From positions 124,001-188,000 of the forward strand of contig NZ_CANKYW010000002.1 in the NCBI RefSeq assembly GCF_947488135.1: DNA of 64,000 bases, written 5' to 3'. Source of the DNA: an uncultured Marivita sp. (lineage in GTDB: Bacteria > Pseudomonadota > Alphaproteobacteria > Rhodobacterales > Rhodobacteraceae). Below, piece by piece: positions 1-64,000 of the stretch. How positions within the stretch are numbered: position 1 is the stretch's first letter; each line of letters begins with the position of its first letter. The translations under genes were made by a program, and so were the position numbers. The notes beneath the pieces are model-generated. The model ran no database searches, was not told the DNA's origin, and saw only the letters and a program-made list of their open reading frames with translations.

Positions 1-36
1 TCGAAGACCGGCATCAACGAACTGCTGCGCGACTGA
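1..36 (+). CDS. 3' end of an unidentified gene (partial)
   Basis: The window opens in a reading frame whose last residues are SKTGINELLRD, followed by a TGA stop at 34-36. The 5' part lies outside the window. The short tail faintly resembles the C-terminal end of small GTPases (S-x-TG-x-x-x-L), but eleven residues cannot support an assignment. It may also be chance, since no start or upstream context is visible. Confidence 0.3.
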   Translation, partial: SKTGINELLRD

Positions 37-63
37 GGTGGTCGCTGCGCGCGAGCACGCACC

Positions 64-459
64 CTACGCTTTTTTGGCGGGCTTCTCACCAACTGGGCCG
101 CCCGCCTTTTTCCAACCGCCGAATCCATCCGTGATGTGGCTGACATTATCCAGACCCATTTCTTGCGCGACCTGCGCGGACAAGGCGGAGCGCCAACCCG
201 AGGCGCAGTAGAACACGAACCGGTTGCCGGTCTGGAACTGCGGTTTGGCGTAGGGACTGTCGGGATCAATCCAGAACTCCAGCATGCCACGCGGGCAGTG
301 AAATGCGCCGGGGATCATGCCCTCGCGCTCCAATTCCCGCGGATCGCGCAGATCGACAAAGGTGACGCCGTCTTGGCCGTGCAGGTCCATTACCTCTGAC
401 GCCGGGGCGTGATCGACCACTTCGTTCGCCGCTGCCACCATGTCCTTGACCGATTTCAT
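64..459 (-). CDS. Rhodanese-like domain protein
   Basis: Single-domain rhodanese of 131 residues, a likely cytoplasmic sulfurtransferase or sulfane-sulfur carrier. The family hallmarks are visible: VTFVDLRDPRELEREG near the N-terminus, a GAFHCPRG segment, and an active-site loop YCASGWRS whose Cys fits the CxxxxR loop that binds the persulfide. The frame stays open much further upstream, but the ATG at 457-459 is preceded by a strong GGAGGAATGAT ribosome-binding site and begins directly before the rhodanese fold, so the short start is chosen. It ends in a Lys-rich tail (EKPAKKA). The next gene is divergent, with 114 bases between the two starts. Substrate unknown. Confidence 0.88.
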   Translation of the reverse strand: MKSVKDMVAAANEVVDHAPASEVMDLHGQDGVTFVDLRDPRELEREGMIPGAFHCPRGMLEFWIDPDSPYAKPQFQTGNRFVFYCASGWRSALSAQVAQEMGLDNVSHITDGFGGWKKAGGPVGEKPAKKA

Positions 460-573
460 ATCATTCCTCCCTGTGTTGCGCGCAGTATGCGCAGCTTGGC
501 GGCGGCAACAACCCTCGACGCGCAGCGGGTTTCGTGGCAGATGCAGCGCGCAACACCAAGGACAGGCCGCACC

Positions 574-924
574 ATGACCGACAGCCCGAAAAAGCCGAAG
601 AAACCGCATTCGGTCTACACGCTTGTCGTGGAGGTTGGGCGCAAATCCGGTGACGGGCTGCCCAAAGGGGCCACCGGGGCCGGATTGATGTGCTACGCCT
701 CTGGCGTCGACGAGGCAGAGGCGGTGCGCGAAACCGTGGCGATCCTCAAGCAGGCGGACATGGCACCGCTCGATGTGACGGGGTACGGCACACTGGAAGA
801 GCGCAAGGCGCAGGGCCACGAGATCGAGGCGGATGAAGTCGAGCTGATGCAGAAGGCGCTCGACGAGAACGCGGTGATCGTCGCGCAGGTCACGCCCTAT
901 TTCGGTGAGCGCGACAAGGATTAA
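574..924 (+). CDS. Conserved hypothetical protein, 116 residues
   Basis: Small soluble protein with a Lys/Pro-rich N-terminus (MTDSPKKPKKPHS), then an alternating strand/helix pattern (VYTLVVEVGRKSGDGLP, AEAVRETVAILKQADMAPLDV) and an acidic C-terminal half. It has no signal peptide and no membrane segment. The frame is open from further upstream, but the ATG at 574 starts the well-behaved part of the protein. I do not recognise a family. The TAA at 922-924 overlaps the antiparallel stop of the next gene (921-923), so the two transcripts converge with no room for a terminator. Confidence 0.6.
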   Translation: MTDSPKKPKKPHSVYTLVVEVGRKSGDGLPKGATGAGLMCYASGVDEAEAVRETVAILKQADMAPLDVTGYGTLEERKAQGHEIEADEVELMQKALDENAVIVAQVTPYFGERDKD

Positions 925-2000
925 GCGGCGCGCGCCTCGGCCAGAGTGATCGCTTCGAAGGACCGCAGCACTTGGTATCCGGCGCGGTGGTGTTCCGGCA
1001 ACAGCGCGCGCGGCAGGTTCGCTAGGACCGAGGCATCCAATTGCGTCCGGTCACGGCGCATCCGCCCGATATAGAGCGACTCCAGCGCGGCATCCGGGGT
1101 GCGCACGGCGTCATGGTGCGGCAGTAGAAGCTGATGGTAGGTCACGAAACGCGGTGCGGGTTCGATATGACCGGCGAATCCGTTGACCAGCGCAGAGGCC
1201 GGGATGAGCACCTCCTCGCGTCCGAACAGGTATTCGACCTCCGGACCGCTGACCAAAAGACGCTGGTGGCGCGACACGACGACGTCCTGGGTCAGGCCGA
1301 AATAGGGCGCTCGCAGACGGACGGGCCGGAACGACCCCAGGCTCGGGACCGCGCGTTTCACCGCATGTAGGATCGGGACCAGTTTGCCATTCGCCGACCG
1401 CACAACGTCGCCTTGACGCAGTTGCGACACAAGGCGCAACCCCTGCGCGGTCTCGACCGTAACGGAGGGAGAGAGGGTCGGCATCGGGCCGACCGGTTCG
1501 ATATCGGTGGACAGGGCGACGAAGATCACGTCGGGGTCGATCTCGGTCAGGCCCTGAGGCCGCGCGATCGCGGCGAGATCGGACAGCAAGGGCGCGCGGG
1601 GCATCTCGAAATGCCGGATCAAGACGTGCTCGGTCTCCGGACGCGCGACCACAAGGCGCCCCAGTTGATGCGCCACGTCCCAGCTTATCGTGACCTGAAG
1701 GGTCTCGGTGCGCGCCTCGCGTCCGCGCTCCACGACCTCGTGCACCACCGTGTCGCCCTGCGCGATGACCAGAACGACACTGCCGTGTGGCGTCGACATC
1801 AGTGAGAAACTGGCCGGTGCCGCCCCGCCGCGCTTGAAACTGATCAGGGTTTGCGGGCGAGCGTCGGGTGACAGGCCGGTTTCCAGAACGACCGATCCGC
1901 GCGGCACGCAAGCGCGCGGGCGTTTGGCCAGGATCGTTTCCACATCGTCTCTGACCCAGGGGGTTCGGGTGTCGCAATCCAGAAGGGCGAACCAGCTCAT
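921..2000 (-). CDS. Hint-domain protein, no visible catalytic Cys
   Basis: A 359-residue protein. Residues 1-170 are an uncharacterised N-terminal part. From about residue 176 it carries a Hint (hedgehog/intein) fold: TVETAQGLRLVSQLRQGDVV, the block-B-like HQRLLVSG at 245-252, and EEVLIPASALVNG. Hint domains normally begin with a catalytic Cys (as CFVAGT in the upstream gene); here the equivalent position reads SPSVTVE, so self-cleavage looks lost. Its ATG overlaps the stop of the upstream gene as ATGA, indicating translational coupling. No signal peptide is obvious; related alphaproteobacterial proteins are often exported by type I secretion, which is known of the family and not seen here. 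Confidence 0.78.
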   Translation of the reverse strand: MSWFALLDCDTRTPWVRDDVETILAKRPRACVPRGSVVLETGLSPDARPQTLISFKRGGAAPASFSLMSTPHGSVVLVIAQGDTVVHEVVERGREARTETLQVTISWDVAHQLGRLVVARPETEHVLIRHFEMPRAPLLSDLAAIARPQGLTEIDPDVIFVALSTDIEPVGPMPTLSPSVTVETAQGLRLVSQLRQGDVVRSANGKLVPILHAVKRAVPSLGSFRPVRLRAPYFGLTQDVVVSRHQRLLVSGPEVEYLFGREEVLIPASALVNGFAGHIEPAPRFVTYHQLLLPHHDAVRTPDAALESLYIGRMRRDRTQLDASVLANLPRALLPEHHRAGYQVLRSFEAITLAEARAA

Positions 2001-3568
2001 GCAGCGGCCCCGAAAAGCATTAGTGCCTCGTGCTTCTTGAGGATTTGCCGTGCGGCATCGCCGTAGCCATGCCCGGTCTCAAGATCGAGATCCGGGAACA
2101 GCACGCCGATCTCTTCCAGGATGTCATCTTCGAACGCATCGACGGTCTGCGGTCCGGGCAGGAAGCTTTCGGTGGCCAGCCCGTTCGCCATGACGATCTC
2201 GTGCTGATCGAAAAGAAGATGTACGTAGGTGACGCTGCCGCCTTCGATCGTCTGCACGGTGCGGCCATTGACCAGATGCTTGGCCGCGACCAGCACTTCG
2301 GGCGTTCCGAACACCAGATCGGCCAGCGGATCGCGGACGAGGATGCGGTGTTGCGGTGACAGCATCAGGTTGGCGTGATCGCCGAACGTGCCTGCCGCGA
2401 CCCGCACCGGTGCCAGATGTCCTGTCGCCGCGACCGTGCGTTGCCCGATCCAGCGCAACGGCTGCAAGCCGCGGTCCATTGTCCAGACAAGATCGCCGGG
2501 CCGCAACGCTTCGACCCGCGATTGGCCGCTTTCGGTTTGAATCAACGTGCCCGCAACGAAACAGGGCACCGTCGCGATGGTAACGAAGCCGGTATCGGTT
2601 TCGCCATTGGTGCTCTCGATCCCGTAGGTGAAATTCACCGTTTCGAAATCGTTGTCCGAGGTGACGGATAACATGCCATCCGCGTTCAGCGTGACAACCT
2701 GCCCGGTGCCGAGCGTCACGCTGTCGCCTGTGGACACGGCGATCCCGTTGATATGCGTGATCACCATGACGCCGCCGGTGTTGTTGACGTCGTTGTCCAG
2801 CACGTCGAGCGTCTTGGTCCGGTTCGTATACATGCTGATGAGGTCGGACCTTGCGACGAGTTCGGTCTGAACCGAGTCCGCGGCGATCAGCAGGTTGGAA
2901 TCGTAGTTGGAATCGGCGACATCCGCGATCCCGATCCGGATCGAGTTCGTTTCGCCGGCATTGACGCGCATGGTCAGCGTCAGGGTCACGGTGAACCCGT
3001 CCATTTCGGTGTTGTAATCGTCGCCGGTGTTGTCCTTGAACAGGTTGATGTTGGCCGTGGTGTTCAAGTTCGCCGGATCGATGTCGCCGTCACCGGCGAC
3101 GATATCGACCTGTTGCCCGTTAATCCAAACGCCGACGAAGTCCTGGTAAATCGAGTTGGTGAATTCCGGATATTCTTCGGACGAAAAGACGAATTGCATC
3201 GTCATCAGATTGTGATCGGGCACGAAATCGACATCGAGGTAACTTGCGTCGTACGTGTTCGTACCGGCGGCCGCGTTGAAATCGCTGTTGTTGTTCTGAC
3301 CGAAGGACGATGTGGTGGTCGAAGCGCTTCGGTTCGGGTCGCCGCCGCTTTGGGTAAAGGCCCTGACCTGTCCCGTGGAGAGGATGACGCCGGTATCCGA
3401 CGGAGTGACGCCAGGCGCCAACGCATCTCCGTTCGAGTAAATCGCCGAGGCCCGGCTGTCGCCGCTGTAGCTTGCATTGAGCACGGTTGCGCCGGAGCCG
3501 AAGATGGCCTGCGCCATCTGAACCGCACTGGCATTGGTGTCGTAGGTAAGCTCCGCTCCGGTCGCCAT
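1997..3568 (-). CDS. Choice-of-anchor-L / Hint-domain secreted protein
   Basis: A 523-residue protein. The N-terminal MATGAELTYDTNASAVQMAQ segment and the FVFSSEEYPEF core (about residues 126-136) mark a choice-of-anchor-L domain, typical of extracellular proteins. VLDNDVNN (256-263) resembles a cadherin/VCBS-type linker. A Hint domain follows, starting at Cys336 (PCFVAGTLIQTESG) with HRILVRDP at 407-414, so autoprocessing residues appear present. The frame extends far upstream, but the ATG at 3566-3568 has GAGGCAGAG immediately before it and starts the conserved N-terminus. There is no Sec signal; type I export is inferred. It is coupled by ATGA to the smaller Hint protein downstream. Confidence 0.85.
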   Translation of the reverse strand: MATGAELTYDTNASAVQMAQAIFGSGATVLNASYSGDSRASAIYSNGDALAPGVTPSDTGVILSTGQVRAFTQSGGDPNRSASTTTSSFGQNNNSDFNAAAGTNTYDASYLDVDFVPDHNLMTMQFVFSSEEYPEFTNSIYQDFVGVWINGQQVDIVAGDGDIDPANLNTTANINLFKDNTGDDYNTEMDGFTVTLTLTMRVNAGETNSIRIGIADVADSNYDSNLLIAADSVQTELVARSDLISMYTNRTKTLDVLDNDVNNTGGVMVITHINGIAVSTGDSVTLGTGQVVTLNADGMLSVTSDNDFETVNFTYGIESTNGETDTGFVTIATVPCFVAGTLIQTESGQSRVEALRPGDLVWTMDRGLQPLRWIGQRTVAATGHLAPVRVAAGTFGDHANLMLSPQHRILVRDPLADLVFGTPEVLVAAKHLVNGRTVQTIEGGSVTYVHLLFDQHEIVMANGLATESFLPGPQTVDAFEDDILEEIGVLFPDLDLETGHGYGDAARQILKKHEALMLFGAAA

Positions 3569-3838
3569 CTCTGCCTCGCATGTGCCTGAGGCATGGACCG
3601 GAGACACAAAGTGCGCGACCGGTGTTTTCACCGTGCCGCACATGCCGACCGAACACTGCTTTGCCTCAAGCAATTTATTTTTATTAATCAATGAATAGCA
3701 CGCTGGTAAATGTGCTGTCATCTTCGCTGTCGGGCGAGTGCCGCAATGGGCGCGCTCAATTGCGTCCTTTTCGCCACATTTGCCACTGTCGGCACTTGGC
3801 GGTAGCCAAGGCGTAACGCTGGAAAGGGGACCACACCG

Positions 3839-4987
3839 ATGCCGAACACCGATCCCGTCGATCTGACCGCAGCCCTTGTACGCTGCCCCTCCATCACACC
3901 CGAGGAAGGCGGCGCGCTGGTGCTCTTGCAGAAGCTTCTCGAAAACGCCGGTTTCACCTGCACCCGTGTGGACCGGGGCGGTGTGTCCAACCTGTTTGCG
4001 CGCTGGGGCGACAAGGGCCACGCGCGCAGCTTCGGCTTCAACGGCCACACCGACGTGGTGCCTTTGGGCAATCCCGACGATTGGACCATGCCGCCCTTCG
4101 GGGCCGAGATCCGCGACGGGATGCTCTACGGGCGCGGGTCCACGGACATGAAATCGGGTGTCGCCGCCTTTGTCGCCGCCGCCGTGGATTTCGTGCAGAC
4201 CACGCCTCCCGATGGCGCCGTGATCCTGACCATCACGGGGGACGAGGAAGGCGATGCCATCGACGGCACGATGGCCTTGCTCGATTGGATGGAAACCCAT
4301 GACGAACGGATGAGCGTCTGTCTGGTCGGCGAACCCACCTGCCCGGATCACATAGGCCAGATGATGAAGATCGGGCGGCGCGGGTCGATGAACGCGTGGT
4401 TCACCGTTACCGGCAAGCAGGGCCATTCCGCCTACCCGCACCGCGCGTTGAACCCGGTGCCCGCCATGGCGCGGCTGATGGACCGGCTGGCATCGCACGA
4501 GCTGGACCAGGGAACCGATCATTTCGACGCGTCGACATTGGCGGTAGTGACCATCGATACGGGCAACGCGGCAACCAACGTGATCCCCGCCGAAACCCGC
4601 GCTTGCATCAACATCCGCTTCAACGACATCCATACCGGCGAGGGCCTGTCCTACTGGCTGCGCGAAGAAGCCGCGAAGGTCGATCTGGAGTTCGGCACCA
4701 AGACCGACGTGAAGATCAAGATCTCGGGCGAGGCTTTTCTGACACCGCCGGGACCTCTGTCCGATCTGGTGGCCAAGGCGGTTGAGGCCGAAACCGGCGT
4801 CACACCAGAGTTGTCCACCTCTGGCGGCACGTCTGACGCGCGCTTCGTCAAGGATCATTGCCCGGTGGTCGAATTCGGTCTTGTCGGAAAGACGATGCAC
4901 GCCGTCGATGAACGCGTCGAGGTGGAGCAGATCGTACAGCTCAAGTCGATCTATTTCCGAATCCTGGCGGATTACTTCGCGCAATGA
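3839..4987 (+). CDS. dapE: Succinyl-diaminopimelate desuccinylase
   Basis: Zinc-dependent M20-family amidohydrolase of 382 residues, which hydrolyses N-succinyl-LL-2,6-diaminopimelate in lysine and peptidoglycan precursor synthesis. Metal ligands and catalytic residues are visible: [11 protein letters not shown] (His70, Asp72), [10 protein letters not shown] (Asp103) and [10 protein letters not shown] (Glu136-Glu137). Length matches the family. The ATG is preceded by GGAAAGGGG. The last bases form ATGA with the start of the downstream acetyltransferase gene, so the two are probably co-translated. Confidence 0.96.
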
Positions 4988-5412
4988 CCGTGACCATCAC
5001 GCAGGTTTCGGACCTGACCGAATGCTACGCGATCCGCCACGACGTTTTCGTCACCGAACAGAACGTGCCGATCGACCTCGAACGGGACAACCTCGACGCA
5101 ACGGCGATTCACCTGCTGGCGAGGGACGGCGACCGCCCGGTCGGGACGGCGCGGATCGTCCTGTCAGGCGACACCGGCAAGATCGGACGCGTCTGCGTAC
5201 TGCGCGACCATCGCGGCACTGGATTGGGGGCTGGCCTGATCCGCGCGGCGCTCGATATCCTGCGCGACACGCCGGACATCACCCGCGCCGCGCTTGGGGC
5301 ACAGATCGACGCGTTGGGCTTCTACGAAAAGCTGGGCTTCACCGCCTATGGCGACGTGTTCGACGACGCAGGCATCGACCATCGGATGATGGAGCTCCGC
5401 TTTACCGACTGA
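4984..5412 (+). CDS. GNAT family N-acetyltransferase
   Basis: A 142-residue acyl-CoA-dependent acetyltransferase of the ElaA/GNAT type. The acetyl-CoA-binding motif A is seen as [20 protein letters not shown] (R-x-x-G-x-G), and the C-terminal [20 protein letters not shown] resembles YjcF/ElaA-like members. The opening segment ([17 protein letters not shown]) is also typical of that subgroup. Start overlaps dapE as ATGA. Substrate unknown; location beside dapE does not show a role in lysine synthesis. Confidence 0.88.
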
Positions 5413-5460
5413 CGCGACTTTCGCCATGACGCGCCCCATTGCGCGTGCTACCTCAGGCAT

Positions 5461-7749
5461 ATGAGCAAACTGCCGACAAAGGCGGACATCCTCGAGTGGA
5501 TCGCCGCCAACCCGACCCTCACCGCGAAACGCGACATCGCCAAGGCCTTTGGCATCAAGGGCGCCGCGCGGATCGACCTGAAACGCCTGCTCAAGGAGCT
5601 TGAGCACGAGGGCCATCTCGAGAAGCGCAAGAAGACCTATCGCGACCCGGATCGTCTGCCGCCCGTGAGCGTGTTGCAGGTCAAGGCGCCAACACCCGAT
5701 GGCGATCTCTTCGCGCGGCCACTCGAATGGCATGGCGAAGGGGTGGAGCCCATCGTCCTGATCGTACCGCGCGCAAGCGACCCGGCTTTGGGCGAAGGCG
5801 ACCGTATCCTTGCCCGGATGCAGGTGGTGCACGAGGAAGACCACAATTACGAAGCCCGCCTGATCCGCCGCATCGGGACCAACCCCCGCAAGGTGGTGGG
5901 GATTTTCGCCAAGGGATCGGATGGCGGGCGGATCAAGCCCATCGACAAGGGCGCGGACAAGGAATGGATGGTCGCCGCCGATGCCACCGGCGGCGCCAAG
6001 GATGGCGAACTGGTCGAGGCGGAACAGGCCGGACCGGCGGGGCGCATGGGACTGCCGCGTGCGCGGATCACCGAACGGCTGGGCGACCCAAGCGCACCGC
6101 GCGCGGTGTCGTTGATCGCGATTCACCAGCACGGCATCCCGGACAGTTTCCCCGACGATGTGATCGCCGAGGCGGACGCGATGAAACCGGCGGGCCTCAA
6201 GGGTCGCACCGATATGCGGGACATGCCGCTGATCACCATTGACCCGATTGATGCCCGTGACCGCGACGATGCCTGCTACGCCCATCCCGACGACGACCCG
6301 AAGAACGCAGGCGGCCACGTAATCTGGGTCGCGATTGCCGATGTAGCGCATTACGTGACCTCGGGATCGGCGCTGGATCAGGAGGCCCGCAAGCGCGGCA
6401 ATTCAAGCTATTTCCCCGACCGCGTCGTGCCGATGCTGCCCGACCGCCTGTCCGGCGACCTGTGTTCGCTGCACGAAGGCGTGCCGCGCGCCTGCGTCGC
6501 CGTGCGCATGGTGATCGACGCGCATGGCGAAAAGATCAGCCACAGCTTCCAGCGTGGGCTGATGCGGTCGATTGCGTCGCTGGATTACCGCACCGTGCAG
6601 GACGCGATGGACGGGACGCCGAACGACAAGACAGCACCGCTGATGGACGATGTCATCCGCCCGCTCTACGCCGCCTACAAGGCATTGGCCGAGGCGCGCA
6701 ACCGGCGGCAGCCGCTCGACCTCGATCTGCCGGAACGCAAGATCATCCTGGCCGAGGATGGCACGGTGCAATCGGTGAACTTCGCCGAGCGGTTGGACGC
6801 GCACCGCCTAATCGAGGAGTTCATGGTGCTGGCCAATGTCTGCGCCGCCGAAACACTGATCGCCAAGCGCACGCCGCTTCTCTTCCGCGTGCACGAAGAG
6901 CCGCCGCCCGAGAAGATGGACAGTTTGCGCGAGACCGCCGAGGCGGCTGGGTTGACGCTGGCCAAGGGTCAGGTTCTCAAGACCGCGCAGCTGAACCGCC
7001 TGCTGCATGACGCCGCCGGATCGGACGAGGCGGAACTCATAAACCTCGCCACGCTCCGGTCGATGACACAGGCCTATTACAACCCCGAGAACTTCGGGCA
7101 TTTCGGCCTCGCGCTTCAAAATTACGCGCATTTCACATCGCCCATTCGGCGCTATTCCGACCTCATCGTGCACCGCGCGCTGATCACCGCGCATGGCTGG
7201 GGCAAGGACGGGCTATCGCCCGAGGATATCGAGCGCCTGAAAGCCACCGCCGAACACATCAGCGACACCGAACGCCGGTCGATGATGGCTGAGCGCGATA
7301 CCACCGACCGCTACCTCGCCGCGTTCCTGTCGGACCGCATCGGGGCCGAATTCACCGGACGCATCAGCGGCATCGCCCGCTTTGGTGTCTTCGTAAAGCT
7401 GGACGAAACCGGCGCGGACGGCCTCATCCCGATCCGGTCGCTGGGCAACGAGTATTTCCATTTCGACGCCGATGCCGGGACGCTCATGGGGTCGAATACC
7501 GGCACCCTGATCGGGCTGGGCCAGCGCGTGACGGTCAAACTCATCGACGCGGCCCCGGTCACGGGGGGTATCGGTCTTGAACTGTTGACGCTCGAAGATG
7601 CCGAACTGCCCAGCGGATCGGGCAAGGGCCGCATGGGACGCGGATCGCGCCCCAAGGGCAAGGGCGGGCCGAAACGCAAACTGGCCAAGGCCAAGAAGAA
7701 AGACGCCAAGACCAAGCGCAAGGTCACGCGGCAGCGGCGGAACGGCTGA
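5461..7749 (+). CDS. rnr: Ribonuclease R
   Basis: 3'-5' exoribonuclease of the RNase II/R family, 762 residues. An N-terminal winged-helix region (WIAANPTLTAKRDIAKAFG) is followed by cold-shock-like domains, the RNB catalytic domain with DPIDARDRDDACYA at about residues 260-273 (the Asp cluster that binds two metals), and a C-terminal S1 domain from about residue 629 (TGRISGIARFGVFVKL). It ends in a Lys/Arg-rich tail typical of RNase R. Only a weak ribosome-binding site (CAGG) precedes the ATG. The last 26 bases overlap the antiparallel GST gene. Confidence 0.95.
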   Translation: MSKLPTKADILEWIAANPTLTAKRDIAKAFGIKGAARIDLKRLLKELEHEGHLEKRKKTYRDPDRLPPVSVLQVKAPTPDGDLFARPLEWHGEGVEPIVLIVPRASDPALGEGDRILARMQVVHEEDHNYEARLIRRIGTNPRKVVGIFAKGSDGGRIKPIDKGADKEWMVAADATGGAKDGELVEAEQAGPAGRMGLPRARITERLGDPSAPRAVSLIAIHQHGIPDSFPDDVIAEADAMKPAGLKGRTDMRDMPLITIDPIDARDRDDACYAHPDDDPKNAGGHVIWVAIADVAHYVTSGSALDQEARKRGNSSYFPDRVVPMLPDRLSGDLCSLHEGVPRACVAVRMVIDAHGEKISHSFQRGLMRSIASLDYRTVQDAMDGTPNDKTAPLMDDVIRPLYAAYKALAEARNRRQPLDLDLPERKIILAEDGTVQSVNFAERLDAHRLIEEFMVLANVCAAETLIAKRTPLLFRVHEEPPPEKMDSLRETAEAAGLTLAKGQVLKTAQLNRLLHDAAGSDEAELINLATLRSMTQAYYNPENFGHFGLALQNYAHFTSPIRRYSDLIVHRALITAHGWGKDGLSPEDIERLKATAEHISDTERRSMMAERDTTDRYLAAFLSDRIGAEFTGRISGIARFGVFVKLDETGADGLIPIRSLGNEYFHFDADAGTLMGSNTGTLIGLGQRVTVKLIDAAPVTGGIGLELLTLEDAELPSGSGKGRMGRGSRPKGKGGPKRKLAKAKKKDAKTKRKVTRQRRNG

Positions 7750-8446
7750 GCTTGGGATACAATTTCGCGCGACCCCGCTCGATATAGGCCATCAGAGTTT
7801 CATTGTTTCGAACTGCACGTCGGATCGCGGTGTCGGCTGGCAGCCCGGCCAGCATGCTTAGAACCGGTACGGCAATCGTATCGGGCGCGGTCGGCTGATC
7901 GGCCAGCAGGAACCGTTTGTCCCATAGCAGGTCCGTCAGGCAATCCAGATCCGGCGTGAGAGATTGCATCCGCTGGTTCTCGTTCATCCGGGCAAACCCC
8001 TGCCCTTTCAGCCCCGCACGCACCTGCCGCCGCACCAGATTTGCCACGAACGGGCGCATGGGGGCTGGCACGCCAGCAAAAGCGATGGGCGCCATCTCGG
8101 ACCAACAGCGGTCGTCGAGCCAGCGATCATGCGCTATGGCGACCCTTAAATGTTCCTCGACCATCCGGATGATGGCGTGCCCCAGCACGCGGTCACGCGA
8201 TGACAGGCCCGGATGGAAATCCGCGCCACGCTGTTCGAGGTAGCTCTGAATGAAGCCACTTTCGGGAATCACGCCATCGGGGGTTCGTAATGCGGGAAGG
8301 CGGCCCAGAGGTGCCTTTGACGGTGTGGTGACGTATTCGGGCGTCCAGTCTTCGCCCGCCATCTCCAACTGGATCATGGTCTTTACGCAGAACGGGCTGA
8401 GGCTCGGTTCGCCGAAGCCTTCGCGATAGGTGATGAGAGTGAGCAT
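7724..8446 (-). CDS. Glutathione S-transferase family protein
   Basis: A 240-residue GST-like protein. The thioredoxin-fold N-terminal half carries FGEPSLSPFCVKTMIQLEMA, followed by PLGRLPALRTPDGVIPESG, the cis-Pro region and the Glu-Ser that bind the glutathione backbone. The C-terminal half is helical. The SPFCVK pattern is close to the metaxin/FAX-type GST branch. The gene is divergent from a WYL-type regulator, 80 bases away, which probably controls it. Its 3' end runs 26 bases into the 3' end of rnr on the other strand. Substrate unknown. Confidence 0.85.
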   Translation of the reverse strand: MLTLITYREGFGEPSLSPFCVKTMIQLEMAGEDWTPEYVTTPSKAPLGRLPALRTPDGVIPESGFIQSYLEQRGADFHPGLSSRDRVLGHAIIRMVEEHLRVAIAHDRWLDDRCWSEMAPIAFAGVPAPMRPFVANLVRRQVRAGLKGQGFARMNENQRMQSLTPDLDCLTDLLWDKRFLLADQPTAPDTIAVPVLSMLAGLPADTAIRRAVRNNETLMAYIERGRAKLYPKLSRSAAAA

Positions 8447-8488
8447 GACTTTCTCCGTTTTTTACGAGACCGGAATACTCCGTCCTGC

Positions 8489-8504
8489 TGTCAGTTTATG
8501 TCAG
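8489..8504. promoter_or_regulatory. Candidate operator: direct repeat TGTCAG
   Basis: Two identical TGTCAG hexamers start 10 bases apart (8489-8494 and 8499-8504), placing them on the same face of the helix. They lie in the 80-base divergent spacer between the GST and the WYL regulator, 22 bases before the regulator start. Position and spacing suit a binding site for that regulator, but this is inference from arrangement alone. Confidence 0.35.
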
Positions 8505-8526
8505 CATCATGTAGCATCACGACCGT

Positions 8527-9234
8527 ATGAGCCGCACCCATCGCCTGTTCCAACTGATGCAAGCCCTGCGCACCCTGCCTGCGCCCGCGACCGCCCTGCG
8601 ACTGGCCGAGGCGACGGGCGTGTCGCCCCGCACGCTTTATCGCGACATCGACACCTTGCGAGAGCTTGGCGCGGTGATCGACGGCGAGGTGGGGTTTGGA
8701 TACACCCTGATTGAGGACGCGCATCTGCCGCCTCTCGGCTTCAAGAATTCAGAGCTTGAGGCGCTGGTTCTTGGACTTCGTGAGGTTGCGGCCGTGGGCG
8801 ACCCGGCGCTTGCGGATGCGGCCCGCTCCGCCCTCACGAAACTGCGCGCCCGTTTGCCGGACAGCCAGGCACACCGCCTGCGCCATTCCGTGCTCGTGGC
8901 GCATCGGTTCAACCCACCGGCCAAGCCCACCATCGATTCGGGTGTGCTGCGAGAGGCGTGCTGGGAAGAGCGGATCGTGGGCTTTGCCTATACCGACAAG
9001 CACGGCGTCGCGACGCAACGCGAGGTCAAACCGCTGAGCATCATGCTCTTCGATCAATCCCACTGCCTGCTCGCCTGGTGCCTCAAACGCGATGACTACC
9101 GTGCCTTCAGGCTGGACCGTATGTCCGACCTCGGTGTTACCGACCGGTCCTTCCGTCCGGGTCGCGTGCCGCTTCTCAAAACTTACCTTGAAAACCTCAA
9201 TCAGGCGGCAGGAGATCGCTTGGTCCGCTTTTGA
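8527..9234 (+). CDS. YafY/WYL-family transcriptional regulator
   Basis: A 235-residue DNA-binding protein. The N-terminal helix-turn-helix (RLFQLMQALRTLPAPATALR, then EATGVSPRTLYRDIDTLREL) is followed by a WYL ligand-sensing domain in the C-terminal two thirds (EERIVGFAYTDKHGVATQRE, with REVKPLSIMLFDQSHCLLAW). The family responds to small ligands or nucleic acid and commonly controls the divergent neighbour. Here the neighbour is a GST, and a TGTCAG direct repeat lies between them. The start is the first ATG after the spacer. Confidence 0.88.
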   Translation: MSRTHRLFQLMQALRTLPAPATALRLAEATGVSPRTLYRDIDTLRELGAVIDGEVGFGYTLIEDAHLPPLGFKNSELEALVLGLREVAAVGDPALADAARSALTKLRARLPDSQAHRLRHSVLVAHRFNPPAKPTIDSGVLREACWEERIVGFAYTDKHGVATQREVKPLSIMLFDQSHCLLAWCLKRDDYRAFRLDRMSDLGVTDRSFRPGRVPLLKTYLENLNQAAGDRLVRF

Positions 9235-9311
9235 TTGCTTCGCAAAAGGAAACAATCGCGCTAGGCTGGTGGCAAATCCGGAAAACGGACACGGGCAGCA
9301 GGAAGACCAAC

Positions 9312-10655
9312 ATGCGACTGACAGCGATGACCACTTTTCTGGCCTTGATGGGATCGGTCGGGTTTGCCGAACCCGTGACGGATCCGATCCGCCCCGTCAG
9401 CCGCGCGTTGGCCGAAGGGGTCGTGAGCCGAAACGCGGAGACGCTCCTGGCAGTCAGCGCGCCGCGCAATTCGCTGCGCCCAACCCTGCGCCCGGCGCTC
9501 TCACAGGCGTCCAAAACCGTCGTTCCCACCGCCACGCAATCGGGCTTCGCCGACTGGATCACCGGCTTCCGCACCCGCGCGATGCAAGCCGGGATCTCAA
9601 GCAACGTGTTCGACCGCGCCTTTGCCGGTGTGCAATACGATGCCGACATCATCCGTCGCGACCGCAACCAGTCCGAGTTCACCAAGACGATCTGGGATTA
9701 TCTTGACAGCGCCGCCTCGGATGCCCGCGTCAACAACGGCATCGCGGCGATGACAAAACACGCGGACCTGCTGAACCGGATCGAGTCGCGCTATGGCGTG
9801 GACAAGGATGTCGTCGTCGCGATCTGGGGTCTGGAATCGGCCTACGGCACGTTCCGGGGATCGAATCCGGTGATCGGGTCACTGGCCACGCTGGCATATG
9901 ACGCGCGACGCAGCGACTTTTTCGAGGAACAGTTGATCGAAGCGCTGAGGATCCTGCAAAGCGGCGATGTCGAGCTTGCCGATTTCACCGGAAGCTGGGC
10001 CGGGGCGATGGGGCATACGCAGTTCATTCCGACCTCCTACCAATCGCTCGCCGTGGATTTCGATGGCGACGGCAAACGCGATATCTGGTCCGACGATCCC
10101 GCCGATGCGCTGGCCTCGACCGCCAATTATCTTGCCAAGAACGGCTGGGTCAAAGGCATGCCCTGGGGGATCGAAGTGCGCGTGCCGCGCGGGTTCGACT
10201 ACACGCTGGCAAAGCGCGACATCCAGAAGATGCCGTCGGATTGGGCGGGCCTTGGCGTTGTCGATCTGGACGGCGCACCGGTGCCGGATCACGGATCGGC
10301 CTCGCTCCTGCTGCCCGCCGGAGCACGCGGCGCGGCCTTTCTCATCTTCAAGAATTTCGACGTGATCGAAACCTACAACACCGCCGATGCCTACGTGATC
10401 GGCGTCGGCCACCTGAGCGACCGAATCGCGGGCGCCGCTCCGATCCGGTCGAACTGGCCGCGCGAGGACCGCGCGCTGACCTACGACGAGCGCAAGGAGA
10501 TGCAGCGCCTGCTGACATCAAAGGGCTTCGACACGAAAAAGATAGACGGCAAGATCGGCCCCTTGACCATCAACGCGGTTCGGGCGTTTCAGACCTCCAT
10601 CGGCGACATTCCCGACGGCTATGCCTCTTTGAACATCCTGAAAAAACTGCGCTGA
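9312..10655 (+). CDS. Lytic murein transglycosylase (MltB-like) with PG-binding domain
   Basis: Exported peptidoglycan-cleaving enzyme, 447 residues. The start at 9312 gives a clean signal peptide (MRLTAMTTFLALMGSVGFAE) and has AGGAAG upstream; the frame is open 27 codons earlier, which would bury the signal. The SLT_2/MltB domain contains VVVAIWGLESAYGTFRG with the catalytic Glu and SWAGAMGHTQFIPTSY. The C-terminal 60 residues form a PG_binding_1 domain (MQRLLTSKGFDTKKIDGKIG). Releases 1,6-anhydromuropeptides. Monocistronic by spacing. Confidence 0.93.
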   Translation: MRLTAMTTFLALMGSVGFAEPVTDPIRPVSRALAEGVVSRNAETLLAVSAPRNSLRPTLRPALSQASKTVVPTATQSGFADWITGFRTRAMQAGISSNVFDRAFAGVQYDADIIRRDRNQSEFTKTIWDYLDSAASDARVNNGIAAMTKHADLLNRIESRYGVDKDVVVAIWGLESAYGTFRGSNPVIGSLATLAYDARRSDFFEEQLIEALRILQSGDVELADFTGSWAGAMGHTQFIPTSYQSLAVDFDGDGKRDIWSDDPADALASTANYLAKNGWVKGMPWGIEVRVPRGFDYTLAKRDIQKMPSDWAGLGVVDLDGAPVPDHGSASLLLPAGARGAAFLIFKNFDVIETYNTADAYVIGVGHLSDRIAGAAPIRSNWPREDRALTYDERKEMQRLLTSKGFDTKKIDGKIGPLTINAVRAFQTSIGDIPDGYASLNILKKLR

Positions 10656-10895
10656 AGTGTCTGACACTCTGCCGGGCCACATATCGGTCCTGCGCTTGGG
10701 TAAAGCAATGCTGATACCGAATTCGACGATAGCGGTCGATTGCGCGGCGATTGGCCAAGCCATAGCCCGTTTATCCGCCACCGACCCGGCTTTGATCCTT
10801 AGAGCGTTTGCACCGGGCGGTTGCGCGGCCTACACGCGGTAGGGCGTACGGGCCCAGGCCAGACCCATCCCCCGTCGCGCCAAAGGAGCCCTATC
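10656..10895. other. 240-base intergenic stretch
   Basis: Separates the transglycosylase stop from the GTG of the transglutaminase gene. Right after the stop there is a short dyad, AGTGT-CTG-ACACT (10656-10668), with no following T-run, so it is not a convincing terminator. No open frame with a ribosome-binding site was found in it. The AAAGGAG directly before 10896 belongs to the next gene. Confidence 0.5.
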
Positions 10896-11672
10896 GTGAT
10901 CCTGACCATTGACGTGCATCTAGAATACCAGCTTTCCAAACCCACGGATTTGCTTTTGCAGATCGAAGCGGCGGACCTTGCGGACCAGACGCTGCACCAC
11001 GCGCATATCGATTTTTCCGAGGTGTCGCATTTCGCCCGCGTCGCGGCGGATGAAGGGCTGGGCGAACGCATCTGGCTGCGTGCCGATGGTCTGTTCCGCT
11101 GTGACTACACCTCCCGGATCGAGGTCGACCGCCCGGTTCTGGACCTGAGCGCGCTTGACGCCGTGCCTCCGCATCTGCTGCCCGGTGACACGGTGCGTTA
11201 TCTCATGCCATCCCGGTATTGCCCCTCGGACGAATTCCAGACCTTCGTCGCGGCCGAATTCGGCCATCTGTCGGGTGGCGCGCAGATCGTCGCGATGCGG
11301 GACTGGATCAATGGCGCCTTCAGCTATGTTCCGGGCGTCAGTAACGCGCAGACCACCGCGCTCGACAGCTTTGTGCAGCGCCAGGGCATCTGCCGGGATT
11401 TCGCGCATGTGATGGTGACGCTGGCCCGCGCCGCCACCATCCCGGCGCGCTTTGTCAGCGTCTACGCGCCGGGCGTGATGCCGCCCGATTTTCACGCGGT
11501 GGCCGAAGTGTACCTTGAGGGCAGCTGGCACCTCGTTGACGCCACGGGCATGGCCCCCGCCGACACAATCGCCCGCATCGGGGTCGGTGCGGATGCCGCG
11601 GATGTGGCGTTCCTCAACATTTTTGGTCAGGCGCAGTTCGTCGCGCAAACGGTGGCGATCCAAACGGCGTAG
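10896..11672 (+). CDS. Transglutaminase-like domain protein
   Basis: A 258-residue cysteine-protease-fold protein. The catalytic triad is readable: Cys in GICRDFAHVMVTLARA, His in DFHAVAEVYLEG and Asp in WHLVDATGMA. The N-terminal beta-rich region matches bacterial transglutaminase-like proteins. The start is GTG at 10896, with AAAGGAG seven bases upstream; an ATG start further upstream at 10821 has no such site and adds a low-complexity leader. No signal peptide. Bacterial members are more often peptidases or hydrolases than cross-linkers; the substrate here is unknown. Confidence 0.88.
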   Translation: MILTIDVHLEYQLSKPTDLLLQIEAADLADQTLHHAHIDFSEVSHFARVAADEGLGERIWLRADGLFRCDYTSRIEVDRPVLDLSALDAVPPHLLPGDTVRYLMPSRYCPSDEFQTFVAAEFGHLSGGAQIVAMRDWINGAFSYVPGVSNAQTTALDSFVQRQGICRDFAHVMVTLARAATIPARFVSVYAPGVMPPDFHAVAEVYLEGSWHLVDATGMAPADTIARIGVGADAADVAFLNIFGQAQFVAQTVAIQTA

Positions 11673-11750
11673 AGTTCTTTGCGGTTAAAACCGGTCTTGA
11701 ACACTAGGCCGCTTACCTGCCCCATTGAGCCGACCGGCTGGCGGCGCGGA

Positions 11751-12233
11751 TCACTTGGGGGTGCAGCCGTCGCCACGGAAACAGGCCAGAACCTCTTTCT
11801 CCTGCGCCGCTGTCGGCGCGACATAGGTCATGCCCGGACAGGGACCGATCTCCATGACCCAGTTCCGGTCTTCCTGTTTGAGAAAGGTCAGGTGCGGGCC
11901 CTTGACCGTGCCTCCGCACCAAGGGCCAAGACAGGACACGCGCAGGATCACATCACGCTCGAAGGGCTTGGTGAACCCGTCCTGCGTCAAGGACTGACCC
12001 GCCAGCCATCCCTCAATATCCCGCGTATCCTGTTGCCCGGTTCCGCGCTGATCGACACGGTCCGGAAGCTCGGTTTCGTCGAAGAACAGGTCGCCTTTGA
12101 CGACGATGTAGACATCTTCGGATTGCGCGGCGCGTGTGTAATCGCGCGCGATATCTGGCGCCATGCAGCTTAGCGCCAGTGCCGGCTGCGCCAGCGCGAT
12201 CAGCAGCGCTGCTGCCACCCCGACACGTCGCAT
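11751..12233 (-). CDS. Small exported Cys-rich hypothetical protein
   Basis: A 160-residue protein with a clear signal peptide ([20 protein letters not shown]) and six cysteines in the mature part (SCMAP, VSCLG, WCGG, GPCPG, ACFRG, GCTPK), suggesting disulfide bonds in the periplasm. I do not recognise a family. Its ATG overlaps the rppH stop by one base (TGATG), so it is translated from the same transcript. The frame is open well upstream inside rppH in another frame; the chosen start is the one that exposes the signal peptide. Confidence 0.7.
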   Translation of the reverse strand: MRRVGVAAALLIALAQPALALSCMAPDIARDYTRAAQSEDVYIVVKGDLFFDETELPDRVDQRGTGQQDTRDIEGWLAGQSLTQDGFTKPFERDVILRVSCLGPWCGGTVKGPHLTFLKQEDRNWVMEIGPCPGMTYVAPTAAQEKEVLACFRGDGCTPK

Positions 12234-12715
12234 CACAGGTGGTCCTTGAACGCGGCCAGAACCCGCTCGTAGACATGCCGCTTGAAGGGCACGATGTTGT
12301 TGATGAGCTGATCCGGGTCCATCCACTTCCAGCGGCTGAACTCCTGATGCTCGGTCGCGATATCGACCTGATCGTCGGTGCCCTTGAAACGCATCAGAAA
12401 CCACTTCTGCTCCTGCCCGCGATACCGCCCCTTCCAGAGCTTCCCGACAAGATCAGGCGGCAGGTCGTACGGGATCCAATCCTTGGTCTCCGCCTCGGTC
12501 TTGACGAGGTTCGCGGTGACGCCGGTTTCCTCCCACAGCTCGCGCAGAGCCGCTTCGCGCGGGCTCTCGCCCTTGTCCACACCGCCCTGCGGCATCTGCC
12601 AGGCGGGTCCCGGATTGTCGATGCGCTGCCCGACAAAGACATGCCCGTCCCGGTTCACCAGCATGACACCGACACAGGGACGATATGGCAGTCGGTCGAT
12701 CTCTTCGGGGGTCAT
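12233..12715 (-). CDS. rppH: RNA pyrophosphohydrolase (Nudix)
   Basis: Nudix hydrolase of 160 residues that removes pyrophosphate from 5'-triphosphate RNA, starting 5'-end-dependent mRNA decay. The Nudix box G-x5-E-x7-R-E-x2-E-E-x-G-V spans residues 44-66. The N-terminus [20 protein letters not shown] and the C-terminal [13 protein letters not shown] are typical of RppH/IalA. The start used ([13 protein letters not shown]) gives the usual family length. Its ribosome-binding site is weak, and an in-frame start 48 codons upstream remains possible. A terminator for ctpA lies upstream, so it probably has its own promoter. Confidence 0.9.
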
Positions 12716-12859
12716 ATGGGCAGGGTCCTGTGCTGTTGAGGCGCGGTATTCGAAGCCCGCATAAGGGCGCATCACAGTGTTGGCACGCCTGGGTTCGATA
12801 CACCAAGAGCCGGTGATTTCAAACGACAAGAGCGCAGTCGTCGGCTTCACCGGAGACAA

Positions 12860-12889
12860 GAAACCCGGAAGCCTTGAAGCTCCCGGGTT
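12860..12889 (-). terminator. Rho-independent terminator after ctpA
   Basis: Reading the minus strand, AACCCGGGAGC pairs with GCTTCCGGGTT (one G-T pair) around a six-base TTCAAG loop, followed directly by TTTCTTGTC. It begins 30 bases beyond the ctpA stop and would end the gpmI-envC-ctpA transcript before rppH. Confidence 0.72.
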
Positions 12890-12919
12890 GTATTGATGTT
12901 CGTCGCTTGGAGCCCCGCC

Positions 12920-14257
12920 TCAGTCGTTCGACGGTTGCAGCGCGGTCAGGCCCTTGAGGATGTCGATGGCATAGGCCAGTTGGTAATCCTCTTCGCGCAG
13001 TGCTGCGGCGGCTTCGGCCTTGGCGCGGTCCGCTTCGATCTGTTCGACCTCGTCCTCGCTCAGGCTGTCATTGTTCAAGCTGCCGCGAAGGTCCGCCTCG
13101 GAGCGGTTGAAGACGTTTGTTTCTTTCTCCTCCTCGGTCTCTGCGGGCCGCCGCGGCTGTGCGACGACAATGTCGGGCGACACGCCCAGCGCCTGGATCG
13201 ACCGGCCCGATGGCGTGTAATAGCGCGCCGTTGTCAGGCGCATCGCACCATCGCCACGCAGCGGCATGACCGTCTGGACGGACCCTTTGCCGAACGACTT
13301 GGTGCCGACCACGATGGCGCGGCGATGATCCTGCAACGCACCCGCGACGATTTCCGACGCCGACGCAGAACCGCCATTGATCAGCACGACAATCGGCTTG
13401 CCCTCGGCCAGATCGCCGGGCGTTGCGTTGTAGCGGTCGCCATCCTCGGGGTTGCGGCCACGCGTGCTGACGATTTCGCCCTTCTCCAGAAACGCGTCGC
13501 TGACCCGGATCGCCTGGTTGAGCAGACCGCCGGGGTTGTTGCGCAGGTCGAGAACGATGCCTTCGACGTTTTCCATGCCGCCGGCTGCCTCGATCTGTTC
13601 GGCCAATCCCTCTTCGAGGTTGGCGTAAGTCTGATCGTTGAACGTGGTGACACGCAGCACGACCGCATCCCCCTGAAGGCGCGTGCGCACGGCTGTCAGC
13701 GTGATCGTATCCCGGATGATCGACACATCGAACGGCTCCGCCTCGCCTTCGCGAACCACGGTGATGATAATCTCGGACCCGACCGGGCCGCGCATCATGT
13801 CCACGGCCTCGTCCAGCGTCAGGCCCAGAACCGAGTCGCCATCGACATGGGTGATGAAATCCCCCGCCTCGATCCCTGCGTCATCCGCAGGCGTGCCGTC
13901 GATGGGAGAGACGACCTTCACGAAGCCCTCTTCCTGCGTGACCTCGATCCCCAGACCGCCGAATTCGCCGCGTGTCTGGACGCGCATGTCGGCCGCGTCA
14001 TCGGGCGACAGATAGCTGGAATGCGGATCGAGCGAGGTGAGCATCCCGTCGATCGCCGCCTCGATCAATTCGCCCGCGTCCACCTCTTCGACATATTGCG
14101 CGCGGATGCGTTCGAAGATGTCGCCGAACAGGTCCAACTGCTCGTACACGTTGGTGGTGCGGGCGCTTTCCTGCGCGACCAGCGGGCCCACGAATTGCGT
14201 GGTGGCCACGATGCCTGCCAATGTGCCGCCCACGGCCGCCATGACTACTTTTTTCAT
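12920..14257 (-). CDS. ctpA: C-terminal processing peptidase, S41 family
   Basis: Exported serine protease of 445 residues, N-terminal signal or anchor MKKVVMAAVGGTLAGIVATT. A PDZ domain (GGLGIEVTQEEGFVKVV to GIEAGDFITHVDG) precedes the S41 catalytic domain. The Ser/Lys dyad is in GGSASASEIVAG and GTKSFGKGSVQT. It ends in an acidic, Ala/Glu-rich tail. The start overlaps the envC stop as ATGA. In alphaproteobacteria the order gpmI, EnvC-like, CtpA is common, tying periplasmic proteolysis to cell-wall hydrolase control. Confidence 0.94.
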   Translation of the reverse strand: MKKVVMAAVGGTLAGIVATTQFVGPLVAQESARTTNVYEQLDLFGDIFERIRAQYVEEVDAGELIEAAIDGMLTSLDPHSSYLSPDDAADMRVQTRGEFGGLGIEVTQEEGFVKVVSPIDGTPADDAGIEAGDFITHVDGDSVLGLTLDEAVDMMRGPVGSEIIITVVREGEAEPFDVSIIRDTITLTAVRTRLQGDAVVLRVTTFNDQTYANLEEGLAEQIEAAGGMENVEGIVLDLRNNPGGLLNQAIRVSDAFLEKGEIVSTRGRNPEDGDRYNATPGDLAEGKPIVVLINGGSASASEIVAGALQDHRRAIVVGTKSFGKGSVQTVMPLRGDGAMRLTTARYYTPSGRSIQALGVSPDIVVAQPRRPAETEEEKETNVFNRSEADLRGSLNNDSLSEDEVEQIEADRAKAEAAAALREEDYQLAYAIDILKGLTALQPSND

Positions 14258-15384
14258 TCAGTCATTCCCTTATCATCTGTGAACCACCCAAGGGGGTCCT
14301 CTGGCGTATCGCCCAGTCTGACCTCTATATAGAGCGTCTCGGACAATGCTTCACCAGCCCTTTCACCGGATGGTGATTGAATATCGCCGGATTGCCCCTC
14401 TGGTCCGCCCATCAAACCCACCGGACTTCCCTCTGGCAGAACCTGTCCGGTTTCTCCGAAAACTGTGTCGAGTCCCGCCAAGACAAACAGGATATCGGGC
14501 TCCGGTTCAAGGATCGTCACCAACCCGTAATCCAGAAGCGGCCCGCGGTAGCGGATCGTTGCCGCGGTGGGCGTGGTCACAAGTGCGCGAGGCCGCGTCG
14601 CGATGAGGACACCGGGGCGCGTGACGCCCGCGGCATCGGTCTCACCGGCCCGGCGCAAAACCTCACCGGTCACCGGCAGCGGCAGGCGCCCTTTGCGATC
14701 GCGCGCGGAGGGCAGGTCGAGATCGGCCTCGTCCTCGGAAATCTGGCTCAGACCGGCGGCAAACCCGTCGAGCGTTTCAGTGGCGGCGATCAGAATGGCG
14801 GTCCTGACGGGATCCTCGGTGAACTTGCGCGGAAGATCGGTGCGGTCAGCCATCGCCTGGCTCAGCGCCGTGCGCGCGGTCTGGATATTGGCGAGACCGG
14901 TCTGCAACGTGCTGGCCGCGTCCTGCTGAAGCTGGCGCAGCGCGGTCGCCTCTTCCACATCGGCCCGCAATCCCGCCGCCGCATCGGACAGGGCCGGCGT
15001 CACCGCTGCCATCAGCACCCCAGCCCGGGCCGCGCCGATCGGCCCGTCCGGGTGAACAAAGCTTTGCGGGCCTGCAGACGTGCCGAGCGCGGACAGAGCC
15101 GCCAAAAGGCGCGTCACCTCGGCATCGCGCGAGTCGAGTTCGCGACGCAATTCGGTTTCCCGGATCGACGCGGCCCGCAAGCCGTCCCGCATCGCCGCCA
15201 GACCGGATTCGAACGCCTGCACCGCTTCGGTCAACGCGCGCACGCGGTCGCGCGCCGTCTCGGCGGCGTCGAGCTTGGCAGTGGCCTCCTCGAGCTGCGC
15301 CATTGCGCTGCGCGCGGCGTCGGCCGGCGTCTGCGCCGCAAGCGGCGCGCCGATCAGGCAGAGAACGAGCGCAAGATGCTTCAT
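14254..15384 (-). CDS. EnvC-like murein hydrolase activator (degenerate LytM)
   Basis: A 376-residue periplasmic protein with signal peptide MKHLALVLCLIGAPLAAQ and a long Ala/Arg/Glu-rich coiled-coil region (about residues 20-240), then a C-terminal M23/LytM fold (GEVLRRAGETDAAGV, LLDYGLVTILEPEPDILFVL). The zinc ligands of active M23 peptidases (H-x3-D and H-x-H) are not seen; the second motif reads FVLAGL. This matches EnvC/NlpD-type activators, which are catalytically dead and switch on amidases at the division site. The chosen ATG overlaps the gpmI stop as ATGA; the much longer open frame upstream lies inside gpmI. Confidence 0.85.
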   Translation of the reverse strand: MKHLALVLCLIGAPLAAQTPADAARSAMAQLEEATAKLDAAETARDRVRALTEAVQAFESGLAAMRDGLRAASIRETELRRELDSRDAEVTRLLAALSALGTSAGPQSFVHPDGPIGAARAGVLMAAVTPALSDAAAGLRADVEEATALRQLQQDAASTLQTGLANIQTARTALSQAMADRTDLPRKFTEDPVRTAILIAATETLDGFAAGLSQISEDEADLDLPSARDRKGRLPLPVTGEVLRRAGETDAAGVTRPGVLIATRPRALVTTPTAATIRYRGPLLDYGLVTILEPEPDILFVLAGLDTVFGETGQVLPEGSPVGLMGGPEGQSGDIQSPSGERAGEALSETLYIEVRLGDTPEDPLGWFTDDKGMTE

Positions 15385-16898
15385 GACCGGATCAGGCTCT
15401 TCCCCGTCATTTCCTCGGGTTGCGGCAGGTTCATCAGCGCCAACAGGGTCGGTGCCAAATCTGCCAGACGCCCATCGACCAAAGATGCGCCCACCGGTCC
15501 ACCGTACATCACCACAGGCACAAGGTTGGTCGTGTGCGCCGTGTGCGGCCCGCCGGTTTCGGGATCGACCATGGTCTCGCAATTGCCGTGATCGGCGGTC
15601 ACGATCATTGCGCCACCCGCCTTTTTCACCGCATCCAGCACCTTACCCAGCCCCGCATCCACCGCCTCGCAGGCCTTGATCGCGGCATCCAGATCGCCGG
15701 TATGGCCAACCATGTCGGGGTTCGCGTAATTGGTCACGATCAGATCGTACCCTGCCTCGACCGCGGCCACGAACTTTTCGGTCACTTCATCGGCCGACAT
15801 CTCGGGCTGCAAATCATAGGTCGCGACGTTCGGACTTTTCGGCATGAACCGATCCTCGCCCTCTTCCGGCGTTTCCTGTCCACCGTTCAGAAAAAACGTC
15901 ACATGGGGATATTTCTCGGTCTCAGCCAGCCGGTACTGGCGCTTGTCATGCTTGGCGACCCATTCGCCCAGCGTGTTCTTGATTTCCTGCTTGGGGTAGG
16001 CTGTCGTCATGTAGGCGTCATGCAATTTGGAATAATCGACCATGCCCAAGAGCCCCGACAACGCGGGCTTCTCGCGGTCAAACCCATCGAATTCAGGATC
16101 GCCGATGGCCGCAAGGATCTCCCGCGCGCGGTCGGCACGGAAGTTGAGGCAGAAGAACCCGTCCCCCTTGGCCAGACCGTGGTAATCTCCAATGACGCAG
16201 GGTTCGATGAATTCGTCGTTCTGGCCGGTGTCATAGGCGTGCTCAACCGCCTTGATCGCGGTCTCGGCAGAAGTCCCCTGACCCAGGATCATCGCGTTGT
16301 AGGCGCGTTCAACCCGGTCCCAGCGCGTGTCGCGGTCCATTGCGAAGTAACGGCCGATCACTGTCCCGATGATCGCACCTTCGGGCAGGCTGTCCTGTAG
16401 ATCGGCGATGAACCCCTTCGCCGAGGTGGGGGCGACGTCCCGACCGTCGGTGATCGCGTGCAGGACGACCTCAACACCCTGATCGGTCAGCATCTTCACC
16501 GCCGCCTTGATATGGCTGATATGCCCGTGCACCCCACCATCCGAGACCACGCCCATCACATGCGCGCGTCCCCCGGCATCCCTGACCGCCCGAGCGAAAT
16601 CAAGGATCGCCGCGTTCTCGAAGAAACTGCCGTCCTCGATGGCGAGGTCGATCTGCCCCAGATCCATCGCCACCACGCGACCCGCGCCGATATTGGTGTG
16701 CCCTACCTCGGAATTGCCCATCTGACCCTTGGGCAAACCCACGTCCGGCCCATGCGTGACCAGCGTTGCATGCGGGCAGGTCGCCATCAGGTGATCCATC
16801 GTCGGCGTGTTGGCCAGTTTAGGCGCGTTGGCCGTCGGATCCTCGCGCAGGCCCCAGCCGTCGAGAATGGTCAGAACGACAGGTTTCGGGGTGGTCAT
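15381..16898 (-). CDS. gpmI: 2,3-bisphosphoglycerate-independent phosphoglycerate mutase
   Basis: Metal-dependent glycolytic mutase of 505 residues converting 3- to 2-phosphoglycerate. Alkaline-phosphatase-superfamily motifs are clear: LTILDGWGLRED with metal-binding Asp, the phosphoserine site MGNSEVGHTNIGAGR (Ser63), GRDVAPTSAKGF, and TADHGNCETM near the C-terminus. Length is standard for the family. First gene of the gpmI-envC-ctpA chain joined by ATGA overlaps. Confidence 0.96.
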   Translation of the reverse strand: MTTPKPVVLTILDGWGLREDPTANAPKLANTPTMDHLMATCPHATLVTHGPDVGLPKGQMGNSEVGHTNIGAGRVVAMDLGQIDLAIEDGSFFENAAILDFARAVRDAGGRAHVMGVVSDGGVHGHISHIKAAVKMLTDQGVEVVLHAITDGRDVAPTSAKGFIADLQDSLPEGAIIGTVIGRYFAMDRDTRWDRVERAYNAMILGQGTSAETAIKAVEHAYDTGQNDEFIEPCVIGDYHGLAKGDGFFCLNFRADRAREILAAIGDPEFDGFDREKPALSGLLGMVDYSKLHDAYMTTAYPKQEIKNTLGEWVAKHDKRQYRLAETEKYPHVTFFLNGGQETPEEGEDRFMPKSPNVATYDLQPEMSADEVTEKFVAAVEAGYDLIVTNYANPDMVGHTGDLDAAIKACEAVDAGLGKVLDAVKKAGGAMIVTADHGNCETMVDPETGGPHTAHTTNLVPVVMYGGPVGASLVDGRLADLAPTLLALMNLPQPEEMTGKSLIRS

Positions 16899-17009
16899 AT
16901 ACGGTATCCTTTGCGCCGCCCGGTGTTACGCGCGGTGTAGCAGAGGTGGCCCGGGATGTGGAGAGGCGGCTTTCGACCCGCGATCGAACCGCTTGCGCGG
17001 TCCGATCAA

Positions 17010-17050
17010 CTGGGGGCTCTGCCCCCAGACCCCCGGCATATTTGTAAAAA
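17010..17050. repeat. GC-rich hairpin repeat of Rhodobacterales type
   Basis: CTGGGGG (17010-17016) and CCCCCAG (17022-17028) form a perfect 7-base stem round CTCTG, followed by ACCCCCGGCATATTTG and a purine run rich in A. From memory, very similar segments recur in intergenic regions of many roseobacters. No T-run directly follows the stem on either strand, so it is called a repeat and not a classic terminator. It sits between the phosphatidyltransferase stop and gpmI. Confidence 0.5.
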
Positions 17051-17071
17051 AGAAGAAGGGCGAAAGCCGCT

Positions 17072-17677
17072 TTAGATAAACATCCGCCACCCGGCCAACC
17101 AGCGCGTCAGAGTGGTGATCGCGCAGAGTGCCGCGAAGCCGTAGGCAAGCCAAGGGAACGCTGCGGGAAACAGGCACATGGCCACGAAAAGCGCGATGGT
17201 TTCCGTGCCTTCGGTCAACCCTCCGAGGTAATAGATGCCCTTGGTCGGGTAATCCTCGGACGACAGCCCGCGCTTTTCGGCGATGATCGAGAAAGCGAGG
17301 AAGCTCGATCCGGTGCCGATGAAGCTGGCGATCAGCAGCGCGGCGGGTAGCGCGTTCGTGCCCGGATCGTGCAGCGCAAATCCCAGCGGGAACAGGCCGT
17401 AGAACATGAAGTCGAGCGCGATATCAAGGAACGCGCCGCGATCCGTCGGGGCGGTCAGCCGCGCGACCGCACCGTCGAGCCCGTCCGCCAGACGGTTGAG
17501 CGCAAGGCAGAAAAGCGCGGTCCAGAAAAGACCGGCCCAGAGCGCCATGACGCCGACAAGCCCGATCCCGAAGCCGAAAAGCGTGATCTGATCCGCCCTG
17601 ATCCCGCTCGCAGCAAGCATCCGCGCCGGTCGATCGATGGCGCGTTTGACGAACGGTAGAAGGGTGGCGTCGAACAT
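17072..17677 (-). CDS. CDP-alcohol phosphatidyltransferase family protein
   Basis: Integral membrane enzyme of 201 residues with about five to six hydrophobic segments. The family signature D-G-x2-A-R-x8-G-x3-D-x3-D is present as DGLDGAVARLTAPTDRGAFL followed by DIALD, which binds CDP-alcohol and metal. It transfers a phosphatidyl-type group from a CDP-linked donor to an alcohol; which one is not shown by sequence. AAGG precedes the ATG. Divergent from the ABC transporter operon, with 162 bases between. Confidence 0.88.
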   Translation of the reverse strand: MFDATLLPFVKRAIDRPARMLAASGIRADQITLFGFGIGLVGVMALWAGLFWTALFCLALNRLADGLDGAVARLTAPTDRGAFLDIALDFMFYGLFPLGFALHDPGTNALPAALLIASFIGTGSSFLAFSIIAEKRGLSSEDYPTKGIYYLGGLTEGTETIALFVAMCLFPAAFPWLAYGFAALCAITTLTRWLAGWRMFI

Positions 17678-17764
17678 GGTTCAACCTTGCGAACAGGGGT
17701 TGGGGCCCGCCATACCGGGCCGGTCCGCAGCCGTATACTGAAATCTTGCACACCTGTTTGTCAT

Positions 17765-17794
17765 TTGACCGAAAGCGGGTATCGCTGGTTTTAA
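17765..17794 (+). promoter_or_regulatory. Possible promoter for the ABC transporter operon
   Basis: TTGACC (17765-17770) lies 18 bases before TTTTAA (17789-17794), about 45 bases ahead of the binding-protein start. The -35 fits well and the -10 is poor. It is the best candidate in this divergent spacer but rests on eye inspection only. Confidence 0.28.
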
Positions 17795-17839
17795 GCTCAG
17801 ATCGGGGCACGCGCCTCCAATATTCAAGGACGTTTCTTC

Positions 17840-19045
17840 ATGCGGATATTCCTCGCTGCCACGCTTGCCCTTGCCACCGCCGTATCGGCTCAGGCCGAGC
17901 CGGACCCGTCGAACTGGGAAGCCGTGACCGAAGAGGCGCGCGGCCAGACCGTGTATTGGAATGCCTGGGGCGGGTCGGACACGATCAACAGCTTTATCGC
18001 CTGGATCGGCGACCGGGTCAGCGAAGACTATGGCGTGACGCTCGAACACGTGAAACTGTCCGACACCGCCGACGCGGTGAGTCGCGTTCTGGCGGAAAAG
18101 ACCGCTGGCAAGGACGAGGGTGGCGCGGTCGATCTCATCTGGATCAACGGCGAAAACTTCGCCGCGATGAAGCGGCAGGAGCTGCTGTTCGGCCCCTGGG
18201 TCGAAGACATGCCAAGCTGGGCCAATGTCGACGTGGCGGGCAAACCTGCCGTGATCTCGGATTTCACCGTGCCCACCGACGGGCTGGAAGCCCCCTGGGG
18301 CATGGCGCAGGTGGTGTTCTACTACGACACCGCCCGGATTGACGCGCCGCCCACCACGATGGAGGCGCTGGCCGCCTATGCCGCCGCCAATCCGGGTCGT
18401 TTCACGTATCCGCAGCCGCCGAACTTCCTTGGCTCCACCTTCCTCAAGCAGGCGCTGATCGAATTCGTACCCGACGCATCGGTGCTGCAAGCGCCCGTCG
18501 AGGACGCGGACTACGACGCTGCAACCGCCGCGTTCTGGACCTTTCTCGATGGTTTGACGCCAAACCTCTGGCGGTCGGGCCGCGCCTATCCGCAGAACGA
18601 ATCCCGTCAGATACAGCTGATGGCCGACGGGGAGATCGACCTCGCCATCAGCTTCAACCCAAACGAAGCGAGCAACGCCATCGCCAACGGGCAGTTGCAG
18701 GATAGTGTCCGCAGCTTCGTGATGGAGGCTGGCAGCATCGGCAATGCAAGCTTTGTCGCCATCCCCTACAACGCCAACGCCAAGGCCGGCGCGATGGTGG
18801 TGGCGAATTTCATTATGTCGCCCGAAGCGCAGGCGATGATGCAGGACCCCGAGGTCTGGGGCCTTGGCACCGTGCTTGATCTGGCCAAACTGTCGGGCGA
18901 CGACCGGATGCGGTTCGACGCGCTCGAGCTTGGCATCGCCACCCTGCCCCCCGAAGACCTGGGCGCAACCCTGCCCGAGCCGCACCCGAGCTGGATGGTG
19001 AAGCTCGAGGAAGACTGGACCGAGCGCTACGGGGTTGCGCAATAG
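17840..19045 (+). CDS. ABC transporter substrate-binding protein, YnjB-like
   Basis: Periplasmic binding protein of 401 residues with signal peptide MRIFLAATLALATAVSAQAE. The body (GQTVYWNAWGGSDTINSFIA, DLIWINGENFAAMKRQELLF, APWGMAQVVFYYDT) is that of YnjB-type solute receptors of the iron/thiamine/polyamine-like class. AAGGA lies upstream of the ATG. It heads an operon with a fused double permease and an ATPase, the YnjBCD arrangement, whose natural substrate is not established. Confidence 0.88.
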   Translation: MRIFLAATLALATAVSAQAEPDPSNWEAVTEEARGQTVYWNAWGGSDTINSFIAWIGDRVSEDYGVTLEHVKLSDTADAVSRVLAEKTAGKDEGGAVDLIWINGENFAAMKRQELLFGPWVEDMPSWANVDVAGKPAVISDFTVPTDGLEAPWGMAQVVFYYDTARIDAPPTTMEALAAYAAANPGRFTYPQPPNFLGSTFLKQALIEFVPDASVLQAPVEDADYDAATAAFWTFLDGLTPNLWRSGRAYPQNESRQIQLMADGEIDLAISFNPNEASNAIANGQLQDSVRSFVMEAGSIGNASFVAIPYNANAKAGAMVVANFIMSPEAQAMMQDPEVWGLGTVLDLAKLSGDDRMRFDALELGIATLPPEDLGATLPEPHPSWMVKLEEDWTERYGVAQ

Positions 19046-20771
19046 GCGCGATGTGACCCCCCGCTGCGACACCAAAACGGCGCGGGCCCGGTTTCTGCCC
19101 TGGGCCCCGCTTCTGACACTTGCGATCATGTTCGGCCCCGTTTTGGCCGGCGTGCTGGGCACGATCGGCCCCGCCTTCGGCTATCTGCCCGCGCTTGGCG
19201 GTGACAGCGTCAGCCCGACCGCCTTTGCGATGCTGTTTGATTGGCCCGGCATCACCCGTGCCAGCGTCCTGAGCGTCACCACCGGGATCGCGGCCACCAC
19301 GATTTCGCTTCTGCTGGTGGCGCTGATCTGCGCGGCGTGGAGCGGGTCGCGCGCGTTCCGCGTCATCGAACGGATGTTGTCGCCGCTCTTGTCGGTACCG
19401 CACGCGGCGGCGGCCTTTGGGCTTGCGTTCCTCATCGCGCCGTCGGGATGGATCGCGCGGGCGACGTCGCCTTGGCTCACAGGATGGGACAGGCCGCCGG
19501 ACCTGCTCATCCTGCAAGACCCGTATGGCCTGTCCCTGATCGCAGGGCTGGTGGTCAAGGAGGTGCCCTTCCTGCTGTTGATGACGCTCGCCGCCCTTGG
19601 CCAGATCCGCACGGCTCAGGCGCGGGACACGGCGTTGGCATTGGGCTATGCGCCGGTGACGGCCTGGTTCAAGACGGTGTTTCCCCGCGTCTATGCCCAG
19701 ATCAGGTTGCCTGTCTTCGCGGTGCTCGCGTTCTCAATGACCGTAGTGGACGTGTCCCTGATCCTTGGGCCCACAACACCGCCCACGCTGGCGGTGCAAA
19801 TCCTGCGCTGGATGAACGACCCCGATCTGTCGCAACGCTTTCTCGCGTCGGCCGCCGCAGTCTGGCAACTGGCCCTGGTGGTTTTCACGATGCTGCTGTG
19901 GCGGCTGGCGGAAATCGCGGTGGCGCATCTGGGTCGGCGATGGGTCGCCTCCGGCGCGCGCGGCGGGGCGACGCGGACGGTGCGCGCGATCGCTCTCGCC
20001 GCCGCCATGCTCAGCGCCGGGTCCATCGTCTTCGGCCTCTTTGGCCTGGCCGTCTGGTCCGTCGCCGGGCTTTGGAGCTTTCCCGACCTCTTACCAGACG
20101 CGTTCACCGGCAGGACATGGATGCGCCACGCCATGAACCTCTGGCCGATCGCCAGCGAAACCCTGATCATCGCAGCCGTTTCCACGCTTGTCGCCCTGCT
20201 GCTGACGCTCGCCTGTCTCGAAGCCGAAGAACGGCACGGTCTGAAACCCGGATCGCGGGCGCTCTGGCTGCTCTACGTGCCGCTGATTGTGCCGCAGATC
20301 GCATTTCTGACCGGGTTGCAGACATTGGCCATCTTCACAGGCATCGACGGCAACAGACTGGCCGTGATCGCGGTGCATATCATCTTCGTGCTGCCTTACG
20401 TGTTCCTGTCGCTCGCCGATCCGTTCCGCGCCTGGGACGCGCGCTACGGCCACGTCGCGCGTGCCTTGGGCGCAGGCTGCGACGGGGTGCTGTGGCGCGT
20501 GCGACTGCCGATGCTGCTGCGCCCGATCCTGACGGCCGCCGCCGTGGGCTTTGCGGTCTCCATCGGGCAATTCCTGCCGACGCTTCTGGCGGGCGCCGGA
20601 CGGGTTCAGACCCTGACCACCGAAGCAGTCGCATTGGCCTCCGGGGGTGACCGGCGGGTGATTTCGGTCTATGCGTTGGCCCAGACCGCGCTGGCGCTTT
20701 TGCCCTTCGCGCTGGCACTGTTCGTTCCCGCCATCGTCTGGCGCAATCGCAAGGGGCTGCGCCATGCCTGA
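19035..20771 (+). CDS. ABC transporter permease, YnjC-like, two fused modules
   Basis: A 578-residue inner-membrane protein with two binding-protein-dependent permease modules in one chain. Each has several hydrophobic segments and an EAA-like cytoplasmic loop (RDTALALGYAPVTAWFKTVFP in the first half, VARALGAGCDGVLWRVRLPM in the second). The start is uncertain: TTG at 19035 would overlap the receptor stop by 11 bases, while GTG at 19053 starts just after it; no ATG is available before the first membrane segment. It overlaps the ATPase gene by 8 bases. Confidence 0.86.
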   Translation: MRNRRDVTPRCDTKTARARFLPWAPLLTLAIMFGPVLAGVLGTIGPAFGYLPALGGDSVSPTAFAMLFDWPGITRASVLSVTTGIAATTISLLLVALICAAWSGSRAFRVIERMLSPLLSVPHAAAAFGLAFLIAPSGWIARATSPWLTGWDRPPDLLILQDPYGLSLIAGLVVKEVPFLLLMTLAALGQIRTAQARDTALALGYAPVTAWFKTVFPRVYAQIRLPVFAVLAFSMTVVDVSLILGPTTPPTLAVQILRWMNDPDLSQRFLASAAAVWQLALVVFTMLLWRLAEIAVAHLGRRWVASGARGGATRTVRAIALAAAMLSAGSIVFGLFGLAVWSVAGLWSFPDLLPDAFTGRTWMRHAMNLWPIASETLIIAAVSTLVALLLTLACLEAEERHGLKPGSRALWLLYVPLIVPQIAFLTGLQTLAIFTGIDGNRLAVIAVHIIFVLPYVFLSLADPFRAWDARYGHVARALGAGCDGVLWRVRLPMLLRPILTAAAVGFAVSIGQFLPTLLAGAGRVQTLTTEAVALASGGDRRVISVYALAQTALALLPFALALFVPAIVWRNRKGLRHA

Positions 20772-21402
20772 TCCCGGACTGACCCTCGACCACGTCACCA
20801 TCCGCCGCAACGGGCGCACGCTGGTCGATATCTCGGACCATATCGCCCCCGGCGAGGTGCTGACCGTGATGGGGCCCAGCGGATCGGGCAAATCAACACT
20901 GCTGTCCTACATCATAGGCACTCTGGACAGCGCGTTCGAGGCGCGTGGACGTGTCATTCTCAACGGCACCGATATCACCGATCTCGCCCCCGAGGCGCGG
21001 CATGTGGGCATCCTGTTTCAGGATGAACTGCTGTTCCCACACCTGTCCGTCGGCCAGAACCTTGCCTTTGGCCTGCGCGCCTCGGTCAAGGGGCGAGCAG
21101 AGCGGACGCGGCAAATCGAGGCCGCCCTTGCCGATATCGGGATGGACGGCTTTGCCGACCGCGATCCCGATACGCTTTCGGGCGGACAAAAGGCGCGGGT
21201 CGCGCTGATGCGGATGCTCTTGTCGGGACCGAAGGCTTTGCTTTTGGACGAACCGTTTTCCCGGCTCGACACCGAACGCCGAGATCAGATCCGCGCGCTT
21301 GTCTTCGACCAGGCGCGTGCCAAGGGATTGCCGGTGCTGCTCGTCACCCATGACCATGCCGATGCCGAAGCGGCGGGTGGTCGTGTGCATCGCTTGGAGT
21401 AA
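20764..21402 (+). CDS. ABC transporter ATP-binding protein, YnjD-like
   Basis: A 212-residue ATPase with Walker A GPSGSGKST (residues 37-45), Q-loop ILFQDELLFPHLS, signature LSGGQKARVALMR, Walker B ALLLDEPF and switch His in LLVTHDH. It is small for an importer ATPase, lacking the C-terminal regulatory domain, as in YnjD. The ATG at 20764 lies inside the permease 3' end and gives a standard start; the frame is open further upstream only as a shadow of the permease. It converges on the glycosyltransferase gene with eight bases between stops. Confidence 0.92.
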   Translation: MPDPGLTLDHVTIRRNGRTLVDISDHIAPGEVLTVMGPSGSGKSTLLSYIIGTLDSAFEARGRVILNGTDITDLAPEARHVGILFQDELLFPHLSVGQNLAFGLRASVKGRAERTRQIEAALADIGMDGFADRDPDTLSGGQKARVALMRMLLSGPKALLLDEPFSRLDTERRDQIRALVFDQARAKGLPVLLVTHDHADAEAAGGRVHRLE

Positions 21403-21410
21403 TGCCGAAA

Positions 21411-22277
21411 TCAGTCGGCTGATTTTCGACCGGTTCGCGACCTCAAACGCAGCGCATTTCCCACCTCGCCGGGCAGGATCCCGGCGCATTTGGCATATCG
21501 CGGCACCATACGCGAGGGTTGCAGTGCCGTGCGCCAAATCCATTCCATCGCAATCGCTCGCACCCATTTCGGCGCCCGCACCTGCGTTCCTGCAAAGAAA
21601 TCGAGGCCCGCGCCAATGGATACGAAGCCGACTGATGGCAGCACATCCCGACCGTAGGCCGCGAACAGCTCCTGTTTGGGCGCGCCCAGCGCCAGAAACG
21701 CGATATCGGCCTGCGCGTCTTTGAGGGCGGAAAGTACGGTATCGGCGGACTCACCGGTCGGATCGAACCCCATCGGCGGCGCGAGTGTGGCGACAACGCG
21801 CGCACCGGGAACTTCGCGTTCCAGGTGGTCTTTCGCCCCGGCCAGGGCGCTCTCCGTGCTGCCCACCAGCGCGAGAGTTTTGCCCTCGGCCGCGGCGATC
21901 CGCGTGATGGGCAGGATGGCGTCAGACCCAGGGATCAAGGCGATTGGCCGACCTGCCAGTTTCGACAGCCACACGATCGGATTGCCATCCGCCACCACGA
22001 TATCCTGCGCCGCGTATGCCTCGCGGAACCGGGTGTCCTGCCGCAGCTTGACCAGATGATCGAGGTTGATCGTCGCCAGCGAGAACCCCTCGCCACGGCG
22101 CAGCCGGTGGGTAATCTCGTGCTCAAGCGTATCCCAATCGGTCACGTTGATGGCGACGTCATACCCATCGCCCCAGAACCGCATTTGGCTCTGCTCTGTC
22201 ACAGTCGATAGGCTTGAAGTCGATGTCATTGCGCCACATCGTCCCGAGACCGCTGCAAAATCAAGACATACCGGCAT
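21411..22277 (-). CDS. WecB/TagA/CpsF-family glycosyltransferase
   Basis: A GT26-family enzyme of about 288 residues that adds an N-acetylhexosamine-type sugar to an undecaprenyl-linked acceptor. Family motifs: LATINLDHLVKLRQD, VVADGNPIVWLSKLAGRPI, LIPGSD and FLALGAPKQELFA. The start at 22277 is chosen because TTAGGGGAATTT precedes it with good spacing; a start at 22229 (MTSTSSLSTV) is also possible and lacks a good ribosome-binding site. It opens the exopolysaccharide region, divergent from the forward operon. Confidence 0.88.
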   Translation of the reverse strand: MPVCLDFAAVSGRCGAMTSTSSLSTVTEQSQMRFWGDGYDVAINVTDWDTLEHEITHRLRRGEGFSLATINLDHLVKLRQDTRFREAYAAQDIVVADGNPIVWLSKLAGRPIALIPGSDAILPITRIAAAEGKTLALVGSTESALAGAKDHLEREVPGARVVATLAPPMGFDPTGESADTVLSALKDAQADIAFLALGAPKQELFAAYGRDVLPSVGFVSIGAGLDFFAGTQVRAPKWVRAIAMEWIWRTALQPSRMVPRYAKCAGILPGEVGNALRLRSRTGRKSAD

Positions 22278-22450
22278 AAATTCCCCTAACACCCACGATA
22301 AAATCCGCTTTTGTCGAAATATGACCATTATTGAATGGTGTGAATCGCCCTGAAAACACGTGTAAAAACCCGAGAGCAGCCAGTGACCCGCGTCCGCACA
22401 CCGATCTACCGTGGCCTCGACCACGGCGGCACCCCGTTTGGAGTGGCGTC

Positions 22451-23578
22451 ATGACGGGTGTTGTCTCGCTGATCGGATGCGGCTTTGTGGCCGACCTCTA
22501 CATGCGGTCGCTTCAGGCGATGGACGGGATCACCGTGGCAGGGGTCTATGATCACAACCCGGGCCGTCTGGCGCAGTTCTGCACGCATTGGGGTGTGCCC
22601 GCCGTGGGATCACTAAACCAGTTGCTAGACCAGCACCCACGCGATGGCGTCGTGCTCAACCTCACGAACCCATCCGCGCATTTCGAGGTAAACAGCGCCT
22701 GCCTGGCCGCAGGATGCCACACCTATTCCGAAAAACCGCTCTCCATGGCGTTGGACGAGGCCAAGACGCTGCATGCACAGGCCGATGCGGCCGGGCTCAT
22801 GTTGGCGTCCGCGCCATGCAGCGTTCTAGGCGAAGCGGCGCAAACTCTGAGCCACGCGCTGCGCACCGGAATCGCGGGGACCCCGCGCGTGATCTATGCG
22901 GAACTCGATGACGGGTTCGTGCCGCAAGCCGCCTACCGAAAATGGATTTCCGAATCCGGCGCGCCCTGGCCATTCGAGGATGAATTCCGCGTCGGATGCA
23001 CGCTCGAACATGCGGGCTACTATTTGGGCTGGCTGATCTCGTGGTTCGGATCGGTGCGCACGGTGGTCGCCGCCTCGGCCGAGACCGTCTCAGAGAAGGA
23101 AGGCACCGGGCCATTCGCGCCCGATGTATCCGTGGCGACGCTGTTTTTCGACAACGGCCCGATGACCCGGCTGACCTGTTCCATCGTCGCCCCGCATGAC
23201 CACCAGATCCGCATTATCGGTGATGATGGCGTGCTCGCCTGCAAGGCCGCGTGGGACAATTCGGCCAAGGTGACCTTTGCCAAACGCATGTCGATCCGCC
23301 GCCGCCTGATGGAATCGCCATTTCCGAAAACGCTCAAGCTGTCCCAGCCGACCCATCCCAAGGTCAAACGGTGGGGGGCCGCCGCGATGAACTTCATGCT
23401 TGGCCCCGCTGAAATGCTGGAGGCGATCCGAAAAGGCCGGCCGTCCCGCCTGTCCAACGATTTCGCCCTGCACATGACCGAGGTTGCATTGGCTATGCAA
23501 AACGCAGGCGAAAGCGCGGGCGCGCAATCCATGACCACGCGCTGCGACCCGATGGACCCGATGCCATGGGCGATGTGA
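22451..23578 (+). CDS. Gfo/Idh/MocA-family oxidoreductase
   Basis: NAD(P)-dependent sugar or inositol dehydrogenase-like protein, 375 residues. Rossmann motif VSLIGCGFVADLY at the N-terminus and the family E-K-P (TYSEKPLSMAL), whose Lys takes part in catalysis. The C-terminal alpha/beta domain includes ECTLEHAGYYLG-like His positions (CTLEHAGYYLGWLISWFG). The ATG at 22451 has GGAG eight bases upstream. It overlaps the next gene by 13 bases. In polysaccharide clusters this family makes oxidised or keto sugar nucleotides; the substrate here is unknown. Confidence 0.88.
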   Translation: MTGVVSLIGCGFVADLYMRSLQAMDGITVAGVYDHNPGRLAQFCTHWGVPAVGSLNQLLDQHPRDGVVLNLTNPSAHFEVNSACLAAGCHTYSEKPLSMALDEAKTLHAQADAAGLMLASAPCSVLGEAAQTLSHALRTGIAGTPRVIYAELDDGFVPQAAYRKWISESGAPWPFEDEFRVGCTLEHAGYYLGWLISWFGSVRTVVAASAETVSEKEGTGPFAPDVSVATLFFDNGPMTRLTCSIVAPHDHQIRIIGDDGVLACKAAWDNSAKVTFAKRMSIRRRLMESPFPKTLKLSQPTHPKVKRWGAAAMNFMLGPAEMLEAIRKGRPSRLSNDFALHMTEVALAMQNAGESAGAQSMTTRCDPMDPMPWAM

Positions 23579-24501
23579 ACCGCGTCCTTATCACCGGCGC
23601 GTCGGGCTTCATCGGCCGCGCGACCGTGACCGCTGCGTCGGAGGCCGGATTGGAGGTTGTCGCGGTGCAGCGCAGGCCAGGAGCCGACCGCACGGGTGTG
23701 TCGTACGTTTCGACCGACCTAACCGTACGGGACTCGGTCGGAGTTCTGATCGATGCGCTCCAAGGCTGCGACGCCGTCATCCACCTTGCCGCCGCGATGT
23801 CGGGGGATCCGGAAGATCACAAGAGACTTACCGTTGGCGGCACAGAGCATCTGATCGAAGCGATGCGACAGGCCCGGACGCCGCATCTGACGCTGGCCAG
23901 TTCCATTGCCGTATTCGACACCAGCCAGGTGCCGATTGGCGGTGATCTGACTGATGATTGCCCGCTGGAGAACCCGGCCATGTCGCGCGACGCCTATTCC
24001 GGCGCGAAGGTGCGTCAGGAAAACGTCGCCCGCGCCGCGCGTCTGAACAGCCTCGCCATCCTGCGCCCCGGCATTGTCTACGACAACGGTCAACTGTGGA
24101 ACGCGCATCTGGGCGTCAGGCTCGGGCCGATCCTGCTGCGCATTGGTGGCGACGATCCATTGCCGATGTGTCATGTGGACCGCTGTGCCGCAGCGTTAGT
24201 TCACGCAACTGTGCACAAGGTAAACAACACGTTTACCGTCCTCGACCCTGCCTTGCCGACGCGCGGACGGGTCATCACCGCCCTGCGCCGCACGGGCTGG
24301 CCACGGCTGGTGGTTCCGGTCCCTTGGCAGGTCCTTTGGTCAAGCGCCCGACTATTACGTCCGATTTCGACAAACCTACCCGGCCTACTGCGCGAAAACG
24401 TGTTGCGCCAGCGCGTCTTGCCCATGGGTTACCGCATGAAAGATCCTTTCGGTGTAGACCCCCTGCCCGATCCGTCTCCGGACTGGAGGGCCGCCGCATG
24501 A
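23566..24501 (+). CDS. NAD-dependent epimerase/dehydratase (SDR)
   Basis: Extended short-chain dehydrogenase of 311 residues. G-x2-G-x2-G is seen as LITGASGFIGRATV, and the catalytic Y-x3-K as AYSGAKVRQE. The middle DVDRCAAALVHA-type segment is usual for sugar-nucleotide epimerases. It overlaps the upstream Gfo/Idh gene by 13 bases and the downstream GT4 gene as ATGA, so the three are one translational unit. Likely acts on a nucleotide sugar for the polysaccharide. Confidence 0.88.
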   Translation: MGDVNRVLITGASGFIGRATVTAASEAGLEVVAVQRRPGADRTGVSYVSTDLTVRDSVGVLIDALQGCDAVIHLAAAMSGDPEDHKRLTVGGTEHLIEAMRQARTPHLTLASSIAVFDTSQVPIGGDLTDDCPLENPAMSRDAYSGAKVRQENVARAARLNSLAILRPGIVYDNGQLWNAHLGVRLGPILLRIGGDDPLPMCHVDRCAAALVHATVHKVNNTFTVLDPALPTRGRVITALRRTGWPRLVVPVPWQVLWSSARLLRPISTNLPGLLRENVLRQRVLPMGYRMKDPFGVDPLPDPSPDWRAAA

Positions 24502-25754
24502 CCCTTCCCAAGATCGCCTACCTCACCGGCGAATATCCCCGCGCCAGCGACACGTTCATCCAGCGCGAGGTCGCAAACCTGCGCTACTTGGGGCTCGAGG
24601 TTCTGACCTGTTCGATCCGCACCACCGGGGCCGAGCACCTGATCGGACCGGAGCAAAGCGAAGAACATGCGCGCACCTTCAAGGTGCTTGACGCGGTGAA
24701 ATCCCCCGTAACAACACTGCGCGCGCATTGGCGGTGGGTAAAGACGCCGGGCCGCTACCTGTCGGCGCTTGGCCTAGCATGGCGCACCGCGCCGAAGGGA
24801 CTCAAAGGGCGAGTCTACAACCTGATCTATTTCGTCGAAGCCGGTGTGCTTGCCGCGAAACTGGCTGACGAAGGCGTTACGCACCTGCACAACCACATCG
24901 CCAAGGCGTCGTGTACTGTCGCGATGCTTGTCGGCGCATTGTCGGGTCTCCGCTGGAGCTTTACCATCCACGGGCCGGATATCTTTTTCGAACCCCATCA
25001 TTGGCGGATCGACGAAAAAGCCGCGCGCGCGGCGTTCGTGGCTTGCATCAGCCATTTCTGCCGGTCGCAACTCATGTGTTTCGCCGATGCAAAGCACTGG
25101 TCCAAACTGCACATCGTGCATTGTGGTGTGGACCCGACCAAATACGCGCCCAAGCCAGATCGCAATGGTTTGCAGGCACTCTTTGTCGGACGTTTGGCCG
25201 GTGTGAAGGGCGTGCCGATCCTGATCGAGGCGATGGCGCGGCTGGCCGAGACATACCCCAACCTGACGCTCAGGCTGGTGGGCGACGGGCCGGACCGCAC
25301 CGCCCTTGAGACCGAGGTCGCGGAGCGCGGCTTACAGAACCGCGTGGCGTTCCTTGGCTACAAATCGCAGGCCGAGGTGGCCGAGGAACTGGCGCAGACC
25401 GACGTGTTTGTCCTACCCAGCTTTGCCGAGGGCGTGCCCGTTGTCCTGATGGAGGCGATGGCCGCGCAGGTGCCGGTGGTGACGACCCGGATCGCCGGTG
25501 TGCCGGAACTTGTCGAAGATGGTGTCAGTGGTCGACTGGTTCCCCCAGGCGACGTTGATGCCTTTACCAGAGCGTTCGATGCGCTTTTGTCGAACCCGGA
25601 CCAACGCGTGTCTTTCGGTGCGGCTGGACGGGCGAAAGTGATGGCGGAATACGATGCCGCAACAGAAGCGGCGTGGCTGTCGCAGCTGATCCAGGAATAT
25701 GCAAAGGGCGGCCCAACTCCGGGTCTGCGGCCCGAGGGAAGGCACCAAGCATGA
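24498..25754 (+). CDS. Glycosyltransferase family 4
   Basis: A 418-residue GT-B-fold retaining glycosyltransferase. N-terminal part: KIAYLTGEYPRASDTFIQRE, the form common in exopolysaccharide colanic-type transferases. C-terminal donor site: FVGRLAGVKGVPILIEA, LRLVGDGPDRTALE, and the E-x7-E element in LPSFAEGVPVVLMEAMAA. The frame is open upstream inside the SDR gene, but the ATG at 24498 starts the fold and overlaps the SDR stop as ATGA. A GGAGGG lies nearby. Cytoplasmic or membrane-peripheral. Confidence 0.93.
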   Translation: MTLPKIAYLTGEYPRASDTFIQREVANLRYLGLEVLTCSIRTTGAEHLIGPEQSEEHARTFKVLDAVKSPVTTLRAHWRWVKTPGRYLSALGLAWRTAPKGLKGRVYNLIYFVEAGVLAAKLADEGVTHLHNHIAKASCTVAMLVGALSGLRWSFTIHGPDIFFEPHHWRIDEKAARAAFVACISHFCRSQLMCFADAKHWSKLHIVHCGVDPTKYAPKPDRNGLQALFVGRLAGVKGVPILIEAMARLAETYPNLTLRLVGDGPDRTALETEVAERGLQNRVAFLGYKSQAEVAEELAQTDVFVLPSFAEGVPVVLMEAMAAQVPVVTTRIAGVPELVEDGVSGRLVPPGDVDAFTRAFDALLSNPDQRVSFGAAGRAKVMAEYDAATEAAWLSQLIQEYAKGGPTPGLRPEGRHQA

Positions 25755-26719
25755 CAGTCGATGTCGTTCTGATCGGGCGCAACGAAGGTGACCGACTGGT
25801 GAAATCGCTGGCATCGGTCCTGCCGCAGGCGCGACGTGTGGTCTATGTCGACAGCGGGTCGACGGATGCCAGCGTCGCGAATGCCACAAAGGCCGGTGCC
25901 GAGGTCGTGAACCTTGATATGTCGGTGCCGTTCACCGCCGCGCGCGCCCGCAATGCCGGGTACGACGCGGTGATGGCACAGGACGAACCCCCGGAGGCGG
26001 TTCAGTTTCTGGATGGCGATTGCACGATGGCGGAAGGATGGCTCGAGGCCGGGCTGGCCCGACTGCGTGCCGAACCCGACCTTGGCCTTGTCACGGGCGT
26101 GCAAGCCGAATTGCAGCGCGACCTCACTATCTACAATCAGCTTTCCGATTTCGAATGGAAACGCCCGGTCGGAGAGATCGATGCCTGCGGGGGCAACATG
26201 ATGGTGCGGGTATCCGCATTTCAGACAGTGGGCGGTTTCGACCCCACGGTCATCGCCGCCGAGGATGACGAGTTCTGTACCCGTCTGCGCAAAGCGGGCT
26301 GGAGGCTCATCCGCATTTCAGAGGACATGTCCTTGCACGACGGAGGACCCCTCCGGTTCGAACAATGGTGGAAACGGGCCGAACGCACAGGTCACGGGTT
26401 CGCGCAGGTCGGGCACCTGCATCCAGACTATTTCGTGCGCGAACGGCAGCGTGGCTGGGTTTACGGGCTTGGGCTGCCGCTACTCGCCATTTTCGGCGCG
26501 GCGGCGTCACCAGCGGTGCCGGTCCTGGTGCTGGGAGTGTACGGCTTTTCCTACCTGCGCACGGCCAAGGGGTTGCAGGCAAGGGGTCTGCCGTCGCACG
26601 AAGCGCGCATGCATGCGGCGTTTCTCACGCTGTCCAAGTTTCCGAATGTCATCGGGATGCTTCGCTACCATTGGCGGCGTCTGAGCCATGCGCAGATGCG
26701 CATCATCGAATACAAGTAA
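25751..26719 (+). CDS. Glycosyltransferase family 2
   Basis: A 322-residue GT-A-fold inverting glycosyltransferase. VDVVLIGRNEGDRLVKSLAS opens the nucleotide-binding part; VQFLDGDCTMAEGWL carries the D-x-D-like metal site and AAEDDEFCTRLRKAGW the acceptor-side E-D motif. A hydrophobic stretch near residues 250-275 may anchor it in the membrane. The ATG at 25751 overlaps the GT4 stop as ATGA, with GAAGG upstream. Confidence 0.92.
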   Translation: MTVDVVLIGRNEGDRLVKSLASVLPQARRVVYVDSGSTDASVANATKAGAEVVNLDMSVPFTAARARNAGYDAVMAQDEPPEAVQFLDGDCTMAEGWLEAGLARLRAEPDLGLVTGVQAELQRDLTIYNQLSDFEWKRPVGEIDACGGNMMVRVSAFQTVGGFDPTVIAAEDDEFCTRLRKAGWRLIRISEDMSLHDGGPLRFEQWWKRAERTGHGFAQVGHLHPDYFVRERQRGWVYGLGLPLLAIFGAAASPAVPVLVLGVYGFSYLRTAKGLQARGLPSHEARMHAAFLTLSKFPNVIGMLRYHWRRLSHAQMRIIEYK

Positions 26720-26732
26720 GGGGTTTAGGTAC

Positions 26733-28841
26733 ATGGCTTTGTCCAAGGTTCGCGTTGGTCTGATCGGGGCTGGCTATATCGCAAGCTGGCACGCGGACGC
26801 ATTGCGCGCGACCGAAAGGGTAGAGATCACCGCGATCTGTGATCCATCCGAGTCCGCGGCATCCGCCTTGGCCGATGGGCTGGGCGTGCGGGTGTTTGCG
26901 GACGTCGCCGACCTGATCGAGGCCGGTGTCTGCGACGCGGTGCATATCCTGACCCCGCCGCATCTGCATCATGCCTTGGCGATCCAATGCCTCAAGGCCG
27001 GGTTGCATGTGCTGGTGGAAAAGCCGGTGGCGACATCGGCCGCCGAAACTGCCAAAATCGAAGCCGTGGCGCAGGAAAATGGCGTGCGCTTCCACGCCGG
27101 GCACAATTTCATGGGCCTGCCGTCCTATGATCGGCTGAAAGACATGCTGGCCAAGGGTGAGCTTGGCCGCGTATCGGTGGCCGAGGTGCATTGGTGTCTG
27201 CCACTTGCGCCCTTGCGGTCCGGGCCGTTCGGCATCTGGTTGCTGCGGGAACCGAAGAACCTGCTGCTGGAACTGGGGCCGCACCTGATGGGCTTCATCG
27301 TCGATCTGTTCGGTGCGCCGGATATCCAGTCGGTGCACCTGTCGAAACCCATTGACCTACCCGGCGAGGACACCCGCCATCAGGCATGGCGCATCATGGC
27401 TCAGGCGGGTGATGTCGACGTAACCCTGACCATGAGCGTGGTCGAGACGATTGACGACCGATCGCTGGCTCTGCGCGGATCGTCCGGACGCGCGCGGCTG
27501 GACTTCGCGGCCGATACCTTGCTTGTCGAGCGTGAGAATGCGTCGGACCTGGTTCTGAACCCGCTCAGGCGGCAACTGGACCTGTCTTGGCAACATCTGC
27601 GCGAAGGGGTGGGGAACACGATCACACAGGTCGCATCGCTCAACCGCAAATCGCCCTATGCGCTGAGTTTTCGGGGCATGGATGCCGCGATCTACGGCGC
27701 TTTGCGGAAGGACAAACCGGCGGATGCGCGTTTCTCGGGGGCCAGCGCGGTCAAGGTCATGACGGCGTTGGATCAGGCGTTGGCGCTGGTGCCGGAGGCC
27801 GATCTGAGACCGGCAGAGCCGAAAGCCAAGACTCGCGACCCGAAACCAACCGCGATGGTGATCGGTGGCACCGGCTTTATCGGACGCGCGTTGACACGGG
27901 CCTTGGTGGCCAAGGGACAGGATGTGCGCGTTCTGAGCCGGGGCAAACACGGTCCCTTCCCCGATCTGCCGGACGAGGTCGAAACCGTTGGTGTCTCGCT
28001 GTATGACAAGGCAGCGCTGGTCGCGGCGATGCAGGGGATCGACGTGGTCTATAACCTCGCCCGATCGCTTGAAGGCACCTGGGAGGACGCGCTGGAACAT
28101 GATGTGGGCGTCGCGGTACGGATCGCCGAAGCCTGCCAGGAGGCGGGGGTCAAACGATTGGTCTATACCGGCACCATCGCCAGCTACGATATGTCTTCGC
28201 CGTTGCAGAAGATCACCGAGGATGTGCCGTTTCCCTCCGACATGAGCGACCGCAATATGTATGCGCGGTCCAAGGCGGAATGCGAAAAGCGCCTGATGGA
28301 GATGCACCGCGTGGATGGTCTGCCGCTGGTCATTGCGCGGCCGGGGATCGTTGTCGGGCATGGCGGGCCGTTGCAGCATTGGGGCATCGGACGCTGGCAT
28401 GGCGCGGGCGCGGTGCGCATCTGGGGCGATGGGCTAAACATCCTGCCTTTCGTGCTGATCGACGACGTGGCCGAAGGGTTGATCCTGATGAGTGAACACC
28501 CCGATGCGGTGGGCGAAAGCTACAACCTGATCGGAGAGCCGATGCTGTCAGGCAAAGGATATTTCGAAGCGATCCACAAAGCCCTCGGAGCGCGCATCCG
28601 GGTGAGCACCGGCAATCTGACCCTGTTCTGGGCGGCGGATGCCGTAAAGCATGTGCTCAAGGTCTATGCGTTGCGGCGCGGGGGGCTGACGCGACCGTCG
28701 CTGGCCGATTGGAAAAGCCGCGCGCATCTATCGCCGTTTGTGAACACCAAACCCAAGCAGGAACTCGGCTGGAAACCAGAAGCCGATAAGGCGGCGTTCA
28801 TCGAAAAAGCGATTGGAAAGGCAAATCTCTTCGGGTTCTGA
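26733..28841 (+). CDS. Gfo/Idh/MocA oxidoreductase fused to SDR epimerase
   Basis: A 702-residue two-domain protein. Residues 1 to about 370 are a Gfo/Idh/MocA dehydrogenase (GLIGAGYIASWHADALRAT, VEKPVATSA). After a charged linker (PAEPKAKTRDPKPT), residues from about 384 to 702 are an extended SDR (VIGGTGFIGRALTRALVAKG, catalytic YARSKAECEK, IARPGIVVGHGG). The ATG at 26733 follows AAGGGG and starts the Rossmann fold. It ends the forward operon. The fusion mirrors the separate Gfo/Idh and SDR genes at the operon start, suggesting two consecutive steps on one nucleotide sugar. Confidence 0.9.
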   Translation: MALSKVRVGLIGAGYIASWHADALRATERVEITAICDPSESAASALADGLGVRVFADVADLIEAGVCDAVHILTPPHLHHALAIQCLKAGLHVLVEKPVATSAAETAKIEAVAQENGVRFHAGHNFMGLPSYDRLKDMLAKGELGRVSVAEVHWCLPLAPLRSGPFGIWLLREPKNLLLELGPHLMGFIVDLFGAPDIQSVHLSKPIDLPGEDTRHQAWRIMAQAGDVDVTLTMSVVETIDDRSLALRGSSGRARLDFAADTLLVERENASDLVLNPLRRQLDLSWQHLREGVGNTITQVASLNRKSPYALSFRGMDAAIYGALRKDKPADARFSGASAVKVMTALDQALALVPEADLRPAEPKAKTRDPKPTAMVIGGTGFIGRALTRALVAKGQDVRVLSRGKHGPFPDLPDEVETVGVSLYDKAALVAAMQGIDVVYNLARSLEGTWEDALEHDVGVAVRIAEACQEAGVKRLVYTGTIASYDMSSPLQKITEDVPFPSDMSDRNMYARSKAECEKRLMEMHRVDGLPLVIARPGIVVGHGGPLQHWGIGRWHGAGAVRIWGDGLNILPFVLIDDVAEGLILMSEHPDAVGESYNLIGEPMLSGKGYFEAIHKALGARIRVSTGNLTLFWAADAVKHVLKVYALRRGGLTRPSLADWKSRAHLSPFVNTKPKQELGWKPEADKAAFIEKAIGKANLFGF

Positions 28842-28884
28842 TCGCCTTGAATTGATCAACAATCCCCTCAAATCGGACGTATTC

Positions 28885-28903
28885 TTGACAGATTGGCCTG
28901 TCA
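28885..28903. promoter_or_regulatory. Candidate -35 with overlapping palindrome
   Basis: A consensus TTGACA (28885-28890) overlaps the inverted repeat TGACAG-N6-CTGTCA (28886-28903), about 75 bases before the ATPase start. The layout suits a regulated promoter, although no good -10 is seen at 17 bases. The same half-sites occur as TGACAGGCCTGTCA at 30071-30084, inside the 3' end of the neighbouring wzz-like gene. Confidence 0.33.
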
Positions 28904-28976
28904 GACACGCATGGTGCGGACCCGTCCGTGCGAGAGCAGACCGGAAGGTGACAATGCCCCGCCAAGAGGCTGAAAC

Positions 28977-30044
28977 ATGACCGAGCAGCCAAAATTCCAA
29001 CGCCGGAAACGGCGCGGGGCGGCAACGCCTGTTCAGCCATCAGACCGTGCGCGGACATCTGCATCCGACCCGGAAATCGCGAAACGGGACGCGTTAATCG
29101 CCGAGAAAGAGGCTCTGCTGCAACGCAAGGCGGAACTGGAAGCCGACCGGAAACGCCAAGCGGAACTTGAGGCTGAACGGGAAGCCGAGCAAAAGCGAGA
29201 GGCCGAACAGCAGCGTCTTCTAGACACCGAGCGCGCCGCCCAGGCCAATGCAGCACCAGTTAAGCCAAAGGCGCCGCTGGTTCTCGCCAGGGCGCCCCAA
29301 AAAGGCTCTGACGATCCGGAACGGTACTGGAAGTGCATCGATCGCTTCGCGCTGGATGAGCATCGGCTCGCCGCCCGAAACGTTGTGACTGCGCTGCGCA
29401 GTGACCCGTCGCATACGCGGTTTGACATCCTGCGCACGCGGATGCTTCAGGCCCTGTCCGAAAACGGCTGGAAACGGGTGGCGATCACCTCGCCCACCAA
29501 GGATTGCGGCAAGACCTTCACGGCTGCGAACCTGGCCATCAGCCTGTCGCGGCAGGAAAACTGCCGGACCGTTTTGCTCGATCTCGATATGCGCAGCCCC
29601 AGCCTTCACAAAATTTTCGGCGTGACCGACACTGGCGCGATTGGCGACATGCTGCGCGGAGAGATCGCGCCCGAAGACCATGTTCAGGGATTTGCGGCCA
29701 ACCGGATTTCCGCCGGATCACACGTAGCCATCGGTTTCAACGGCATGGTCGAACCCTACGCGGCAGAGCTTCTGCAAGACCCCTCAACGAAGCGCGTGTT
29801 GAGCGAGATCGAAACCAAATTCGCGCCCGACGTGATGCTGTTCGACCTGCCGCCTGCGCTATTGAACGATGACGTGATCGCGATGCGTCCGCATATCGAC
29901 GCACTGCTGATCGTGGCTGCCGGCGGAACGACCAAGGCCACCGAGATCAAAGAGACCGAGCGACGGCTGGGAGACAAGATCCCGCTTCTTGGCGTCGTGC
30001 TGAACAAGGCCGAACAGTCCGAAAGCGGCGATTACACGTATTGA
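28977..30044 (+). CDS. BY-kinase-like polysaccharide ATPase (CpsD/CapB type)
   Basis: A 355-residue cytoplasmic P-loop protein. Residues 32-90 form a highly charged Glu/Lys/Arg-Ala coiled coil. The ATPase domain has Walker A TSPTKDCGKTFTAANLA (P-loop about 172-180), the BY-kinase Walker A' VLLDLDMRSPSLHKIFG (about 199) and Walker B VMLFDLPPA (about 285). The last residues GDYTY give two Tyr that could be autophosphorylated, far fewer than the usual Tyr cluster. GAGG precedes the ATG. Its membrane partner is likely the convergent Wzz/GumC-like gene, whose stop is three bases away. Controls polysaccharide chain export by inference. Confidence 0.85.
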   Translation: MTEQPKFQRRKRRGAATPVQPSDRARTSASDPEIAKRDALIAEKEALLQRKAELEADRKRQAELEAEREAEQKREAEQQRLLDTERAAQANAAPVKPKAPLVLARAPQKGSDDPERYWKCIDRFALDEHRLAARNVVTALRSDPSHTRFDILRTRMLQALSENGWKRVAITSPTKDCGKTFTAANLAISLSRQENCRTVLLDLDMRSPSLHKIFGVTDTGAIGDMLRGEIAPEDHVQGFAANRISAGSHVAIGFNGMVEPYAAELLQDPSTKRVLSEIETKFAPDVMLFDLPPALLNDDVIAMRPHIDALLIVAAGGTTKATEIKETERRLGDKIPLLGVVLNKAEQSESGDYTY

Positions 30045-30046
30045 CG

Positions 30047-31381
30047 TTACTGCGCGCTGCGCGGTGAGACTGACAGGCCTGTCAACGTCGCGAGCGGTTT
30101 CGCGATCAATGCGATCGCTCCGAGAAGGAACGCGGCAAGCACCCCCCATCCAAATTTCGATCCATTGCTTTTCTTCTTGGTCGGCGCCGCCGAGGCGTTT
30201 TCGATCACCGGGACCGAGATCACGGGACGCACGCCAAGGATACGCTCCATCTGGGCCGCATTGCGGATCGGCGGGTTGAGCATCTCCAGAACGAAGGCCA
30301 CGCCAACGGCCAGCAACAAACTTGCCACCCCACCCAGCATCGCAATCGACCGCTTGCTGCGCGATATGGCGTAGACTGGCGCGATGGCAGGCTCGAGGAC
30401 TTCGAAACGCGCCAGTTGACGTTGCTCTTCGAGACTCTGACTCATTTCCGCATCGGCCTTGCGGCGCGAGATGACGGTGAATTGTTCGTTCAACTGCGTC
30501 AGTTCACGCTCGAGCGACGCCAGTTCCCGTTCAACCGCGGGCGCACGGGTGAGCAAAGCATTGATTTCAGTGGTGCGATTCTCGATCAGGGCGATCTGGT
30601 CTTCCAAGAGGCTGACTTCTCGCTGCAATGCTTCCGGGCGAACGCGGGCGCTGTTGGACTGAAGGCTCAGGATCTGCTGACGCAAGGTGAGAAGCGTGCC
30701 GTTAAGGGTCGTCAATTCACCTTGCAGCACGCTGATATTGGCAGGCAGCACTTCGGCATTGGCCGACTTGTATTCGGCGATCACGGCTTCGGCGGCGATG
30801 ATCTCTTCGCGGATGCGCGCCTCTTCGATGTTGAAGAACTCCAGTTCCACCTGCGCGCGGTCAACGCTGCGGGTGCGGGCCTCTTCCATGACGCGGGCGA
30901 GAAGATCGTTGGCGACATCGGCGGCCGTTTGCGGATCGCTGAGATTCACGTCGATTACCATTCCCGAAACCGATTGGTTCGGCTGCCAAGCTTCGCCGGT
31001 GAGGATCGGCTCGATCCGAACGGATTCACGCATGGCGGTCAGGCGCTCGGTCGGGGTCATGCTGGGGTCTTCGTTGAAGAGGTCATGCGTCTCCATGATC
31101 TCGGTCAGAGACCCGCGTGACATGACGCGCTGTTCGATCAAGCGCACCGTACGGCGTGTATCGAGGCCACCACGCGGATCAATGGCGGCACCTGGGGTGG
31201 AGTTGGTTCCGGAAACCTGCGGGTCCTCGATCTGCACCACGGCAATGGCGTTGTAGACAGGCGTCCGCGTCAGCGCGACGACGACCGATACGACGCACCC
31301 TATCAGGGTGATCAGCACGATCAATCCCAGACGCCGCTTGAGCGCAGAGAAAACCTCTTCGAACGACTGAAAATACAACAC
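30047..31381 (-). CDS. Wzz/GumC-like polysaccharide co-polymerase
   Basis: A 444-residue inner-membrane chain-length/export protein. Membrane segment at about 19-37 (LIVLITLIGCVVSVVVAL), large periplasmic part with long coiled coil (EEARIREEIIAAEAVIAEYK, LEDQIALIENRTTEINALL), a second membrane segment at about 347-367 and a third at about 412-430. No kinase domain is fused; the ATPase is the separate convergent gene. The start is GTG at 31381, with TGGAG eight bases upstream. Its start lies downstream of the PKS/NRPS operon on the same strand, separated by a 185-base spacer. Confidence 0.87.
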   Translation of the reverse strand: MLYFQSFEEVFSALKRRLGLIVLITLIGCVVSVVVALTRTPVYNAIAVVQIEDPQVSGTNSTPGAAIDPRGGLDTRRTVRLIEQRVMSRGSLTEIMETHDLFNEDPSMTPTERLTAMRESVRIEPILTGEAWQPNQSVSGMVIDVNLSDPQTAADVANDLLARVMEEARTRSVDRAQVELEFFNIEEARIREEIIAAEAVIAEYKSANAEVLPANISVLQGELTTLNGTLLTLRQQILSLQSNSARVRPEALQREVSLLEDQIALIENRTTEINALLTRAPAVERELASLERELTQLNEQFTVISRRKADAEMSQSLEEQRQLARFEVLEPAIAPVYAISRSKRSIAMLGGVASLLLAVGVAFVLEMLNPPIRNAAQMERILGVRPVISVPVIENASAAPTKKKSNGSKFGWGVLAAFLLGAIALIAKPLATLTGLSVSPRSAQ

Positions 31382-31506
31382 GCGTTCAACTCCAGTACCA
31401 AGGCCCCCGCCTTGCCCAATGTTGGGTCAAACTATGACCATGCGCCTTGGACAAGTCACAATTTAGACAAAACAAGGCGAAATTGCGACAGCGAACGAGC
31501 GGCGAA

Positions 31507-31529
31507 TTTGGAAACAACGCGTTTCCAAA
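31507..31529. repeat. 9-base perfect inverted repeat upstream of the wzz-like gene
   Basis: TTTGGAAAC (31507-31515) and GTTTCCAAA (31521-31529) flank AACGC. It lies between the stop of the SGNH-like gene and the GTG of the Wzz-like gene, both on the minus strand. No T-run follows, so an operator or mRNA structure is more likely than a terminator. A second small dyad, CCCAA-TG-TTGGG (31415-31426), lies closer to the GTG. Confidence 0.45.
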
Positions 31530-31566
31530 CGGCGTAAGTCGGTGAAAGTAGGGGTCAAACAGCGGT

Positions 31567-32523
31567 TCAGTTCTGCGAAATACCCGTGACCGGCAAAGCG
31601 GACACGACGTCCCACACAGTGTCCTGCATCAAGCGCGCAAGATTTGGGCCGGGCGCTTTGGCGGGTGTTCCGTCGGCCCGGTCAAGCTGTGCCGGGAGGC
31701 CCACCGGAGAGCGTTGATAGAGCACCGCGTAATGCGTCAAGGCGACGAGGTAGGCTCCAAGGTCGTTGACGTGGATCGGGTCGAGCGTTCCGTCTTCAAG
31801 GCGGGCGAACAGGTCTTCGCGCGTAGCAACCCCATCCACCGGCTTCCCGGCTTCGATGCGGCGCACCAGTTCTGCCATCACGCGACCAGCGGGGATCACG
31901 TAGATCGGTTCGGGGTCGGGAATCGCCGCCATCGCCTGCGCCAGAAGCACCCCTTCCCAATACCGCGCCGGGTCGGTGTCGAGGCGATCGAGCCAGCCTT
32001 CGGGATCGTTCAGATCATGCCAGGATTCGTAGAGATAGGTGCGGATGTGCGGGTTGCCGTCCCGCGCTGCCGTCACCCATTTTTCGAGGTATAGCGGTGC
32101 ATCGAAGTAATCGATGGCGGCTTCGATCTCGACCATTTCGGTCAGAACGAACGTGTTGTACTCGCCGCTCGCCAGTGCCTCTTTCGCATCACGATAATGC
32201 GCGTGGGCGTTCTCTGTCTCGAACCCCTGAGCCGGCTCATCAGGCTCCCAGTGCGCCTTGAGCGGTGTGCCCCAGCCCAACTGCGAGGCGTGTTCGTGTC
32301 CCGCCAATTGCGCCAGTATCGCGGGCATGTCGCGACCCACAAGAGAGTGCCCAAGGTGGAACACCTTGAGCGGACCATCCGGAGGCGTGAGGGGTGTTTC
32401 GTAGCGGGCCGCCAGTTCCGCAGGCGTCAAAGCCTGAGGGGGCTTTACGACATACCAAATCACCGCACCGCTGATGGCGGCAATCACGCCGGCTAATAAT
32501 AGGCGACTCTGCCGCGTCGGCAT
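31567..32523 (-). CDS. Membrane-anchored SGNH/GDSL-like protein
   Basis: A 318-residue protein with an N-terminal membrane anchor (LLLAGVIAAISGAVIWYVV) and the rest probably periplasmic. VFHLGHSLVGRDMPAILAQL resembles SGNH block I with the nucleophile Ser in G-H-S, and DPIHVNDLGAYLVAL near residue 255 fits block V, Asp-x-x-His. Blocks II and III are not obvious. Such proteins act as esterases or O-acetyltransferases on polysaccharides or small molecules. Its ATG overlaps the NRPS stop by one base (TGATG), so it is the last gene of the PKS/NRPS operon. Confidence 0.68.
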   Translation of the reverse strand: MPTRQSRLLLAGVIAAISGAVIWYVVKPPQALTPAELAARYETPLTPPDGPLKVFHLGHSLVGRDMPAILAQLAGHEHASQLGWGTPLKAHWEPDEPAQGFETENAHAHYRDAKEALASGEYNTFVLTEMVEIEAAIDYFDAPLYLEKWVTAARDGNPHIRTYLYESWHDLNDPEGWLDRLDTDPARYWEGVLLAQAMAAIPDPEPIYVIPAGRVMAELVRRIEAGKPVDGVATREDLFARLEDGTLDPIHVNDLGAYLVALTHYAVLYQRSPVGLPAQLDRADGTPAKAPGPNLARLMQDTVWDVVSALPVTGISQN

Positions 32524-35500
32524 CAGGCCTGACGCCGCGCCCGCATCGCGCGGCGGCGCGCCATGGCATCGGTACGTGCCTTTGCGCGATCTTGCGGTGT
32601 CGGTTGCGGGATCGCCGTGACAGTGGCGGGTTGTGCCGGACCCACCGTTCCGCCTCCGAGTTTGGCGACACGATCAGCCAGTGCCCCGAGCGTCGGGAAC
32701 TGGAAGATGTCGGTGATGGAGAGCTTCGGAATATCCAGACGGTCGCGCAAGGCGCGGTGGGTTTGAACTGCCAGGAGCGAGTGACCTCCGAGCTCAAAGA
32801 AATTGTCGTCTGCCGCGACGGACGCAACGCCCAGAACTTCGGTCCAGATGGCACCGATCCGCGCGCGCAAGGCATCGTCCGCCGCGCCGGGCGTCTGCGT
32901 TGGTTCAGCCGCTTTTGCCTTTGCCCGGACCGAAGTGCCTGTTGGTGCCGGCAACGCCTTGCGATCAATCTTCTGGTTCGGCGTGACCGGGAACGCGTCG
33001 AGCGTGACAATGTGAGAGGGCACCATGTAGTCCGGTAGTTGTGCAGCCAGCGCAGCGCGCAGGTCTTTGGTGTCGACCTCGGACGCGGCGGTCACATAGG
33101 CCACGAGGCGCACATCGCCCGGTGTGTCTTCTCGGGCGACGACGACGGCATTGGTGATAGCGGTTTCCTTTTGCAGCACAGCTTCGATTTCGCCGAGTTC
33201 GATCCGAAATCCACGCAGCTTGATCTGCGTGTCGGCCCGGCCGAGGAAATCCAACCTGCCATCGGGGCGGCGGCGCACCAAGTCGCCTGTCCGATAGATG
33301 CGCCCGGACGCAAACGGGTTGGTCCTGAACCTGTCCTCGGTCATGTCGTCCCGCAGCCAGTATCCGCGCGTCACACCTGCGCCGCCAATCCAAAGCTCGC
33401 CCTCTTCGCCAATGCCGACCGGGTTCAACGCCTCATCGAGGACGTAAAGCTGCGTATTGGCGATGGGGCGGCCGATAGTGACCGTCGCGTCTTCGTCGCT
33501 GGCGGACGCGGACGAGGACCAGATTGTTGTTTCCGTTGGGCCGTACATATTGGTGATGGTTGCGTTGGTGGCTTTCTTCAGATCGGCCACGAGCGCGCCC
33601 GGAAGGGCCTCACCGCCAAGGAACAGATGCTTCAGCCCGGACAGACGCGCACGGGCGTCGTCGTCCATCGCGATCACGCGTGCCATCGACGGGGTGCATT
33701 GCATATGCGTGACGTTGTGCCGGGCCAGCATGGCGGCGATGGAGAAATCCGTGTCCTCGTGATCACGCGACGGTGCGGAACGGCGGACGACCTCGGCCAA
33801 AGGTTTGAGACCCTCGAGCACCTGATCGGTGTCGATACCGTAGTCGATGAGAAAGGCAATCTCGGACACGCCGATTGCCCTGAGCTGATCCACGCGGGCA
33901 AGCGCATCGTCGATCGTGCCGAAGAGGCCGCTGTCGTTGAAGTAGCGTTCGAAGGCGAAATCGAGGATGCCTTCGAGGTCTTCCTCGCTCAGGTCACCGA
34001 GGTTCAGTTCGAAGGGGTTCTTCACGCCCTCGGGCTTCTTGAAGGCCGGGAAGGCCCAAGCATATTGCTTGATCAGACCGGCGGCAGAGCGCAGGTAGTC
34101 TTTCATTGGTTCGCGCGCGATTTCGCGAGCGTGCTCGCGGGTGTCGGACAGGCACGTGTGGAGCATCAGGGTGACTGTAAAATCGTCCGGATCGTGCCCC
34201 GCGTCGCGCAAAGCATGGCGATAGAGGGTGATCTTTTCGGCAACCTCATCAATGGATTGGCCGAGCAGATGGGTCAACACGTTGGCACCATTGGCCCCGG
34301 CTTCGCGCCACGTGTCTGGATTGCCCGCCGTGGTCACCCAGATTGGCAATTCCTTTGACACGGGACGCGGTTGGGTAACCACCTCGTGCATCTGGCCATC
34401 CTTGCGCGGGAAGGCGACGGGTTCGCCGCGCCACAGCTTGCGCACTTGGTCGATGGCCTCGAACATGGCGGGCTTGTTGTCGGGCGGGGTGTTTTCCGGT
34501 CGCAGGACAAAGTCGTCAGGCTGCCAGCCGCTCGCAATGGCCAGACCGGCGCGACCATTGGTGAGATTGTCGATCACCGCCCATTCTTCGGCGATGCGTG
34601 CGGGATGGTGCAGCGGCGCGACACAGCTTCCGGCGCGGACGCCGATGTTCTTTGTCACCCCGGCAACCGCCGCGCCGGTGACGGACGGGTTTGGATAGGG
34701 CCCGCCGAAAGCATGGAAATGGCGTTCGGGCGTCCAGATGGCACAAAAGCCGTTCTCATCGGCAAATTTCGCGCCTTCGAGAAGCAGGCGGTACTTGTCC
34801 CGGCCAACACCGTCGTCATTGCCCCAGTAATAGATCGAGAAATCCATCCCATCGTCGCTCTTGCGGGACGGACCACCGGAGATGATCCCACGCTGGTTGC
34901 CGCTGGGCAGAACAACTTTGATACCGCGCGCCATGGTGTAGAACAGTTCGAGCACCGAGATATCGAAGCTGAGACTGGTGACGGCCAGCCATGCGGCATC
35001 GGTGCTGTCCGGGATCACGGCATCCATGCCGGCATAGAAATTCAGGACATTGCGATGTTCGACCATGACGCCTTTCGGCAGGCCCGTCGATCCGGAGGTG
35101 TAGATCACGTAAGCGAGGGAGTCGCCTGCGGCCACAGGTGCCGGATTGTCCACCGCAGCAGAGGCGAGGCGCGGGTCACGGTCGATGACCAGAAGCTTTG
35201 CTTTCGTATGCGGCAGGTCGTCCTTAAGCGTGCTTTCGGTGATCACCACGCGCGCGTCGCTGTCCGACAAGTAATGCGCGAGACGGTCTTTCGGATAGTC
35301 GGGGTCAAGCGGCAGATACGCGCCCCCTGCCTTGAGGATGCCCAGCGCGCCCGCGATCAGATCGGGGCCACGACGACAGTGCAGGCCGACCATTGTATCG
35401 GGCGCAACTCCCATCGCGCGCAGCGTATGCGCGATGCGGTTGGCGTGTTCGTTGAGCGTCGCGAAGGTGATTTCCGACGTCTCGAAAACCAGAGCGGTGG

Positions 35501-37097
35501 CATCCGGGGTGCGCGCGACTTGCGCTTCGAAGGCGGCATGCATGGTTTCGGGACCGTCCGGCGCAACGTCTGTCGTATTGAAGGTCCGCAGAACGTCCCG
35601 ACGTTCGCCGGGCGGAAGCGGGTCCAACGCATTGGCGGGTTTGCCATCGGAGAGTTGGTCTGCGATCCAGCGCACGCGGCGGATCAGGATCTGCGCGAAA
35701 TCAGGTGAGATGCGCCCTTCGTCCACATGCACGGTCGCCGTGGCGTCGGACAGATCGAAGGTGATCGCGGCGCCGGGGATGGGCCCTGCGTTCAAAGATA
35801 AACCGAGGGCCGGGGTGCCCAGCGGTGACAGAGCGGGATCACGCAGCGCGAGATCTATGGCGACGCCTGTGTCGGCTTGCGGGATGCCGTCGGACAATTG
35901 TGCAGCGGTCACCGGCACCCAAGGGCAGACAAGCCCTGTGCGCGCGGCGGTCGCAAGGTCCGGATGTGTCACCGCGAGAACGCATCCCGGCTGGTCCGAC
36001 AGCCGTTGCATCAGGATTGCCAAAGCTGGCGCTAGGTGCTCGGGCGCGATTTGCGTTTGCTCTGACGTGACGGACGGCGCGCCCGATAGGGTGAACGGCA
36101 GCGTGAGCGGAATCGCACCCGCAAGCGCACGGCGCCAGTGTTTGTCCCGCTTGGCGACAGCACGCATTGTTTCGGTGATCCTGGCGCGCTCTGTTTCGGA
36201 AGGCGCTGTCAGGACGGCCCCGACAGACGTAACATCTGTCGGTTTGATGCTGACCCCGCTGGCATCGGTCAAATCCGACAGGCAAAGAGCGCCCTTGGCG
36301 AAGGCGACGGTCATGGATCGGTCATCGACACCGATCACCGTGCCGGGGGAAGCGTTGCTTTCGGTCAACCTCGCCTGCCCGATCATCAAGGTCCTTTCGC
36401 CAATCCGCAGTTTGGGCAGGCAAATCGGGTTCCAATAGGTGCCGTGGTCCAGAGCGCGGATCAGACGCAGGGCTGTCTCTGCCGGTTGGTCGAATCGCAA
36501 AAGACCGTTTGCGTCGGGCCGATCGGTCAGCGCGTGATAGCTGCGTTGTGCAGGATCCTGCGCGCGGCGGCCAGGCAGGGCGTTCGCCAATTCGGACAAA
36601 AGGTCGGGAAAGCTCGTCAACCCGGCCTCGTAACACTTGGTGTTCAGCGTGAGCGCGGTGTCTTCCGGCAAGATGTCGATGGCGCGCTGGACGAGGATAT
36701 CGCCGGTATCGACGCCATCGTCGATCAGGTGCCATGTGATGCCATGCGTGGTTTCGTCGTCGATCAAAGCCCAGACCGGCGCATTCAGACCGGCGCGTTT
36801 CGGCAGGGGGCCGTCGTGGAAATTGACCGCCCCCTTGCGCCCAAGGGCCAGCACGTCGGGTGGCAGGATTTTCAGGTTGGCGATACTGAGCACCCAATCG
36901 CACGACACATTTCCAAGGCGCGCGGCAAGGTCGGGACCGTGGCGTTCCACGCGAATTTTGCGACCGCTCGCCCAGGTCGCAAGGTCGGCGTCGTCCGTCA
37001 CGAGCGCGGTCAGGCGATGCCCTTCGGACAACAGCGTTTCCGCGCAATGCCGGGTCAGGCTTTCGTCGCCGATGATGATGCTGTCAAAATGGGTCAT
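32523..37097 (-). CDS. NRPS: formyltransferase, degenerate C, A with inserted luciferase-like monooxygenase, PCP
   Basis: A 1524-residue megasynthase. Residues 1-290: formyl-THF-dependent transferase with the N-H-D triad (Asn92, His94, Asp130) at the right spacing. About 300-500: condensation-like remnant without HHxxxDG. Adenylation domain: A2 KAGGAYLPLDPDYP, A3 YTSGSTGLPKG (near 666), A4 FDISVLELF (711-719), A5 MYGPTETTIW (1184-1193), A7 YRTGDL, A10 NQKIDRKAL. Between A4 and A5 lies a luciferase-like monooxygenase of the MupA/Atu3671 type (about 730-1115). Carrier domain: FFELGGHSLLAV, Ser1440. Read by eye, the specificity code is D-I-L-Q-F-G-M-I-W-K, close to the glycine code. The C-terminus is Arg-rich. 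No release domain. The gene starts three bases after the GT2 stop. Confidence 0.92.
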   Translation of the reverse strand: MTHFDSIIIGDESLTRHCAETLLSEGHRLTALVTDDADLATWASGRKIRVERHGPDLAARLGNVSCDWVLSIANLKILPPDVLALGRKGAVNFHDGPLPKRAGLNAPVWALIDDETTHGITWHLIDDGVDTGDILVQRAIDILPEDTALTLNTKCYEAGLTSFPDLLSELANALPGRRAQDPAQRSYHALTDRPDANGLLRFDQPAETALRLIRALDHGTYWNPICLPKLRIGERTLMIGQARLTESNASPGTVIGVDDRSMTVAFAKGALCLSDLTDASGVSIKPTDVTSVGAVLTAPSETERARITETMRAVAKRDKHWRRALAGAIPLTLPFTLSGAPSVTSEQTQIAPEHLAPALAILMQRLSDQPGCVLAVTHPDLATAARTGLVCPWVPVTAAQLSDGIPQADTGVAIDLALRDPALSPLGTPALGLSLNAGPIPGAAITFDLSDATATVHVDEGRISPDFAQILIRRVRWIADQLSDGKPANALDPLPPGERRDVLRTFNTTDVAPDGPETMHAAFEAQVARTPDATALVFETSEITFATLNEHANRIAHTLRAMGVAPDTMVGLHCRRGPDLIAGALGILKAGGAYLPLDPDYPKDRLAHYLSDSDARVVITESTLKDDLPHTKAKLLVIDRDPRLASAAVDNPAPVAAGDSLAYVIYTSGSTGLPKGVMVEHRNVLNFYAGMDAVIPDSTDAAWLAVTSLSFDISVLELFYTMARGIKVVLPSGNQRGIISGGPSRKSDDGMDFSIYYWGNDDGVGRDKYRLLLEGAKFADENGFCAIWTPERHFHAFGGPYPNPSVTGAAVAGVTKNIGVRAGSCVAPLHHPARIAEEWAVIDNLTNGRAGLAIASGWQPDDFVLRPENTPPDNKPAMFEAIDQVRKLWRGEPVAFPRKDGQMHEVVTQPRPVSKELPIWVTTAGNPDTWREAGANGANVLTHLLGQSIDEVAEKITLYRHALRDAGHDPDDFTVTLMLHTCLSDTREHAREIAREPMKDYLRSAAGLIKQYAWAFPAFKKPEGVKNPFELNLGDLSEEDLEGILDFAFERYFNDSGLFGTIDDALARVDQLRAIGVSEIAFLIDYGIDTDQVLEGLKPLAEVVRRSAPSRDHEDTDFSIAAMLARHNVTHMQCTPSMARVIAMDDDARARLSGLKHLFLGGEALPGALVADLKKATNATITNMYGPTETTIWSSSASASDEDATVTIGRPIANTQLYVLDEALNPVGIGEEGELWIGGAGVTRGYWLRDDMTEDRFRTNPFASGRIYRTGDLVRRRPDGRLDFLGRADTQIKLRGFRIELGEIEAVLQKETAITNAVVVAREDTPGDVRLVAYVTAASEVDTKDLRAALAAQLPDYMVPSHIVTLDAFPVTPNQKIDRKALPAPTGTSVRAKAKAAEPTQTPGAADDALRARIGAIWTEVLGVASVAADDNFFELGGHSLLAVQTHRALRDRLDIPKLSITDIFQFPTLGALADRVAKLGGGTVGPAQPATVTAIPQPTPQDRAKARTDAMARRRAMRARRQA

Positions 37098-37100
37098 GGG

Positions 37101-38120
37101 TCAGTCCACGCTGGTCTGAAGTGTGGGGGTCGGACGCGGACCGATGGATCGGATCGACGCATCGGGCGTCGGTCGAAACAGCGCCTGTGCGTCGTGGGCG
37201 ATAAGATCGCGGATAAAGCGGTTGGCGTCAGTGTTGGGCTTGCGTTCGATCAGACGGCGCAGACGCCACAGGGATGTCCCCAGAGCGTTGAGCGCCGTGG
37301 CGGCGATCGCATAGGTGCGCCCGAAATTCTTGCTGTAGTAATACCAGCGGCTTTCGTACCAATAGGGCGGCGTGCGTTTCCACGTGCCCATCCCGGTCGA
37401 GACCGAGCCAATGTGGCAGACCCGGCTTTCGCGGACGAAATGCACCTCGTGACCCGCGCGATGGGCGCGCAGGCAGAGGTCTGTTTCCTCGAAATACAGG
37501 AAGAAGGTTTCGTCAAAGAGGCCGATCTCGTTCAAGACGCTGACCCGCGCCAGCATGGAGGCCCCGACGATCCAACCCACGGGGCCTGACGCGTCGGGCA
37601 CGTGGAGCGGCAGTACGTAGCGTCTCAATGCCCGCGTAACCGGGCCCATCCGGGCAGACGCCTCGAATTCGGAGGCCAGACCGGGGAAGCGGAACGCGCT
37701 GCAATGGTCGGCGCCGTCTTCTCCGTAGATCCAACTCCCGGCGATAGCGACCTTGGGATGGGTGTCGAGGTAGTCGACCAAAGCGCCGAGCGCATCTGGC
37801 TCGACCGTTGCATCGGGGTTGAGGATGTAGACGAATTCCGCGGTCGGGCAGATGTCCAACCCGGCGCGGATCCCGAAATTGTTGCCCGCGCCAAAGCCAC
37901 CGTTGCGCCCGGATTGAAGAACATGGACGCCAATGTGATCCGGCCAGGTCGCTGCCTGCACGCCATCCTGCATCTGCTGAAACGAAGCGTCCGGCGAGTC
38001 GTTGTCGACGAGCACGATGACACCGCCGAAATCGCCCATCGCGGCCGCCGCCGACTGCGCCGCGAGAACCGACAGGTCGGGCGTTTTGTAGTTGAGGACG
38101 ACAACGACGATATCCGTCAT
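37101..38120 (-). CDS. Glycosyltransferase family 2 (rhamnosyltransferase-like)
   Basis: A 339-residue GT-A-fold enzyme: VVVVLNYKTPDLSVLAAQSA, SGRNGGFGAGNNFGIRAG, the D-x-D-like YILNPDATVEPDAL, and the late ETFFLYFEETDLCLRAHRAG element. This pattern is usual for rhamnosyl- and related deoxysugar transferases of O-antigen and natural-product pathways. It sits between PKS and NRPS genes with spacers of five and three bases, so it is part of the same operon and may glycosylate the product or its lipid carrier. Donor unknown. Confidence 0.92.
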   Translation of the reverse strand: MTDIVVVVLNYKTPDLSVLAAQSAAAAMGDFGGVIVLVDNDSPDASFQQMQDGVQAATWPDHIGVHVLQSGRNGGFGAGNNFGIRAGLDICPTAEFVYILNPDATVEPDALGALVDYLDTHPKVAIAGSWIYGEDGADHCSAFRFPGLASEFEASARMGPVTRALRRYVLPLHVPDASGPVGWIVGASMLARVSVLNEIGLFDETFFLYFEETDLCLRAHRAGHEVHFVRESRVCHIGSVSTGMGTWKRTPPYWYESRWYYYSKNFGRTYAIAATALNALGTSLWRLRRLIERKPNTDANRFIRDLIAHDAQALFRPTPDASIRSIGPRPTPTLQTSVD

Positions 38121-38125
38121 GATGG

Positions 38126-41100
38126 TTACTCCGCAGCCTCTGTGGCCTTGAACGTCAGGACTGTGCCCTTGCCGCCAATCGACGCCTCGGTCGTGGTGAT
38201 GACAGTGCGCAGGTAGCTTGCCAGAACCCGGACATTGGGTTCGAGAACCATGCTGTCATGGTCGCCCGGAACTTCGAACACTTCTATCTGCGGCGTATAC
38301 TGGCCCCAATCATTGTCGTCGAAAAGATACGCCCGTTCGTGGTTCACCAATCGGCGGTTCGACACCGTCCATGTGCCCACCAGCGGCGGACGGAAGAGGG
38401 CGATCCGGCCTTCCCAGGGCCGCATCTCGTAAGCGGCAACAGCATTGAGGAACGCCTGTTCGATTTCAGCGTTGTGAAAGCTATGCGCGGTACGAGTTTC
38501 GGTCGTGGCACGCCGCTTTTCGATTTCCCACCGGACGCGGTTGCGCAACCAGACAAACGGATAGGCGATGCCTTTGCGGCGGGTTTCCTGCCATTGGATC
38601 AGCAGCCTGTCCTTCCGGGACAGTGGTCGCCGCTGCGGCAAGGGCGTGTCGAGCAGAACGACCAGCGCGACTTCGTCCCCCATCGCGCGCAGTTGATGCG
38701 CAATTTCATAAGCGGTAATGCCGCCGCCGGAGAAACCTCCGACAAGGTAGGGGCCGGAGGGCTGAACCTGCTTCATCTCGGCAATGTAGTCGCGCGCAGC
38801 AGCGGCAATCGTGCTGTGCGGGTCTTCGTCGCCGTAAAGGCCCCTGGCCTGCAATCCGTAGAACGGCCGATCAGTTCCCAGAAGCTGTGCGAGATGGCGT
38901 AGATTGAGGACATTGCCGAACATGCCCGCGACGAGGAAAAATGGCGTTTTCGGCCCGCCTTCTCCGTCGTGCATCGCAACGATATGTTTAAAGCGACGTG
39001 TCTTGGGCTTGGGCTTTTTCTCGGACGTGGCAGGCGCGTCGGTAAGACCTGTGCGTTCCTGGATGAGCGACGCGCAAGCGCGGATTGTCGGTGCCTCGAA
39101 CAGAACGGAGATCGGGAAATCGACATTGTAGGTTTTGCGGACCTTGGCAAACAATCGCACCGCGATCAGGGAATGCCCACCAAGATCGAAAAAGCTGTCC
39201 TCGACACCGACATTCTGAACGCCAAGCAGGTCCTCCCAAATACCGACAAGCGTGCGTTCCACTTCGGTTTCCGGAGCGACGTAATCCCCGTCAAGTTGCG
39301 GACGGTCGAATTTCTGTGACCCGGACCCGGTATCCGTGGTCATGCCCGCTTGTTCGATCAAAGCCTCCATATCGAGCGACGATATGAAGATCTGCGGCGC
39401 GTCGCCCGCCAAGGCGCGCCGGAAGGCGTCGGCTCCGTCTTTCGGCAGGATACCTTGCGACAGGTTGTGCTGGAATCGTTCCTCGGCGGGAGATAGCGGT
39501 TGCGTCGACTTGCTGAAATCGGCGGGTTCGAACTCGGCTTTGCTCACCTTGATCGGAGCCGCAAGCGTAGTCATGTCGGACAGGCGCTTGATGGAAAATC
39601 CTTCGATCTCCATGCAGATCGTGCCGTCAGGCAGGGCGAGCGTGATGTCGAAGGATGCCGTTTCGTCCGCGTTCCGGTTGCTTGATGCAGACCGCACCCA
39701 ACTGACGATGCGGTCGGGCAAGCGGTGGTAGACACGCACGCTGTCATAAGACACCGGCACCCAGAGGCTTTCGGCGCGGTAGCCCTCGATCAGTTCCATC
39801 GCCCATCCCGTCGCGATATCGAGCAGGGCCGGGTGGAAATGCCAGCCTTCGTCGTCCTGCGCGGCGGAGCTAAGCGATAGGTCCGCGATGCCTTCGCCCT
39901 TTCCATACGCCATGCTGTCGAGAACCTTCCAGCGTGGTCCGAAGGTCAGATGCGGTTCCTGTGCCGCTTCCAACTTGGCGCCGGTGCTGGCCGTCCTCAC
40001 GGAACCGCAGCGGGCGCGAATGGCCTTGATGTCGAGCGGTTTGGGCGGGGTTTCGGGGATAAGCGAAAGCTCGGCGGTAACGGTGGGGGCGAACCCCGCG
40101 CGACCGGCGATCTTGCAATCCCCCAGTACGTCGAGGTGATAGCCTTCGTCACGCCGCGCCAGGCGCAAGCGGATGTCGCGGCGGCCTGTTTCCGGCACGT
40201 GCAGCGGGCGCAGGAAGGTCATGTTGCGGATCGCAAAACTGTCGCTTTCGCCCTGCCCGCGCAGCGCTTGAGCCGCAAGGGTCAGGTAGCCCGCACCGGG
40301 GAACAGGGCATCGCCATGTTTGGTGCGGTGCTCGTCGATGAACCAGTCTTGCGTGGAGTAGCGGGCCTCGAACAAACGGTGGCCCGACGGATCGAAGCCG
40401 GTTTGGTGAAGCAGGGGAAGATCGACCTTTGTGAAAGAGGTCGCGTCGGCATTGCCGAGCCGGTCTGCCAGCGCGTCGGCGGCCATACCGACCTCGGACC
40501 AGATGCCCCAGTTGATCGCAATGACGCGGGTTGCACCGCCCTTCCGAGACAAGGCATAGGCATTGAGAAATTCATTGGCCGCAACGTAGTCGATCTGCCC
40601 GGTCGGCGCAGTCTGGGTCGAAGAGGACGAGAACAACACCATGAGGTCGATGGTGCCGTCCGGGAACAAGTGATCCAGAACCTTGGTGCCGTGGATCTTC
40701 GCCGAGAACACCTGCTCGACCGAGGCGGTGGACTTGGTGAGCAAGGGTGCATCGTCCATCACGCCAGCGGCATGGATCACTCCGTCGATGCGGCCGTCTC
40801 GCGCGATGGCGTCATCGACCACGGTCGTCATATCGGCAAGGTTGCACACGTCCGCAGCATAGGTGTGGACGGTTGCGCCCAGCGCTTCGAGGTCCTGAAC
40901 CGCGCGAATACGGCGGGCGTGTTTGTCCTGTGGCGCGTGGCGTTGCAGATAACGCTCCCAAAGCTGACGGTCTGGCAAAGGATCGCGGGCAGTCAGGATC
41001 AAGGTGCATTTCTCGCGGGCCAGCTCGGACGCGATGGTCTGCCCGATCCCGCCGAAGCCGCCGGTGATCAGATAGGTTCCACCGGGTTTGATCACCGGCT

Positions 41101-44100
41101 TCGATGCGGTTTCAAGCGGCTCTTTCTTGAGCCGTTGTTCGTACCGCCGGTCCCCCCGCAGAGCGACAGTCGGGCAGGAGGCGTCGGCGATCATGTCTTC
41201 AATGACCTGATTGGTCAGCGTTTCCCACGCTTGATCGAAGTCGCCGGTCTTGCGGGCTGTTCCGAATATGCCACGAGCAGCTTTGACGGGCAGGACGAGA
41301 TCGACCGAGGCTACGGCCATACCAGGCACTTCGCGCGGGATCACGCGGACCGGACCGGCGAGGATGGCCTTTTCCGGCGATACCAGCCGTTCATTTCCCA
41401 CGGCGGCCGCGCCATTAGTGAACACGGTGATCTGCGTTGGCTTCGGCAGCGTGTCATCGGCGATGACCTGCGCGATGAACATCAGCGAATAGAACCCGTG
41501 CTCCTGCATCCGGTGAAAGAAGCTCGATCCGGGGCGGTGGCTCTGATCCTTGGTGATACCCCAGAAATGCGCGATGCGGCTGGGGACCAGACCCCGCGCC
41601 AGCATATCGCGGAACAGAAGGTCGTAACCTTCGCGGCCGCGCTCGGGGGCCAGCACATAGGTCTTATCGTCGATGCGGGCAAAGCTGTCGCCGGGCCAGA
41701 CCTCGACAATGGTGTGGCCAACCGCACGCAGCCGCTTGGCTGCTGCCGAGGCAACCCCGGCATCATCCATGAACATCAGCCAGCTTTGCAGATCGGCCTT
41801 GTCCAGTTCGGTCCGCACATCCACGGGCGTCACGGCATAGTGCGGGCGCCAAGACGGGGTCCAGCCCCAGTTTTCGATCCCGTCGATCCGTGTCAGGAAG
41901 CTCGACACCGCTTGGGTTTGAGACTGGCCCGGTTCAATGAAATAGCGGCTGCGCTGGAACGCATATGTGGGCAAAGGCACCCGGTTGCGGCGCGCGTCGC
42001 CCCAGACCTGGCCCCAATCGAAATCGCCACCCAGCGCCCAGATCCGGCCCAGAACCTCGAACATATGACGGTCATCGGCGATGTCTTCTTCCGGGTGACG
42101 CAAGCTCGACAGAACCTGGTTGGCGCTGACGCCGTCGCACTGGCGCGCAAGAGCGGATAGCGCCTTGCCCGGCCCGACTTCAAGATAGATGCGGTTCGGT
42201 TTATCGGAAAGCGTCTCGATGCAATGCGCGAAATGCAAAGTGCCGCGCAGATGGGACACCCAGTAATCTGGGCTGGTCGCCTCTTCGTCGGTCAAGATCA
42301 CACCGGTTCTGTTGGAGGTGATCGGGATGCGAGGCGCGTTCAGAGTGAGCGTTTCGAGATACCCGCGGAACCGCTCGAGGATCGGATCGAGCATGCGCGA
42401 ATGTGCGGCGATGTTGATCGGAATACGCTGATGGTCGATCTGACGGCGGGTGAGTTCCTTTTCCAGTGTCATCAATGCGGCATCCGGGCCGGATGCGACG
42501 CTGAGACCGGGGCTGTTGATCGCGCCGAGGTCGAGTGCATCACCCAGAAGCGGCTTCAGGTCTTCTGCCGGCAGAGCGACCGAGATCATTCCGCCCTTAT
42601 CCACCGTGTCGAAGAGCGTGCCGCGCAGGTGAACAAGGCCGATGCAGTCTTCGAACGACATCACACCCGCCACGCAGGCGGCCGTGTTTTCGCCCATGGA
42701 ATGGCCCGCAAGCGCGGCAGGCTGGAGACCCCAGCTCATCCAGAGCTGCGCCAGCGCGTATTCCACGATCATGATCAGCGGCAGTTGCAGCGACGGTTTG
42801 CGCAGCACCTCGTCGGCCTGTGCTTCGTCGCCCGGCTCCGGCAGCCAAAGCGCGCGGATGTCACGGGACTCCAGCGTTTCCAGATGGGCCAAACCGCGGT
42901 CCATCCATTCGGCGAAGACGGGTTCGGTCTCGTAAAGGTCACGGGCCATCCCGGCATATTGCGCACCGCCGCCGGGAAACAGGAACGCGAAGTCGGGCTT
43001 GGACAGCGCCTCGTGCGTGTGCAGGCGACGGGGATCAGCCTGCTCCAATAACCGCGCGGCCTCGTCGTGGTCGGAGGCAACGACGATCCGGCGTTTTTCA
43101 AACGCGCGGCGGCCTTCCTTAAGCGTCCAGGCGACATCGGCCAGAGGTTGATCCGGGTTCGACCGCAGATGTGCGGCCAATTGCGCTGCGTTCGCGTCAA
43201 GCGCAGCCTTGGTCCGGCCCGACACGGTGAGAATCTGAAACGGCCAGTCGCTTGCTTCAGACGGTACTTGCGTCGGGGCCTCTTCAAGCACGACATGCGC
43301 GTTGGTCCCACCCACGCCCAGCGAATTCACCCCTGCCCGTCGCGGGTGATCGGACTTGGGCCATTCGGTCAAACGGTCATTGACACGGAACGGAGAGGTT
43401 TCGAAATCAATCGTCGGGTTGGGTTTTTCAAAGCCGAGGCTGGGCGGCATTTGACGATGGTGCAGCGCCATCGATGCCTTGATCAGGCTGGCGACCCCGG
43501 CGGCAGTATCCAGATGCCCGATGTTGGTTTTGACCGACCCGATGCGACAATGGCCGATCTTGTCGCTGGTCGCCGTGAAGGCCTGAGTCAGCGCGGCGAC
43601 TTCGATAGGATCGCCGAGATAGGTGCCGGTGCCGTGGCATTCGACGTAATCGACACTGTCCGCCGTGATGCCGGCGACGGCGTGCGCTTCGGCAATCGCA
43701 TCGGCTTGACCGTCCACCGACGGCGCAAGGTATCCCGCCTTGGCCGCGCCATCGTTGTTGACCGCGCTGCCCTTGATGACGGCCCAGATGTGATCGCCAT
43801 CGGCCAGCGCATCGGACAGGCGACGCAGCACGACCACCCCGGCCCCCGAGCCGAACACGGTCCCCTGTGCGCGATGATCGAAGGCGTGGCACTGGCCATC
43901 CGGAGACAGAATCTCGTTTTCCTTGTAGAGGTAGCCCTGACCCTGTGGCAGCTCGATGGTGACACCGCCCGCAAGCGCCATGTCGCATTCGCCGTTGAGC
44001 AAGGATTGGCAAGCGAAATGCGTGGCGACCAGAGAGGTAGAGCACGCGGTCTGCACACTGACCGAGGGGCCATCGAGATCGAAGATGTGGCTGACGCGCG

Positions 44101-44602
44101 TGGTCAGGAAATCCTTGTCATTGCCGGTATGGCGCAAAAGAAACATGCCCGTGCCGTCGACCAGGTCGGGATTTGAACACAGGTTGAAATAGAAATAGCT
44201 GCCCATGCCGCAGCCGCCGAACACGCCGATCCGTCCATCGTGGCGCTCCGGCATATGGCCCGCGTTCTCAAGCGCCTCCCACGCGCATTCGAGAAATTGG
44301 CGATGCTGCGGATCCATGATCGCGGCATCTTTGGGAGACAGACCAAAAAACTCGGCATCGAAATGATCGAAACGGTCCAGCCGGGCGGCGTAGGGCACAT
44401 AGTCACGGTGACGCAACAGGCCCGGCGGCACACCTGCCTCGGTCAGTTCATCCTCACTCAAACGGTGAATCGACGACACACCGTCCCGCAAGTTGCGCCA
44501 ATAGTGCGCCAGCGATGCCGCGCCCGGCAGATGGGCGGACATGCCGACGATGGCGATGTCCCCATCCGCACCCGATAAAGGCGCGGTTGTTTCATCCGTC
44601 AT
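38126..44602 (-). CDS. Type I polyketide synthase KS-AT-KR-DH-ACP-TE
   Basis: A 2158-residue single-module synthase. KS: TACSTS (Cys187), ECHGTGT (His323), NIGHLD (His363), all catalytic residues present. AT: GHSMGE with Ser635; the specificity region reads AAHSRML and does not match HAFH or YASH directly. Residues 900-1165: structural KR part. KR: LITGGFGGIGQT, Tyr1339 and Asn1343 intact. DH: EHRTKHGDALFPGAGY (His1425) and HPALLD (Asp1595). ACP: FFDLGGHSLIAV, Ser1811. TE: VGGFSGGG (Ser1958) and GDHDSM (His2115). DH follows KR, the reverse of the usual order. No ER or methyltransferase. First gene of the operon; a TAGGGTAAG site precedes the ATG. Confidence 0.94.
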   Translation of the reverse strand: MTDETTAPLSGADGDIAIVGMSAHLPGAASLAHYWRNLRDGVSSIHRLSEDELTEAGVPPGLLRHRDYVPYAARLDRFDHFDAEFFGLSPKDAAIMDPQHRQFLECAWEALENAGHMPERHDGRIGVFGGCGMGSYFYFNLCSNPDLVDGTGMFLLRHTGNDKDFLTTRVSHIFDLDGPSVSVQTACSTSLVATHFACQSLLNGECDMALAGGVTIELPQGQGYLYKENEILSPDGQCHAFDHRAQGTVFGSGAGVVVLRRLSDALADGDHIWAVIKGSAVNNDGAAKAGYLAPSVDGQADAIAEAHAVAGITADSVDYVECHGTGTYLGDPIEVAALTQAFTATSDKIGHCRIGSVKTNIGHLDTAAGVASLIKASMALHHRQMPPSLGFEKPNPTIDFETSPFRVNDRLTEWPKSDHPRRAGVNSLGVGGTNAHVVLEEAPTQVPSEASDWPFQILTVSGRTKAALDANAAQLAAHLRSNPDQPLADVAWTLKEGRRAFEKRRIVVASDHDEAARLLEQADPRRLHTHEALSKPDFAFLFPGGGAQYAGMARDLYETEPVFAEWMDRGLAHLETLESRDIRALWLPEPGDEAQADEVLRKPSLQLPLIMIVEYALAQLWMSWGLQPAALAGHSMGENTAACVAGVMSFEDCIGLVHLRGTLFDTVDKGGMISVALPAEDLKPLLGDALDLGAINSPGLSVASGPDAALMTLEKELTRRQIDHQRIPINIAAHSRMLDPILERFRGYLETLTLNAPRIPITSNRTGVILTDEEATSPDYWVSHLRGTLHFAHCIETLSDKPNRIYLEVGPGKALSALARQCDGVSANQVLSSLRHPEEDIADDRHMFEVLGRIWALGGDFDWGQVWGDARRNRVPLPTYAFQRSRYFIEPGQSQTQAVSSFLTRIDGIENWGWTPSWRPHYAVTPVDVRTELDKADLQSWLMFMDDAGVASAAAKRLRAVGHTIVEVWPGDSFARIDDKTYVLAPERGREGYDLLFRDMLARGLVPSRIAHFWGITKDQSHRPGSSFFHRMQEHGFYSLMFIAQVIADDTLPKPTQITVFTNGAAAVGNERLVSPEKAILAGPVRVIPREVPGMAVASVDLVLPVKAARGIFGTARKTGDFDQAWETLTNQVIEDMIADASCPTVALRGDRRYEQRLKKEPLETASKPVIKPGGTYLITGGFGGIGQTIASELAREKCTLILTARDPLPDRQLWERYLQRHAPQDKHARRIRAVQDLEALGATVHTYAADVCNLADMTTVVDDAIARDGRIDGVIHAAGVMDDAPLLTKSTASVEQVFSAKIHGTKVLDHLFPDGTIDLMVLFSSSSTQTAPTGQIDYVAANEFLNAYALSRKGGATRVIAINWGIWSEVGMAADALADRLGNADATSFTKVDLPLLHQTGFDPSGHRLFEARYSTQDWFIDEHRTKHGDALFPGAGYLTLAAQALRGQGESDSFAIRNMTFLRPLHVPETGRRDIRLRLARRDEGYHLDVLGDCKIAGRAGFAPTVTAELSLIPETPPKPLDIKAIRARCGSVRTASTGAKLEAAQEPHLTFGPRWKVLDSMAYGKGEGIADLSLSSAAQDDEGWHFHPALLDIATGWAMELIEGYRAESLWVPVSYDSVRVYHRLPDRIVSWVRSASSNRNADETASFDITLALPDGTICMEIEGFSIKRLSDMTTLAAPIKVSKAEFEPADFSKSTQPLSPAEERFQHNLSQGILPKDGADAFRRALAGDAPQIFISSLDMEALIEQAGMTTDTGSGSQKFDRPQLDGDYVAPETEVERTLVGIWEDLLGVQNVGVEDSFFDLGGHSLIAVRLFAKVRKTYNVDFPISVLFEAPTIRACASLIQERTGLTDAPATSEKKPKPKTRRFKHIVAMHDGEGGPKTPFFLVAGMFGNVLNLRHLAQLLGTDRPFYGLQARGLYGDEDPHSTIAAAARDYIAEMKQVQPSGPYLVGGFSGGGITAYEIAHQLRAMGDEVALVVLLDTPLPQRRPLSRKDRLLIQWQETRRKGIAYPFVWLRNRVRWEIEKRRATTETRTAHSFHNAEIEQAFLNAVAAYEMRPWEGRIALFRPPLVGTWTVSNRRLVNHERAYLFDDNDWGQYTPQIEVFEVPGDHDSMVLEPNVRVLASYLRTVITTTEASIGGKGTVLTFKATEAAE

Positions 44603-44610
44603 AGTCTTAC

Positions 44611-44623
44611 CCTAGTCCCTAGG
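44611..44623. promoter_or_regulatory. Small dyad overlapping the PKS ribosome-binding site
   Basis: CCTAG-TCC-CTAGG (44611-44623) lies eight bases ahead of the PKS start. On the transcript the outer arm near the start contains most of the TAGGG that should pair with 16S rRNA, so a hairpin could mask the site. The three-base loop makes the structure marginal. An AT-rich ATAATTATGAT stretch (44638-44650) further upstream is the most promoter-like part of this 106-base spacer, with no clear -35. Confidence 0.25.
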
Positions 44624-44708
44624 TGGAACCAGTATCGCATAATTATGATCAAACTTGGGCATCGCGCTTGGTCGCAGGGCAGGGTTTTGACCCAAGGTAA
44701 ATTCGACC

Positions 44709-46067
44709 CTAAAGCGCCGCGAGCTCTGCCAACGCCTCGGCATTAAGCCAGAGCGCGATTGCGATGATGGCCAAGCCAACAATGCCGTAGACCGCGTCAT
44801 GTTTTGGATCCCACGCCCCGACGCGGCGGGCCATCCACACCACGAAGGGATACGCCGCTACCCCGGCCAGACCCTGACCGATGAGCGCGCCAAAAAGGCC
44901 GCCCCACGCCAGACCCGCGAACAGAAAGCCAACGGTCAAAACGGCGCGGGCGGCCGACAGGACGAAAAATCGTCGTGAATCCCCGGCGGCAAGGGCAGCT
45001 TGTTCATAGGTCAGGACGATGATTTGCGGAATTTGCATCGCTGCGATCAGAACCACCACGGCCCCGGCCATGGCGTAGCGCGGATCGTAAAGCAGGTCGA
45101 TCAGGACCACGCCCATAACCGACACCATCCCTGTGAGTAGGACAATCGCCGCCGTCAGCAGGAATCGCATTTTCTGCAACTTGCGAAAATTCTCGACACT
45201 CTCACTGGGCGGGCGTTCCCGGTAGACCGGGATCAGCACCTTGCGCGTCATGACACCGCCCATCAACAGCGGAAAACTCGCAAGGAAGAAACCGATATTG
45301 TAGATGCCGAACTGGTCCAGCGGCAGGTATTTTCCCAGCAGCAGCTTGTCCGACTGCATGTAGAGAAACCCGCAGATCGTGCTGAGGAAAATCCACTTGC
45401 CAAAGCTGATCAATTCATCCGCCGCCGCACGCTCCCAATGGAAGCGGTTTCGCTGGCCCGGCAAGAAAACCATGTAGAGCGCCAGCAGGATGACCGATGC
45501 CGCGACACCGCTGATCACCAGTGCCCAGACCGATTGCAGATACCAGGCAAGACCGACGGCGATCGCGATGCCAGAGATCTGCGAGAGAAGGTCCAGGGCG
45601 GTGATACGCCCCAATAAAAGATGCCGGTTCGCCGTGTCGATCCGGGTCGGATTGAATCCCGCGATCAAAAGGCTGATCCCGGCGCAGGGCAGTATCCACG
45701 CCAATAACGGCTCTTCGTAAAGGGCGGCGACGGGAATGGCGATGACACAGGCGACAGCCCACAGAAGACCGCCGCGGATCACCTGAATGGTCCAGGCCGT
45801 GTCCAGAAACCTCTGATCGTCGCCGCGTTTTGACTGCATGATGGCGGGACTTACCCCGACGTCGGAAAACATCGCGAGGCCCTGCATGATCACTGCCACA
45901 AGTGCCATCATGCCGAACGCCTCGGGGAACAGAAGCCGGGTCAAAAGCAGGTTCGAGAGAAGGCGCAGCGCCTGTCCCAGTCCGTAGCCGCCGAGCGTGA
46001 AAACCGAACTGCGCATGAACCGCGCGTTCAGGGAGCCTCCACGAAACCGTGCCGCCAAGCCATCCAT
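44709..46067 (-). CDS. Wzx-like oligosaccharide flippase
   Basis: A polytopic membrane protein of about 452 residues from the polysaccharide transporter family. The N-terminal SVFTLGGYGLGQALRLLSNL and LLTRLLFPEAFGMMALV are characteristic, and about twelve hydrophobic segments can be counted. It moves undecaprenyl- or lipid-linked sugars across the inner membrane. The ATG at 46067 overlaps the stop of the upstream GT2 by one base (TGATG); a TTG six codons earlier is also in frame. It lies 106 bases ahead of the PKS gene on the same strand. Confidence 0.9.
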   Translation of the reverse strand: MDGLAARFRGGSLNARFMRSSVFTLGGYGLGQALRLLSNLLLTRLLFPEAFGMMALVAVIMQGLAMFSDVGVSPAIMQSKRGDDQRFLDTAWTIQVIRGGLLWAVACVIAIPVAALYEEPLLAWILPCAGISLLIAGFNPTRIDTANRHLLLGRITALDLLSQISGIAIAVGLAWYLQSVWALVISGVAASVILLALYMVFLPGQRNRFHWERAAADELISFGKWIFLSTICGFLYMQSDKLLLGKYLPLDQFGIYNIGFFLASFPLLMGGVMTRKVLIPVYRERPPSESVENFRKLQKMRFLLTAAIVLLTGMVSVMGVVLIDLLYDPRYAMAGAVVVLIAAMQIPQIIVLTYEQAALAAGDSRRFFVLSAARAVLTVGFLFAGLAWGGLFGALIGQGLAGVAAYPFVVWMARRVGAWDPKHDAVYGIVGLAIIAIALWLNAEALAELAAL

Positions 46068-46993
46068 CACCGACCACGACTCCAATCCTTCGATGCGTTG
46101 CCGGTCAGTCGGACGGCCAGAGCAACGCCGGAATAGACGGCAAATCCGATTGGGTCTTTTAAAGCCAGCTTCGCTTTCTCTGAAAGAGGAAAGGCGGGTT
46201 TGTCATCATTCTGCACAAGGTCGGGATAGCGCTTTGCGATTTCGTCCACACCGATATTCTGTCGCCTGCGCACGCGCACGAGATTGCGCCATCCCTCGAC
46301 AAGCGGCCACGAATACGTCGCCTTGACACCCACGCGCTCCTCAGGACGAAAATTCAGTCGGACGAACGTGTCGTCCGAGATGATCTCGGGAAACGGCCCC
46401 CAACGCATGCGCCCTGCGGCGTTCACTGCGAACAATCCGGCACCGGGTACGCCGTGTTTCATGAAGGGCACTTTGGCGTAAATTCGAGCGTAGGCCCGGG
46501 TCGTCCAGGAGTGCGGTGTCACGAGCCGGAGAGTGCCGCTGGCGTAACGCGGCTCGCACGTGTTCAGAGCGCGGTAAAGTTCCGCGAACAGCGATTTGGA
46601 TACTTCGACATCCGCATCGAGGTAGACACGGATAGCAGCCCGGGCGATACGGTCTCCGGCATTGAGCGCGCCAAGCTTGCCGCCCTCCTTGCGATCGAGG
46701 ACGCGCAGATCCCATCCTTTGGCGTCAAACGCCTTTCGATGCTCCAGGGCCCTTTCGGTGGTTCGGTCGCGACTGCCGTTCGACACAACGACCACCTCAA
46801 CGGATTCCGATGCGTCCCATTCACTTTGCAGCACTGCTTTCAGACAGTGCCCAATCAACGCCTCCTCATTCGAAGCTGGGATCAAAACGCTGAGAACGGG
46901 CAAAGCTTTATTTGTATGACCGCAAGTGTCTGGCGGCATGGAGGCAATATCCAAAATGTCAAAAGGCCTGCGATATACAGGCACAAATTGCAT
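46067..46993 (-). CDS. Glycosyltransferase family 2
   Basis: A GT-A-fold transferase of 308 residues: VLSVLIPASNEEALIGHCLK, VVVVSNGSRDRTTE, GKLGALNAGDRIARAAIRVY and the D-x-D in YLDADVEVSKSLF. The late IISDDTFVRLNFRPEERVGV segment fits the acceptor side of the family. A C-terminal weakly hydrophobic stretch (PIGFAVYSGVALAVRL) may contact the membrane. The start is uncertain: the ATG at 46993 and one at 46939 (MPPDTCGHTN) both lack a good ribosome-binding site. Coupled to the downstream flippase gene. Confidence 0.88.
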   Translation of the reverse strand: MQFVPVYRRPFDILDIASMPPDTCGHTNKALPVLSVLIPASNEEALIGHCLKAVLQSEWDASESVEVVVVSNGSRDRTTERALEHRKAFDAKGWDLRVLDRKEGGKLGALNAGDRIARAAIRVYLDADVEVSKSLFAELYRALNTCEPRYASGTLRLVTPHSWTTRAYARIYAKVPFMKHGVPGAGLFAVNAAGRMRWGPFPEIISDDTFVRLNFRPEERVGVKATYSWPLVEGWRNLVRVRRRQNIGVDEIAKRYPDLVQNDDKPAFPLSEKAKLALKDPIGFAVYSGVALAVRLTGNASKDWSRGR

Positions 46994-47059
46994 AAGATCA
47001 TGTCAAATTTAAGGATAGTGGGAAAACGGTGTATATGTGTCATCTTGCAGAGCGCGGCT

Positions 47060-48724
47060 TCACTGTAACGCCGTCCAACGCGGGTTTTCATCATCCAGAT
47101 GCCGCAACGCGCCCCAACTTCCCCATTTGCTTGGCGGAGCGACGTCCACAAACACATTGAACGGGCTTGCGGTCAGCCCTGCCCAAGCCTCCAACGCCTC
47201 ACGATAAAGGTCGCCCATCTCATCGGAATAGTTGAATTCCATCAGGAATGAGACAAGGCGTTCATCCTCGATCGCGTCTCCTATCGGAGCCGCGTGGGTT
47301 CCGCCTTCATACATGATCAACTCCAGCCCGGCCTCTCGTGCTGCTTGCGCGTGGTACGGCCAGAGCGTGTTTGCCAATTCGGTCAAAGATCCGTTTCTGA
47401 CGACCTCTGCGGCGTGGTTGGAAACGCCATCGAACCGGTGCGCTTTCGTGTATTCACGCAACGCAACACGTGACAGGCCCGCGCTTTTTCCGGCCGCTTC
47501 CGCGCGTTCCTGCGCCGCGTCCAGCACAGACTGAAGCGTGCCCGGCTCTCCAAGCTCGTATCCGAAATACCCGGTAACGGCGTAAGCATCGAACATCTCG
47601 GATGGAGAATACCCCAGCGCCGCCCGAGCGTGCTCTCCCGCAAGGCTGGCCTGTTCCAGTTCTGGCCAACCCGTGTGGACCGAGACGATGCGCTTCAACC
47701 TCGACTCCGCATCAGCGCCATAGACTTCGGTCCAGATGTCCATCACTTCAGCCGCGCGTTTTCCATAAAACTGCATCCAGCCGTCACCGACATCTCCCCA
47801 CAGTCCCTGCGCCTGTCGTTGCGCCCACTGCGCCTGGTCGAAGATAAAGTTCCACATTTCGTTGGAATATTCGATATAAGCCACGCGCTCGGGTCTCAGC
47901 ATATCCCGCACCGTTTCGGCAAAATTGCGGATCAGCATGTCGTCGGCGAGATGAGGAATTGTGAACCACGGATCGGCCCCGATCTGATTGGCCAGATCGA
48001 TCATCACCGACAGGGGAACTCCGCGCCACGCGTAGCTGAAATCGCTTTTTGCAGGTAGGTCGCTCCAGCTTTGGACAATTGAGTCGTTGGTATTCAACCA
48101 GTCCATGAAACGCAGAACCTCGACATCCCCCAATCTGTCGACCCATTTCGGGTTGAACACAGCGCCGTCGAGCAAGGCAGCCTCCTGATCTTCGCGGATC
48201 ACCCGGATATTGCGGATCGGATCGTCCGGATCAGTTGCCTTTATCGCAATCCCGACCAAACCGGGACCGGGCGTATAGGTGAACACGTGTCGCCCGGCCT
48301 CTCGCGCGATCACTCGACCTCGGCCCGTCACCTCGAGACGGCCTATTCCGTCGAACAACACCACATATCGCCCCGCAAGGTGAGCGCCGTCCTCTGGTTG
48401 ATCCGTCAAAATCAGCGTCTCCAAGCGGTCAAGACCAGCCGGCAGCCTTCGCGGCCAGCCTGCATCATCGAAGACGCCGTCAGCCTGCAATGTTTCAAAT
48501 TCCATCCCGCCCCACTGACCAGGCAGGTGGCCGATCCAGGGCCGCGCTGATTTCATGAGATCGAGGAATGGGTGCTGCGTCGACCAGTCAGAGATACCGT
48601 TCAGTCCGAACGCCCGACCATCGCCTTGTGCCGAGACTGACGTTGCGGCCAGATGCCCGAACACCGTCAACCAAAGGGCAAAAAAGAGTTTAACGACGTA
48701 TCTCAAAACTTCACTTTTCTTCAT
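47060..48724 (-). CDS. Secreted glycoside-hydrolase-like protein
   Basis: A 554-residue exported protein with signal peptide (residues 1 to about 32, ending SVSAQG). The N-terminal third looks beta-rich (RLEVTGRGRVIAREAGRHVF). The middle and C-terminal parts look like a TIM barrel: AYIEYSNEMWNF holds Asn288-Glu289, like the strand-4 acid/base of clan GH-A, and LIMYEGGTHAAP holds Glu473 where the strand-7 nucleophile would be. The substrate is not readable; location beside a GT2 and flippase suggests trimming or degradation of a polysaccharide. It lies between flagellar and polysaccharide genes, all on one strand, 38 bases after the last flagellar-block gene. Confidence 0.68.
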   Translation of the reverse strand: MKKSEVLRYVVKLFFALWLTVFGHLAATSVSAQGDGRAFGLNGISDWSTQHPFLDLMKSARPWIGHLPGQWGGMEFETLQADGVFDDAGWPRRLPAGLDRLETLILTDQPEDGAHLAGRYVVLFDGIGRLEVTGRGRVIAREAGRHVFTYTPGPGLVGIAIKATDPDDPIRNIRVIREDQEAALLDGAVFNPKWVDRLGDVEVLRFMDWLNTNDSIVQSWSDLPAKSDFSYAWRGVPLSVMIDLANQIGADPWFTIPHLADDMLIRNFAETVRDMLRPERVAYIEYSNEMWNFIFDQAQWAQRQAQGLWGDVGDGWMQFYGKRAAEVMDIWTEVYGADAESRLKRIVSVHTGWPELEQASLAGEHARAALGYSPSEMFDAYAVTGYFGYELGEPGTLQSVLDAAQERAEAAGKSAGLSRVALREYTKAHRFDGVSNHAAEVVRNGSLTELANTLWPYHAQAAREAGLELIMYEGGTHAAPIGDAIEDERLVSFLMEFNYSDEMGDLYREALEAWAGLTASPFNVFVDVAPPSKWGSWGALRHLDDENPRWTALQ

Positions 48725-48762
48725 TCGGTTTCTGGACCGACAGCGGCCAGATTTATCGGCGG

Positions 48763-50505
48763 CTAGCGTTCAAACTGCTCCGACAATACTTGTCGCATCG
48801 CTCTTGTGGCCTCTAACTGGTTTTGCGCCGAGGCTACCGTTACATCGACTTTGTCCGGCGTATTCACGTCTGTGGCAAGGGGACGTGGCACAATCTCTCC
48901 AGTGTTTAGTGCTCCGGCAGTTGATCCAATCGGAAACGATTCAAGCTGAGTGGCGCGCTCATCAAGGAGACCGGAATACTCCTGAAAGAGCGACTCAATC
49001 TGACCGGCCTCTTCCACAAACCCTTCAGCCAAGAGGCGCTTCGCTACGCGACGAAGCACCGGTTCTGGAGGCGACGGTTCAAGCCCAGGGATCGCTGCCA
49101 AGGCGAGCTGAACAAAGGTTACGCCATCCGCATATTCCGTTGCATGATCTACGAACTTTGAATTCGCGGCCTCGGCATCTTTAGGTGAGAGGGGATTTTC
49201 CGACTTCAAAGCGGTCAATGCATCGAAATAGCGACGATGCTCGAGAAATGACAAAAAGGCGGCATTCCAGCTTTCGATCTCATGCTCGGTGTCCCGTAAC
49301 TCTAGCGAAACTGCCGCGAGGCGATCGGGATCAGCATCGGTCTGGGCGGTGTCCAGAACCGCCCGCGACGACAATGCCTTTTCTGCCTCAAGATGCGCGA
49401 TCAGTTCGGGAAACAACGCATCGCGCGTATCTAGGAAGTGCGCGGATAATCGAGGGAAAAGGACAATTTGAAGACCTGTGGGCAAGCGAGAAAAGCTGTG
49501 CAGAGCGTCGAGTTTTTCGGAATTCGACGTGTCATGCGGTTGTTTCGATGCGGCAAGAATGAGGTCTGCAAGGGGATCACATTCGCCAAACCGCCGCCAC
49601 GGAATTGGACCATCTCCGGTCAGAGCCATCATGAAGTTGGTGAAACTTTTAGTATCCTGAAGGGTCGGATCCGTTGCTTCGAAAGCATCCTTCGCTTCAT
49701 CGAATGCCCCGGTTTTCAAGTAATTCACGATCGACGCATTTGCAGCATCGCCAGAGTTCGTCAACGCGACGGGATCATTGATTTGCCCGAAAGACTCGCC
49801 ACGGAGCGCCTCCACAGAGGTCGTTTCGATGCCGTTCCACACAGCGCTTGACCAGAGGCAATTATCGCCAGTTTCATTTGAGGCGGCCACTGGTTCCGAA
49901 GGTTCCTCGACTTCAACCCGCTCGCCAAGCCCTTTTGGCGGCGCAGCAATCTGCGAAAAACCATTGATATGAGTGGTTTCGCTCATTTGTTTTGCAATGC
50001 TTTTCGAGAGTCTTTCGACGACCGAGTAATCAAGATCAAAGGCGGTTGGTCTGCGTTCTTGCAGAAACGGCTGAGGTGCTCGTTCCGGAAAGGTCGCCGT
50101 CACATTTGGAAGGAGAGGCAAAACAACAGCGGAGTCGTTTTCTACCTCGGAGATATCAATGACGATCAGACGATCGGTGTCGGCGCGTACGTCCGCGATG
50201 CATTGACAATTCAGCTGAAGGGTTAGCAGACCTGCAGCTGTTTCAAGAGATTGAACGCGCTTCTCACTCAATCGGTCAAACAATCTGCTGGCATCCAGTT
50301 TGTCGATCTCAGGGATGACACTCAGTTCAAAACGACCGGGCTCGACCGCGCGAAGCTGAACATCTCTGGTGTTCTGCTCGGTCTTGATCGTGAGACGGGT
50401 GAAGCCGTCATGTTCACCTCCGCGCGCGACGCCAGTATTGGCAATCAAGACTTGAGGCCACATCAACACGAAGAAAGTGAGTAAATTAAGCATCTTATCA
50501 GGCAT
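48763..50505 (-). CDS. Exported protein of unknown function in the flagellar operon
   Basis: A 580-residue protein with an N-terminal signal peptide (MLNLLTFFVLMWPQVLIANT after the first four residues). An early domain (RLTIKTEQNTRDVQLRAVEP) is followed by a long, acidic, alpha-helical part with TPR-like character (AFLSFLEHRRYFDALTALKS, RLLAEGFVEEAGQIESLFQE). I do not recognise it with certainty. Its position directly after motA, with an 8-base overlap, suggests a role in stator or motor function; the periplasmic MotC of rhizobia is an analogy by position only. Base composition is visibly less GC-rich than in neighbouring regions. An alternative start lies four codons in, at 50493. Confidence 0.72.
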   Translation of the reverse strand: MPDKMLNLLTFFVLMWPQVLIANTGVARGGEHDGFTRLTIKTEQNTRDVQLRAVEPGRFELSVIPEIDKLDASRLFDRLSEKRVQSLETAAGLLTLQLNCQCIADVRADTDRLIVIDISEVENDSAVVLPLLPNVTATFPERAPQPFLQERRPTAFDLDYSVVERLSKSIAKQMSETTHINGFSQIAAPPKGLGERVEVEEPSEPVAASNETGDNCLWSSAVWNGIETTSVEALRGESFGQINDPVALTNSGDAANASIVNYLKTGAFDEAKDAFEATDPTLQDTKSFTNFMMALTGDGPIPWRRFGECDPLADLILAASKQPHDTSNSEKLDALHSFSRLPTGLQIVLFPRLSAHFLDTRDALFPELIAHLEAEKALSSRAVLDTAQTDADPDRLAAVSLELRDTEHEIESWNAAFLSFLEHRRYFDALTALKSENPLSPKDAEAANSKFVDHATEYADGVTFVQLALAAIPGLEPSPPEPVLRRVAKRLLAEGFVEEAGQIESLFQEYSGLLDERATQLESFPIGSTAGALNTGEIVPRPLATDVNTPDKVDVTVASAQNQLEATRAMRQVLSEQFER

Positions 50506-51364
50506 GGCTTTTCAATGTCTTGAGTGCTTCATCCAAGGCGGCGAATTCGGGCCGGAAATGATGCGGGATGCTCTGACGCGCCACTTCGAGGCAAATTTTC
50601 GGCGGATGTTGATGCAGATGAGAAACAAAAACCTCCTTGATCGCACGATAGAAATTTATGTCATCATCGGCAGCCGCTTTCACCTTGAGCGCGAACGGTG
50701 CGACCAGACAGTATGCAAGGAAAACGCCAAGAAACGTGCCGACCAAAGCCCCGCCGATCAGTTTGCCCAGCACCTCAGGCGGCTGGTCGATGGACCCCAT
50801 GGTTTTGATCACACCAAGGACCGCCGCAACAATCCCCAATGCCGGCAATCCGTCCGCGATGGATTGCAGACCATGCACCGATTGTTCCAGATGATGCTTG
50901 GTTTCATCGATTTTCTTGTCGAGCAGTTCCTCAACCTGCATCGGGTCGTCATAATTCATCGACGCAGAGCGCAGGGTATCGCAGATGAGATCCAGCGCGG
51001 TGTGGTCTTTGAGCAGTTTCGGAAATTGAGAGAAAATCTCGGAGTCCTGCGGGTTGTCTATATGCGCCTCAAGGCCGACCGGGTTCTTTCTGGCCAGATT
51101 GATTAACTGGTAAAGCACCTGAAGTAGTTGGTTGTAGTCCTCGGCCTTCCACTGACTGCCTTTGAAGACTTTGAGCGTGTCCTTCCCGGTTTGCTTCAAA
51201 GACGCAAACGTGTTGCCTACCGCGAATGCACCGACGGCTGCCCCGCCGATCATCATCATCTCAAAGGGGAGCGATTTCAGAATGATACCCAGTTTGCCGC
51301 CTGCCAGGAGGTAGCCGCCGAAAACCATGATGAACGTAAACGCGATGCCCGCAAGTGCGATCAT
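50498..51364 (-). CDS. motA: Flagellar motor stator protein MotA
   Basis: A 288-residue inner-membrane subunit of the proton-driven stator. It has four hydrophobic segments (AGIAFTFIMVFGGYLLAGG, MMMIGGAAVGAFAVG, LGIVAAVLGVIKTMG, GTFLGVFLAYCLVAPFA) and the large cytoplasmic loop between the second and third with the charged FlG-interacting region. DGLPALGIVAAVLGVIKTM is the usual segment before the pore helices. Partners MotB, encoded at the head of this block. It overlaps the downstream unknown gene by eight bases. Confidence 0.95.
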   Translation of the reverse strand: MIALAGIAFTFIMVFGGYLLAGGKLGIILKSLPFEMMMIGGAAVGAFAVGNTFASLKQTGKDTLKVFKGSQWKAEDYNQLLQVLYQLINLARKNPVGLEAHIDNPQDSEIFSQFPKLLKDHTALDLICDTLRSASMNYDDPMQVEELLDKKIDETKHHLEQSVHGLQSIADGLPALGIVAAVLGVIKTMGSIDQPPEVLGKLIGGALVGTFLGVFLAYCLVAPFALKVKAAADDDINFYRAIKEVFVSHLHQHPPKICLEVARQSIPHHFRPEFAALDEALKTLKSHA

Positions 51365-51398
51365 GTCAGATTGTCCTTTTCAGCTGCGCGCAGCGGTT

Positions 51399-52499
51399 TC
51401 ACATAACCACAAATTCGGCGTGCAAAGCCCCTGCCGCCTTGATGGTCTTTAGAATATCGATGAGGTCATTCGGCGTGATCCCCAGCGCGTTAAGCCCTGT
51501 AATCACGTCAGAAAGCGTTGTTCCGCCGGGCACCTCGGCCAGGGAAACGGCAGGTGCATTCTCGATCTGCGCGCCGGTCCGTGGCACAACGACGGTTTCA
51601 CCTTCGGCAAACGGGTTGGGTTGCACAACCACCGGCTGTTCCTGAACCGTCAGCGTGAGATTGCCCTTGGACACCGCGACGCGCGAGACACGGACGTTTT
51701 CACTGATCACGATGGTTCCGGACCGCTGATCGACGACGACTCTGGCAAGCGTATCGGGTTCAATCCGCAGATTTTCGATCTGGGCCAGAAGATGCGCCGG
51801 AGACCTTTGGCCCGCGGTTGCCAGATCGACAGCAATCGTTCCGGAATCCGACATGTTCGCAATAGGCGCTCCAGCCGCCACATTTATGGCGCGCTCGACC
51901 CTGTACGCTGTGGAAAAATCGGGACTTTTCAGGGCTATTGTCAGATTTTGCATCGTGGAGAAATCAAATGCCACCTCGCGCTCGACGATAGCCCCTGACG
52001 GGATGCTTCCCGCGGTGGGAACGCCTTGAACCGTACGTGCCGCGTCACCTTCAGCAACGACACCGCCAGCGATGATCGATCCCTGGGCGACGGCGTAGAT
52101 TTGGCCATCCGCAGCATTCAGAGGCGTCATGACGAGCGTTCCGCCGCGAAGGCTCGATGCGTCACCTATCGCGGAAACGGTGACGTCGATCCTGCTGCCT
52201 GCGCGCGCAAAGGCGGGAAGCTGGCTTGTTACGATGACCGCCGCCACGTTTTTTGCGCGGAACTGTTCACCCGTCACATTGACGCCGAGACGCTCGAGGA
52301 TATTGGACATCATGTCCTCGGTGAACGGTGAGTTTCGCAGGCCGTCGCCGGTGCCATCCAGACCGACCACAAGACCATACCCGACAAGGTCATTGCCCCG
52401 GACGCCCTCGAAATTGGCCAGATCCTTGAGCCGGACGCCTTGCGCCAAGGTGATCGTCGGAACGAGAAGCAGGATAAGCGCCGACAGAAAAGCTTTCAT
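51399..52499 (-). CDS. flgI: Flagellar P-ring protein FlgI
   Basis: Periplasmic P-ring subunit of 366 residues that bushes the flagellar rod in the peptidoglycan. Signal peptide MKAFLSALILLLVPTITLAQ, then VRLKDLANFEGVRGNDLVGY and GLVVGLDGTGDGL, the strongest family signature. The C-terminal LSDVITGLNALGITPNDLID is also typical. Length is standard. It is coupled to flgL by an ATGA overlap. No flgA or flgH is seen next to it in this window. Confidence 0.96.
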   Translation of the reverse strand: MKAFLSALILLLVPTITLAQGVRLKDLANFEGVRGNDLVGYGLVVGLDGTGDGLRNSPFTEDMMSNILERLGVNVTGEQFRAKNVAAVIVTSQLPAFARAGSRIDVTVSAIGDASSLRGGTLVMTPLNAADGQIYAVAQGSIIAGGVVAEGDAARTVQGVPTAGSIPSGAIVEREVAFDFSTMQNLTIALKSPDFSTAYRVERAINVAAGAPIANMSDSGTIAVDLATAGQRSPAHLLAQIENLRIEPDTLARVVVDQRSGTIVISENVRVSRVAVSKGNLTLTVQEQPVVVQPNPFAEGETVVVPRTGAQIENAPAVSLAEVPGGTTLSDVITGLNALGITPNDLIDILKTIKAAGALHAEFVVM

Positions 52500-53500
52500 C
52501 GCAGATACTCCGCCAACGAAGTTCGGCTTTGACGCGCCGCGATACGGTAGAAGACCTCTAATTGCTGTTGCGCGGCTTCGAATTCGGAGGCTGCTTCGAA
52601 CTGATCGATGCCCAGTAAAGACAGGCGATCAGTGGCGATCCGCGCCTGGTTAGCTTCGGTCATTACTCGCGCGTTTTCGATGATGGACTCCGTCAGGCCA
52701 AGGCTCGCGCGTTCCTCGGTCAATGTGCGGTCGGCTTGCAGAATGTCTGCACGACTTTCACCGAGGAGGCGCGATTGTTCGACGATCGACAGATTCAGCG
52801 CAGGATCGCCCGCCACTGCGGCTTTCGCCAAGCCCTTCAGCAAGTCTTTGACCGTGTCGCCATCCGCCCGCAGGCCGAATGTAGCGGTGTCGTCCTTCGT
52901 GAGTGGGAGAGACATGAACCCCGTGTCCGAGCCCTGATAGGCCGTCGTTTCAAAGCCACCGCCCGGTGTATCGAACCAGGAATCGAGCGCGGCCTGAACA
53001 TCCGCGGCAATGGTGGCGCCGAGGGTCGCTGTGCGCACCAAGGCCAAGAGATCAGCACCATCGGGAAGAGGTTTTGTTTGCGTTGCGGTTCCAGAAAACA
53101 CGTACTTTCCAGCAATTTGCGAATTCAACGCATTGACCGTGTCGATAAAGACCTCGGCCGCGCTGTCCGATATGGTCTTGAGTTCAGCCGGGCTTTGGAG
53201 TTGGGACACCAAGGACAGGTTATCCGTCAACCGTCCCGCCTGATCTTGAATGCGCCCGAGGATCGATTGGGTCGATCCGGCAAACACCGCGGCTTCCGCG
53301 ATACCACGCCGGTGTTGTTCCAGCAGAATTGCTTTCCGGTCCAACAAGGAAACAGCCATCGTCGCTCCTCCCAGATGACGCGCCTTGTCTTTGGCCAGGC
53401 CCGTGGTTGCTGCCTCGGCCGCGCTCTCTGCGCCATTTCTGAGGCTGGTCTGAAACCGACTGGACATCATGAATGCCGCCAAATCGCCAATTGCTCGCAT
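52496..53500 (-). CDS. flgL: Hook-filament junction protein FlgL (HAP3)
   Basis: A 334-residue axial protein joining hook-associated FlgK to the filament. The N-terminal MRAIGDLAAFMMSSRFQTSL segment and the helical C-terminus (LSLLGIDQFEAASEFEAAQQ, QLEVFYRIAARQS) fit the flagellin-like coiled-coil ends. The middle has VFSGTATQTKPLPDG, the VFSG motif usual in FlgL/flagellin D1. Stop overlaps the flgI start (ATGA). It lies 12 bases after flgK. Confidence 0.88.
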   Translation of the reverse strand: MRAIGDLAAFMMSSRFQTSLRNGAESAAEAATTGLAKDKARHLGGATMAVSLLDRKAILLEQHRRGIAEAAVFAGSTQSILGRIQDQAGRLTDNLSLVSQLQSPAELKTISDSAAEVFIDTVNALNSQIAGKYVFSGTATQTKPLPDGADLLALVRTATLGATIAADVQAALDSWFDTPGGGFETTAYQGSDTGFMSLPLTKDDTATFGLRADGDTVKDLLKGLAKAAVAGDPALNLSIVEQSRLLGESRADILQADRTLTEERASLGLTESIIENARVMTEANQARIATDRLSLLGIDQFEAASEFEAAQQQLEVFYRIAARQSRTSLAEYLR

Positions 53501-53512
53501 GGTTTATTCCCT

Positions 53513-54961
53513 TCAAATTCTAAGAAGTTCGGACAGCATGTCGTCGACCACCTGCACCACCCGCGCGTTTGCCGCGTAGGATTTCTCAAGCTCGATCAAC
53601 TTTTGAAGTTCCTGATCGGTATTCACGCCGTCAGAGGCGACCGATTGTCGAACGCTGTCGAGATGCGCGGAGGCATAATTGCGGGCATCGAACGAACGAA
53701 CGCGGTTCGCCGCGGCGTCACTGGACAGGTTTTGAACATATCCGATAAGCGATTGGTCCCCCGACCCAAGCGCAGCGGACCCCGCCGCGATGGGCCGTGT
53801 GATTTGAGTGCGCAATGCTGATAGAAGCGTGGCATTTCCCGCATCCCCTTGCGCCGTCGCATTGATGCCATCGCGCCAACGCCATGGCTCCGAATTGGAG
53901 CTGCTGAGTGCATTGTTCAGAGTGATGCGTCCGGCGAGGCCGATTTCGTTCGTCGGCACGAAAGCCAAACCATTGTCCGTGAAGACGCCCGCATCCCCGG
54001 GGCCGAGTGTCGTGTCCGGGCCGCCGGAACCGAAACGGTGGATCGCCTCGCGTGCAACCCCGTCCAGGCGCGCCTGCGCCTCCGGCACAATCGTGTCACG
54101 TAGAGCGAACTGCGCGGCGAGCGCGCCGCCGTTCATCATGGCTGAACCGGGAACGTCGACCGCCTGGCCGTTGATCTGAAGCCGCGACACCAATCCGTTG
54201 GATGTATTCATATGGGGGAGCACCATAGGGGTCGCGTCGAAGGATAGCTCAACCGCCCTTTCATCCAGAAGTGTGCGTCCTTGCGCCGTGAAAACTGCGA
54301 TCACGCCGCTGTCTCGTTCGACCACGTGCAGCGGAACGAACTCTGACAATTGATCAAGCACGGTGTCGCGTTGATCCATCAGTCCGAGGGAGTCCTGACC
54401 AAGATGTTTGGCCGTCATGATCTGCTTGTTCAGTCCCTCGAGTTGCGACAGGCCGGAGTTCAACGTCCTGACTGCGGTCGCAATTTGCTGGTCAGCACGC
54501 GAGCGTTGGGTCGTCAGACCATCGCTCGCCTCTCGCAGGGCAGAGACAAATCCTTCCGCAGCGAATGACACGGTTTTCAAACGTGTTTCGGATGACGGAT
54601 CGGACGCGGCTGACAGCAATGCCGTTTCCATCCTCGTAAGCTTGTCGGCGATCGACCCAAGTGTATCGACGCTGCCCACCAGTTGCTCGAATTTTGCGTC
54701 GAACGCCGCGAAAGCCGAGCTTGCCGAAAAGTCCGCTGCCGCCAGCCGTTTCTGGTAGGCAAGGATCGGGTCGGATTGACGCGTGACCTGTGCCACGCGC
54801 ACTCCGCCCGAGGATTGGTTGACGTCTGTCGTCAGAACAACCTCTCGGCGGCCATATCCTTCATTCAGCGCATTTGCGATGTTTGCGGAAAGCACGGAGG
54901 TGCCGCGCGCATTGGCGAAAAGCCCGCTCAGCGCGTTGGAAAGGGCGCCGGAGAGACTCAT
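53513..54961 (-). CDS. flgK: Flagellar hook-associated protein FlgK (HAP1)
   Basis: A 482-residue axial protein. The N-terminal rod-type helix LSGALSNALSGLFANARGTS plus VLSANIANALNEGYGRREV is the standard family opening, and the C-terminal EKSYAANARVVQVVDDMLSE the matching end. It is somewhat shorter than enterobacterial FlgK, mainly in the middle. GAAGGAGAACGAC lies just before the ATG. Between flgE and flgL on the same transcript. Confidence 0.94.
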   Translation of the reverse strand: MSLSGALSNALSGLFANARGTSVLSANIANALNEGYGRREVVLTTDVNQSSGGVRVAQVTRQSDPILAYQKRLAAADFSASSAFAAFDAKFEQLVGSVDTLGSIADKLTRMETALLSAASDPSSETRLKTVSFAAEGFVSALREASDGLTTQRSRADQQIATAVRTLNSGLSQLEGLNKQIMTAKHLGQDSLGLMDQRDTVLDQLSEFVPLHVVERDSGVIAVFTAQGRTLLDERAVELSFDATPMVLPHMNTSNGLVSRLQINGQAVDVPGSAMMNGGALAAQFALRDTIVPEAQARLDGVAREAIHRFGSGGPDTTLGPGDAGVFTDNGLAFVPTNEIGLAGRITLNNALSSSNSEPWRWRDGINATAQGDAGNATLLSALRTQITRPIAAGSAALGSGDQSLIGYVQNLSSDAAANRVRSFDARNYASAHLDSVRQSVASDGVNTDQELQKLIELEKSYAANARVVQVVDDMLSELLRI

Positions 54962-54986
54962 GTCGTTCTCCTTCCTGTGTCAGGGG

Positions 54987-56288
54987 TTAGCGTTTGATGT
55001 TGGTGGCTTCTTGAAGCATTTCATCGACAGTCTGGATGACCTTCGCGTTCGATGAATACGCCCGCTGTGTGCGGATCAATTCGGTCAATTCGTTCGCGAT
55101 GTCAGTCGCGGATTCTTCCAGTGCGAAAGACAGAATATCTCCGGTCGATCCGTTACCGGCGTCCCAAAGGAAGAAGCTGCCGCTTTCCGGGGTCGGCATG
55201 TAGAGCTGGCTTCCAGCGGCGGCCATTCCATTCGGGTTCGGAATGTCGACAAGCGGAACCTGATACAATGTGCGCGTGGTCCCAGTGTCGTAGAACGCCG
55301 TCACCAACCCGGTTTCATCGACTTCGACGGACGTCACTTTTCCCACGGGCGCACCATCACGGCTGATATTGAAAGGCGCGAAGATATCGGACAGTTGCGA
55401 GAGACCTTCATTCAGACCGGGACGCCCGATATTGATGTCGATAGGACCGCTGGGCGCGGTAATGGTGAAGACGCCGGTTGCCGGATCATACGGTCCACCC
55501 GAAACGTCGGTCACGCCGAGCAAGGTACCGCCAAGAGTACGCGCATCATCGAATTCCAGGTCGTATTGACCTATCACCGTTGCCGGATCGGCGCTGTCGA
55601 TGACCTCAAGCGACCACTGGTTCGACGTGCCGGTGGCCGGAACCACCGGAGTGAAGGTGAATTCGAGCGTCTGTGCGCGGCCCAGGTTGTCGTAATATTC
55701 AATGGATTGGGTCAGCGGGTCGCCCAGCGCACCGGTTTCTGTTTCCGTGGCCGGCAGGTTGATGCCCAATTCAATCCGGGTGGTCGGTTCACCGCTGAAC
55801 TGATTGACGTTGATACGGACGGGTTCCAAAGCCTCGCTCGTGGCGCGCGGATAGTTCGGGATAGTGCCATCCAGATTCGCGGGCCAACCCAATAGCATCT
55901 GCCCGGATGCGGTGCGCAGGTACCCGTTGGCATCCGTCCGGAACGAACCGGTGGTGGTCAGGAACATCTGCGGCGATTCTGCACCGGCCAGCACCTCGGT
56001 CGCTTGAGCCACAGGCAGGAACCCCCGCCCGCTTACGGCGAGGTCGGTCGAATTAGACGTGGTCGTAATCGCGCTTTCCTGGTCGATATAGCGTTGCGTC
56101 GTGGTGCGTACGCCGCCGGCGGTGTAGGTCCCACCCCCGGACGTGACGACCATGGAATGAAAATTCGCCTCGACCCGTTTGTAACCGGGTGTCTGGGAAT
56201 TGGCGATATTGTCGGAAATCGTTGCCAAGCGGGTTGCGTTGGACGCGAGGCCGACGACGCCCGCGCTAAGTGAAGAGGAAATCGACAT
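54987..56288 (-). CDS. flgE: Flagellar hook protein FlgE
   Basis: A 433-residue hook subunit. N-terminal GLASNATRLATISDNIANSQ then TPGYKRVEANF (the conserved rod/hook motif); DLAVSGRGFLPV marks the next family block; the C-terminal TLIRTQRAYSSNAKVIQTVD-like end (RTQRAYSSNAKVIQTVDEML) closes the coiled-coil. The ATG at 56288 (MSISSSLSAG) has AGAAAGG upstream; an in-frame ATG 11 codons earlier lies within a hairpin and is not preferred. It is preceded by a candidate CtrA site. Confidence 0.94.
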   Translation of the reverse strand: MSISSSLSAGVVGLASNATRLATISDNIANSQTPGYKRVEANFHSMVVTSGGGTYTAGGVRTTTQRYIDQESAITTTSNSTDLAVSGRGFLPVAQATEVLAGAESPQMFLTTTGSFRTDANGYLRTASGQMLLGWPANLDGTIPNYPRATSEALEPVRINVNQFSGEPTTRIELGINLPATETETGALGDPLTQSIEYYDNLGRAQTLEFTFTPVVPATGTSNQWSLEVIDSADPATVIGQYDLEFDDARTLGGTLLGVTDVSGGPYDPATGVFTITAPSGPIDINIGRPGLNEGLSQLSDIFAPFNISRDGAPVGKVTSVEVDETGLVTAFYDTGTTRTLYQVPLVDIPNPNGMAAAGSQLYMPTPESGSFFLWDAGNGSTGDILSFALEESATDIANELTELIRTQRAYSSNAKVIQTVDEMLQEATNIKR

Positions 56289-56300
56289 GAAACGCCTTTC

Positions 56301-56327
56301 TGGTGAGTTGGCTTGTTTCACTCACCA
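56301..56327. repeat. 8-base inverted repeat just upstream of flgE
   Basis: TGGTGAGT (56301-56308) and ACTCACCA (56320-56327) form a perfect dyad around 11 bases, ending 12 bases before the flgE ATG and next to its ribosome-binding site. No T-run follows, so an operator or a translation-control hairpin is more likely than a motB terminator. Confidence 0.42.
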
Positions 56328-56341
56328 ATAGGACGATGGGT

Positions 56342-56356
56342 TTAACGGCAGGCTAA
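56342..56356. promoter_or_regulatory. Candidate CtrA-binding site upstream of flgE
   Basis: TTAA-N7-CTAA (56342-56356; TTAG-N7-TTAA on the minus strand) differs by one base from the alphaproteobacterial CtrA consensus TTAA-N7-TTAA. It lies 54-68 bases before the flgE start, in the spacer after motB. CtrA control of flagellar genes is established for Rhodobacterales in general; binding here is inferred. Confidence 0.42.
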
Positions 56357-56389
56357 CGGATAAAAATTGACCTATTTCGAAACATCATC

Positions 56390-57211
56390 TCAGTACCGAA
56401 GGAAGATAATTTCGATCCTATTGTTGCGATGAGCCATGAGGTTGTCGACGACCGGTTCGCGGTCTCCGTACGCCGTGACGCGGCGCAAACGCTCGGTTTC
56501 AAGGCCATAGCCGGTGAGCAGTTCAGAGACCGCGAAAGCACGATCCGCCGACCAATCCCACACGGGATCCTCGATCCGAACCACCGGCACCTTGGCCACG
56601 TGCCCTGCGATGGCAATCTGGTTCGCCAGCAACTTGCTTGCCTCGCGGACGGCATAGGCAATTTCCATCAGCATCTTGGTCGGTTCTGCGCCGTCGGTGA
56701 ACAGCGGCTCGTCCTCGGTGTCGAAGAATTCGAGGACCAACCCTTCGTCGGTGACTCGCGTCACGACATGGCGGAGCCATTGATCCTCGAGCAGACTTTC
56801 CCCGCCAAGTCCTAGCAGGACATCCTGAACCTCTTTGAAGGCTTCGGCCTGGCGGCTATCGCTGTCGTCCTCGGCCCCGGCCGACGCGTCGCCGGTGGAG
56901 TCGTTCAGAGAGCTCGCGCCGACACCCATGCGCGGAAGGACATCAGCGGCAAACACGCTTTCACCCATAAACATTCCGTCCGAACCGCTGGAAAGTCGGC
57001 TGATCGGGGCGGTTGGACTGAAGTAATCGGCGATGCCTTTGCGTTGCTTTTCGGTGGTCGCGTTCAACAGCCACATCAGCATGAAGAAAGCCATCATTGC
57101 GGTGACGAAATCGGCATACGCCACCTTCCAGGCACCACCATGGTGCCCGCCTTCAACGATTACTTTCTTACGCTTGATGATAACTGGCGCGACATTTCTG
57201 TCAGTCGCCAT
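56390..57211 (-). CDS. motB: Flagellar motor protein MotB
   Basis: A 273-residue stator subunit with a short cytoplasmic N-terminus, one membrane helix containing the proton-binding Asp34 (AWKVAYADFVTAMMAFFMLM) and a periplasmic OmpA-like peptidoglycan-binding domain (VRIEDPVWDWSADRAFAVSE, YGDREPVVDNLMAHRNNRIE). The linker after the helix is longer and more acidic than in enteric MotB. AAGGAG lies upstream of the ATG. It heads the visible flagellar block; motA lies five genes downstream instead of beside it. Confidence 0.94.
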   Translation of the reverse strand: MATDRNVAPVIIKRKKVIVEGGHHGGAWKVAYADFVTAMMAFFMLMWLLNATTEKQRKGIADYFSPTAPISRLSSGSDGMFMGESVFAADVLPRMGVGASSLNDSTGDASAGAEDDSDSRQAEAFKEVQDVLLGLGGESLLEDQWLRHVVTRVTDEGLVLEFFDTEDEPLFTDGAEPTKMLMEIAYAVREASKLLANQIAIAGHVAKVPVVRIEDPVWDWSADRAFAVSELLTGYGLETERLRRVTAYGDREPVVDNLMAHRNNRIEIIFLRY

Positions 57212-57422
57212 TCCCTACACTCCTTACGCCCCGCAGTTGGGATAGCAGTTGGACGTAAACCTTGGCTTAACACTTAAAAATCGAGGTGTTTCGACGAGCC
57301 GCGTTTTCCTCCGAATGGGCGTGATTAATTCGATGCTCTCGCAGTTCATATGCGCCAAGCCAACAAGCGGCTTGAATTATCGAATTCCCGAGACAGCTTT
57401 GAAGGATCGTCAGGAGAGTGCC

Positions 57423-58196
57423 ATGCAAAGATTTCTTGCCACTATCTGTCTGGTTGCCGCGACTGGCCTCTCCGCTCCGGCGCAAGCCGAGATCTTTCAC
57501 CGAGAGACCATCCCGAACTTCCGCGCCGTCAGCATCGCCTATGACGCTTTGGTGTGTGGCATCTGGATTGCGAACGAAAGCAACGAGGTGGTTCTGCTTT
57601 CGACTTTCGGCAAGGAACTCCGAAGGTTTGACACAGGCATGCGCATCGTCCGCAGCCTGACTGTCGAAGACGATGGGCTTCTGATCGCGAACGGTTGGGG
57701 TGCGTTTCGGCGGCTGACCCGCGACGGTCGGCCGATCGATACGCCCTTCCGCCTGAGCGACACGCTCTACGACACCGAAGGCCTGCACCGCGACGCCGAT
57801 GGCAGTTTTCTTGTCGTCGAAGACGATCCGTCGCGGCTGATGCGGATTGCCCCGGATGGTACGGTCCTGATGGAGTTATTCGGCGACAGTTTCGACCCGC
57901 CGATGACGGAACCGCAAGGCGTGACCCGAGATCCGTATTCTGGAAACATCCTGGTTGTGGATGACAATGAAGGTCTGAACAGCCTGTTCGAACTTGCCCC
58001 GGACGGTCGCGTTCTGTCCGTCACGCCGCTGTCCGAATTCGGCCGCGATGCGGAAGGGGTCGCGCTGCAACCGGAAACGGGGACGCTTTATGTGGGCTTC
58101 GACACCGGGCAGGCTTTGGCCATCTTCGACTGGATCCCGAGCGAGATCACCATCGAGACACCCTTGGAGCACGGACCAGATTGCGCATACTCGTGA
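57423..58196 (+). CDS. Secreted beta-propeller-like protein (SdiA-regulated/NHL type)
   Basis: A 257-residue exported protein with signal peptide MQRFLATICLVAATGLSAPA. The mature part shows repeats of strand pairs with Asp/Gly-rich turns (GICIANESNEVVLLS-like NESNEVVLLSTFGKELRRFD, SFLVVEDDPSRLMRIAPDGT, NILVVDDNEGLNSLFELAPD, GTLYVGFDTGQALAIF), the layout of SdiA-regulated, SMP-30 or esterase-like propellers. The ATG at 57423 has AGGAGAG six bases upstream and starts the signal peptide; the open frame continues upstream without a site. Function unknown. It converges on the TRAP gene with three bases between stops. Confidence 0.75.
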   Translation: MQRFLATICLVAATGLSAPAQAEIFHRETIPNFRAVSIAYDALVCGIWIANESNEVVLLSTFGKELRRFDTGMRIVRSLTVEDDGLLIANGWGAFRRLTRDGRPIDTPFRLSDTLYDTEGLHRDADGSFLVVEDDPSRLMRIAPDGTVLMELFGDSFDPPMTEPQGVTRDPYSGNILVVDDNEGLNSLFELAPDGRVLSVTPLSEFGRDAEGVALQPETGTLYVGFDTGQALAIFDWIPSEITIETPLEHGPDCAYS

Positions 58197-58199
58197 CGT

Positions 58200-60308
58200 T
58201 TAATGCGCGGACGCCTCCTGCGCCGACGCGCCAAAGCGGATGTTCCAGAGTAGTAAGGCCATCACCGCCGCGACCCCGCAGAGGTTGATGACGAAGGCGG
58301 CTGGCCACAGGCACGCCAGGCCAGCGGCAAGGCACAGGACACGCATGACAATGCCGAAGCGGCGCTCCATGCAGCCCTGCAATCCGGCGGACAGCGCGTA
58401 GACACCGAACACCGCAAAGAGGAAGATCTGGATCATCGCGGGCCAGTCCCCTGATAGGAACGGCGTGTAGGCGAAAAGAACGGGCACGATGTAAAGGCCC
58501 TTTGCCAGCTTCCAGCTTGCCACACCGGTCGCCATTGCTGGCGCTTTGGCGATCGCCGCAGCGGTGAAGGCGGCAAGAGCCACGGGCGGGGTCACATTGC
58601 TGTCCTGCGACAGCCAGAAGATGATCATATGCGCGGACAAGAGCGCACTCGTGGCGACCGCCGGCGGGACAACTAGATCACGCAGCGGTGCCGCGATTTC
58701 AAGAGGAAGGCTCTGGATCAGTCCGGCGGCCTCGGAATAGGTCAACTCCCGACTGAGAAGCTCGGCCTGTTCGGGCACGCCAAACATCAGCACTGCCTTC
58801 GCAGCATCCGGAAGCGCACCCGCGGCCAGTTGGGTGATGACGAACTGATCGCTGATCATGCCGGACAAGGCGGGCGCCGAAAGCGTGGCGAGCACGATAT
58901 ACGCGGCCGTCACCGGAAGACCCATGCCAAGGATAAGACTGGCCAGCGCGATCAGCACCAGCGCGATCAGGATGTTGCCGCCCGCCCAGCTTGCGATCAT
59001 CAGGCTGAACGTGTTGCCGACACCCGCAGTCGCGATCACGTTCACGATAAGCCCCACCGAACACAAAAGCACCGCCGTAAGGACCATGCCTTTGGTGCCC
59101 ATGACGAAGGCTTCGAATACGGCCGTTGGCCCCATCGGGTTCTTGGTGAGCCAGCTTGATCCGATGACCGCGATGATGCCGAAAACCGCCGCATAGGTCG
59201 GCGTGAAGCCGATCACCAGAAGCGTGATCAGAGTGCAGATCGGAAGAACGAAACTTGCCCCACCCTCTTTGAAGGCAGACCCGAGCGTCTGCCCCTCGTC
59301 CGGCATCGGAGCGAGGTTGTTGCGTCGCGCTTCGATGCGGACAAAGAACGCGACGGACAGGAAATACAGAAGCGCTGGCAAGGCAGCGACCGCCACGATC
59401 GTCTCGTAGGGGATTTGCGTAAAGCTTGCCATCACGAAGGCCCCGGCCCCCATGATCGGTGGCATCAACTGCCCCCCGGTGGAGGCCGCCGCCTCGACAC
59501 CGCCCGCGAATTTCGGCTTGAAGCCCGCGCGCTTCATCAGCGGGATGGTGATGACCCCTGTGGACGCGGTGTTGGCCACGGCAGAACCCGAAATCGTGCC
59601 TGTCAGTCCCGATGCGATCACCGCAACGATGCCCGGACCGCCAACCAGTTTGCCTGCAACTGCTCGCGCCATGTTGATGACGAATTCACCGGCCCCGGAC
59701 CGAAGCAGGAAGGCGCCGAAGATGATGAAAAGAAATACGTAGGTCGACGAAATGCGCGCGATGGTGCCGAACATCGCGTCGTCGCCATAGATCGAACGGA
59801 ACGCGACGGTTTCGATGCTCAGGCCCGGGAAGGAAAAAACCCCCCCGATATATTTGCCCCAAAACGCCACATAGGTCAGCGACAGGATGATGAGGATCGG
59901 AATGATCACACCGGCCACGCGGCGGGTCAGTTCGATGGCGCCCAGGATACATATGGTCACCGCGATCCAGTCGAGCGGTGCGAGTTTCACGCCCCGGTCA
60001 TAGATCGCGTTTTCCGCGAAAGTCAGCCAAACGGCAGATGCCGCAACCGCGATACCGATCACCAGATCGAGCATGATCGGAGCCGGCTTGCCGGACGACC
60101 CGCGCCACATCGGGTAGAGAATGGCGGCAAGTGCCGCGAAGCCCGCAAAGTGAAACCCGTTGCGCTGCAACTCGGACAGGACCGGATCGAAGGCCACGTA
60201 AATATGCCCGACCGCGATCAGAAAACAGACAACCGACAAGGCAAGGTCGGCCGAGCCGGTGAAGGTCCGCAAGCGTCCTCCGTCTTCGTCTTTTTCGCTC
60301 TCTGCCAT
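58200..60308 (-). CDS. TRAP transporter fused permease, TAXI type
   Basis: A 702-residue inner-membrane protein fusing the small and large TRAP permease subunits, as usual in TAXI-TRAP systems. About 15-18 hydrophobic segments; the DctM-like part includes GAFLLRSGAGEFVINMARAV, GLTGTISGSAVANTASTGVI and STGGQLMPPIMGAGAFVMAS, the conserved TRAP motifs. Sodium- or proton-driven uptake of organic acids is usual; the substrate is not shown. The matching receptor gene lies directly upstream on the same strand, 64 bases away. Confidence 0.94.
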   Translation of the reverse strand: MAESEKDEDGGRLRTFTGSADLALSVVCFLIAVGHIYVAFDPVLSELQRNGFHFAGFAALAAILYPMWRGSSGKPAPIMLDLVIGIAVAASAVWLTFAENAIYDRGVKLAPLDWIAVTICILGAIELTRRVAGVIIPILIILSLTYVAFWGKYIGGVFSFPGLSIETVAFRSIYGDDAMFGTIARISSTYVFLFIIFGAFLLRSGAGEFVINMARAVAGKLVGGPGIVAVIASGLTGTISGSAVANTASTGVITIPLMKRAGFKPKFAGGVEAAASTGGQLMPPIMGAGAFVMASFTQIPYETIVAVAALPALLYFLSVAFFVRIEARRNNLAPMPDEGQTLGSAFKEGGASFVLPICTLITLLVIGFTPTYAAVFGIIAVIGSSWLTKNPMGPTAVFEAFVMGTKGMVLTAVLLCSVGLIVNVIATAGVGNTFSLMIASWAGGNILIALVLIALASLILGMGLPVTAAYIVLATLSAPALSGMISDQFVITQLAAGALPDAAKAVLMFGVPEQAELLSRELTYSEAAGLIQSLPLEIAAPLRDLVVPPAVATSALLSAHMIIFWLSQDSNVTPPVALAAFTAAAIAKAPAMATGVASWKLAKGLYIVPVLFAYTPFLSGDWPAMIQIFLFAVFGVYALSAGLQGCMERRFGIVMRVLCLAAGLACLWPAAFVINLCGVAAVMALLLWNIRFGASAQEASAH

Positions 60309-60372
60309 GGCCCCACCCGATCATGGTTGACCAGCCCACGGCACCTGCGGCGGGCTGGTCGATTGTGTCGGT

Positions 60373-61383
60373 TTACTGAGCGATCAGCCGCTCAGGTACG
60401 TCCAAACCGGCTTCCTGATAGTAGCGCAGCGCGCCGGGATGCAGCGGCAGGGGCAGACCTGCAATCGCGCTTTCAAGCGCCATCGCCTTGGTTGCCGGGT
60501 GGATCGCCTGAAGGAACGGCAGGTTTTCGTACATCGCCTTGGTGATCTGGTAGACGTGCTCTTCCGGGACATCCGCGCTGGTCGCGAGGAAGTTCGGCTG
60601 CGCAATGGTCTGCACATCCGTGTCCTGACCCGGGTAAGTGCCCGCCGGAATGGTGAACGGGGTCCAGAGACCGCGATCGCCGTCACCCATCGCCATTTCC
60701 TCTTCGGTGAAGTTGAGCAGCGTGACCGAATCCCCGGCAGAAGCCATCAGCTGACTGATCGCGCCAACCGGGATACCGGCCGGAATGCCGACGCCCTTGA
60801 CCTGACCATTCTGAAGCGCCTCGGACGAAGGCCCGTAGCCGCCGAACACCAATTCGTAGTCGTTTTCGATGTCGATGCCGAAACCGGACAGAATCGCGGC
60901 GTTCGAACCGATGGTGCCCGAGTTCTGGCTGCCGAGCGCCATGCTCTCACCCTTCAGCGCAACCATGTCCGCCATCGTGCCGGTCGTGGCTGCATCGGAA
61001 GAAATGATGAAATGCTCGACGTTCTGCCAGAGCATCGACACCGAGCGCAGGCTTTCCTGCGGACCGACTTCTTCCAATGGCCCGGTGCCGGTTGCCGCGT
61101 AGTAACCGTAAAGGCCCTGCAAAATGCCGAACTGGGCTTCGCCTTCACGGATCAAGCGGACGTTTTCACCGGATCCCGCAGAGCTGATTGCGGCCATGCC
61201 GATATTGGTGCTGGGCTCAAGCTTGACCTTCACGAGGGTCGCAAGCGCAACGCCCACCGGATAGTAGGTCCCACCGGTCGATGCGGTCGCCAAGATGTAG
61301 TTCGCACCTTCGTCCTGAGCCTGAGCAGCCATGCCCGACAACGCGAGTGTCGCGGCAAGTGCCGCGGTCTTGAAGTGTTTCAT
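60373..61383 (-). CDS. TAXI-family TRAP transporter solute-binding protein
   Basis: A 336-residue periplasmic receptor with signal peptide MKHFKTAALAATLALSGMAA. TASTGGTYYPVGVALATLVK is the TAXI signature near the N-terminus. Other typical parts are LREGEAQFGILQGLYGYYAA-like QFGILQGLYGYYAATG and MALGSQNSGTIGSNAAILSG. GGGAGGACTAT directly precedes the ATG, a strong site. It is co-transcribed with the fused permease. Substrate unknown; relatives bind glutamate or other carboxylates. Confidence 0.94.
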   Translation of the reverse strand: MKHFKTAALAATLALSGMAAQAQDEGANYILATASTGGTYYPVGVALATLVKVKLEPSTNIGMAAISSAGSGENVRLIREGEAQFGILQGLYGYYAATGTGPLEEVGPQESLRSVSMLWQNVEHFIISSDAATTGTMADMVALKGESMALGSQNSGTIGSNAAILSGFGIDIENDYELVFGGYGPSSEALQNGQVKGVGIPAGIPVGAISQLMASAGDSVTLLNFTEEEMAMGDGDRGLWTPFTIPAGTYPGQDTDVQTIAQPNFLATSADVPEEHVYQITKAMYENLPFLQAIHPATKAMALESAIAGLPLPLHPGALRYYQEAGLDVPERLIAQ

Positions 61384-61635
61384 ATAGTCCTCCCACTAAG
61401 TGCACTTTTGACAGCGCTGGAGGCATCATAGGCAAAGAATTCAGAAATCGGTAGGGATCAATCTACATTTCAGCCACAACATCACCTGCAAAAATTCCCG
61501 TAGCCTATTCAATCAGCACGCATTTCCTGAAATACAGCCTCCCGATCTTGTCGGCATTGGGCCGACCGGCGCGAGCACGCGCAGCTTTGCATCCCCACGC
61601 GAAACGCCCGCAAACGACAGTGAAATCCCAAGTGT
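61384..61635. other. 252-base intergenic stretch upstream of the TAXI receptor
   Basis: Lies between the RND permease stop and the TAXI-TRAP start, both on the minus strand. It holds an AT-richer central part (about 61430-61500) that probably contains the transporter promoter, and a GTCGGC-ATTGG-GCCGAC dyad (61550-61566), 70 bases past the RND stop, with no T-run. No tRNA or small open frame with a ribosome-binding site was seen. Confidence 0.45.
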
Positions 61636-64000
61636 CTACTCCGCCGCGACCGGTTCGGGCCCTGCGTCAGCTTCGGCGGGACGCGCCGACAAGACGAGGC
61701 GCAGCAGGGGTGGAACGGTCAGCAGCGTCAGGAAAGCCGACATGGCGAGACCACCCACCACGACCGCTCCAAGACCGCGATAAAGCTCGGAACCGGCACC
61801 GGGAAACAGAACCAACGGAAGCATCCCGCAAACCGATGTCAGCGTGGACATGAAGATAGGTCGAATACGATTTCGCGTCGCTTCCTCGATCGCATCGACT
61901 GGCGACATCCTTTCTTCACGCAGGTGGTAAAGCGACTGGTGGACGATGAGGATGGCGTTGTTGACGACAATGCCCACAAGAATGACGAAACCAAGAAGGG
62001 TCAGCATGTCCAAAGGTTGTGTGCCGATCATGTTGAGCACAGCCAATCCGCCGACACCCCCCGCCGCGGCAACGGGAACCGAGATCATGACGACAAGCGG
62101 CAAGACGAAAGACTCGAACAGAACCGCCATGACCAGGAAGACGATCACCAGCGCCACGGCCAGATTGATCTGAATCGCATTCCATGTCTGAGACAGTTGG
62201 TCTGCTGTACCGGATACGGACATGCGGACACCGGGTGGCAGTCCCTGCTCTTCCAAAGCGGCAATCACTTCGGTTTCCAAGAGTTCGACCGCAGCCTCCA
62301 GCGGCAGCGCGTCTGACGGACGCACTTCAAGCGTGATCGTACGGAGGCGTTCAAGATGCCGGATTTCCGTGGGGCCCGCCGTCACACGCACCTCGGCCAG
62401 TTCGGAGACCGGCACGATCCGCCCCGTTGGTGTGACCACCGGGAAGCTGCCAACATCCTGCGTGCGCAACCCGCTGAGGATCGTGGTGTCGCCCTTCAGC
62501 GTCAGGTCAAGCCGACGGTTTCCCACGTTGATCTCGGCGACGCGCAGGCCGTCGTTGAACGCATCCACCGTCGCGGCAAGGTCCTGTGTCGTCAGCCCCG
62601 CATCTGCCAGGCGCACGCGATCCGGGATTAGACGGACCTCGGGCGCACCCAACTCGAGGCCCGGAATGGGCCTGAATTGGTGCCCTTCGGAGCGCGGCAA
62701 AAGCTGGCCAATCGTTCCTGCGGCGCGACCCGCAACGCTGAGGATGTCTTCCAGTTCATCACCCGAGATATTCACCTCGATGGTTCTACCGCCACCGACG
62801 CCCCGCCCGAAAAGGGACGGTTGCGTCATGAAACCGAAGGTGCCCGGTTCGGCAAAGATCGGGCGCGACAGGATCGGGATGATCTCGGCCACGCGGTCGC
62901 CGTCCACGGTTGCTGCCCCGACAAAGCTGTTTCCCGGTGTCGCGACGAAGAAGAACGACTCGAGCGCAGGCAACCCATCCTCGGTCTCGGTTGCGGGCGC
63001 GGCGGACCACATTGGTTCGGCCACAGCTTCGATGCGCTGCGCGATGGTTTCCGTGGTTTCGAGATTATAGCCGGGAGGCGGGATGATGAGGCCGAACACA
63101 AGGTTGCGGTTGCCTTCAGGCAGGTATTCGAGCTTTGGCAAAAACAGCCACGCGGCCGCCATCGCACTTGTCGCGATTGCCGCCACCATCACCAGCCCGG
63201 CCGTACGGAAGCGGACCGTGAACCGTACGTATCGCATGATCGCCCACGTGAAGGCCCGACCGAAATGGTCGATCCCCGGCAAGGCCAGCTTTTTCGTTTC
63301 GCCGCTCTTCAGCAACCGGCTCGACAGCGCGGGGATCACCGTCACCGCGACCACCAGTGACAACAGGACGGAGACCGAAATCGCGACGGCGATGTCGCGG
63401 AACAACTGCCCCGCTTCCAGTTGCATCACGAGGATCGGGATGAACACCATGACCGTAGTCAGCGCCGACACGAGGATCGCACCCCAGACCTGTTTCGCGC
63501 CGATATAGGCCGCCTCGCGCCGCGATTTGCCCTCTTCGCGCAATCGGAAAATGTTTTCGAGAACGACAATGGCGGCATCGACGATCATGCCAACGGCGAA
63601 GGCGATACCGGCGAGCGAGATCACGTTGAGCGTTCTGCCCGTCACAGCCATTGCCACGAAGGTCGCCACGATCGACACCGGGATGGCCATGCTGATCACC
63701 AAGGTAGCGCGCGGGCTGCGCAGGAAGATCAACAGGACCGTCGCCGCCAAAAGACCCCCGATCCAGATGTTCTGGGTCACCAGATCGATGGCGCCCTCGA
63801 TGTAGATGGTTTCATCATAGACCTGTTCCAGCGTCAGACCGTTGGACGCGACGGGCCCCTCTTCAAGTTCGGAGATGACCGATTTCACCTCGGCCATGGT
63901 CGAGATGACGTTCGCGCCCTGTTCGCGCACGATATTGAAGGCCAGCGCCGGTTCGCCGCGGAACCGAAGGCGTGCTGAGTTTTCCTTGTAGGCAAAGCTG
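61636..64000 (-). CDS. RND-family efflux permease, 5' end outside window
   Basis: The visible 787 residues are the C-terminal three quarters of an AcrB/CzcA-like inner-membrane pump. The frame stays open to the window edge (SFAYKENSARLRFRG upstream of GEPALAFNIV), so any internal start is false. Family features: LVTQNIWIGGLLAATVLLIF, the second-half helix block VIFLVMAVLFESFVLPLVVM, GIAFAVGMIVDAAIVVLENI with the transmembrane Asp of the proton relay, and the repeat GFVILVGIVVNNAILIV. Large periplasmic loops lie between. Its membrane-fusion partner would be upstream, beyond the window. The sequence does not tell drug from metal export. Confidence 0.93.
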   Translation of the reverse strand, partial: SFAYKENSARLRFRGEPALAFNIVREQGANVISTMAEVKSVISELEEGPVASNGLTLEQVYDETIYIEGAIDLVTQNIWIGGLLAATVLLIFLRSPRATLVISMAIPVSIVATFVAMAVTGRTLNVISLAGIAFAVGMIVDAAIVVLENIFRLREEGKSRREAAYIGAKQVWGAILVSALTTVMVFIPILVMQLEAGQLFRDIAVAISVSVLLSLVVAVTVIPALSSRLLKSGETKKLALPGIDHFGRAFTWAIMRYVRFTVRFRTAGLVMVAAIATSAMAAAWLFLPKLEYLPEGNRNLVFGLIIPPPGYNLETTETIAQRIEAVAEPMWSAAPATETEDGLPALESFFFVATPGNSFVGAATVDGDRVAEIIPILSRPIFAEPGTFGFMTQPSLFGRGVGGGRTIEVNISGDELEDILSVAGRAAGTIGQLLPRSEGHQFRPIPGLELGAPEVRLIPDRVRLADAGLTTQDLAATVDAFNDGLRVAEINVGNRRLDLTLKGDTTILSGLRTQDVGSFPVVTPTGRIVPVSELAEVRVTAGPTEIRHLERLRTITLEVRPSDALPLEAAVELLETEVIAALEEQGLPPGVRMSVSGTADQLSQTWNAIQINLAVALVIVFLVMAVLFESFVLPLVVMISVPVAAAGGVGGLAVLNMIGTQPLDMLTLLGFVILVGIVVNNAILIVHQSLYHLREERMSPVDAIEEATRNRIRPIFMSTLTSVCGMLPLVLFPGAGSELYRGLGAVVVGGLAMSAFLTLLTVPPLLRLVLSARPAEADAGPEPVAAE

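Follow-up and report, generated by a model that had tools for sequence, protein, structure and literature searches.

A predicted formylating glycine module with an inserted flavin monooxygenase and a polyketide synthase partner in an exopolysaccharide locus of Marivita sp.

Introduction

In the myxothiazol and melithiazol clusters, a monooxygenase is located between the a4 and a5 motifs of an adenylation (A) domain and, according to the available passages of the source, hydroxylates the glycyl alpha carbon, after which the resulting carbinolamide is said to split into an amide and a glyoxylyl thioester (PMC10204066). Solanimycin B is reported in the same passages to keep its alpha-hydroxyglycine (PMC10204066). 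Four glycine domains with such a monooxygenase (MOX) all carry, in the available part of another source, the pocket code DILQLGMIWK (PMC12283262). Pairs of a nonribosomal peptide synthetase (NRPS) and a type I polyketide synthase (T1PKS) are also on record, as far as the available text of the two sources goes: an NRPS gene of 4527 nt and a T1PKS gene of 6333 nt lie about 1 kb apart in Roseibaca domitiana, with the NRPS-like/T1PKS hybrid type given for 18 of the 37 species in that study (PMC10584327), and PKS Inhi_1972 and NRPS Inhi_1974 of Phaeobacter inhibens have one gene number between them (PMC4062626). The text obtained from the open-licence PubMed Central literature, with subscription papers and preprints outside its scope, held no description of a formyltransferase (FT)-A[LLM]-carrier protein (LLM, luciferase-like monooxygenase) paired with a PKS, and no account of a formylating initiation module, a half condensation (C) domain or a cross-phylum pair. 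We take the A-MOX-A modules of the myxothiazol and melithiazol pathways to be MtaG and MelG; a module of this type has an upstream C domain and a chain-ending thioesterase (TE).

Here, a 64,000-nucleotide stretch from an uncultured Marivita sp. (contig NZ_CANKYW010000002.1), called the window throughout, is described together with its relatives in other genomes. The A4-A5 insertion, the domain family and the glycine code are already known; what appears to be new is a predicted formylating initiation version of the module with a PKS partner.

Domain organization of the NRPS

Between A4 and A5 of one A domain (Table 1) sits an LLM of the MupA/Atu3671 type, as had been claimed in a sequence-only reading of this DNA; the insert matches TIGR04020 with 474.1 bits against a curated cut-off of 244.45, over model positions 1-340 of 341. 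The A domain is split but intact, again as proposed there, with both halves recognized on either side of the insert and a carrier domain after them. No domain of the NRPS is better conserved than the monooxygenase; in the window protein and 40 orthologs (41 sequences), 107 of the 362 positions of the LLM region (748-1109) are invariant. Among the rows of the LLM tree, the insert is closest to that of Marivita lacus (93% identical), and in a structural alignment the PuwE monooxygenase (6ket) is 45% identical to it. For the NRPS overall, the best relative in the PDB is LgrA (781 bits). Residues N92, H94 and D130 of the formyltransferase are invariant in all 41 sequences, as is Ser1440 of the carrier domain; the former three presumably correspond to the catalytic N106, H108 and D144 of E. 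coli FMT, which have the same spacing.

Table 1. Features of the NRPS-PKS locus and its surroundings (window positions)
Feature	Position	Strand	Remarks
NRPS, 1524 aa	32523..37097	-	formyltransferase, half C, A domain split by monooxygenase, carrier domain
Formyltransferase, residues 1-290	36228..37097	-	Pfam PF00551 67 bits, PF02911 27 bits
C-terminal half of C domain, residues 291-510, without N-terminal half	35568..36227	-	profile, model and fold searches
A domain, first half, residues 520-738	34884..35540	-	A4 = FDISVLELF
Inserted luciferase-like monooxygenase, residues 753-1103	33789..34841	-	TIGR04020
A domain, second half, residues 1118-1385	32943..33746	-	
Peptidyl carrier domain, residues 1412-1480	32658..32864	-	phosphopantetheine Ser1440
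PKS, KS-AT-KR-DH-ACP-TE, 2158 aa	38126..44602	-	catalytic motifs intact
Family 2 glycosyltransferase	37101..38120	-	between PKS and NRPS
Conserved protein	31567..32523	-	no Pfam match; directly downstream of NRPS
Wzz-type chain-length protein	30047..31381	-	sole match to Wzz above cut-off in the genome; some 1.1 kb from NRPS
ATPase akin to exopolysaccharide tyrosine autokinases	28977..30044	+	below curated cut-offs
Polysaccharide flippase	44709..46085	-	stronger of genome's two Polysacc_synt_3 matches; next to PKS
Other genes of polysaccharide type: WecG-type transferase (-); GFO/IDH oxidoreductase, epimerase, GT4 and GT2 glycosyltransferases (+)	21411..26719	- and +	

The region between the formyltransferase and the A domain is confidently modeled when residues 287-516 are folded alone (pLDDT 94, pTM 0.88). 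A profile built from 46 homologues matches C domains from about residue 190-230 on (8hlk 201-476, E 1e-22; also 5ja1 211-457), and C-A entries whose numbering starts with the C domain begin to align with a larger model at about residue 170-240. The matches listed by Foldseek and VIA are condensation, cyclization or X domains, or NRPS entries containing one, except CmnI. That residues 291-510 form a new domain was ruled out by these profile and fold matches. Some of the fold alignments start as early as residue 65 of the matched chain, perhaps owing to the likeness of the two C-domain lobes, and the assignment to the C-terminal half rests on the sequence profile and the larger model. In C domains, the catalytic HHxxxDG motif lies in the N-terminal lobe. 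A functional C domain would have both lobes and this motif, but homology here starts only at about residue 190-230. Because the profile and larger-model alignments begin in the middle of the C domain, the C-terminal half appears to have been kept, and the HHxxxDG-bearing half to be gone, with the formyltransferase in its place.

Neither a TE domain nor a full upstream C domain was found by Pfam and profile searches of the 1524-residue protein. Its formyltransferase and half C domain, together with the PKS next to it and its exopolysaccharide surroundings, mark the NRPS as a predicted initiation module, not a chain-ending one as in myxothiazol and melithiazol synthesis. Its C-terminal tail (window 32523-32600, minus strand) is arginine-rich (RRRAMRARR) and partly conserved in orthologs, and may be a docking site onto the PKS. 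What the sequence-only reading had said about the LLM family, the glycine-type code and the likeness to MtaG and MelG has thus stood, while the formyltransferase, the half C domain, the PKS and the exopolysaccharide setting had escaped it.

Substrate code of the adenylation domain

Read again from motif anchors, the A-domain pocket is DILQFGMIWK, the same glycine-type pocket that had been claimed earlier, and is identical at 9 of 10 positions to DILQLGMIWK of the monooxygenase-bearing glycine domains. All 41 sequences (window and 40 orthologs) have DILQ[MLFYA]GM and then, in 40 of them, IWK; one has VWK instead. The exact published code occurs in 8 of them, and the other 33, including the window, deviate from it. 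A genome scan, in which the best 80 of 377 relatives were retained and confirmed against the Deinococcus homologue heading the query, gave 78 of 80 inserted A domains fitting D[IM][LV]QxGM[IV]W, a count in which code positions 235, 236 and 239 (the first three) are partly selected by the scan patterns FDISVLEL and [VLI]WTPERHF; none of the 16 uninserted A domains in these loci fits the code, three of the 16 being unreadable. In a second set of loci, the code is fitted by 18 of 18 inserted A domains and by 2 of 25 uninserted ones (L104 and L096). Among these 18 are the six outside the family that were reached with the LLM model alone (L089, L090, L092, L093, L094 and L097).

Just before the uninserted A domain with matching code in L104 (10473-18220, Gloeocapsopsis dulcis) lies a free-standing monooxygenase gene, and in L096 the monooxygenase forms the end of the preceding PKS-containing protein, which adjoins the uninserted domain that fits. 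These two monooxygenases may act in trans. Because both uninserted domains fit beside separate monooxygenases, the code seems to go with the monooxygenase, whether built in or not.

Partner PKS and gene neighborhood

The NRPS, PKS and glycosyltransferase genes form one operon. Its conservation was followed in 40 regions limited to about 20 kb (L044 and L052 by contig ends), a selection from the 101 further genomes in which the match is full-length. A PKS homologue lies upstream on the same strand in all 40, the L044 copy being cut by the contig end, and a family 2 glycosyltransferase stands between PKS and NRPS in 39. The domain order KS-AT-KR-DH-ACP-TE is shared by all 39 homologues with a KS. 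The usual PKS order is DH before KR; in the window PKS, KR precedes DH. The catalytic residues (KS Cys/His/His, AT Ser/His, KR Ser/Tyr/Asn, DH His/Asp, ACP Ser, TE Ser/His) are present in 40 of 40 proteins (window and 39 orthologs). In 13 PKS homologues from other records, those of KS, AT and ACP are kept in all 13, DH His and DH Asp in 12 each, TE His in 10 and TE Ser in 9. The conserved protein downstream of the NRPS has a homologue in 22 of the 40 regions and, by eye, a membrane-anchor-like stretch near its N-terminus. No flavin reductase was recognized beside the window NRPS and no phosphopantetheinyl transferase in the window operon; the genome's two matches for each lie elsewhere. In Streptomyces sp. 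NBC_01343 (L102, 8561-14355), a flavin reductase gene directly follows the A[LLM] NRPS gene and is a likely supplier of FMNH2.

In the window, the NRPS-PKS operon lies inside an exopolysaccharide locus. The two Polysacc_synt_3 matches over cut-off in the genome score 164 bits (beside the PKS) and 26 bits. Flagellar-type genes (MotA-like, FlgI) come after the polysaccharide locus (window 50498-52499, minus strand). Across the 40 regions, a Wzz, autokinase or flippase gene was found in 23, and these or further glycosyltransferase markers in 33. Within about 10 kb of the NRPS, the annotations of Ruegeria conchae, Paracoccus marcusii and Aminobacter sp. MSH1 include both polysaccharide genes and a gene for a phosphopantetheinyl transferase.

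Distribution across bacteria

The sample from the order comprised 244 genomes, all listed under a single family; in 102 of these, the window's own among them, a full-length or near full-length NRPS without stops was found, and two more (G203 and G231) have a partial match. Within the genus, two of three further genomes carry the NRPS as well. Over the phylum, TIGR04020 exceeds its cut-off in 19 of 398 sampled genomes, 10 of which belong to the window's family. On a plasmid of Paracoccus marcusii (NZ_CP143307.1, 248005-252426), the homologue is split into 11 matching stretches that bear the annotation of hypothetical proteins or LLM fragments, through either decay or sequencing error.

The formyltransferase precedes A[LLM] in 64 of the 80 named loci, a proportion that is no rate given that these are the best 80 of 377 relatives, and that includes L133, counted by hand with its formyltransferase on another frame. 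A KS-to-DH PKS lies within the fetched flanks in 51 of the 64. As for the other 13, L113, L148 and L166 hold cut PKS pieces, L115, L123, L124, L149 and L165 are stretches shorter than 16 kb, and L109, L130, L139, L156 and L157 seem to be real exceptions. Among the 16 loci without a formyltransferase match, three (L110, L118 and L158) have an A[LLM] protein with a KS-to-DH PKS nearby.

By record title and tree label, the pair is found in Pseudomonadota, Chloroflexota (L107, L133), Gemmatimonadota (L111), Planctomycetota (L114, L116, L146), Acidobacteriota (L122) and Rhodothermota (L136), and the FT-type module, with no PKS in view, in Myxococcota (L109), Cyanobacteriota (L115) and Actinomycetota (L124, whose protein includes a TE); many of the named loci come from metagenome-assembled genomes, so the phylum assignments depend on binning. 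Acanthopleuribacter pedis and Rhodopirellula maiorica are the isolates outside Pseudomonadota that carry the pair; the Deinococcus record stems from a mixed culture. This occurrence in other groups ruled out the FT-type module as a Rhodobacteraceae oddity. On the Deinococcus actinosclerus plasmid (L088, 18001-23324), formyltransferase and A[LLM]-carrier lie on two neighboring reading frames, followed by the PKS, with polysaccharide genes on both sides of the pair. In a tree of the LLM domain with 111 rows, which included 8 of the 40 Rhodobacteraceae regions and for which bootstrap values are rough, the FT-type is not one clean clade, four changes being counted, of which at least three are forced by well-supported branches. 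One group of 86 rows holds 82 with a formyltransferase; the Deinococcus row falls outside it on a long branch.

Variants of the line were also met. In L087 (22456-31740) and L093 (1-8547, ending at the boundary of the fetched stretch), the PKS protein has an extra A domain, with codes DTIWIGGVTK and DTI-VGGVTK, and the product is probably longer because of it. The A[LLM] protein of L094 (7306-12918) has no formyltransferase match and about 400 extra residues in the second A half; the same PKS type lies beside it.

Proposed product and alternative explanations

On balance we favor an initiation module that would load glycine, formylate it, hydroxylate its alpha carbon and hand it to the PKS, with the reactions, their order and the product deduced from the domains and from analogy. 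Going by its code, the A domain would activate glycine and load it onto the carrier domain, and the formyltransferase, by analogy with LgrA, would formylate the nitrogen of the carrier-bound glycine. The formyl group would then supply the N-acyl group that the upstream peptide gives in myxothiazol and melithiazol synthesis, presenting the monooxygenase with an N-acylglycyl thioester. As in the myxothiazol, melithiazol and solanimycin pathways, the FMN monooxygenase would hydroxylate the alpha carbon, yielding an N-formyl-alpha-hydroxyglycyl thioester. This unit could be passed to the KS-AT-KR-DH-ACP-TE PKS for at least one malonate extension, reduction, perhaps dehydration, and release by the TE. 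With one extension and the nitrogen kept, the product would be 4-formamido-4-hydroxybut-2-enoate; if the carbinolamide collapsed, formamide would leave and an aldehyde would be passed on. A nitrogen-bearing C4 acid would thus result if the carbinolamide survived, and an aldehyde starter if it did not.

The second outcome, in which the carbinolamide of alpha-hydroxylated N-formylglycine is cleaved, formamide is lost and a glyoxylyl thioester starts the polyketide, is one that we regard as doubtful. The insertion site is the same and the code nearly the same as in the myxothiazol and melithiazol type, where such a split is said, in the passages available, to occur, but solanimycin B is reported there to keep its hydroxylated unit (PMC10204066), and formylating glycine merely to lose formamide looks wasteful. 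Oxidation of the glycine nitrogen in place of the alpha carbon, with formylation giving an N-formyl-N-hydroxyglycyl unit, a hydroxamate, would fit the presence of a formyltransferase in the same protein. Hadacidin is an N-formyl-N-hydroxyglycyl hydroxamate. However, the A4-A5 inserts described in glycine modules act on the alpha carbon in the available text (PMC10204066), and no report of N-hydroxylation by the MupA/Atu3671 family was met in the literature on such inserts, which was not searched for it by name; we consider this route quite unlikely. That the insert is a structural relic without catalysis is highly improbable, given its conservation, the strongest in the protein, and a score far above the TIGR04020 cut-off.

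A different question is what the product is for. It may serve the cell surface in Marivita sp., a guess made because the pair lies in an exopolysaccharide locus. We hold only tentatively that the product of the pair is an acyl group that becomes linked to the exopolysaccharide itself, as might be suggested by the genome's only over-cut-off Wzz and its stronger flippase on the flanks of the operon, the glycosyltransferase kept between PKS and NRPS, and the polysaccharide genes beside the Deinococcus pair. Exopolysaccharide markers (at least 50 bits, glycosyltransferases left out except the WecB type) were found in 34 of the 64 FT-type loci versus 0 of the 16 without a formyltransferase, among the best 80 of 377 relatives and with alphaproteobacterial queries that may miss distant genes; however, 31 of the 34 marked loci are alphaproteobacterial by record title and so are not independent. 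Moreover, apart from one glycosyltransferase in L116, no polysaccharide gene was found among the Pfam-tested neighbors of five distant loci (6 in L107, 4 in L108, 4 in L116, 3 in L122 and 6 in L146), which were transporters, aminotransferases, hydrolases and the like, or unmatched. In L136, the tested neighbors include a phosphopantetheinyl transferase together with a GDSL hydrolase and a DegT aminotransferase; in L112, both a glycosyltransferase and an ATPase resembling autokinases were found. The neighbors tested in the five distant loci ruled out placement in polysaccharide loci as a general rule for the pair. Because polysaccharide genes were all but missing among them, the pair is probably self-sufficient, and its placement in polysaccharide loci a feature of some lineages.

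The recurrence of the NRPS and PKS genes in many marine bacteria, and also in several distant phyla, makes it probable that the pair yields a small molecule not yet described. A broader scenario, which in its entirety we think rather unlikely, would have a two-protein line across several phyla making a reactive C4 metabolite, 4-formamido-4-hydroxybut-2-enoate, its lactone, or the aldehyde left by formamide loss; Rhodobacteraceae and their relatives would have recruited this line to exopolysaccharide loci to modify or cross-link the surface, and the module itself would have arisen by replacement of the catalytic C half with a formyltransferase. We know of no earlier case of a formyl group as the N-acyl partner for glycine alpha-oxidation. 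About four out of every ten genomes sampled in the taxon have the module, which genome miners, going by the available text of such studies, have probably so far counted only as an uncharacterized NRPS-like/T1PKS type. Since its domain set is short and complete, the product can be predicted and tested. With a small NRPS-PKS line inside polysaccharide loci, marine bacteria may have in their biofilm and surface chemistry a substituent or signal that has been overlooked.

Comparison with known systems

Judged by the sizes and layouts described in the available text, the Roseibaca domitiana and Phaeobacter inhibens clusters are probably the same trio of genes; they are given there as cluster types or genes, with domains, code and chemistry left undescribed in those passages. 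The PuwE monooxygenase (6ket) has the same fold and belongs to the same family as the insert, but its deposited 362-residue chain is the monooxygenase alone and its pathway is a different one. The initiation module of LgrA, from linear gramicidin synthesis, resembles the window NRPS in its N-terminal formyltransferase, A domain and carrier domain; to our knowledge, it has no half C domain between formyltransferase and A domain and no monooxygenase. The first A domain of LgrA loads valine. Module 4 of SolF, from solanimycin synthesis, likewise has a glycine A domain with a flavin monooxygenase and a product with alpha-hydroxyglycine, but the insertion lies between a8 and a9, in contrast to a4-a5 here, and the available passages mention no formyltransferase for SolF (PMC10204066).

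The likeness to MtaG and MelG, known from their descriptions and from the code rather than from their sequences, had already been drawn in the sequence-only reading and is upheld by the available text of PMC10204066, which places the monooxygenases of their clusters between a4 and a5 as well. Both systems have a glycine module in which a flavin monooxygenase is set between a4 and a5, and the window pocket agrees with the MOX-glycine code at 9 of 10 positions. In the LLM tree, two myxobacterial loci of MtaG/MelG-like layout (L117 and L176) fall outside the FT-rich group. In the MtaG and MelG systems, the peptide is split into an amide and a glyoxylyl thioester, according to the passages available, and a thioesterase comes next; the window NRPS differs in having a formyltransferase in the place of the peptide donor, in lacking a TE of its own, and in the PKS gene beside it.
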